Shown here in pieces: positions 1-26,927 of a DNA stretch of 26,927 nt. The notes under the pieces were generated by a model. That model did not search any database and was not told the DNA's origin. It saw nothing but the letters and a program-made list of their open reading frames with translations. Position 1 is the first letter of the stretch; each line of letters begins with the position of its first letter. A program made the position numbers and the translations under genes. Origin of the DNA: a virus; IMG/VR virus record IMGVR_UViG_3300009420_002775, positions 1 through 26,927 of that record. The stretch is one strand, 5' to 3'.

Positions 1-2198
1 AAAAAAGCTCTAAAAAATATAAATTTCTGTCCATCAGGCGTTAAGGTATTAAAGGTAAAAGGTATAATGTCACCATTGTAATATTTCCATGTAGCTTCTT
101 CAGCTACTGCTGCTGCATCTGTATTACTTACTTCGATTACTTCAGACATATTAATATAATCCCCTACTCCTTTCTTCGCGTACCCTAATCTTACCCCTAC
201 CTCTTGTGTTGTATAATCAGCAAGTAATTCTTTAGGTGTATTAGAACTATATCCATTAGTATCTGGGCCAATGCTTTCTCCTTTACCTTTTACACCTGCA
301 TTAACACCGTACTTACGTACCTTTCTAAAATCAATTAATTTAGTAACTCTTTTGGTACTAGTGCTTCCAGCTGATACTGTACCTCCTAATTCTGTTTTAA
401 GGTCTTCAGATTCTGGAATTAATTGATCTTGAAGATACATTTTAAGTTGAGAAGGATTGTTAGGGTTATACTTTCTTTCAATTACACCGGTAACTCCTCC
501 TTCTTCATCAACAAATGTTCTAAATTCTCCTTCAGCAATTCCATCTGGTCCTATTTGCGGCATTATTCTACCTGTAGTAGAAGGCCCTTGGGGGTTCACT
601 CCAGCAGAAAATGGAGTAGCTTTTAGTACTGTTGTTGCTTTATCTAGACTTGCTGAATGGTGGTTTAATCGATTGTATCCATCGTTATTTGTACCTAAGT
701 AATCAGGAAGTTCTTCTGGGGTCTTATACCCAGGTGCTGAACCTGTTGTTAAGGTATGTGTCGGTCTTAATGGTTGTAGTTCACCGTTTACTTCAATATT
801 TTCTTCTGATGCTTTATATTTTATACTAGAAGAAAAATCAGCTACTATCTTAGTATTTTTTTCCTCAGGGGTTCCTTTAATAAGAGTTCTTGCGTCTAAC
901 CCAGCATAGCTACTGGAAGGAATGTCTATATTTAATTGATCAGGGCTAATGTCGCTTCCTGAAGGTAACGTTGCGTATCTGTCATTGTTAAACCCTTCTT
1001 CACCTCTACTATCTGGTATTATAGGTAATCCAGCATCACTGCCTGGTTTTTCCAGTAACATGCTTCCTGTAGTAATAGTAGGCCTAAGGGGTTTTTCTTC
1101 TCCTTCTATATTAATAGTCTGTTCTGATTCTTTATTTTTTAAAAAGTCAAAAGCCTGTGGTTCATATCCTCTTCCACCATCATTGTCAACTATTACTTTT
1201 TTAGCTCCTCCTCTAATTAAAGGTCTTCCTTCAATATCAGTTCCATCAGCATTACCTGTAGTAAGGTGGTTGACAGGGTCTTTAGGTCCTTTTAACTCAG
1301 ATTGAATAGAATCGTGCATTTCTGCTTCTTCATCAGTAATCAATCCTGTTGGAGTCATAGGCTGGAAATTTTCCTGTCCTAAATTGTCTCCTTTAATTTT
1401 AAAAATACTACCTAGATCTACTTTTTTAAGGGGATCTTTTAGTTTCTTTTTTTTATTTGTACTTGTAATCCCTTTAAGTAAGTTTCCTGCTGCTCCAATA
1501 ATTTTCTGACCTATTGGGCTTTCAACTGCTCGGGCAAGCGTATCAATATAGGGGTTTACTCTTAATTTATCTAACAGTGTAGAAGAAAAATTATCTGCTC
1601 CAGGTTTTAAGTCATATTTACTATTAAGTTTCTCTAGTGCGCTTTCATGTTGAGGTCTATAGCTCTTCTGTCCATCGTTATCCGGTATGATTGTTTTACC
1701 TGTTAATGCTCTGGAAGAACCTAAAAGATTATTAATCCCTAAAGTTTCGGCAAGAAATCGACCGAACCCTGTTTTTGATGAAATATCGTTTTTAAGATAA
1801 GTATCTTTAACGAATCCATGTGTGAAGTGTGTACCTGTTCCATTTACAGGTGCTTGTGCAAGAGTTGCTCCTATAATAAGAGCTATTTCTTTTGGTGAAT
1901 TGCCAAGTAAAGCTTGATTTATACTAAACTTAACTCCTTTTTCTTTTATTACAGTAGCTAATCTCTTTAAATCATCTATTCTTGAACCTATAATACTACT
2001 TGCCTCTGGAGTAGGTGTAGACTCAAATGTTCCTGAGATAAGACCGGTAGAGTCTTTTTCAAAGCTATGTTTAGGTACATTCTTAGTTACATACGGAGCC
2101 TTCCCAATAGTCTTATCTGTAGACGTAGTGGTAGTATACTTCAGAGACTTTAAATCAGTATTCTGAGTTATTAAAGGTAGTCCGTATTTTCCTGACAT
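1..2198 (-). CDS. Large repeat-containing virion/tail-associated protein, 3' end outside window
   Basis: I checked this frame codon by codon: it is open from an ATG at 2198-2196 to the left edge (732 codons and counting), so the protein is longer than what is seen. I do not recognise a named family. The start lies 3 nt after the stop of the 167-aa gene. The middle third holds degenerate repeats: LRPT-(x)n-TTGS occurs twice, a related TTGN block precedes them, and aspartate/glycine-rich blocks such as IPDNDG, IVDNDGG, IPDSRG and TNNDG recur, each followed by an aromatic or asparagine-rich stretch. The last visible residues (around YYNGD, TPDGQKF, FFRAF) look like a beta-rich structural domain. 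There is no signal peptide or membrane segment in the part seen. Its position downstream of the tape measure suggests a baseplate, tail-tip or fibre-attached component. That role is inferred from position only. Confidence 0.75.
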   Translation of the reverse strand, partial: MSGKYGLPLITQNTDLKSLKYTTTTSTDKTIGKAPYVTKNVPKHSFEKDSTGLISGTFESTPTPEASSIIGSRIDDLKRLATVIKEKGVKFSINQALLGNSPKEIALIIGATLAQAPVNGTGTHFTHGFVKDTYLKNDISSKTGFGRFLAETLGINNLLGSSRALTGKTIIPDNDGQKSYRPQHESALEKLNSKYDLKPGADNFSSTLLDKLRVNPYIDTLARAVESPIGQKIIGAAGNLLKGITSTNKKKKLKDPLKKVDLGSIFKIKGDNLGQENFQPMTPTGLITDEEAEMHDSIQSELKGPKDPVNHLTTGNADGTDIEGRPLIRGGAKKVIVDNDGGRGYEPQAFDFLKNKESEQTINIEGEEKPLRPTITTGSMLLEKPGSDAGLPIIPDSRGEEGFNNDRYATLPSGSDISPDQLNIDIPSSSYAGLDARTLIKGTPEEKNTKIVADFSSSIKYKASEENIEVNGELQPLRPTHTLTTGSAPGYKTPEELPDYLGTNNDGYNRLNHHSASLDKATTVLKATPFSAGVNPQGPSTTGRIMPQIGPDGIAEGEFRTFVDEEGGVTGVIERKYNPNNPSQLKMYLQDQLIPESEDLKTELGGTVSAGSTSTKRVTKLIDFRKVRKYGVNAGVKGKGESIGPDTNGYSSNTPKELLADYTTQEVGVRLGYAKKGVGDYINMSEVIEVSNTDAAAVAEEATWKYYNGDIIPFTFNTLTPDGQKFIFFRAF

Positions 2199-2201
2199 AT
2201 A

Positions 2202-2705
2202 TTAAAATGCTGCGTCTTCTGGAGAATTATTTCTATAAGTCCCTGTTGATGGTAATTGTCCATCTAAATCATATTGCGACTGCCCTACTTGTGTTTTAAA
2301 GTTAAGGTTAGTAGCAGATGTAGGTCTCTGATTTCCATTTCCAGCTGTACTAGGGTTTGATGCTTCTGTGTTTGTTCCTTGTGCGTGTAACTGTGATGTA
2401 GGTAGTGCTCCTGCTCTTATACCTGGTAATCCACCATCAAGATCTAATACTGAATGTCCTGTTGATTTTTTAAAGTTAAGGTTTGTTGCAGACGCAGGTC
2501 GATTTGTTCCATTTCCAGTTGTAGAGCTTAAAGATCCAATAGATTCTCCTCTATCGTTTACTGCTCCTTGTCCTTCCATATCAAAAGCTCCTTGAGAGTG
2601 TGTTTGAGAAGAAGGTGAAGCTCCTGGTACTGTTGCAGGGATTTGCCCTAGGAGAGATTGTGCATTTTTTGTAGGTCCTGAGTTTAATTTGTCTAATAGT
2701 CCCAT
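2202..2705 (-). CDS. Small low-complexity repeat protein of the tail module, unknown function
   Basis: A 167-aa protein without a recognised family. It is rich in Gly, Ser, Thr, Asn and Gln and carries two copies of a roughly 30-residue unit at residues 64-94 and 122-152. The units have the pattern GNG-x-x-RP-x-SATNLNFK, then a short spacer, then LDLDGGLP or YDLDGQLP. The related peptides SQTHSQG (33-39) and SQLHAQG (104-110) precede the units. No transmembrane or signal segment is visible. It sits between the tape measure and the large repeat protein, whose LRPT / LP-IPDS repeats are loosely similar, so the two may be built from related linear motifs and act together in the virion. The start ATG has no Shine-Dalgarno sequence but follows an AT-rich leader with TATTTATA on the coding strand. 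Confidence 0.75.
   Translation of the reverse strand: MGLLDKLNSGPTKNAQSLLGQIPATVPGASPSSQTHSQGAFDMEGQGAVNDRGESIGSLSSTTGNGTNRPASATNLNFKKSTGHSVLDLDGGLPGIRAGALPTSQLHAQGTNTEASNPSTAGNGNQRPTSATNLNFKTQVGQSQYDLDGQLPSTGTYRNNSPEDAAF
2250..2516 (-). repeat. Two intragenic copies of a ~30-residue (93-bp) unit
   Basis: Copy 1 is at 2424-2516 and copy 2 at 2250-2342, 174 nt apart start to start, inside the 167-aa gene. Both encode RP-x-SATNLNFK followed by an LDLDG/YDLDG-x-LP end. The shared core ATNLNFK is nearly identical at DNA level; the ends have diverged. Confidence 0.75.
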
Positions 2706-2740
2706 GTGTTATTAATTTAAATTGTTTATTATAAATAGTT

Positions 2741-5700
2741 TTAAGATAGAGTTGTTGACTCTATAACTGTTCTTTTTGTTATATCATCGCTATCTAGATA
2801 AACTCTAACATTTGCACCAGATTTAACTGCTGCGATAAGTTCATCTAATTTAGCTGTATTATCACCATTGTTACTATCTCCTCCTGTTCCTGCTATACCT
2901 TGAATTAGTGAAGTTATAGCTCCTGTTGCAGCAATGGCTGGTGCCGCTAGAGCAGTTGTACTAATGAGGTCTTTTACCTCCTCTAGTTTATCGGTTTCTA
3001 ATGACTTTAAAGCTTCTGATAGTTTTGCTACTCCTTCGGCCATTATTTTAACTCCATTACCGGCGTTCATTAAACCTGTACCCATCAATGCTATAGCTCC
3101 AAGCATTGCAATTGCCGGTAAGGAAGAAAATATAGATGCTGTTAATATTGCTAATCCAAATGCTACTGAGGCTAGTGCTGGTCCCATGATTAATAGTGCA
3201 GCTATTTTCTTAAAGGTGATTGCCCCAAGCATCATTACAAAGCCTGTTGCTACTGCATTTATAACACTTGGTAACATTTCTAATGCTTTCATTAATACGT
3301 CACCAATTACTCTTGCCAATCCGGTTATTATTGTACCTATAGCATATATAGCCGGTGATGCCATGAGTAGTGCTGCTCCTAAAGTAAGTATTACAGGTAT
3401 AGCTGGGTATAGTGTCATTAATCCAGCAGAGAATGCTGCCATTCCTGCTCCGCCTGCTGCTCCTGCTGCAGCTGCTGTTGCTGAGGCTACATTGGCTGTT
3501 TGTTGTGCTCCTATTCCAAGCCAAGTTGCTGCCGTTCTTGCTACTATTGCAGCTCTTTCTGCTATGAATTGCCCTATTCTAGTCTTACTTAAAAGTAAGT
3601 ATATTCTATCTACTGCTATTTTTGCTTTTGTTGCTAAAGTAGAAGCCGTAGTTGCAATTCTATTACGCATTGAGGCAGTAGTAAGTAAATTGTAAGTCCC
3701 AATTGCAAGTTTTCTTAACTTATCACCAGCAGCAGTTACTAGGTTGTTTATTTTAGCAAAAATAGTACTACTCTTTATTGTGTTAGTTAATTTTTTAATG
3801 TTAGAAGATAAAAATTGAGTAGTACCAGCGTATGCTTTTTGAAGGGCAGTACTAACTTGTGTAAGTTTATTGCTTAATACAGTTTGTATATTTTTAATTC
3901 TCTCTACTCCTATCAATCCAAGCATTTTTGCTTTCAAAAACTTAAAAGCTTTACCTATATTTTCAAGACTCTTTTTATATGCGTTTTGGATTACTACCCC
4001 TGCTTTTGTTGCTAAAGTATGAGCTTTTAATGCTATAGTTTGACCTATAGTAAGCTTAGAAGTAATAATCATACTTTTATTTAACTTACCTGCTGCTTGA
4101 GCTTTTTGTATTGCGTTTAGACGAGCAGAAGTCTTAACAAGTTCTGCCATAGACTTACCTGAAGTAACTAATCCGCCTATAAAGCTTGCAAATTTAAATC
4201 CAAAGACGGCTGCAGTTAAAGCTTTTAAAGTAAACATTATAGGTTCAAGCCTTAATAATGCAGCTAAACCTTGAGCTAAATAGCCTACAAAACCAGCTAT
4301 TGGTGCTATTATAGAACCAAGCATATCTACTATAGGTACTAATGCTTCTAATATAGGAGCAAATGACTGAGCTAATTTACCCATTAGTAACTGTATCTTT
4401 TCTTGGACAGCCATTCTTTCCATGTCTTCTTTCTTAACTCCGGCTGCAAGAGCTGCCTGTTCAGAAGTCATATTATTTTCTAACCCTCTTTGGTATGCTA
4501 TTTTACCTAATTGATCTCTAGTTAATCCAAGTGCTTTTGCTTGGGCTTCTTGTTGGATTCGGTTCATTTTACCGAACTGTGCAATTGAAGCAGAGTTTTT
4601 AAATATTTCTTTTCCTACTCCTGCTAGATCATTATTTAAAGCAAGCTCTCTTGCTTTTCCTAAATTCATCTGTCTACCTGTAAGTAACTGGGCTTCTAAT
4701 TCTGCTTCTATGGATGATTCAAAATCTAATAGACTACTAGCTACACTATCTAATTCAGACAATGACATTCCTAGTCTTCTAGCTGCTGATGCTGCTAATC
4801 CAAGCTGTTTTGGCATTCCAGAAAATGAAGCTTTTATACCGTCTGATGTAGTTGCTACATCTCTAAGTATTTGTCCTTGTGATACAGCGGATCTATTAGA
4901 TCTATTGAAAGCAGATGTAGTATCTACTATACTATCAGTAACACCGTCTATGTCACCAGAAGTAGTTTGTGCGATCATTGCTAGGCCTCCTGCTTCGTTA
5001 GCAGCAAGTCCCATTGTGTTTTGTAATTCGGCGGCACCTTGTAGAACATCATTAGATAAGATATTCTGAGCATTCATACCAGTTTGCTTGGTAAGTTCTG
5101 CTATAGTTTCTAAGTATTGCTGTGTGGTAGCTAATCTACTATTTAATCCTTCAGTAAATACAGCATTTTGCCCAGTAAGGTGTACTGATTCAGTAGCTGC
5201 TTTATTAACATCTAAAAATCCAGAGACTATAGACCCGACCAGTACAGCAGGATCCGCTAGTCCCTTTGCAAATCCTTTTAAAAGTATACTAAAACCTTCT
5301 GCGGCAATTTCAAGCTTAGTAAATTTTCTTACATTAAGTGCGGTGTCTTTCGACATCTCTCTCATTGTCGCGGCGGACCTTCTCATAGCGTCGTGGAAAA
5401 TACCAGAACGCATTCCAAGTCTTTCCATTAATGCACCTGTACCTTCAACTAAAGCACCAGTTACCCCGCTTAATCTACTTATTTCGTCTTCTGTATCTAA
5501 TCTTGCATTAGCTTGTTTTAATATTTTTTTGGTAACTTTTCCTTCATCAAAGTAAAGACCAAGTAATTCTCTTTCTTGGTCAGTGAGATCAGTAGCATTT
5601 TTGAGCATTTCTCCAATAAGCTCATTTATAGTATCTGTTTTGGCTCCCATCTCGATAAAGCCAGCTATCTGATCTTGTATTTCTCCTACTATACTATGGT

Positions 5701-6127
5701 TTTCTCCTAACCTTTGAGCTTCTTGATTTAATATCTCAGAATTAACTTTTATTTTCTCCTGCAGAGCTTCTACTTCTGATCTGGTTAGATCTACAATAGA
5801 TTGTTCGTCAAATTTTAATTTTTGGGTAGCATCTAATAATTGACTAAAACCTTTGTTAACCCCTTTAACAGCAATATTATTTTTAGCACTAATGTCTAAA
5901 AACTCAGAAGCTATACCTCTTAATTGAGAATAAAGGCCAGTAGCAGAACCTGCCATACTTTCTAACTCTGTCCTAGCTGTTCGTATATCTGAAGGTAGAG
6001 ACTTGAATTGCTTCATAGCCTGTTCATCGGTCAGTTCAATAGGTTGTTTATTGAGTTGTGTTCTCAACCTATTGAGCTCCTGCAGCAATACTTTAGCTTC
6101 CTTTAAATCTTCATTTTCTTTTGCCAC
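2741..6127 (-). CDS. Tail tape measure protein
   Basis: 1128 aa, the longest complete gene here, placed as expected after sheath, tube and tail-assembly genes. The tape measure sets tail length and is held inside the tube until DNA ejection. Residues 1-290 are helical with coiled-coil-like heptads. Residues 290-560 form a conserved-looking block with a DFESSIEAELEAQLLTG core near 468-485. Strongly hydrophobic segments lie at about 600-655 and 885-1020 (Ala/Gly/Ile-rich), which is typical of tape measures that interact with the host membrane. The C-terminus is hydrophilic. The start is GTG (6127-6125); MAKENEDLKE follows, and there is no Shine-Dalgarno sequence. The start is 36 nt past the stop of the small chaperone-like ORF, with a hairpin and a TATTTATA box in the gap. 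Using the usual rule of about 0.15 nm per residue, the tail would be about 170 nm long (inference). Confidence 0.9.
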   Translation of the reverse strand: MAKENEDLKEAKVLLQELNRLRTQLNKQPIELTDEQAMKQFKSLPSDIRTARTELESMAGSATGLYSQLRGIASEFLDISAKNNIAVKGVNKGFSQLLDATQKLKFDEQSIVDLTRSEVEALQEKIKVNSEILNQEAQRLGENHSIVGEIQDQIAGFIEMGAKTDTINELIGEMLKNATDLTDQERELLGLYFDEGKVTKKILKQANARLDTEDEISRLSGVTGALVEGTGALMERLGMRSGIFHDAMRRSAATMREMSKDTALNVRKFTKLEIAAEGFSILLKGFAKGLADPAVLVGSIVSGFLDVNKAATESVHLTGQNAVFTEGLNSRLATTQQYLETIAELTKQTGMNAQNILSNDVLQGAAELQNTMGLAANEAGGLAMIAQTTSGDIDGVTDSIVDTTSAFNRSNRSAVSQGQILRDVATTSDGIKASFSGMPKQLGLAASAARRLGMSLSELDSVASSLLDFESSIEAELEAQLLTGRQMNLGKARELALNNDLAGVGKEIFKNSASIAQFGKMNRIQQEAQAKALGLTRDQLGKIAYQRGLENNMTSEQAALAAGVKKEDMERMAVQEKIQLLMGKLAQSFAPILEALVPIVDMLGSIIAPIAGFVGYLAQGLAALLRLEPIMFTLKALTAAVFGFKFASFIGGLVTSGKSMAELVKTSARLNAIQKAQAAGKLNKSMIITSKLTIGQTIALKAHTLATKAGVVIQNAYKKSLENIGKAFKFLKAKMLGLIGVERIKNIQTVLSNKLTQVSTALQKAYAGTTQFLSSNIKKLTNTIKSSTIFAKINNLVTAAGDKLRKLAIGTYNLLTTASMRNRIATTASTLATKAKIAVDRIYLLLSKTRIGQFIAERAAIVARTAATWLGIGAQQTANVASATAAAAGAAGGAGMAAFSAGLMTLYPAIPVILTLGAALLMASPAIYAIGTIITGLARVIGDVLMKALEMLPSVINAVATGFVMMLGAITFKKIAALLIMGPALASVAFGLAILTASIFSSLPAIAMLGAIALMGTGLMNAGNGVKIMAEGVAKLSEALKSLETDKLEEVKDLISTTALAAPAIAATGAITSLIQGIAGTGGDSNNGDNTAKLDELIAAVKSGANVRVYLDSDDITKRTVIESTTLS

Positions 6128-6142
6128 TTGGGTATATTTTTA

Positions 6143-6150
6143 TATAAATA
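6143..6150 (-). promoter_or_regulatory. Candidate promoter box TATTTATA upstream of tape measure
   Basis: On the coding strand TATTTATA lies 15 nt before the GTG start of the tape measure gene. The same octamer occurs before the 167-aa gene, the tube gene and (twice) the sheath gene, so it may be a shared -10-like element. Supported only by recurrence and position. Confidence 0.35.
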
Positions 6151-6152
6151 GG

Positions 6153-6179
6153 AAAGGCCTCTATTATTTAGAAGCCTTT
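6153..6179 (-). other. 11-bp hairpin around the stop codon between chaperone ORF and tape measure
   Basis: On the coding strand AAAGGCTTCTA and TAGAGGCCTTT pair over 11 positions with one G-U pair, closing a 5-nt loop that contains most of the TAA stop of the upstream ORF. No run of U follows directly (CCTATTTATA), so it is not a clean terminator. It could be an mRNA processing or stability element, or it could limit read-through into the tape measure gene. Confidence 0.5.
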
Positions 6180-6418
6180 GCTGTATAAGATGGTTGTTTT
6201 ATTGCAGGTCCCATTGGAGTAGAAGAACCTCCTTTTCCCTTGTTTGCCTTTTTCATCTCTTCTGCTTCTTTTTCGAAGAATTCATTTATCTTTTGAAAGG
6301 TAAAATTACGAAGCCAGATCGGCATATTATATATAGTATTAAAATCATATCCACCTTTACCGTGGAATACTATTTCATGTATTTGCGTGAATAAACTCGC
6401 CCTATAGGTTGGCGTCAG
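6164..6418 (-). CDS. Small tail-assembly partner ORF (G/GT-like), probably made by +1 frameshift
   Basis: An open frame of about 84 codons that overlaps the end of the gp26-like gene in the +1 frame and ends at TAA 6166-6164. It encodes YRASLFTQIHEIVFHGKGG, a YNMPIWLRNFTF core, then a charged helix and a lysine-rich tail. In T4-like marine phages I recall a similar short protein between the gp26-like gene and the tape measure. Here the frame has no ATG, GTG or TTG upstream of that conserved N-terminus: it opens just after a TAG (before codon GGA at about 6436), and the first near-start codon is CTG at 6418. The first ATG lies inside the core (MPIW). Two explanations fit: a CTG start, or a +1 slip from the gp26 frame at TTT-C, where tRNA-Phe can re-pair from UUU to UUC. 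The second would give an extended product similar in logic to lambda gpG/gpGT. The coordinates given assume CTG. Confidence 0.7.
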   Translation of the reverse strand: MTPTYRASLFTQIHEIVFHGKGGYDFNTIYNMPIWLRNFTFQKINEFFEKEAEEMKKANKGKGGSSTPMGPAIKQPSYTAKASK

Positions 6419-7136
6419 GCCAAAGAAAGGTAATCCCTATCGGTATGTCGACGCCCTCCTCCGCACCGTCTGGGTAGAATTTTAAGTCTACGTCAGGCTG
6501 TATTTCATTAACAAATTTTCTAAACGCTCTTGAATCTCTTGCTAAAAAATTATTATCTACATAAGGACGTACTGCTTTTTCGTCTCCATTGACTGATAAA
6601 AGCATATACTTAAGCCTGGTAGATAGCTCTGCTGATGATTCTTTGTTCATTTTCTTTAAACCTTCAATTTCTCTCTGTACTGCTAGCTCATCACCGTGAG
6701 TAAGGAGTTTAAATGTAAGTGTGTCATTAGTAGAAGGTGTAAGAAAAGTAAATTCATTTTTACCATCCTTAATACTACTTTCATCTATTGGTTTATTTTG
6801 TACTGCTGAAAGATCAACGTTAACTTTTTCACCGAGATAAGTAAAATCGTAGTCTTTTCCGTATCCTAAAATACGAGCAGCTACTAAAAGTGCATTTTTA
6901 TCACCAACTAATATGTCATTATATGTAATGTCTTTATTAACTATAAGAGCTTGTAATAATTTGTCAATAACTGTACCTTTTTGAATAAAGTTCTGATTAG
7001 TTAAAATATCTTCTTCTTTAGCAGTCATATACTTCATCTCAATAGTTCCAGCCCTAAGGGGTGAATCTTCTGCGTACAATAAGCCTTTTGAAGGTAAATC
7101 TACAATTTCTGTTGGAAATTTATTTGCTTGTTCCAT
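6402..7136 (-). CDS. T4 gp26-type baseplate hub/tail assembly protein (T4_baseplate family)
   Basis: 244 aa. The N-terminus FPTEIVDLPSKGLLY, the block YMTAKEEDILTNQNFI at about residues 36-51, the LLVAARILGYGKDY stretch near 84-97 and a C-terminus ending in a WPDA motif match the T4 gp26/gp51-like baseplate family as I know it from T4-like phages. These proteins help assemble the baseplate hub and tape measure and are probably chaperone-like. It lies between the SGNH-like gene (77-nt gap) and the small overlapping ORF that leads into the tape measure, which is the standard place for tail-assembly chaperones. The ATG at 7136 is preceded by an AT-rich leader with no Shine-Dalgarno sequence. The reading frame ends at TAG 6404-6402; near its 3' end, ACC TTT CTT TGG offers a +1 slip site into the downstream frame. 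Confidence 0.85.
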   Translation of the reverse strand: MEQANKFPTEIVDLPSKGLLYAEDSPLRAGTIEMKYMTAKEEDILTNQNFIQKGTVIDKLLQALIVNKDITYNDILVGDKNALLVAARILGYGKDYDFTYLGEKVNVDLSAVQNKPIDESSIKDGKNEFTFLTPSTNDTLTFKLLTHGDELAVQREIEGLKKMNKESSAELSTRLKYMLLSVNGDEKAVRPYVDNNFLARDSRAFRKFVNEIQPDVDLKFYPDGAEEGVDIPIGITFLWPDANL

Positions 7137-7213
7137 AAATTTTATTAGTTATAACTAGTTTAATAATAAATATATGAATAAAAAATTTAGTAGCCAACTA
7201 TACCGCAACTTTT

Positions 7214-8083
7214 TTAAAGTAATGGCTTATCTTTTAGTACAGATGAAGGGTTTAAGTGTAAAGTGTCAGGGTTACCTGAAGGTTCTATATTATTATTAAA
7301 ATTATATAGTGCTCTTTTAACATACTCATCTTGAACAGAAACAGGCATATGATTATCCCTTGCAATAGAAGGTATCTCTCGTTTAATAGATGTATCAGTA
7401 CGAAGTATATAGTATTCTTCTTTACTCACAGGAGATATAGTGTATAACTGTGCTCCCATATGTTTTGCTAGTGTTTTAATATAGCTATAATGTAATTTAA
7501 AGTACATCTCCATATTATTATTATCCAACAGTAGTTTTTGCGTAGACTTATTAAGTAGTAATCTTTTTTTACTGCTTTTATAACTACTTTCTTCCAACCA
7601 TTTAAAAGAAGGTGATACAGTTAACCATTGATCTGCATGTATGTCGTAATATTCATACCTATAGGGGTGAAAAGCAAATAAGAATATACTTTTGGGTTTT
7701 AGTATATCCTTAAAATGTTCAAGAAGTCTAGTACAAGTTCCTATACCTGTACCGGGTATAGATAAATTTAGGTAGTTACCTTTTATTTTTTTATTTACTC
7801 TATAAGACCAAACGTTATCTAAATAATGGCCAGTACCAAAAGTATGACTACATCCTAAAAATATATTACCCTCAATACCTTGATGGAAATCTACATTTGT
7901 TCTGAAGCCGTAATTATTAAATGTGTACTCTATAGGATTATCTCTATAATGTAGTAAACTTTCATTCGATGGATCATCTTCTAGTCTTTCTTTTAGATCA
8001 ATTTCAGCATCATTAGGTATCCAGTTCAGAGTCTTACCTGCATGTTTACTAAATTCGTGAAGATTAGTGAGTGTAAAGTCCAT
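7214..8083 (-). CDS. SGNH/GDSL-hydrolase-like protein
   Basis: 289 aa, soluble, no signal peptide. The nucleophile block FLGCSHTFGTG is at about residues 75-85 with Ser79 as the candidate catalytic serine. A glycine block NLSIPGTG lies near 107-113, and a C-terminal DTLH motif (Asp273, His276) fits the catalytic Asp-x-x-His of SGNH hydrolases. The segment YRDNPIEYTFNNYGFR before the serine is typical of short SGNH-like proteins seen in aquatic phages. The family includes esterases, acyltransferases and deacetylases acting on sugars or cell-wall polymers, so it might trim acetyl groups from a glycan; the substrate is unknown. The chain ends 13 residues after the DTLH motif, shorter than many relatives. 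The gene sits behind a terminator, apart from the tube gene, so it is probably an inserted accessory gene with its own promoter. Confidence 0.75.
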   Translation of the reverse strand: MDFTLTNLHEFSKHAGKTLNWIPNDAEIDLKERLEDDPSNESLLHYRDNPIEYTFNNYGFRTNVDFHQGIEGNIFLGCSHTFGTGHYLDNVWSYRVNKKIKGNYLNLSIPGTGIGTCTRLLEHFKDILKPKSIFLFAFHPYRYEYYDIHADQWLTVSPSFKWLEESSYKSSKKRLLLNKSTQKLLLDNNNMEMYFKLHYSYIKTLAKHMGAQLYTISPVSKEEYYILRTDTSIKREIPSIARDNHMPVSVQDEYVKRALYNFNNNIEPSGNPDTLHLNPSSVLKDKPLL

Positions 8084-8112
8084 TACTATAATTTACGAAG
8101 AATATAGGGAAT

Positions 8113-8136
8113 AAAAAACCCACCATATAGGTGGGT
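8113..8136 (-). terminator. Rho-independent terminator after the tail tube gene
   Basis: On the coding strand ACCCACC and GGTGGGT form a 7-bp stem with a TATAT loop, followed directly by six T. It lies 25 nt beyond the tube stop codon and upstream of the SGNH-like gene, so it should end the sheath-tube transcript. Confidence 0.9.
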
Positions 8137-8160
8137 CTTAAATACTTGTCGGGTAAAGTC

Positions 8161-8646
8161 TTAGTAGTTAAGGACGCAATAATCCATTGCTACTGTAATT
8201 CCTAGTTCAGCGACATCAGATGTAGCCCAATCGAAAGAACCTTGTTCCATTGAAGTAATGAAAGCTCCTTTGATTATCCATTCAGATACTATATCTCCTA
8301 CTGGGCCTAATACGTTAAGTACTAAATCTTTTTTGTAGAAATCTGAGTATCCTGCTCTTCCTGTTACTGATTCGTATGATAAACGAGCCCATTCCATTAC
8401 TGCTTGTGCTCCAGAAGGTGTAATCGGATCATATAAAGTCATGTCCATGTTACCCCATTCTCTTTTACCACGAATTTTTCGGTATGTGTTAATATGATCG
8501 AGTTTGACTTCTTCGTCCTCGAAGTTAGGAGCTGTTACGTTTTTAATCATAAAGGACGGAATGTTGTCGATATACATTACGAATCTATTCTGTACTTTAG
8601 GCTCGAAAGCTCTAAACATTATCTCATTTGGATCTAATACTGCCAT
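8161..8646 (-). CDS. Tail tube protein (T4 gp19-like)
   Basis: 161 aa, close to the usual 160-165 aa of T4-type tube proteins. It starts MAVLDPNEIMFRAFEPKVQ, followed by NRFVMYIDNIPSFMIKN, the standard N-terminal strand pattern of this family. TPSGAQAVMEW and a C-terminal block GAFITSMEQGSFDW also fit. Hexameric rings of this protein form the inner tube through which the DNA passes. The gene follows the sheath gene by 35 nt, the conserved sheath-tube order, and is closed by a strong terminator. The ATG is preceded by TATTTATAATAAAG on the coding strand and no Shine-Dalgarno sequence. Confidence 0.93.
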   Translation of the reverse strand: MAVLDPNEIMFRAFEPKVQNRFVMYIDNIPSFMIKNVTAPNFEDEEVKLDHINTYRKIRGKREWGNMDMTLYDPITPSGAQAVMEWARLSYESVTGRAGYSDFYKKDLVLNVLGPVGDIVSEWIIKGAFITSMEQGSFDWATSDVAELGITVAMDYCVLNY

Positions 8647-8659
8647 TTTATTACTTTAT

Positions 8660-8667
8660 TATAAATA
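8660..8667 (-). promoter_or_regulatory. Candidate promoter box TATTTATA upstream of tail tube
   Basis: TATTTATA on the coding strand, 13 nt before the tube ATG. It continues into TATAAT, and a second TATAAT lies just upstream. This could provide extra tube transcription, since tube protein is needed in high copy. Confidence 0.35.
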
Positions 8668-8681
8668 TTATAAATTTAAAA

Positions 8682-10397
8682 TTATGCTCCAAATGTTGCT
8701 CCTGATGGCTCAATCGTGAAGTCTAATACGATAAACTCGACTGTTTTAGCAGGTTGAATGAAGATTTGACCAATCAATTGGTTTCTATCTATCACATCTG
8801 GTGTGTTATTTGACTCGTCCATTACTACTCTATAAGCGTAAAGTCCCTGTCTCTGTACTACTGACTCTAAGAATGGATTAACCTGTGCTAGGAATCCGTT
8901 TCTAGTTGTAGTTGTATTTTGTTCGAATACTAGTGTTCTTGATATATCACCAACGAATTTTTTAAGTTCGATCATTAACCTACGAACGTTTACTCTGTCT
9001 AATGCAGAAGATTTAGTTTGTAAGGTTTTTTGTCCGAATACATTAATTCCAGCTCCTGGGAAGGTAGCGATTGGATTAATTGTAGCATCGTATAGTGTAT
9101 CTCTTTGATTTCTAGTTAATTTTCTTTCTGCTTGAATAACGTCTCCGATTCCTCCTCTAGTAAGTCCAGCTGGTGCAAACCATGGTGCAGCGGCACCGTC
9201 TGTAAATGCATATACTCCTGGTATAATAGTTGAAGCTGGTATCCATACGTTTTTACCGGTAGCTGATTGGGTTTGTAACCAAGGCCAGTAAGCAGCTCCA
9301 TAAGAACTATTAACTGAGTCTGCAGCAGCGGCTGCATTTGCCACACTAGTACCGTAGTTAGATAAATCTACTACTGCAATCGTGTCTCCTCTACTTTCTG
9401 CAAGAGAGATAATAGAATCTACTTGAGTTCCGTGGGAAGCTCTGGTTAAACCTGGTACTGAAATAATGTTGTATACGTACTCATCTGTATTTCCTAGTAA
9501 AGAGATAACATTAGTATAATTACCTCCTGTAAGTCCTTGACTTCTTGTACTTATATCTCCAAAGTAGTTATTTGTTACTCCTGCTACTACATTGTCTCCT
9601 GATCCTCCTGTAAATGAGCCTGATTGTGCTGTTGGTAAAGAACCAGAAGCAGCATCTACTCTTATCGAACCGTTATTACCCATGTAATTTAATGTTGGGT
9701 TATTAACAGCTGATATTCTAATGTATTTAGATCTATTAATATATTCTCCTGTAGTAGAAATAAAAGCTGGCGTTTCACTAGTATTAATAGTTTTAACTTG
9801 GTTACCAATTACTTTTTCTACGTAGTTAGTAGATTCTGGATCTAACGTCATGTTAGTAAAAGATTCTAATACTACTTTATTTTTATGGTTATCGTCTCCT
9901 CTTCTAATGTTAAGGCTAAATGTACCTTTTTTACTATTAACATTAGTTACTTCCCATCTTACATTATCGTTACTTCCTTCTACTAATGATCCATCAGTGT
10001 TCTGTGAGCCTGAGTTATTATATAGAGCACCTTTCCCTAATGTTTGGATTGTAAACGGGTCAGTAATACTTCCTGTTGCTGCTGCAACGGTAGTACTGTT
10101 AGAAGCTCCAAATGATCCTGTAACAACTCTAGTTACAAGCATTGAGTTTCCTCCGTTACCAAAGTAAGACTTTACAGCAATTGAAGTTAAAAATTCTTGT
10201 TTAGTGGATCCAGAAGTAAATGTAGTACCGAAAACATTACTATATTGCCCGTAAGAGGTAATTAAAGTAGGAGTTTCCACCGGTCCTTTGACTGCTGGTC
10301 CAATGATTGCTGCCCCGGCTACAAGAGCGGCTGGAGCGATAAATGATATATCGTTCTCTCTTGTTAGTACGCCTGGGGAGATTAATGTTTCTGCCAT
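8682..10397 (-). CDS. Tail sheath protein (T4 gp18-like)
   Basis: 571 aa. The N-terminus ISPGVLTRENDIS is the usual sheath opening, followed by GPAVKGP, a short motif common in sheath proteins. The C-terminal domain contains NVRRLMIELKKFV, a Phe-Glu-Gln-Asn segment and the end QPAKTVEFIVLDF-x-x-EPSG-x-x-F, all typical of contractile sheath subunits, which exchange terminal strands with their neighbours. The Ser/Thr/Gly-rich middle (about 90-330) is the variable surface domain. The protein surrounds the tube and contracts on infection. The gene follows a 112-nt non-coding gap that probably holds its promoters and precedes the tube gene by 35 nt. Confidence 0.95.
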   Translation of the reverse strand: MAETLISPGVLTRENDISFIAPAALVAGAAIIGPAVKGPVETPTLITSYGQYSNVFGTTFTSGSTKQEFLTSIAVKSYFGNGGNSMLVTRVVTGSFGASNSTTVAAATGSITDPFTIQTLGKGALYNNSGSQNTDGSLVEGSNDNVRWEVTNVNSKKGTFSLNIRRGDDNHKNKVVLESFTNMTLDPESTNYVEKVIGNQVKTINTSETPAFISTTGEYINRSKYIRISAVNNPTLNYMGNNGSIRVDAASGSLPTAQSGSFTGGSGDNVVAGVTNNYFGDISTRSQGLTGGNYTNVISLLGNTDEYVYNIISVPGLTRASHGTQVDSIISLAESRGDTIAVVDLSNYGTSVANAAAAADSVNSSYGAAYWPWLQTQSATGKNVWIPASTIIPGVYAFTDGAAAPWFAPAGLTRGGIGDVIQAERKLTRNQRDTLYDATINPIATFPGAGINVFGQKTLQTKSSALDRVNVRRLMIELKKFVGDISRTLVFEQNTTTTRNGFLAQVNPFLESVVQRQGLYAYRVVMDESNNTPDVIDRNQLIGQIFIQPAKTVEFIVLDFTIEPSGATFGA

Positions 10398-10509
10398 GTT
10401 ATATAAGTTAAATTATTGAGTACTCTTATAAATATCGTAAATACTTCGAAACCGCTAGTATAACGGTGAACGGTATCGTATATAAATATAGTGAGTTAAC
10501 TCTAAAAGA
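10398..10509 (-). promoter_or_regulatory. Non-coding region with two TATTTATA boxes, probable promoter for sheath-tube operon
   Basis: This 112-nt gap is the largest gap without a gene. The coding-strand octamer TATTTATA occurs at 10427-10434 (29 nt before the sheath ATG) and 10481-10488. ACGATA follows the upstream box and precedes the downstream box. A palindrome GAGTTAACTC lies at 10494-10503. No terminator-like hairpin with a T run is visible after the 79-aa gene, so read-through from the cassette is possible. Confidence 0.5.
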
Positions 10510-10749
10510 CTATAAAGGTATAAATTCTCCTGAATCTATATTAACAGAGCCTTTTCCATACTTATCTTCTAGTGTTTTTGCTAGTTGATTTTCTTGAGCT
10601 TTGAGCTGATCTAAAAATTCTAATGCTCTAGATTTTCTTTGTTTAAGACTCTCTTCAGATATAGATATCTGTCCAAACTCGTTAACTACTCTTTCTGTAG
10701 AACTTTTTATTTGTGATAGTTGATCGACTTCTTCTTTTGTTAGTTTCAT
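10510..10749 (-). CDS. Small coiled-coil protein, unknown function
   Basis: 79 aa, highly charged and helical: residues 1-65 have heptad-like leucine spacing, then a short tail KYGKGSVNIDSGEFIPL. No recognised family; I recall similar short proteins ending in a KYG-G...GEF.P pattern near tail genes of T4-like aquatic phages. Its ATG overlaps by ATGA the TGA that ends the frameshifted tail of the radical SAM gene upstream, which suggests translational coupling and supports that this tail is coding. It is the last gene before the sheath promoter region and may belong to the conserved tail module rather than the cassette. Confidence 0.75.
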   Translation of the reverse strand: MKLTKEEVDQLSQIKSSTERVVNEFGQISISEESLKQRKSRALEFLDQLKAQENQLAKTLEDKYGKGSVNIDSGEFIPL

Positions 10750-10916
10750 ATTATCTTTGATTTATTTTTTAAGGCTTCTACTAGGTTTGGGAATAATTCT
10801 TTCCAGTCTTCTCTTCTTACCTTGTCTACTTCTTGTGTTGTGTTAATAAATTCATTTATAAGATTACTATCTTCTGTATTGTAGAAATTACTTTTTAATC
10901 TCTTAAAAAAGCTATC
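10746..10916 (-). pseudogene. Frame-shifted C-terminal part of the radical SAM gene at 10912-11997
   Basis: A 56-codon open frame that begins directly after an in-frame TAA and has no ATG, GTG or TTG before its conserved part. It encodes DSFFKRLKSN..., then VDKVRREDWKELFPNL. The pattern DK-x-R-x-x-x-[FW]-x-x-x-[FY]P is also found at the C-termini of the neighbouring radical SAM proteins (for example DKLRKVDFFNIFPEF at 11990-13252 and DKHRKESFTNVYPHF at 15542-16855). Joined to the upstream frame it gives about 416 aa, the same size as its siblings. The two frames meet within CTAAGATAGC (about 10911-10920) and need a +1 shift. A one-base insertion or assembly error explains this best, since no good slippery codon is present; recoding cannot be excluded. 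Confidence 0.75.
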
Positions 10917-11997
10917 TTAGTACTCCCTCTATATTGTCTAGTTTTTTCTTTCTAACTTCTAAAGGTATTACCTTGACATTATGATAGTCTGGGTAATTTA
11001 CATAATTATCTCTTATAGTACTTATTACTCCTGTACCGTCTTTATAATATAGGCCTTTTTCTTCTAAGTACAAATGAAGTTGCTCTATATATAAAAAATT
11101 AAATACATGTATCGTCTGGATAATAGCATAAGTAAAGTTATATTTATCGGTATATTTTTTTATATTACCAATTACGGTTTCAAATCGACTTAAGCTTCTT
11201 ATGTAATCGTTTCTTTTAAAAGTATCATCTAAACTAAAGTTTAAGTTAACTTCTTTAAAGTGGTGTAATTTATCTAATATTGGTACTATTCTTTCAAACT
11301 TATAATTTCCATTCGTAATATAGGTAATGTATATATCTTTTGCTAAATCTCTTTCTATCAGCAAATCTAATAAGTATGAATGTTTATCAACTAAAAATGG
11401 TTCTCCACCACTAATATGTAACTCATCTAATTTAAAACCATTTTCTAATAAATCTAAATATACTTTCGGATCTTCTACCCAATCGTAGTCAACTCCTTCT
11501 TTTTTTAAGTTATCATACCCGCTAGGCAGGTTAATTTTATCTTTAAGTTTATAATAATCATCTACCCAAGATGTTGAAGATTCAGCATTACAGCTTCTAC
11601 ATTTTAAGTTACAGAAATTACCTAGTCTGAGTTCTAAATAAGTAATATCTGGTTTTATAGTGCCGTCTTCTGATGTTATATCATTTAATGTTTTTTCATC
11701 TATAATTTTTTCTTTATTTCTTTTAGAAAAACCTCCTGCTTTTTCTATATTATGACAAGTAAGGCACGCTTCAGGTACTTCCCCATCTAACATATCCCTT
11801 CTAATCTTTCTAAAAGATTCTGAATTAACTATTTTATTAACTCCGTCATTAATATGTACTGGTCCGCTTTCTTGGTCGTTAAAGTTTTGAGAAAGTGCGT
11901 ATTTACTATCCCAGTTCGCTTCACAACATACAGACGACCAACCATGAGGCATTACACTTAAATGTTTCCACGGAAGACTACATATAAACTTACTCAT
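10912..11997 (-). CDS. Twitch-domain radical SAM protein A (C-terminus frameshifted)
   Basis: 361 aa as read. The N-terminal twitch-type cysteines are C6 (FICSLPW), C24/C25 and C78-x2-C81. These probably bind an auxiliary iron-sulfur cluster. The radical SAM motif C129-x3-C133-x2-C136 (NFCNLKCRSC) binds the catalytic 4Fe-4S cluster, and SGGEP at 196-200 contacts SAM. Enzymes of this type generate a 5'-deoxyadenosyl radical and often modify peptides or sugars; the substrate is unknown. It is 60-100 residues shorter than most siblings because a frameshift near 10912-10920 separates the last 56 codons. The start ATG overlaps the previous stop by 8 nt (ATGAGTAA). Last of seven paralogues in the array. 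Confidence 0.85.
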   Translation of the reverse strand: MSKFICSLPWKHLSVMPHGWSSVCCEANWDSKYALSQNFNDQESGPVHINDGVNKIVNSESFRKIRRDMLDGEVPEACLTCHNIEKAGGFSKRNKEKIIDEKTLNDITSEDGTIKPDITYLELRLGNFCNLKCRSCNAESSTSWVDDYYKLKDKINLPSGYDNLKKEGVDYDWVEDPKVYLDLLENGFKLDELHISGGEPFLVDKHSYLLDLLIERDLAKDIYITYITNGNYKFERIVPILDKLHHFKEVNLNFSLDDTFKRNDYIRSLSRFETVIGNIKKYTDKYNFTYAIIQTIHVFNFLYIEQLHLYLEEKGLYYKDGTGVISTIRDNYVNYPDYHNVKVIPLEVRKKKLDNIEGVLR

Positions 11998-13252
11998 AGT
12001 AGTGTTTATTTTTTAAATCAGCAAATTCAGGAAAAATATTAAAAAAGTCTACTTTTCTTAGCTTATCTAAATTTGCTTGAATTATACTGTACGTTTCTTC
12101 TTTATGATTATCAACTTTTGATTCTAACCCTTCTTTAATATACACTACTACCTTTTCAAAAGCTAGTATATCCATGGTTTTAAGGTTGTCTGGTGCATCT
12201 AAAGTTTTTATCCATTCTATATGCTTATTATACTTGTTGACTAGAGCACCTAAGTGCCCTTTAGGTAATTTGTAAAGAGCATATTGAGGAGGATTATGTA
12301 AAATATTAGCATGAATTTTACCAACAGTTATATACTTCTTTTCGATAAATTCTCTATGTAAATCAACTACATTGTAAGAATTCATCCAGCTTATAGTTGG
12401 GGCTATATTAAAATTTAAATGGGGAACCTCTTTCTGTAGTCTTTCAATATTAGCTTCTACATTATCCCACTTAATATTAGTACGAAGATATTCTCCTCTA
12501 GAATGAGAACCGTCTAGACTAGCTTGTACACATATTTCTTTAAATTGCTGCCATAGAGGCACCACATCCCATTTACCGTAAGTTAATTTAGCCATATTTG
12601 TGCTATACAGTAAGGCGATTTTCTTAGCTCTACCTTTATCTATAATCTTATTTAGTAGTTTATAGTGTTCTGGTAGCATTAGTGGTTCTCCCCCTGCAAA
12701 ATATATTTGCTCAATGTTATCTATTTGATCATATATTTGAGTAAGTAGATTATCTGTATTCTCTATCGATTTTAACTTAGGTTCTGAGGGGAGTGAATGT
12801 CCTAATTGTACTGAGTCACCATACCATGCAGTTGACCATCCGCTGCTACAAGTTACACATTTAAGGTTACATTTATTAGAAAAACGTATATCAATATACC
12901 TCAGTTTTAGATCCGGTATAAAGAAATTATTAGCATTAGTAGCTTTTACTACTTCATCATAAGCATACGAACGGTTAAAGTGGTACCTTAGTGACCCTAA
13001 TCCCTTATCTTCTAATTCCCAGCAATGATTGCAAGCTTTAACTCTTACTCCGTTATGCAGATCTTTACGCAGTTGTACAGCAGCAGGAGAGTTCATATGA
13101 TCAAGTAAATTATCATCGCCAGAGTATGTGGATAGCCTGCTTTCATAATTAAAAATACAACATGGCATAAACTCACCCTGCATTCCTATGTAGGAAGCAA
13201 CATAGGGAGCAGAGCAAAAAGTACTGTTTGTACTGTTTAAATCTTTTTTCAT
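11990..13252 (-). CDS. Twitch-domain radical SAM protein B
   Basis: 420 aa. Twitch cysteines C13 (TFCSAPY), C31/C32 (PCC) and C74-x2-C77 (CNHCWELED) are followed by the radical SAM cluster motif C128-x3-C132-x2-C135 (NKCNLKCVTC), a W-rich STAW stretch, and AGGEP at 186-190. The C-terminus carries the family's DKLRKVDFFNIFPEF end. It most resembles protein E (same AGGEPLM, SNK/LCN and STAW/SSKW features), so the two look like closer paralogues. Its ATG is joined to the stop of protein C by TAATG, which implies coupled translation. No transmembrane or signal segment, so it should act in the host cytoplasm. Substrate unknown. Confidence 0.9.
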   Translation of the reverse strand: MKKDLNSTNSTFCSAPYVASYIGMQGEFMPCCIFNYESRLSTYSGDDNLLDHMNSPAAVQLRKDLHNGVRVKACNHCWELEDKGLGSLRYHFNRSYAYDEVVKATNANNFFIPDLKLRYIDIRFSNKCNLKCVTCSSGWSTAWYGDSVQLGHSLPSEPKLKSIENTDNLLTQIYDQIDNIEQIYFAGGEPLMLPEHYKLLNKIIDKGRAKKIALLYSTNMAKLTYGKWDVVPLWQQFKEICVQASLDGSHSRGEYLRTNIKWDNVEANIERLQKEVPHLNFNIAPTISWMNSYNVVDLHREFIEKKYITVGKIHANILHNPPQYALYKLPKGHLGALVNKYNKHIEWIKTLDAPDNLKTMDILAFEKVVVYIKEGLESKVDNHKEETYSIIQANLDKLRKVDFFNIFPEFADLKNKHYYE

Positions 13253-14274
13253 TAAATTAATTTTGTTTCTAAATCTAAATTTGAAACAACGTTACTATAC
13301 TTGTTTAATTTGCGAACCTCATTTAAAAATTGAGAATGTTCGGGATGATCTCGGTCAAAAACATTTACTTCTTTAAATTCTTGTTCAGTATATGTTCCCC
13401 AATTAGAAATTCTATAAAATAATACCGTATGTTCTTTATGTCCTTTAAAAATACTATTCATAAGTATAGTAAATTTTTCAACTTCTTTATAGTTATCTCT
13501 TTGTACTACAAATGATGTGGTAATCCTTTTAACTGTCTCAATAGTATTAAGGAAGTGAAGGTTATCAATTAAAGTGCTCCATTTTCCACCTCTTCTTATC
13601 ACTTCATATGTTTCTTTACATGCCCCATCAATACTAATTTCGCATTGATCTATAAACTGGTGTACTTTGCTAAGTTTATCCCAAATTTTAGGAGTCCAAA
13701 GTATCCCGTTAGTATGTATTATAATTCTCTTTAGATTAGGGTACTTTTCTACTGGAAAGTCAATTAGGTAATCTCTCATAGCTTTACTATAAAAAGGGTC
13801 ACCTGTACCACTGGTAAAGAATTCTTCAAGTTCATCTCCAAAGCCTTCTTCAATTCTTTTCAGTTGACTCAAGGTCATAGCTGTGTTAAGATCTGTGTTA
13901 GGTATAATATTATCTCTACACGTTGGGCATCTTAAGTTACATGTTCGATCTATGCAAATTTTGACACGTTTAGGTTTGTTATAATTATCAGCATTGAATT
14001 CCTCAATAGGTCTTATAGGTCCAGTAACCTCTCCTTTGTTTACCAGCATATTAAGGTGAGGACAAAATTCCTTACTGCATGACGAAAAAGAGCCGTCTAA
14101 CATCGACTCTCTAACTTCTTCTGCTTCTTCACTAAACCAGTTTTTAAGGTAGTCTGGTGATTTTTTCAGATTAGTATCATTCCAGTATGGGCAACATAGC
14201 GTTTGCCGATCCTTATGAATTTCGGTGTATGTAAAAGGTAGGTCGCAAAAATAATTTTTAAGGTCTACTTTCAT
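13252..14274 (-). CDS. Divergent short radical SAM protein C
   Basis: 340 aa, the shortest intact member. N-terminal cysteines C10, C27/C28 and a C66-x4-C71 pair replace the C-x2-C seen in the other six. The radical SAM motif is C112-x3-C116-x2-C119 (RTCNLRCPTC). The SAM-binding GGEP is replaced by TSGTGDP at 154-160, and IHTNG at 186-190 follows as the next core strand. It lacks the long C-terminal DK-R-F-P tail of the others, ending LDLETKLI. The TSGTGDP form is seen in some SPASM/twitch enzymes. The differences suggest a separate reaction step from its neighbours. The gene is coupled to D by an ATGA overlap and to B by TAATG. Confidence 0.88.
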   Translation of the reverse strand: MKVDLKNYFCDLPFTYTEIHKDRQTLCCPYWNDTNLKKSPDYLKNWFSEEAEEVRESMLDGSFSSCSKEFCPHLNMLVNKGEVTGPIRPIEEFNADNYNKPKRVKICIDRTCNLRCPTCRDNIIPNTDLNTAMTLSQLKRIEEGFGDELEEFFTSGTGDPFYSKAMRDYLIDFPVEKYPNLKRIIIHTNGILWTPKIWDKLSKVHQFIDQCEISIDGACKETYEVIRRGGKWSTLIDNLHFLNTIETVKRITTSFVVQRDNYKEVEKFTILMNSIFKGHKEHTVLFYRISNWGTYTEQEFKEVNVFDRDHPEHSQFLNEVRKLNKYSNVVSNLDLETKLI

Positions 14275-15530
14275 ATACTTTTTAATTTAAAGTGGTTATA
14301 AATAAAGGGATCTAATTCTAAAAAATTCTGGTTTCTTTTTTCATCTAATATATCTGTAAATTTAACAAAGTCTCTAATACTGTTTTCTTCTGAGTCTATC
14401 TTTATTAAGGTAATTAAAGATTTAAGTTTGTTTATAAGCCACTTTTTTCTAGAGCCAGGTATATTAGTGTAACTTACTTTTAAAAACTCAACCTTGTCGT
14501 TTATCATAGACACTACTTTTACTTTTAATGCTTCAGGTATGTTCTTAATATTTAAGTACTGGGGGTTAGTAACTGGGTGTAGTACAGGGGTAAAGTTTCT
14601 ATCAAGAAAAAAATCTATAGCATCTAGCATATGAATTAAATTGTATATCTGAACTGTAAAGTTAGCATATACGTTAATATTTTTATTGTGTTTAATAAAT
14701 TCCTCTAGTATGTTAATTTTTTTATTAATAACTGACCATCTCATAGGGTACCTAACATACTCATAAGTATCTTCTATACCGTCTATAGAAAAATCTATAT
14801 TAACATTTTTGAAAGTAGTAAATTTATTAAGTAACTCTAAATTAATTTTAGTAAGGTTTGTATTAATTCTAAGATCTAGATTAGGAGCATGTTTTGATTC
14901 TATAAAAAAATCTATAAGTTCATAAAAAGACTTATTAATTAATGGTTCACCCCCTGAGAATCTAATTATTTCTATGTCTTTTACGTTTTCCTTAATATGG
15001 GTACAGTATTGATCCATATTAACATTAATAGGTTCGTCTAACGTAGGAAAAAGATTAATTAGTGAATTACTGGTTAACGTAGAAGTTATTTCTTTATATT
15101 CATTATTAATTAAATCCGAATCTTGAGGAGAGCACATTCTACATTTTAAATTACATAAATTACCCACTCTATACTCAACAGAAATAGGGGAAGAATCTAA
15201 TATACCATTATTTTTAAGAGCGTTTTGTACCCTATCTATAAATTCTTTATTTCCTTTATATGTATCTACTAGATCTGTTCTTAGGGATGCTCCTCCATCT
15301 TTTTCTGCTTCATAACATACATCACATCCTTTTACATACTCACCTTTTATACTTTTGACTCTATCTTCTGCTAATTCTTTACTATTCCAAAAACTTTCTA
15401 ACGGCTGGTCTACTGTTATGCCTTCTACTTTACCATTATTCCTTTCAGGAACATGTAAACAACATGCTTTGTAGACTCCGTAAGAGTCATTCATTACATG
15501 GTTAAAAAAGTTAGGGCAGAAAGAATTCAT
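14271..15530 (-). CDS. Twitch-domain radical SAM protein D
   Basis: 419 aa. The twitch cysteines are C5 (SFCPNFF), C23/C24 and C69-x2-C72 (CDVCYEAEKDGG). The catalytic cluster motif is C126-x3-C130-x2-C133 (NLCNLKCRMC), with SGGEP at 192-196 and LRINTNLT as the next core strand. It ends in the family tail DEKRNQNFLELDPF. Codon use is very AT-rich like the neighbours, with many ATA and TTA codons. The gene starts 11 nt after the stop of E, one of the few non-overlapping junctions in the array, with AAGGAT just before the ATG as a possible weak ribosome site. Substrate not deducible. Confidence 0.9.
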   Translation of the reverse strand: MNSFCPNFFNHVMNDSYGVYKACCLHVPERNNGKVEGITVDQPLESFWNSKELAEDRVKSIKGEYVKGCDVCYEAEKDGGASLRTDLVDTYKGNKEFIDRVQNALKNNGILDSSPISVEYRVGNLCNLKCRMCSPQDSDLINNEYKEITSTLTSNSLINLFPTLDEPINVNMDQYCTHIKENVKDIEIIRFSGGEPLINKSFYELIDFFIESKHAPNLDLRINTNLTKINLELLNKFTTFKNVNIDFSIDGIEDTYEYVRYPMRWSVINKKINILEEFIKHNKNINVYANFTVQIYNLIHMLDAIDFFLDRNFTPVLHPVTNPQYLNIKNIPEALKVKVVSMINDKVEFLKVSYTNIPGSRKKWLINKLKSLITLIKIDSEENSIRDFVKFTDILDEKRNQNFLELDPFIYNHFKLKSI

Positions 15531-15541
15531 AATCCTTAAAC

Positions 15542-16855
15542 TTAAATGGTTGTCTCTACAGGGTGTTTATCAGGAATACTTTCAAACCAGTCTTTAAAAT
15601 GTGGGTATACATTAGTAAATGATTCCTTTCTATGTTTATCTACTAAAGAAACAATATGTTTCATTTCTTTGTTTTCTGTTGATTTATCTACCTCTCCTTT
15701 TTCAAGCTCAAAATACTTAATAATTATATCGTATTTATGTTTCATTTGTTTTTTATAAAACTCCGGTACTTTTCTAAGGTGGTTGTATAGGTTATCTTTT
15801 GCTTTAATTTTTAAATCGGTAGGAAGAGTGTCCAGAGCATAGTACCTTGGAAATGTTAAAACATTATTAAGGTGAACACCGTGCCATTGAACTCCTAATT
15901 CTATCATTCTATCTACAAAATCTGGTATTTCAAATATGTTTAATATACTTACTGTACAACTTAAATCAAAGTGAAATCCTTTATCTAAGACTGTCCTTAC
16001 ATTGTCTTCTATCTGTTTCCAATTAGTACCTGATCTAGAATACTCTGCTACTTCTTCTTTTGCATCTAATGAAGCAAATATTCTTACATTAAGAGGGTCA
16101 TGTTTAGTAAAGTGGCTCCATAATTCTAACACATCCCATTTTTTGAACTTTAAAACACTGAAATTAGTATTGTACCTTATACGAGTATCTGTGTTACCTA
16201 TTTCTATTAGTTTTTCTAGTATCATATAATGCTCCTCCATCATTAATGGTTCTCCTCCTGCAAAATATATCTCCTCTACCTCTTCTATAAACTCATGAAC
16301 ATATTCATGTATGTTCTTTTTACTCCAATCGTTAACATGAATAAGTGCTCTATCGTTATCACTTTGTCCAAATATATCAACTTCATCTTTATACCATTTA
16401 GAACTTAAAGATGACCCACACATTCTACACTTAAAATTACATAAGTTAGAAAAACGGAAATCCCAGTATCTTAATTTGAATTCATTGCTATGCCCGTCTT
16501 CTTCTGTTGTCTTTACAAAATTGTCAATATGTTTATCCATCAACCTATTAGAGGCGATTCTCATACTTTCATCACCATTATCTTCTTGCATATAACATTT
16601 AGCGCAATGTTCGTGACGTTCTCCATCTAGTTTATCTTTCCTTAGCTGTTTCATCCTATCTACATTCCACAGTTCCTCTAAAGTATTATTTTTTACATGA
16701 CCGATTGGCTTTCTGTAGTCAGTTAAACAGCATGGGTACACTCTTCCATCTGGCCAGTGGTGTAAATGAGACCAAGGTAAAGCACAAAATGTCTTACTAA
16801 CTTTATCTCCAGGATTTTCTCCTGCTTTATATCTTTTATGATTTCTATGTTCCAT
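15542..16855 (-). CDS. Twitch-domain radical SAM protein E
   Basis: 437 aa with the clearest family pattern: C24 (TFCALPWSHLHHWPDG), C42/C43 (PCC), C84-x2-C87 (CAKCYMQEDNG), the radical SAM motif C139-x3-C143-x2-C146 (NLCNFKCRMC), and AGGEP at 199-203. The CALPW-H...PDG...PCC opening is the hallmark I associate with the twitch-domain radical SAM family common in phages and marine bacteria. The C-terminal tail DKHRKESFTNVYPHF matches B. The region between the cluster motif and AGGEP is longer than in B and rich in acidic and aromatic residues. Coupled to F by TAATG. Confidence 0.92.
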   Translation of the reverse strand: MEHRNHKRYKAGENPGDKVSKTFCALPWSHLHHWPDGRVYPCCLTDYRKPIGHVKNNTLEELWNVDRMKQLRKDKLDGERHEHCAKCYMQEDNGDESMRIASNRLMDKHIDNFVKTTEEDGHSNEFKLRYWDFRFSNLCNFKCRMCGSSLSSKWYKDEVDIFGQSDNDRALIHVNDWSKKNIHEYVHEFIEEVEEIYFAGGEPLMMEEHYMILEKLIEIGNTDTRIRYNTNFSVLKFKKWDVLELWSHFTKHDPLNVRIFASLDAKEEVAEYSRSGTNWKQIEDNVRTVLDKGFHFDLSCTVSILNIFEIPDFVDRMIELGVQWHGVHLNNVLTFPRYYALDTLPTDLKIKAKDNLYNHLRKVPEFYKKQMKHKYDIIIKYFELEKGEVDKSTENKEMKHIVSLVDKHRKESFTNVYPHFKDWFESIPDKHPVETTI

Positions 16856-18192
16856 TATAATGTATTGTACCAGTTAAGCATATCACTAGTAAAGTGAGTT
16901 TCAATAGGCATTTTTCTACGTACTGAGTATTGTTGAGTAAAATTCTTAAAGTCTCCTGTTTTCTTATCTAAAGCATCAGTATCTTCTGATGATATTGTAA
17001 CATTTTTTAAATATTTAGTTAAACGAGTGATTTGATTTAATTCCCAAGGTCGAAGTATATCTTTAACTTTATCTAAAGTACTTTCTATTCTATCAGCTAA
17101 AACATTTTTATTTGCTTGATCTATAATATTAACACTTTGAAAAGAAGGAAATCTTAAAATATTTAAAGACATATAAAATTGATCTGGCCTAGTAGATTTT
17201 CGCCATTCAACTATTTTTTCTATAAATTCTGCTACACCCCATACACTAAGTGCAGAAATGGTCATCATTATATTAACAGTCGTAACTGAATCTTCTTTAT
17301 TTAGTGCAAACATATTTTTTTCCCATATATCCCATTCAAATCCATCCCTAACGAAATCCTGTAGAGGACCGCAACATTCAGCTGATGTATATATTTCAAA
17401 CTTTTTAAACTTTTTACTTGCTGCAACTAACTTTAATAGCCTATCATCTTCCATGATTAGGTTACTGTTAACAGCAAAATCAAACTTTTCGTTTTGACAG
17501 GTTTCTAACAAATGCCAAAATGAAGGGCTTCTTGATGGTTCCCCACCTGAAACTCTTAGTTCATCTAATCCATCTTTTATTTCAGGAAACCAATCAAAGA
17601 ACCGTTTAACATAAATATTACCTTCATTCTTATTTCCGAAAGGCATTGCTAAAGAACCATCCTGTCTATAGGTCTTTCCGCCAAAAGTTTCCATATTTTC
17701 ATAAGGACCTTTAGTAGTAATGTCTTTCGCCCAAGTAGAACTAAATTCTGAATTGCAGTAAGAACATGCAAGGTTACATAAATTATCAAAGCAGATCTCT
17801 ACTGTTTTAGGATTAACATTCTTATCCCAAGGTATATCCTTGAGAGCAGCAATTTCTTCATCTGTATATCTAGCAGTCTGGTAAACTCTATCGCTGTAGA
17901 CTCCTTCTTTATTTCCACCAGATGCATCTTCAGCAGTCCAGCAGTAAGAACATTCAGGTGGTCTCTCTCCTTCTAACATCATCTTACGTTGTTTCTTTTT
18001 AAACTCCGTATTATGTAGTGCTGATGGTGTTTTAGCCAACTCTTTATCAGGTATCTTATGTGCTAAAGGGTGATGACAGGATGCTGTTCTACCGTTACCT
18101 AGCCATATAGATACATTATACCACTTTGCTGCACAAAACGATGCTGAGGTATTTTTCATCGCTTTTAAAGCGTTCTCGTATGATGTTTTCAT
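16855..18192 (-). CDS. Twitch-domain radical SAM protein F, CHHP subtype
   Basis: 445 aa. The twitch cysteines are C20, C39 and C81-x2-C84, with CHHP at 39-42 where the other subtype has CC. The radical SAM motif is C139-x3-C143-x2-C146 (NLCNLACSYC) and SGGEP is at 215-219. NPK-VEICF before the cluster and the tail YSVRRKMPIETHF are shared in outline with protein G. The N-terminal cysteines fall at exactly the same residue numbers in F and G (20, 39, 81, 84), so the two are a recent pair within the array. It is coupled by ATGA to the LamG-like gene, which separates it from G. Four twitch cysteines would fully ligate one auxiliary cluster (inference). Confidence 0.9.
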   Translation of the reverse strand: MKTSYENALKAMKNTSASFCAAKWYNVSIWLGNGRTASCHHPLAHKIPDKELAKTPSALHNTEFKKKQRKMMLEGERPPECSYCWTAEDASGGNKEGVYSDRVYQTARYTDEEIAALKDIPWDKNVNPKTVEICFDNLCNLACSYCNSEFSSTWAKDITTKGPYENMETFGGKTYRQDGSLAMPFGNKNEGNIYVKRFFDWFPEIKDGLDELRVSGGEPSRSPSFWHLLETCQNEKFDFAVNSNLIMEDDRLLKLVAASKKFKKFEIYTSAECCGPLQDFVRDGFEWDIWEKNMFALNKEDSVTTVNIMMTISALSVWGVAEFIEKIVEWRKSTRPDQFYMSLNILRFPSFQSVNIIDQANKNVLADRIESTLDKVKDILRPWELNQITRLTKYLKNVTISSEDTDALDKKTGDFKNFTQQYSVRRKMPIETHFTSDMLNWYNTL

Positions 18193-18776
18193 GCTATTTG
18201 GTATAAAAAATTTAAATTACCTGTTATATCAACAGACTTACCGTGTATAATATTTTTAAAGTTATGATGACAGGCTATACCATTAGTATCGTATATTTTA
18301 AAATTATGAACTATAATATCTATATCTTCTGATTCTTTCTGTGTAATGTGAGTATTTACTCCTAAAAATATAACAGGATTATCCGCAACTGCTAAAGGTT
18401 TATCTTTAAGGTTAAATTCAAACTCTTTGTTATTATAAATAGATATTAACAATTTATCTTTAGGAAAGTGTTCGTAAGTAATATTAAAAATTTTACCTGG
18501 GGATATGTCATAGTTCGTCTCAACCCTATCGTTCATATCATCATACCCTAACCCCACTACTAATTTGTTTTCTAATATAGATAAGCTGGTACATTTAGGT
18601 ACAAAGCAAAATACATCTTTCATAGAAGAAAAATTATTAGTTGTATTTTCGAAATCTACTTCAATCTTCCAATATTTATCTCCTTGTACTTTTTGGAGTA
18701 TAGGGTCTTTTGAAAAAGATGGACATATGCTATCAGGCCATAACATCCATGGGAATCTTCTACTTATATTTATCAT
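18189..18776 (-). CDS. Free-standing LamG/concanavalin-like domain protein
   Basis: 195 aa, beta-strand rich, no catalytic motif or signal peptide. It has the sequence rhythm of a LamG-type jelly roll: KYWKIEVDFE, a central NITYEHF strand, VIFLGVN, then IDIIVHNFKIYD, and an ending DITGNLNFLY like the DLSGNGN tail of LamG modules. The same order (YIYLGV, GDIDTFATYND, DLKGNNN) occurs inside the GT7-like enzyme at 21560-22984, which supports the assignment. It may bind a glycan or serve as a scaffold or substrate for the flanking radical SAM enzymes F and G. It overlaps G by 17 nt and F by ATGA, so it is embedded in the same operon. Fold assignment is moderate; function is unknown. Confidence 0.65.
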   Translation of the reverse strand: MINISRRFPWMLWPDSICPSFSKDPILQKVQGDKYWKIEVDFENTTNNFSSMKDVFCFVPKCTSLSILENKLVVGLGYDDMNDRVETNYDISPGKIFNITYEHFPKDKLLISIYNNKEFEFNLKDKPLAVADNPVIFLGVNTHITQKESEDIDIIVHNFKIYDTNGIACHHNFKNIIHGKSVDITGNLNFLYQIA

Positions 18777-20145
18777 ACATACCTTTTAATTCTGGAAATG
18801 TTTCTACAAAATTAGTACCTCTACGCTCATCGTATTGAGTCACAAACCTTACAAAATCTTTCCTTTGTTTTTCTACATTGAATGGGGTAAAATCATTTTT
18901 ACCGATAGCATAATCATATGTTCTTTTAATCTTCTGTATTTCTACATCATTAAAACCGTACTTTATTTTAGTCATTCCATTTCTACCGTAGTATAGTGCT
19001 TTTGTTGCTGCTTCTAAAATATACTCTTTATGATTATCCTCAAGTATTTTTATATTAAGATGTGGTGGCCAACGTGTATAAGAAGTATCCAATTGAAGAG
19101 CTGTATTCCAGTACCTATCTTTGTTCCAAAATTTCTTTTTGAAAGTAAGCACCTTGTCAATTAACTCTGAATAGGTAAATACAGAAAGTGCATTAAAAGC
19201 AGCCATAATATTTACAGTGACCTTAGGAAGCTCAGTAAGTATATTTTGTACATTTATCCAAAACTCATCGTACTTAAGTCCAAATCTTACATATTCAGCT
19301 TGTCCTCCAGTTGCTTCAACTGAGGTAAATATTATAAGTTCTTTTACCTTATTATTATTTACTAAATCTTTACAAATAATAATCATTCTATCCATTAGTT
19401 TTTTAGGTACAGCTAAATTAGTATTAATAGCTAGTGAAAGGTTAGGATTTTGTTCCCAATTCTCTTGTATATACTCTAACACCTTAAAAGTATCAGGTGA
19501 TAGTAAAGGTTCTCCTCCTGTAATTCTAAATGTATGTAGATCTTTATATAAGTCTGGCCACCATTCCCAAAATGCATCTATGTAAGGATTATGTTCTGAT
19601 TTTTTGTAAGGCATCTCATTTCTTGCCTTAATATCTTTTATACTATTAAATCTAGTAGCTGTATCGTATCCTCCATGTTTTTCTATTTCTTCTACCCATT
19701 TAGATGAATATTGTGGTCCACAGTATGCACATGCTAAGTTACAGGTATTAGAAAAAGATACTTCTACATATCTAGGATTATAGTCCTCATTCCATTTAGA
19801 ACTTTTTATTTTTTCCATTTGATCTAAAGACCAAGGTTCAGCGGATTTAAAGGTTCTATCAGAAAAATGCTCTGAGTTATCTTCTACGTTCCAGCAAAAG
19901 TTACATTCTGAAGGTCGTTTTCCTTCAAGCATTTCCTTTCTTCTTTTTTTCTTGTACCTCGTATTATGTAGTGCTGAAGGGTTATTTTCTAACTCTCTTA
20001 GCGGTATCTTGTGCTGTACAGGGTGGTGACATGAATGAGTAAGCCCGGTACCAAGGTGAATGGTTACTTGCGTCCACTTGGCTAAGCAGAAACCACAGCC
20101 TGTGGCGTCAAGCTTTTTCTTAACTATTCCGTAATCAAAATTCAT
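18760..20145 (-). CDS. Twitch-domain radical SAM protein G, CHHP subtype
   Basis: 461 aa, the longest of the seven and the first one transcribed. The twitch cysteines are C20, C39 (in CHHP) and C81-x2-C84 (CNFCWNVED), and a further cysteine is at C17. The radical SAM motif is C135-x3-C139-x2-C142 (NTCNLACAYC), with TGGEP at 209-213. It shares NPSALHNT, a basic KKKRRK stretch and MLEGKRPSEC with F, so they are paralogues of one subtype. The C-terminus YDERRGTNFVETFPEL is the family tail. The 5' end overlaps the GT7-LamG gene by ATGA and the 3' end overlaps the LamG-like gene by 17 nt. Confidence 0.92.
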   Translation of the reverse strand: MNFDYGIVKKKLDATGCGFCLAKWTQVTIHLGTGLTHSCHHPVQHKIPLRELENNPSALHNTRYKKKRRKEMLEGKRPSECNFCWNVEDNSEHFSDRTFKSAEPWSLDQMEKIKSSKWNEDYNPRYVEVSFSNTCNLACAYCGPQYSSKWVEEIEKHGGYDTATRFNSIKDIKARNEMPYKKSEHNPYIDAFWEWWPDLYKDLHTFRITGGEPLLSPDTFKVLEYIQENWEQNPNLSLAINTNLAVPKKLMDRMIIICKDLVNNNKVKELIIFTSVEATGGQAEYVRFGLKYDEFWINVQNILTELPKVTVNIMAAFNALSVFTYSELIDKVLTFKKKFWNKDRYWNTALQLDTSYTRWPPHLNIKILEDNHKEYILEAATKALYYGRNGMTKIKYGFNDVEIQKIKRTYDYAIGKNDFTPFNVEKQRKDFVRFVTQYDERRGTNFVETFPELKGMYDKYK

Positions 20146-21563
20146 AACTTTATATCTAACATTTTAGCCCAAGGAGTTAATATCTTTTCGCCTACAAGCT
20201 CATATTGTAGTTGTTTAATGCCGTCTTCTTTATAGTTTATTCTTTTATCCTGCATTTTAAGAACATACCTTCGTTCATTAGCAGCGGTTGTTTCTCCTTT
20301 AACAAACTTACCGTTTACTATTCCTTCATCATCATGAGGTAAACATCTCATTCTACCTTCTACCCTGTGAGGTAGTATAGAGTTAGGAACTTTAATGTCC
20401 TCTACTTTATGTTCAACATTATAAAGGTTATGTTCTGCTTTTGGGTCATTAAAATTTAAATCAACTGTATGACCTTCTGATGGTAAGTCTTTATGTAAGT
20501 TACGAACTTCTTCTGGAGTTAGTGCTCTATTCCATGCATGTATTTTTGCAATGTCTCCTTGAAAGAATTTAACTGTGCTGTTTTCAGGTTCAGAAGGTGA
20601 AGTTCCTAAGTAATAATCATTAGATCCGTAATTTTTTAGGTTGCCTTTAAATCTCCAAGGGGATAAACTACCTATACCTGCTCTAGAATCTACTTCATTA
20701 CCGTTTAAGTAAAAATGAGAGTGGTGAGTCGATAAATCAATTACAGCAGTAATCCATGACCATTGCTTATCGTACCTCTTTAACCACATGTAGTTATGTC
20801 CGTTAAATGAGTTCCAGTATGTAAGAGATAAGGCTCTAGAATTATTAAAAGAAATACCGTAATCATAACCAGGTATTCTAAATATAGGATACTCTACATA
20901 CTTTCTTGTATTATCACCTATTAAAAATATAGGATTTTTTTCAGGCTGTTGATATGCTCTTACTAATACAGAAATAGTATGTGATCTTGATGTGAGTCCT
21001 CTGAACTCTCTTTGGTAGGGTATTTTACCGTACGAATTACTGCCGTTAAATGATATAAATTTATGTTGAGGTAAATTAGTGTCAAGGTAAGTGTCATTAG
21101 TGAGTCCTTCTAGATGACATCTATAGAATAGATCATCGTCCTCCATACCCCAATCCCAGTAGTCATTAGAATAACCGTTAGTTGCTTCAACATGTTCCTT
21201 AGTAAACAGTACCGCACCGCCGAAGTACTCGTGGTACTTTAACTGGTAGTCCATTTGCTCTATCTTAGTAGCAATATGTCTTGGTCCTTCTGATGGATAA
21301 GAATAATCACATCCTCCATCATCTTCAGGTATCATATCAATATCGTGCCATACAATATAATCACAACCATCCTCAAAGGCATGTTTAGCTCCTATATTCT
21401 TTGTAGCTCCCCTATTAAATAGTTTATCATCTACTTGATGTACTATATAAATTTGAAATTCTATACCATGTTCTTTTAAGTACTTACCTATTTTAGGTAT
21501 GAACTCATTCATATGTAACTCTCTATTTCTATATGGTACGCAAACTCCTAATTTATGACTCAT
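20142..21563 (-). CDS. GT7-like (beta-1,4-galactosyltransferase-type) enzyme with inserted LamG domain, copy 1
   Basis: 473 aa. Residues 1-165 carry the galactosyltransferase-7 signature: VPYRNR (9-14), FNRG (49-52), HDIDMIP with the metal-binding DxD (73-79), FGGAVLF (114-120) and WDWGMEDDDL (136-145). Residues about 168-365 form a LamG-like beta sandwich with the classic LYLG / GDIAKIHAWNRALTPEEV pattern. Residues about 395-473 resume as the C-terminal part of the GT fold: LPH..., N-E-RRY, YKEDGIKQLQYE, like the end of beta-1,4-galactosyltransferases (R...DGL..L.Y). So LamG appears inserted between the WG-EDDD motif and the end of the catalytic domain. No signal peptide, so cytoplasmic. Donor sugar unknown. 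ATGA overlaps on both sides. Confidence 0.85.
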   Translation of the reverse strand: MSHKLGVCVPYRNRELHMNEFIPKIGKYLKEHGIEFQIYIVHQVDDKLFNRGATKNIGAKHAFEDGCDYIVWHDIDMIPEDDGGCDYSYPSEGPRHIATKIEQMDYQLKYHEYFGGAVLFTKEHVEATNGYSNDYWDWGMEDDDLFYRCHLEGLTNDTYLDTNLPQHKFISFNGSNSYGKIPYQREFRGLTSRSHTISVLVRAYQQPEKNPIFLIGDNTRKYVEYPIFRIPGYDYGISFNNSRALSLTYWNSFNGHNYMWLKRYDKQWSWITAVIDLSTHHSHFYLNGNEVDSRAGIGSLSPWRFKGNLKNYGSNDYYLGTSPSEPENSTVKFFQGDIAKIHAWNRALTPEEVRNLHKDLPSEGHTVDLNFNDPKAEHNLYNVEHKVEDIKVPNSILPHRVEGRMRCLPHDDEGIVNGKFVKGETTAANERRYVLKMQDKRINYKEDGIKQLQYELVGEKILTPWAKMLDIKL

Positions 21564-22984
21564 AACATTACTTCTATATGATGATAATTATCACTATCGA
21601 ATTTATTTCTTACTTTATACTTACAGTTAGTAAGTCCATCTTTTTGGTAATTTGATTTTAAACTGTAATAATTATTTAAATACCTTAATTGATTCTCTCT
21701 ACTAGTCCAACTTACCCAGTATCCATCTTTATAGCCATTTTCTCTGTGTGGAAGTATTTTAAATTTACCTTGTTTTCTATGAGGTATAGGTTTTAGTACA
21801 TCAGAGGTATGTTGTTTATGTACTTGCTTGCAGTTAAATACTCTAGCGTTGTTATTACCTTTAAGGTCAATTAACTCAGTACCGTTTACAAATTTAGAAT
21901 CGTAATAAGATACTAACTTATCTTCTGATTTAAGATTAAATAAACTATCTTTTAGGTTACTCCCTAATTGTAAGCATTCTGATTCTGTAAGTACATCATT
22001 ATATGTTGCAAATGTATCTATATCTCCTTTGAACCAGTTATTCTTTTCTTCTCTATCAGGATCTCCTACTCCTAGGTATATATACTGCTGTTTTTGAATG
22101 TTTAATAGTTTATCAAAGGTGTTTTCACCTACTAGTATACCGTTTAGGTAGAGTTTAACTATAGGAGGTTGATAGTCTGTAGTGTTTTTATTTGCTCCTT
22201 TATTATCTATAGTTATAATAGCATTAAAGTTCCCTGCTTGAAGACCTTTAGTAGGAATAGAAATAGAACTTAAGTCTTTCTTCCAAAACTGAAAGGTTAG
22301 ATCGAAAAATGAGTTTATAGTTAAGGTTGTATCGAATCCTGGGATACTAAATACCGAGTTGTTATCAGTGACAAGGTCTACATCTGATATTACATTGTTA
22401 TAGCTAAATGATGTAAATAAAGAAAAGTTACGTAGTATTGAAAGTTTATTAGGTACTGCTACAAAACTATCTTCTCCATTAAAATCTAAAGAGACACATT
22501 CACGTCCTTTTTGAATTACTTTTTTACCGTCAAGGTCTATGTGGTTTTCTAAACATCTTAATAGTAAGTCATCATCTTCAAATCCCCAACCGTAGTATTC
22601 ATTACTATATCCATTAATTTGTTTAAATAAATTAGATGGAAATGCTGTAACTCCTCCAAAGTACTCGTCAAATAGAGTTCTAGATACACCTTCAGGTAGA
22701 TCAACGTCTGTTATAAGGTGAGTAGGTTTATTCACGTAGTTATAGTCAGCATCGATTGGTACCATATCTATATCATGAAAGATAACATAGTCACAGCCCA
22801 ATTCTTCAGCTTTTAAAAATCCAATATTAAGAAGTTTACCTCTATTAAAGTCTTTTTTATCTGATTGCTCTATTACAATCAGTTCAAAATCTATATCTAG
22901 GTAATCGTTTATTTCTTTTCTGAATGTTGAAAGCTGCTCTGGTCTATTTCTGTAAGGAGTTATTATGCCGAGCTTGTGCTTCAT
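21560..22984 (-). CDS. GT7-like enzyme with inserted LamG domain, copy 2
   Basis: 474 aa with the same architecture as its downstream neighbour. GT7 signature: TPYRNR (9-14), FNRG (46-49), HDIDMVP (70-76), FGGV (109-112), YGWGFEDDDL (131-140). Residues about 165-385 are LamG-like (VKLYLNG, YIYLGVGD, GDIDTFATYNDVLTESE, DLKGNNN). The GT fold resumes at PHR...ILPHRENG, then NQLRYL and YQKDGLTNCKYKV to the end. The two copies keep the motifs but are diverged in the LamG part, which suggests an old duplication and perhaps different acceptors. The final ATGA overlap couples it to copy 1. It probably transfers a hexose or HexNAc; specificity cannot be read from the sequence. Confidence 0.85.
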   Translation of the reverse strand: MKHKLGIITPYRNRPEQLSTFRKEINDYLDIDFELIVIEQSDKKDFNRGKLLNIGFLKAEELGCDYVIFHDIDMVPIDADYNYVNKPTHLITDVDLPEGVSRTLFDEYFGGVTAFPSNLFKQINGYSNEYYGWGFEDDDLLLRCLENHIDLDGKKVIQKGRECVSLDFNGEDSFVAVPNKLSILRNFSLFTSFSYNNVISDVDLVTDNNSVFSIPGFDTTLTINSFFDLTFQFWKKDLSSISIPTKGLQAGNFNAIITIDNKGANKNTTDYQPPIVKLYLNGILVGENTFDKLLNIQKQQYIYLGVGDPDREEKNNWFKGDIDTFATYNDVLTESECLQLGSNLKDSLFNLKSEDKLVSYYDSKFVNGTELIDLKGNNNARVFNCKQVHKQHTSDVLKPIPHRKQGKFKILPHRENGYKDGYWVSWTSRENQLRYLNNYYSLKSNYQKDGLTNCKYKVRNKFDSDNYHHIEVML

Positions 22985-23190
22985 TCTTCAGTTTCTTCTT
23001 CTTCTGTAGTCTCTTGTTTTTTGGATAAAAACTCGGATAGGTAGTACTGTATTCTTTCTCCCCACTCTTCTTTATCCACTTCTTCAAACCATAAAGTAAG
23101 GTTATCTAAAATCTTAGCAATTTTTTCAATAGCTTTTACTTTTCGCTCTTCTAGTAGTTTAGCTTCTATATCACTTTTAGTATTACTCAT
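22981..23190 (-). CDS. Small charged helical protein, unknown function
   Basis: 69 aa if started at the ATG 23190-23188 (MSNTKSDIEAK). An upstream in-frame ATG at 23223 would overlap the preceding gene by 37 nt; I prefer 23190 because it forms the ATGA overlap used throughout this cassette. The protein is a helix rich in Glu and Lys with one aromatic patch (LTLWFEEVDKEEWGERIQYY) and an acidic glutamate-rich tail. No cysteines and no recognised family. It could be an adaptor for the glycosyltransferases on both sides, or a precursor or carrier peptide, but nothing in the sequence proves this. Confidence 0.65.
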   Translation of the reverse strand: MSNTKSDIEAKLLEERKVKAIEKIAKILDNLTLWFEEVDKEEWGERIQYYLSEFLSKKQETTEEEETEE

Positions 23191-24026
23191 ATTGTAACTA
23201 TTTTTTTTGTTAATGTACTCCAATGTGGATAATCTGTATAATCAATATACGAAAATTCTTTTAGTTCTTCAACTAAATACTTAAGATTATTTACATCTAT
23301 TTTCCAATTGTAGTTTTTTATAGCGTCGTACATTACACTATACTCATGAGAATAAGCATACTCTTTATCTACATCGGCTACTTTTTTTATTCTATCAATA
23401 CAGGAGCTATCCCATTTGAAATGATGTACTTGTGTAAAACATTCTTCTATCGGCATACGTCTTCTATGCTTAGTACCCCAGCTATTGCCACCGTCGTTGA
23501 ATGATGCGTAATGCTGACCTGAGGTTATATTTTGATACCCTTTCATTAGTGTAACTTTATTAGGACATGCTTTAGATATCGGGTATCTAAAAAATCCAGC
23601 TAAAGGAAAAGCTTTGTGTAAATCAGTCTCTCTCGTTACTTTTGGAAAAGTACCATCTATACCTATTCTATCTAAGAACCCTCCTGTGACAAACTCATAT
23701 CCTTTTCTCTCACAGCTCTCAATAATGTCTTCTATAGGCTCTGGGTATACTTGGAGTTCATCATCATCAGATACTATCCACCAATCGTTTGGTTTAGTTT
23801 GTTTAACAGTATTATATATTTCAGTTACTCTTTCCCAGTTATATTTAGGTTCTGTAAAAACCATAAATGGTTCTATACCTAGTTCTTCAATTTCTTCTAA
23901 TATACCATCATCTTCACTTTGACGATATACAGCTACATAAGCTTTATCTATACTGTCTTCATAGTGTTTTAACATATGAGGGAGTATATGTGTGTTTTCT
24001 CCAACTACTGTGACTAAATTAGGCAT
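23187..24026 (-). CDS. Glycosyltransferase-like protein (GT-A fold, family 2/92-like)
   Basis: 279 aa. It begins LVTVVGENTHILPHMLKHY, the opening of GT-A enzymes that manage an acceptor-side loop, and carries DWWIVSDDDELQVYP at 81-95, in which DDDE (87-90) fits the metal and sugar-nucleotide binding D-x-D. A histidine/tryptophan motif near the C-terminal third (TQVHHFKWD) is typical of the family-92/DUF23-like group. No membrane segment. It overlaps the methyltransferase by 8 nt and is coupled by ATGA to the small protein. It probably adds a sugar to a glycan or protein acceptor together with the other glycosyltransferases of the cassette. Family assignment is approximate. Confidence 0.7.
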   Translation of the reverse strand: MPNLVTVVGENTHILPHMLKHYEDSIDKAYVAVYRQSEDDGILEEIEELGIEPFMVFTEPKYNWERVTEIYNTVKQTKPNDWWIVSDDDELQVYPEPIEDIIESCERKGYEFVTGGFLDRIGIDGTFPKVTRETDLHKAFPLAGFFRYPISKACPNKVTLMKGYQNITSGQHYASFNDGGNSWGTKHRRRMPIEECFTQVHHFKWDSSCIDRIKKVADVDKEYAYSHEYSVMYDAIKNYNWKIDVNNLKYLVEELKEFSYIDYTDYPHWSTLTKKIVTI

Positions 24027-24798
24027 GTCTTAATAGTGTTAATCCGGTTGAACTTGGCTTTGTATTCAATGTTCCTTCATTAAAGAAATCAAATCTTTGC
24101 CATTCATTGCCTATCTCTTCTATAAATCTAGAAGGACCATTGCCAAAATCATCATACTTATTCTGTTCTTTAATATCCTGAGATACTATATAATTTTCAG
24201 TAAAGTTTTTATCTGTATCGTGTATAGATATAATACCGTTTGGTGAAAGTATTTTAGAGTATAATTCAAAATCTTTTTTAACTCCTTCATACGAATGATC
24301 TGCATCTATGTGAAGGTAATCAATTTTAATATCTTCTTTAACAAAAAAGTTATAATAGGCATTTTCTGTTGTATCTTTTATAAAACGAGGAAAGAATGTA
24401 CTTCTAAAAAAAGAAGACTCGTCTAGATAGTTTACCTGTCCACCTACACCGTTGGCTGCGTCTACTAAGTAGGTACTTCCTATATCTCCCCAATTAAATT
24501 CTTTTTTACCTTCAAATATTGACGTTTCATATAAATCAATTCTAGCTTGTGTCATTAATCTAGGTACGAATCCACCTCCTGAGCCTAAACATACACAGTT
24601 TTTAGCTCTCATGTAACTTATAATAGAGTATATTAATAAACCATCTCCTAAATGATAATCAGTTGCCCCATGGCACCATCTAAACTCAACAGGTATCTCT
24701 CTTTCGTATACCTTACCGTCTTGTTCTAGAACTTTTACTGTATCATTAGTTAGGTTCTTAAATATATAATCTTTATTTAGTAATGTATCTTTGATCAT
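24019..24798 (-). CDS. SAM-dependent methyltransferase (Methyltransf_24-like)
   Basis: 259 aa. The SAM-binding motif I is CLGSGGGFVPRLM at 70-82. The block YLHIDADHSYEGVKKDFELY at 161-180, followed by LSPNGIISIHDTD at 184-196, is the diagnostic pattern of class I family-24 methyltransferases, which often methylate sugars or appear in polysaccharide loci. HIDADH supplies the metal/active-site acidic residues. It overlaps the preceding glycosyltransferase-like gene by 26 nt and the next by 8 nt, so it belongs to the same transcript. The likely role is O-methylation of a sugar made or transferred by the cassette (inference). Confidence 0.85.
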   Translation of the reverse strand: MIKDTLLNKDYIFKNLTNDTVKVLEQDGKVYEREIPVEFRWCHGATDYHLGDGLLIYSIISYMRAKNCVCLGSGGGFVPRLMTQARIDLYETSIFEGKKEFNWGDIGSTYLVDAANGVGGQVNYLDESSFFRSTFFPRFIKDTTENAYYNFFVKEDIKIDYLHIDADHSYEGVKKDFELYSKILSPNGIISIHDTDKNFTENYIVSQDIKEQNKYDDFGNGPSRFIEEIGNEWQRFDFFNEGTLNTKPSSTGLTLLRHA

Positions 24799-25630
24799 AT
24801 TTAATATCCTTGTGTACTGAAAGTATATTCTTTAATATAGTGATTTCTTCTTTCATATCAAAGCCTTCTTTTGATTTTTTTATTTTGGCTTTTTCCATAC
24901 AGTAGTGTCTAAATCTAGTTGAGCATTCTTCTAAAGGGTAAATACCAATAGGGTACTCTTTATATTCTTTATCTACGCAGTTCCATTCAGCTTTCATAAG
25001 TGAATCATACTGTACTTTATGTTTATCCAAAAGGTTTTTTAATAGTAGTTGTTCACTAACTATAAGGTATCTTGAATTAGGTGCTTTAAGTTTAGTAAAC
25101 TCTACCATGAGCTCTAAACTTTTTTCAGCATAAAAATTAGCAAATGAACTATGAGGGAAGTATAAGAAACTACAATTGATTGCTCTTAACTTAGGTCTAT
25201 TTAAAAGTCTCTTAACAGCTTTCATATATGGGTCATATGCTGTTGGGTAGTATCTAGTGCCGTCTTCTTCAACTGGGACTACTATTTTATCTTTAAGGTG
25301 TTCTTCTAGATTAGTATAAACAAGAAAATCATGATCCATAATTATACTAGGGCCCTCTATAAATCTAAGTACTTCTAATTTACTAGATGCCCAGAATACA
25401 TTCTTATCAATAAATTTGTTTTCCGGTAAAGTTCTGATTTCATCCCACAGTTTCACTGCGTTCATACTTTCGATTAACTCAATGGTGAGATTATCAGCAT
25501 AAAGTATACAAGTAAAAGTAGGATGATTGCGCTTCCATAAAGTAGTGGAAGAAAGTAAAAGCAGTACATCTAATTCGTTATAAAAAGATGACTGCTTTCT
25601 TATGTTCTCATAAACCCAATATGTATTCAA
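24773..25630 (-). CDS. Glycosyltransferase-like protein with DxD-type motif
   Basis: 285 aa, first gene of the accessory cassette. The start is TTG (25630-25628): an in-frame TAA lies 15 nt upstream and no ATG or GTG intervenes, and AAGG lies just before it. Features: an N-terminal strand/helix block, FTCILYADN (39-47), ASSKLEVLRF (81-90), then IIMDHDFLVYTNL at 96-108 with DHD as the D-x-D-type site. The layout resembles GT-A-type proteins that watch over donor sugars in capsule loci (DUF6734-like), but I cannot name the family firmly. Cysteines at 41, 153, 218, 236 and 244 do not form a cluster motif. It overlaps the methyltransferase by 26 nt and follows the virion genes after a 21-nt gap. 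Confidence 0.65.
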   Translation of the reverse strand: MNTYWVYENIRKQSSFYNELDVLLLLSSTTLWKRNHPTFTCILYADNLTIELIESMNAVKLWDEIRTLPENKFIDKNVFWASSKLEVLRFIEGPSIIMDHDFLVYTNLEEHLKDKIVVPVEEDGTRYYPTAYDPYMKAVKRLLNRPKLRAINCSFLYFPHSSFANFYAEKSLELMVEFTKLKAPNSRYLIVSEQLLLKNLLDKHKVQYDSLMKAEWNCVDKEYKEYPIGIYPLEECSTRFRHYCMEKAKIKKSKEGFDMKEEITILKNILSVHKDIKYDQRYITK

Positions 25631-25651
25631 AAACCTTTTTTTTAGTTACTA

Positions 25652-26104
25652 TTAAGAAAACTCTGCGTAAAATAAAGTTGTACCAGTCTCTGTACCAGAT
25701 GATATTGTTAATGTATTACTTGTAGTTATTTCTGCTCCTGAGCTGCTTCCTCTTCTCCATCTTGTGAAAGTATGTGGATAAGCTGCTGTTTCATCCGCAG
25801 TTAATGTTAAGTTACCTTCATCTAAATTACAATTTTTTAAGGTAATAGTACCTGCACTCTGATTATCTATTGAATAAGACCCTGGGCCGCTTACATCAAC
25901 TTTACCGTTAGTGGAGACTTGTAGTTGACCATGAAACCAATTGTTATTATAAATCTCACTAGCTGATGTTGGATTAGAATTACTTGGTGAAGCGTCTGCT
26001 AATGCATTATTCATCGTTACATTTGAATCAGATGCTATGTTGTTAGCCCATGTATCAAAAGAGCTAAAAGAAATATTAGTTGTTCCGTAGGTATGTACTG
26101 CCAT
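25652..26104 (-). CDS. Small virion/fibre-type protein with InlB-like repeat segment
   Basis: 150 aa, rich in Asn, Ser and Thr, beta-rich, and without a signal peptide. It opens with MAVHTYGTTNISFSSF, a type of start common in phage tail and fibre accessory proteins. The C-terminal part has FTRWRRG, then TSNTLTISSG, ending LFYAEFS; this is the rhythm of bacterial InlB/Flg_new-type beta-grasp repeats (F-x-GW...T-x-x-x-YA-x-F). A role as a fibre-associated or decoration protein is inferred from composition and from its place next to the S74-type fibre gene. It starts 2 nt after the stop of the next gene upstream. Confidence 0.65.
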   Translation of the reverse strand: MAVHTYGTTNISFSSFDTWANNIASDSNVTMNNALADASPSNSNPTSASEIYNNNWFHGQLQVSTNGKVDVSGPGSYSIDNQSAGTITLKNCNLDEGNLTLTADETAAYPHTFTRWRRGSSSGAEITTSNTLTISSGTETGTTLFYAEFS

Positions 26105-26106
26105 GA

Positions 26107-26658
26107 TTATACTTTTTCTATTTTATCTATAGGAAAACTTTTTCCTAATGCTTGTATTAAATTATTATAACAGAACTCTCCTAAGTTGTTTAAAGGTATA
26201 TTGTAGTCAATTACTTTTTTAGTAACTATATCTGTTCCTACTTTTACCTTTTCTTTATTAGTAACAGTTCTATATAACGTAATCTCATTTCCTTCTTCGT
26301 CAAAGCTAACATAAGGCACTTCTTTAGTAACTTTCTGTTCTTCAAGAACATCTACCTCAATTGCTTCTTCTACATAAGGGTGAGTAGTGTATAAATTAGG
26401 AATATGTATCTCTATTCCATCACTACCAGCTTTATCATAAAATACTACGTCCTGTGTTACTAGTCCTATTGAATTTTGCAATTCATCATCGTAATATTTT
26501 CTTAAAAACTTATCCCCGTAACTTTTATCGAGCCAACTAGTAGTTGAATATCTAATTTCATTTACTGTGTTGTTTATACGCCAGGTATCTATTCTGATGT
26601 ATAACTTATTTGTTGGCCCTTGATTTGTTTCCAAATCTAAATTTAATATTAATCCCAT
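26107..26658 (-). CDS. Unknown structural-type protein near tail fibre
   Basis: 183 aa, no family recognised. It begins LILNLDLETNQGPTNKLYIRIDTW, a pattern of beta strands often seen in fibre-associated proteins that add a short decoration to phage virions. The middle is rich in charged residues (VDVLEEQKVTKEVPYVSFDEEGNEI), the end is helical (NNLGEFCYNNLIQALGKSF). It lies between the S74-terminated fibre gene and the InlB-like small protein with gaps of 16 and 2 nt, so all three probably form one transcription unit. Confidence 0.6.
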   Translation of the reverse strand: MGLILNLDLETNQGPTNKLYIRIDTWRINNTVNEIRYSTTSWLDKSYGDKFLRKYYDDELQNSIGLVTQDVVFYDKAGSDGIEIHIPNLYTTHPYVEEAIEVDVLEEQKVTKEVPYVSFDEEGNEITLYRTVTNKEKVKVGTDIVTKKVIDYNIPLNNLGEFCYNNLIQALGKSFPIDKIEKV

Positions 26659-26674
26659 ATGACTAATATACGAA

Positions 26675-26927
26675 CTATTTACTTAATTCGTCTACTTTTG
26701 CTGCTAGTTCTTTTACTGCTTCGATAAGTACTGCATTTAACTTAATATAGTCAACTGCTAAGTACCCGTTATCTCTTTCATGAACTAGTTCTGGATATTG
26801 TGCTTGTACTTCTTGTGCTTTAACTCCAATATCATGTCCTGTCTTGCTTACTACGTCTTCGATACCGTCTTTCCAATCGAATTCATATCCTCCCATTGCC
26901 TTAACTTTATCTAAAGCTCCTGCTAGT
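26675..26927 (-). CDS. C-terminus of tail fibre/spike with S74 intramolecular chaperone domain (5' part outside window)
   Basis: Only the last 83 codons are inside the window; the frame stays open to the right edge (LAGALDKVKAMGGYEF before the internal Met at 26896), so that Met is not the start. The segment matches the peptidase S74 / intramolecular chaperone domain: ALDKVKAM, FDWKDG, HDIGVKAQEVQ, PELV, then YLAVDYIKLNAVLIEAVKEL and a closing helix. This domain trimerises the fibre and is usually cut off by self-cleavage after folding. It marks the receptor-binding end of the tail module, directly upstream of the modification cassette. Confidence 0.85.
   Translation of the reverse strand, partial: LAGALDKVKAMGGYEFDWKDGIEDVVSKTGHDIGVKAQEVQAQYPELVHERDNGYLAVDYIKLNAVLIEAVKELAAKVDELSK

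Follow-up and report, generated by a model that had tools for sequence, protein, structure and literature searches.

A probable programmed +1 frameshift between a gp26-like gene and a start-less open reading frame in T4-related phages

The window analysed here, a stretch of viral DNA of 26,927 nucleotides in its full length, carries a set of tail genes on its minus strand (Table 1). Two overlapping ORFs, a gp26-like gene (G) and a small ORF (T), are located between the tail tube gene and a tape-measure-sized ORF, with the sheath gene, like the tube gene, upstream of G. The tape-measure-sized ORF was assigned from its position and size, and its protein gave zero matches to Pfam or PHROG. In Flavobacterium phage immuto, the ORF at the same position is annotated as tail tape measure protein, G directly follows the tube gene, and T is annotated solely as a 36-aa fragment.

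Table 1. Features of the G/T locus in the window
Feature	Positions	Strand	Details and basis
Tube gene	8161-8646	-	Followed by one 289-aa ORF, G, T and the tape-measure-sized ORF
gp26-like gene, candidate short chaperone form (G, TAC-N)	6402-7136	-	ATG start, 244 aa
+1-frame stop TAG, 5' limit of the putative shift	6439-6437	-	ORF list and sequence
Small ORF without a start, +1 frame, stop to stop	6164-6436	-	ORF list
TTT-C, candidate slip site (UUU to UUC)	6428-6425	-	TTT at 6428-6426, C at 6425
CTT + T, alternative slip site at the next zero-frame codon	6425-6422	-	Codons of relatives
Conserved 12-mer around the slip site	6417-6428	-	TTTCTTTGGCCT; TTTYTTTGGCCT in the clade; column conservation
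T domain, +1 frame	6164-6424	-	Codons after the putative shift TTT GGC CTG ... TAA; aligned relatives, n=53
Zero-frame stop TAG of the gp26-like gene, 3' limit of the putative shift	6404-6402	-	Shares bases with TAT AGR, the conserved Tyr-Arg codons of T
Presumed tape-measure gene, proposed chaperone client	2741-6127	-	1128 aa, GTG start; position and size

Two other groups of genes on the minus strand of the window were also recorded. A run of radical-SAM genes (10912-20145), with seven or more ORFs matching the radical-SAM model and several carrying SPASM domains, is flanked by the tail sheath gene and by glycosyltransferase-like genes, which is unusual for a tail module. At 20142-22984, two neighbouring proteins each join a Glyco_transf_7 domain (galactosyltransferase type) to a Laminin_G_3 domain (concanavalin A-like lectin).

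From position 6440 downwards the minus strand reads ATAGGGATTACCTTTCTTTGGCCTGACGCCAACCTATAGGGCGAGT, and the gp26-like ORF ends with GGG ATT ACC TTT CTT TGG CCT GAC GCC AAC CTA TAG. The +1 frame at the overlap translates as G L P F F G L T P T Y R and stays open to the TAA at 6166-6164. In this frame the overlap is without any ATG, GTG or TTG, and the first ATG of the small ORF is found at 6325, 34 residues into the conserved part of T. T of the window is thus an ORF without its own start, whose entry point lies near the 3' end of G. The initial annotation had described a gp26-like gene overlapped by a small ORF lacking a start before its conserved N-terminus, with a TTT-C in the short stretch open in both frames, and had suggested a +1 shift there; each of these structural points was borne out, with TTT-C lying between the two TAG stops listed in Table 1.

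To see whether this arrangement is kept, related loci were collected. A search with the small ORF returned at least 596 confirmed relatives, of which 80 were taken for comparison, and a second search, using the gene of Microcystis phage Mel-JY01 as query, supplied 80 more diverged loci. In total, about 166 relatives were grouped into 88 clusters, with T domains less than 90% identical. The second ORF was in the +1 frame at the slip point throughout these relatives. The pattern TTT[CT]T[TA]T(GGC/ACC)CTGA was found at the homologous point in 81/81 loci L002-L082 (the 80 relatives taken plus immuto), and most loci from the Mel-JY01 search carry TTTTTTTGGCCT, with T again in the +1 frame. Three loci from the latter search were scored as -1 when only ORF length was considered; their +1 frame, however, holds FFGL, the homologous start of T. 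Across the about 166 relatives, TTT[C/T]TTT(GG)CCT is near-invariant, while protein identity falls to about 30-50%. The initial annotation had suggested checking in related phages whether the TTTC overlap and the loss of the start codon are conserved; in the relatives collected here the heptamer, the overlap without a start and the +1 placement of T are all kept.

Two findings named in the initial annotation as refuting a shift were also sought. Relatives with an ordinary ATG and no overlap were not encountered in this lineage (more than 160 contigs and Flavobacterium phage immuto), nor was an assembly indel, since those contigs and immuto retain the +1 overlap. A sequencing or assembly error, or a decaying gene, was considered as well; the frame relation is identical in more than 160 contigs and in the isolates immuto and Mel-JY01, the T protein is clearly under constraint among the aligned relatives, and we found no point in favour of either cause. 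We regard this explanation as having a negligible chance of being right.

We also considered that T may be translated alone, by re-initiation or from a non-standard start past the stop of the gp26-like gene. Coupled translation is common among phages, and an upstream TTG, GTG or ATG in the +1 frame is present in 61/88 clusters. These starts are scattered, however, and their positions are not conserved; in the other 27/88 clusters the stretch from the +1 stop to residue 15 of T contains no ATG, GTG or TTG. In 30/88 clusters the +1-frame stop lies at most three codons upstream of the slip. The only near-cognate start in the conserved part of T is CTG, and this Leu codon is CTA, CTT or CTC in other members. 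A separate start would also leave the conservation of the heptamer unexplained. Re-initiation or a non-standard start was therefore rejected as improbable, and a frameshift at the overlap is preferred.

The conservation is concentrated at the slip codons themselves. The first codon was TTT in 84/88 clusters, CTT in 3/88 and TTC in 1/88, and the second was TTT in 66/88, CTT in 21/88 and CTA in 1/88. Where the first codon encodes Phe, it is TTT in 84/85 clusters, compared with 74.5% of Phe codons elsewhere in the same genes (nominal P = 4e-10, which serves as a guide only because the clusters are related). An independent pattern scan that permitted C at the third base found T in 78/79 usable matches. 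Within the window, in-frame TTT[C/T]TTT occurs once in the 19 ORFs counted, at the G/T overlap. Column conservation, scored in 32 window-like and 53 Mel-JY01-like clusters, marks out the TTTCTTTGGCCT/TTTYTTTGGCCT block, and in the 53 aligned relatives of T the conservation of the +1-frame protein starts at FF, that is, at the slip. Taken together, these observations support a programmed +1 frameshift at this locus.

The same frame could in principle be reached by transcriptional slippage or by a -2 ribosomal shift, as the seven-T run present in many relatives would permit. In the window and 21 other clusters, however, a C breaks the run (TTTCTTT), so RNA polymerase slippage and -2 re-pairing should work poorly in the window lineage. 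We judged this route very improbable, slightly more so than separate translation of T, and retained the +1 ribosomal shift.

We then asked which codon slips. Two shift-prone codons in tandem describe the signal best, and by sequence both TTT-C and CTT-T of the window may be able to slip. The most likely event appears to be a slip on TTT-C, with the Phe-tRNA moving from UUU to UUC, and TTT-C is favoured in the window because the third base of the first codon is fixed as T. It also fits L016 and LR756508, where the second codon, CTA, cannot re-pair in the +1 frame. A UUU-Y first codon is held in nearly all members; the exceptions are GXN1 and L322, with TTC, and three CTT clusters. Alternatively, the same shift and product may arise one codon later, on CTT-T, the Leu-tRNA moving from CUU to UUU, to give the junction ITF-L-GLTPT. 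CTT-T is the best known +1 shift pair of bacteria, as in release factor 2, and GXN1 and L322 must slip at the second codon because their first is TTC and their second TTT; lineages with CTT TTT may use it as well. Against this stand the CTA of L016 and LR756508 and the first codon itself, whose third base stays T even though C would be synonymous. A slip at the second codon in the window is hence the less likely choice, though a good deal more plausible than the routes without a +1 shift. The slip at TTT-C proposed in the initial annotation thus stands as to the presence, conservation and likelihood of the site, with the qualification that CTT-T beside it may be the one that slips in the window.

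We searched for elements that might stimulate the shift. No stimulatory RNA structure was found: downstream folding of the window equalled the shuffle mean, and across the clusters it was only mildly low (mean z -0.95). Neither a conserved Shine-Dalgarno sequence nor a conserved RNA structure was detected at the slip site. A short hairpin of the window, UUGGC-CUGAC-GCCAA, is not kept in the Mel-JY01-like set and was discarded, as was a hungry Trp codon as the cause, since some lineages have TAC or TTC in place of TGG. Coding in two frames can explain part of the conservation of GGCCT.

To identify the two proteins, we compared profiles and predicted structures. G of the window matched phrog_150, 'baseplate hub', with E=4e-5, phrog_150 was found in 49/49 members of the G family, and T4 gp26 and gp51 are both members of it. 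By these profile matches, the first gene is a member of the T4 gp26/gp51 family (phrog_150), and the placement of a G/GT pair upstream of the tape measure in the initial annotation gains support from this shared family. G of the window was below threshold for PF12322, the Pfam entry of this chaperone family, and its direct profile comparison with T4 gp26 or gp51 was not significant; the G profile was linked through cyanophage proteins (85%, then 98% to gp26) and matched Thornevirus proteins strongly (99.8%). The structures of G and T were predicted separately, with three rows from annotated phage records left out of the model alignments. The G model (pLDDT 89.8) matched models of the SP-15 hub subunit and of T4-like 'baseplate hub assembly' proteins in BFVD. 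A fold search of PDB with G gave nothing significant, HK97 tail assembly chaperone included, and a sequence search of PDB with the G and T profiles likewise gave nothing significant.

The T domain was predicted to be a small helical protein. Among profiles it came closest to phrog_634 ('baseplate hub assembly catalyst'), the family of the gp51 C-terminus, with an E of 0.0085 that falls short of the threshold. A chain of profiles led from T to a cyanophage 'gp51' ORF (82%) and from that to the T4 gp51 C-terminus (91%); when the profile of T was compared directly with that of the T4 gp51 C-terminus, the result was not significant, and a fold search with T in BFVD gave nothing below 1e-3. In some jumbo phages (I1VX76/I1VX77; Erwinia phage Special G; Ralstonia phage RP12), BFVD matches to the G model and the T model have neighbouring accession numbers, which hints at the same pair there, the T-side matches being weak.

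In long-tailed phages, production of a chaperone pair by a frameshift near the end of a gene is a familiar device, and in lambda the G/GT ratio set by the frameshift controls tail assembly. On comparative evidence we propose, with a probability of about 0.9, that G and T of this marine T4-related phage give rise to a tail-assembly-chaperone pair like lambda G/GT, made by a +1 shift of some ribosomes at the tandem TTT CTT. The majority of ribosomes would read the gp26-like gene through to its TAG and yield the short form. A minority would slip forward one base on TTT CTT, most likely from UUU to UUC at 6428-6425. The shifted ribosomes would read on in the +1 ORF and produce a fusion of ~323 aa that carries the T domain, with the junction ITF-FGLTPT. 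By analogy with lambda, the pair would act as chaperones, many short and few long copies binding the tape-measure protein and the T domain recruiting tube subunits.

The putative pair resembles lambda G/GT in that a short and a frameshift-extended protein would be encoded just upstream of the tape-measure gene. It differs in direction: lambda and other long-tailed phages mostly shift -1, whereas the window would shift +1, the minority direction. Like release factor 2 (CUU-UGA), it would slip forward with a repetitive pyrimidine codon in the P site; release factor 2 has a stop codon in the A site, whereas the window lacks one and has the conserved TTTYTTTGGCCT block instead. In the T4 gp26/gp51 family, to which the short protein of the window belongs through phrog_150, T4 gp51 is the short domain extended at its C-terminus, and the window fusion would be built in this way too. 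Unlike the window, with its single overlapping locus and putative +1 shift, T4 has two separate genes (gp26 short, gp51 short plus extension) and no frameshift, and the similarity between the T4 gp51 C-terminus and T of the window is weak and indirect. Vladimirov, Gautam and Davidson reportedly described T4-like chaperone pairs in 2022, with genes 26 (short) and 51 (long) named in the abstract, so the G/GT reading of the locus is of an already known kind.

A different frame was found in cyanophages, pelagiphage HTVC008M and KVP40. These phages have the same gene pair in the same place before the tape measure, with homologous Phe-Phe codons, but their heptamer, T_TTT_TT[C/T], is of the classic X XXY YYZ form and their T ORF lies in the -1 frame, as seen in 48/48 clusters (cyanophage Bellamy, HTVC008M, KVP40 and relatives). 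In the window and its clade, T was in the +1 frame. In a tree built from the short protein, a long branch with full support has the +1 type grouped on one side. The huge phage LR756511 is the only row scored as -1 within that side, and its placement is unsure because its branch is long. In KVP40 and LR756511 an ATG overlaps the stop of G, and re-initiation may therefore occur in these two phages.

Some annotations of these loci deserve mention. Short ORFs labelled 'gp51 baseplate hub assembly catalyst' in Bellamy (L088, 4187-4369), KVP40 (L091, 4822-4989) and HTVC008M (L092, 16366-16503) look like mis-annotated -1 extensions of gp26, with T_TTT_TTC/T at the gp26 end; those of KVP40 and Bellamy also have an ATG. 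The record 'Streptococcus phage vB_SagM-GXN1' (L085, PQ819873.1) shows the same +1 overlap, its T ORF being unannotated, and has T4-like hub genes close to those of Bacillus phage SP-15.

Chaperone frameshifts of the lambda G/GT type in long-tailed phages were described by Xu, Hendrix and Duda (2004), as reviewed in PMC5009743, and G-T frameshifting is widely conserved, T4 excepted (Atkins et al. 2016, PMC5009743). A +1 tail-chaperone shift is likely in the haloarchaeal virus HSTV-2 (PMC5009743). The training data of PRFect hold 350 forward versus 2368 backward cases, and the SEA-PHAGES data include +1 tail-chaperone shifts (PMC10885494). According to papers that cite Vladimirov, Gautam and Davidson 2022, some T4-like phages have separate short and fused chaperone genes, and TAC genes of T4-like phages can contain poly-T -1 signals (PMC10885494, PMC12846349). 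In the literature searched, which covered these citing papers, we found no description of the +1 direction or of the TTTYTTTGGCCT signal of this clade.

What looks new is therefore a +1 clade (Immutovirus-like, Microcystis-phage-like, Thornevirus) with its own signal, beside -1 relatives (cyanophages, pelagiphages). We further suggest, tentatively and at somewhat less than even odds, that this large clade of T4-related phages, its Immutovirus-like members being marine, departs from its relatives in an ancient chaperone frameshift, shifting +1 at the same two Phe codons at which they shift -1, by way of an undescribed, structure-independent TTTYTTTGGCCT in which GGCCT, beyond its coding in two frames, acts as a stimulator at the RNA level. 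Related lineages that shift -1 and +1 at homologous codons would make the determinants of shift direction directly testable. In hundreds of marine phage genomes, where gene finders lose or truncate T, the finding would also fill in a missing and systematically mis-annotated gene, and it fits a view of T4, long quoted as lacking a G-T frameshift, as a lineage that has both forms as two genes.
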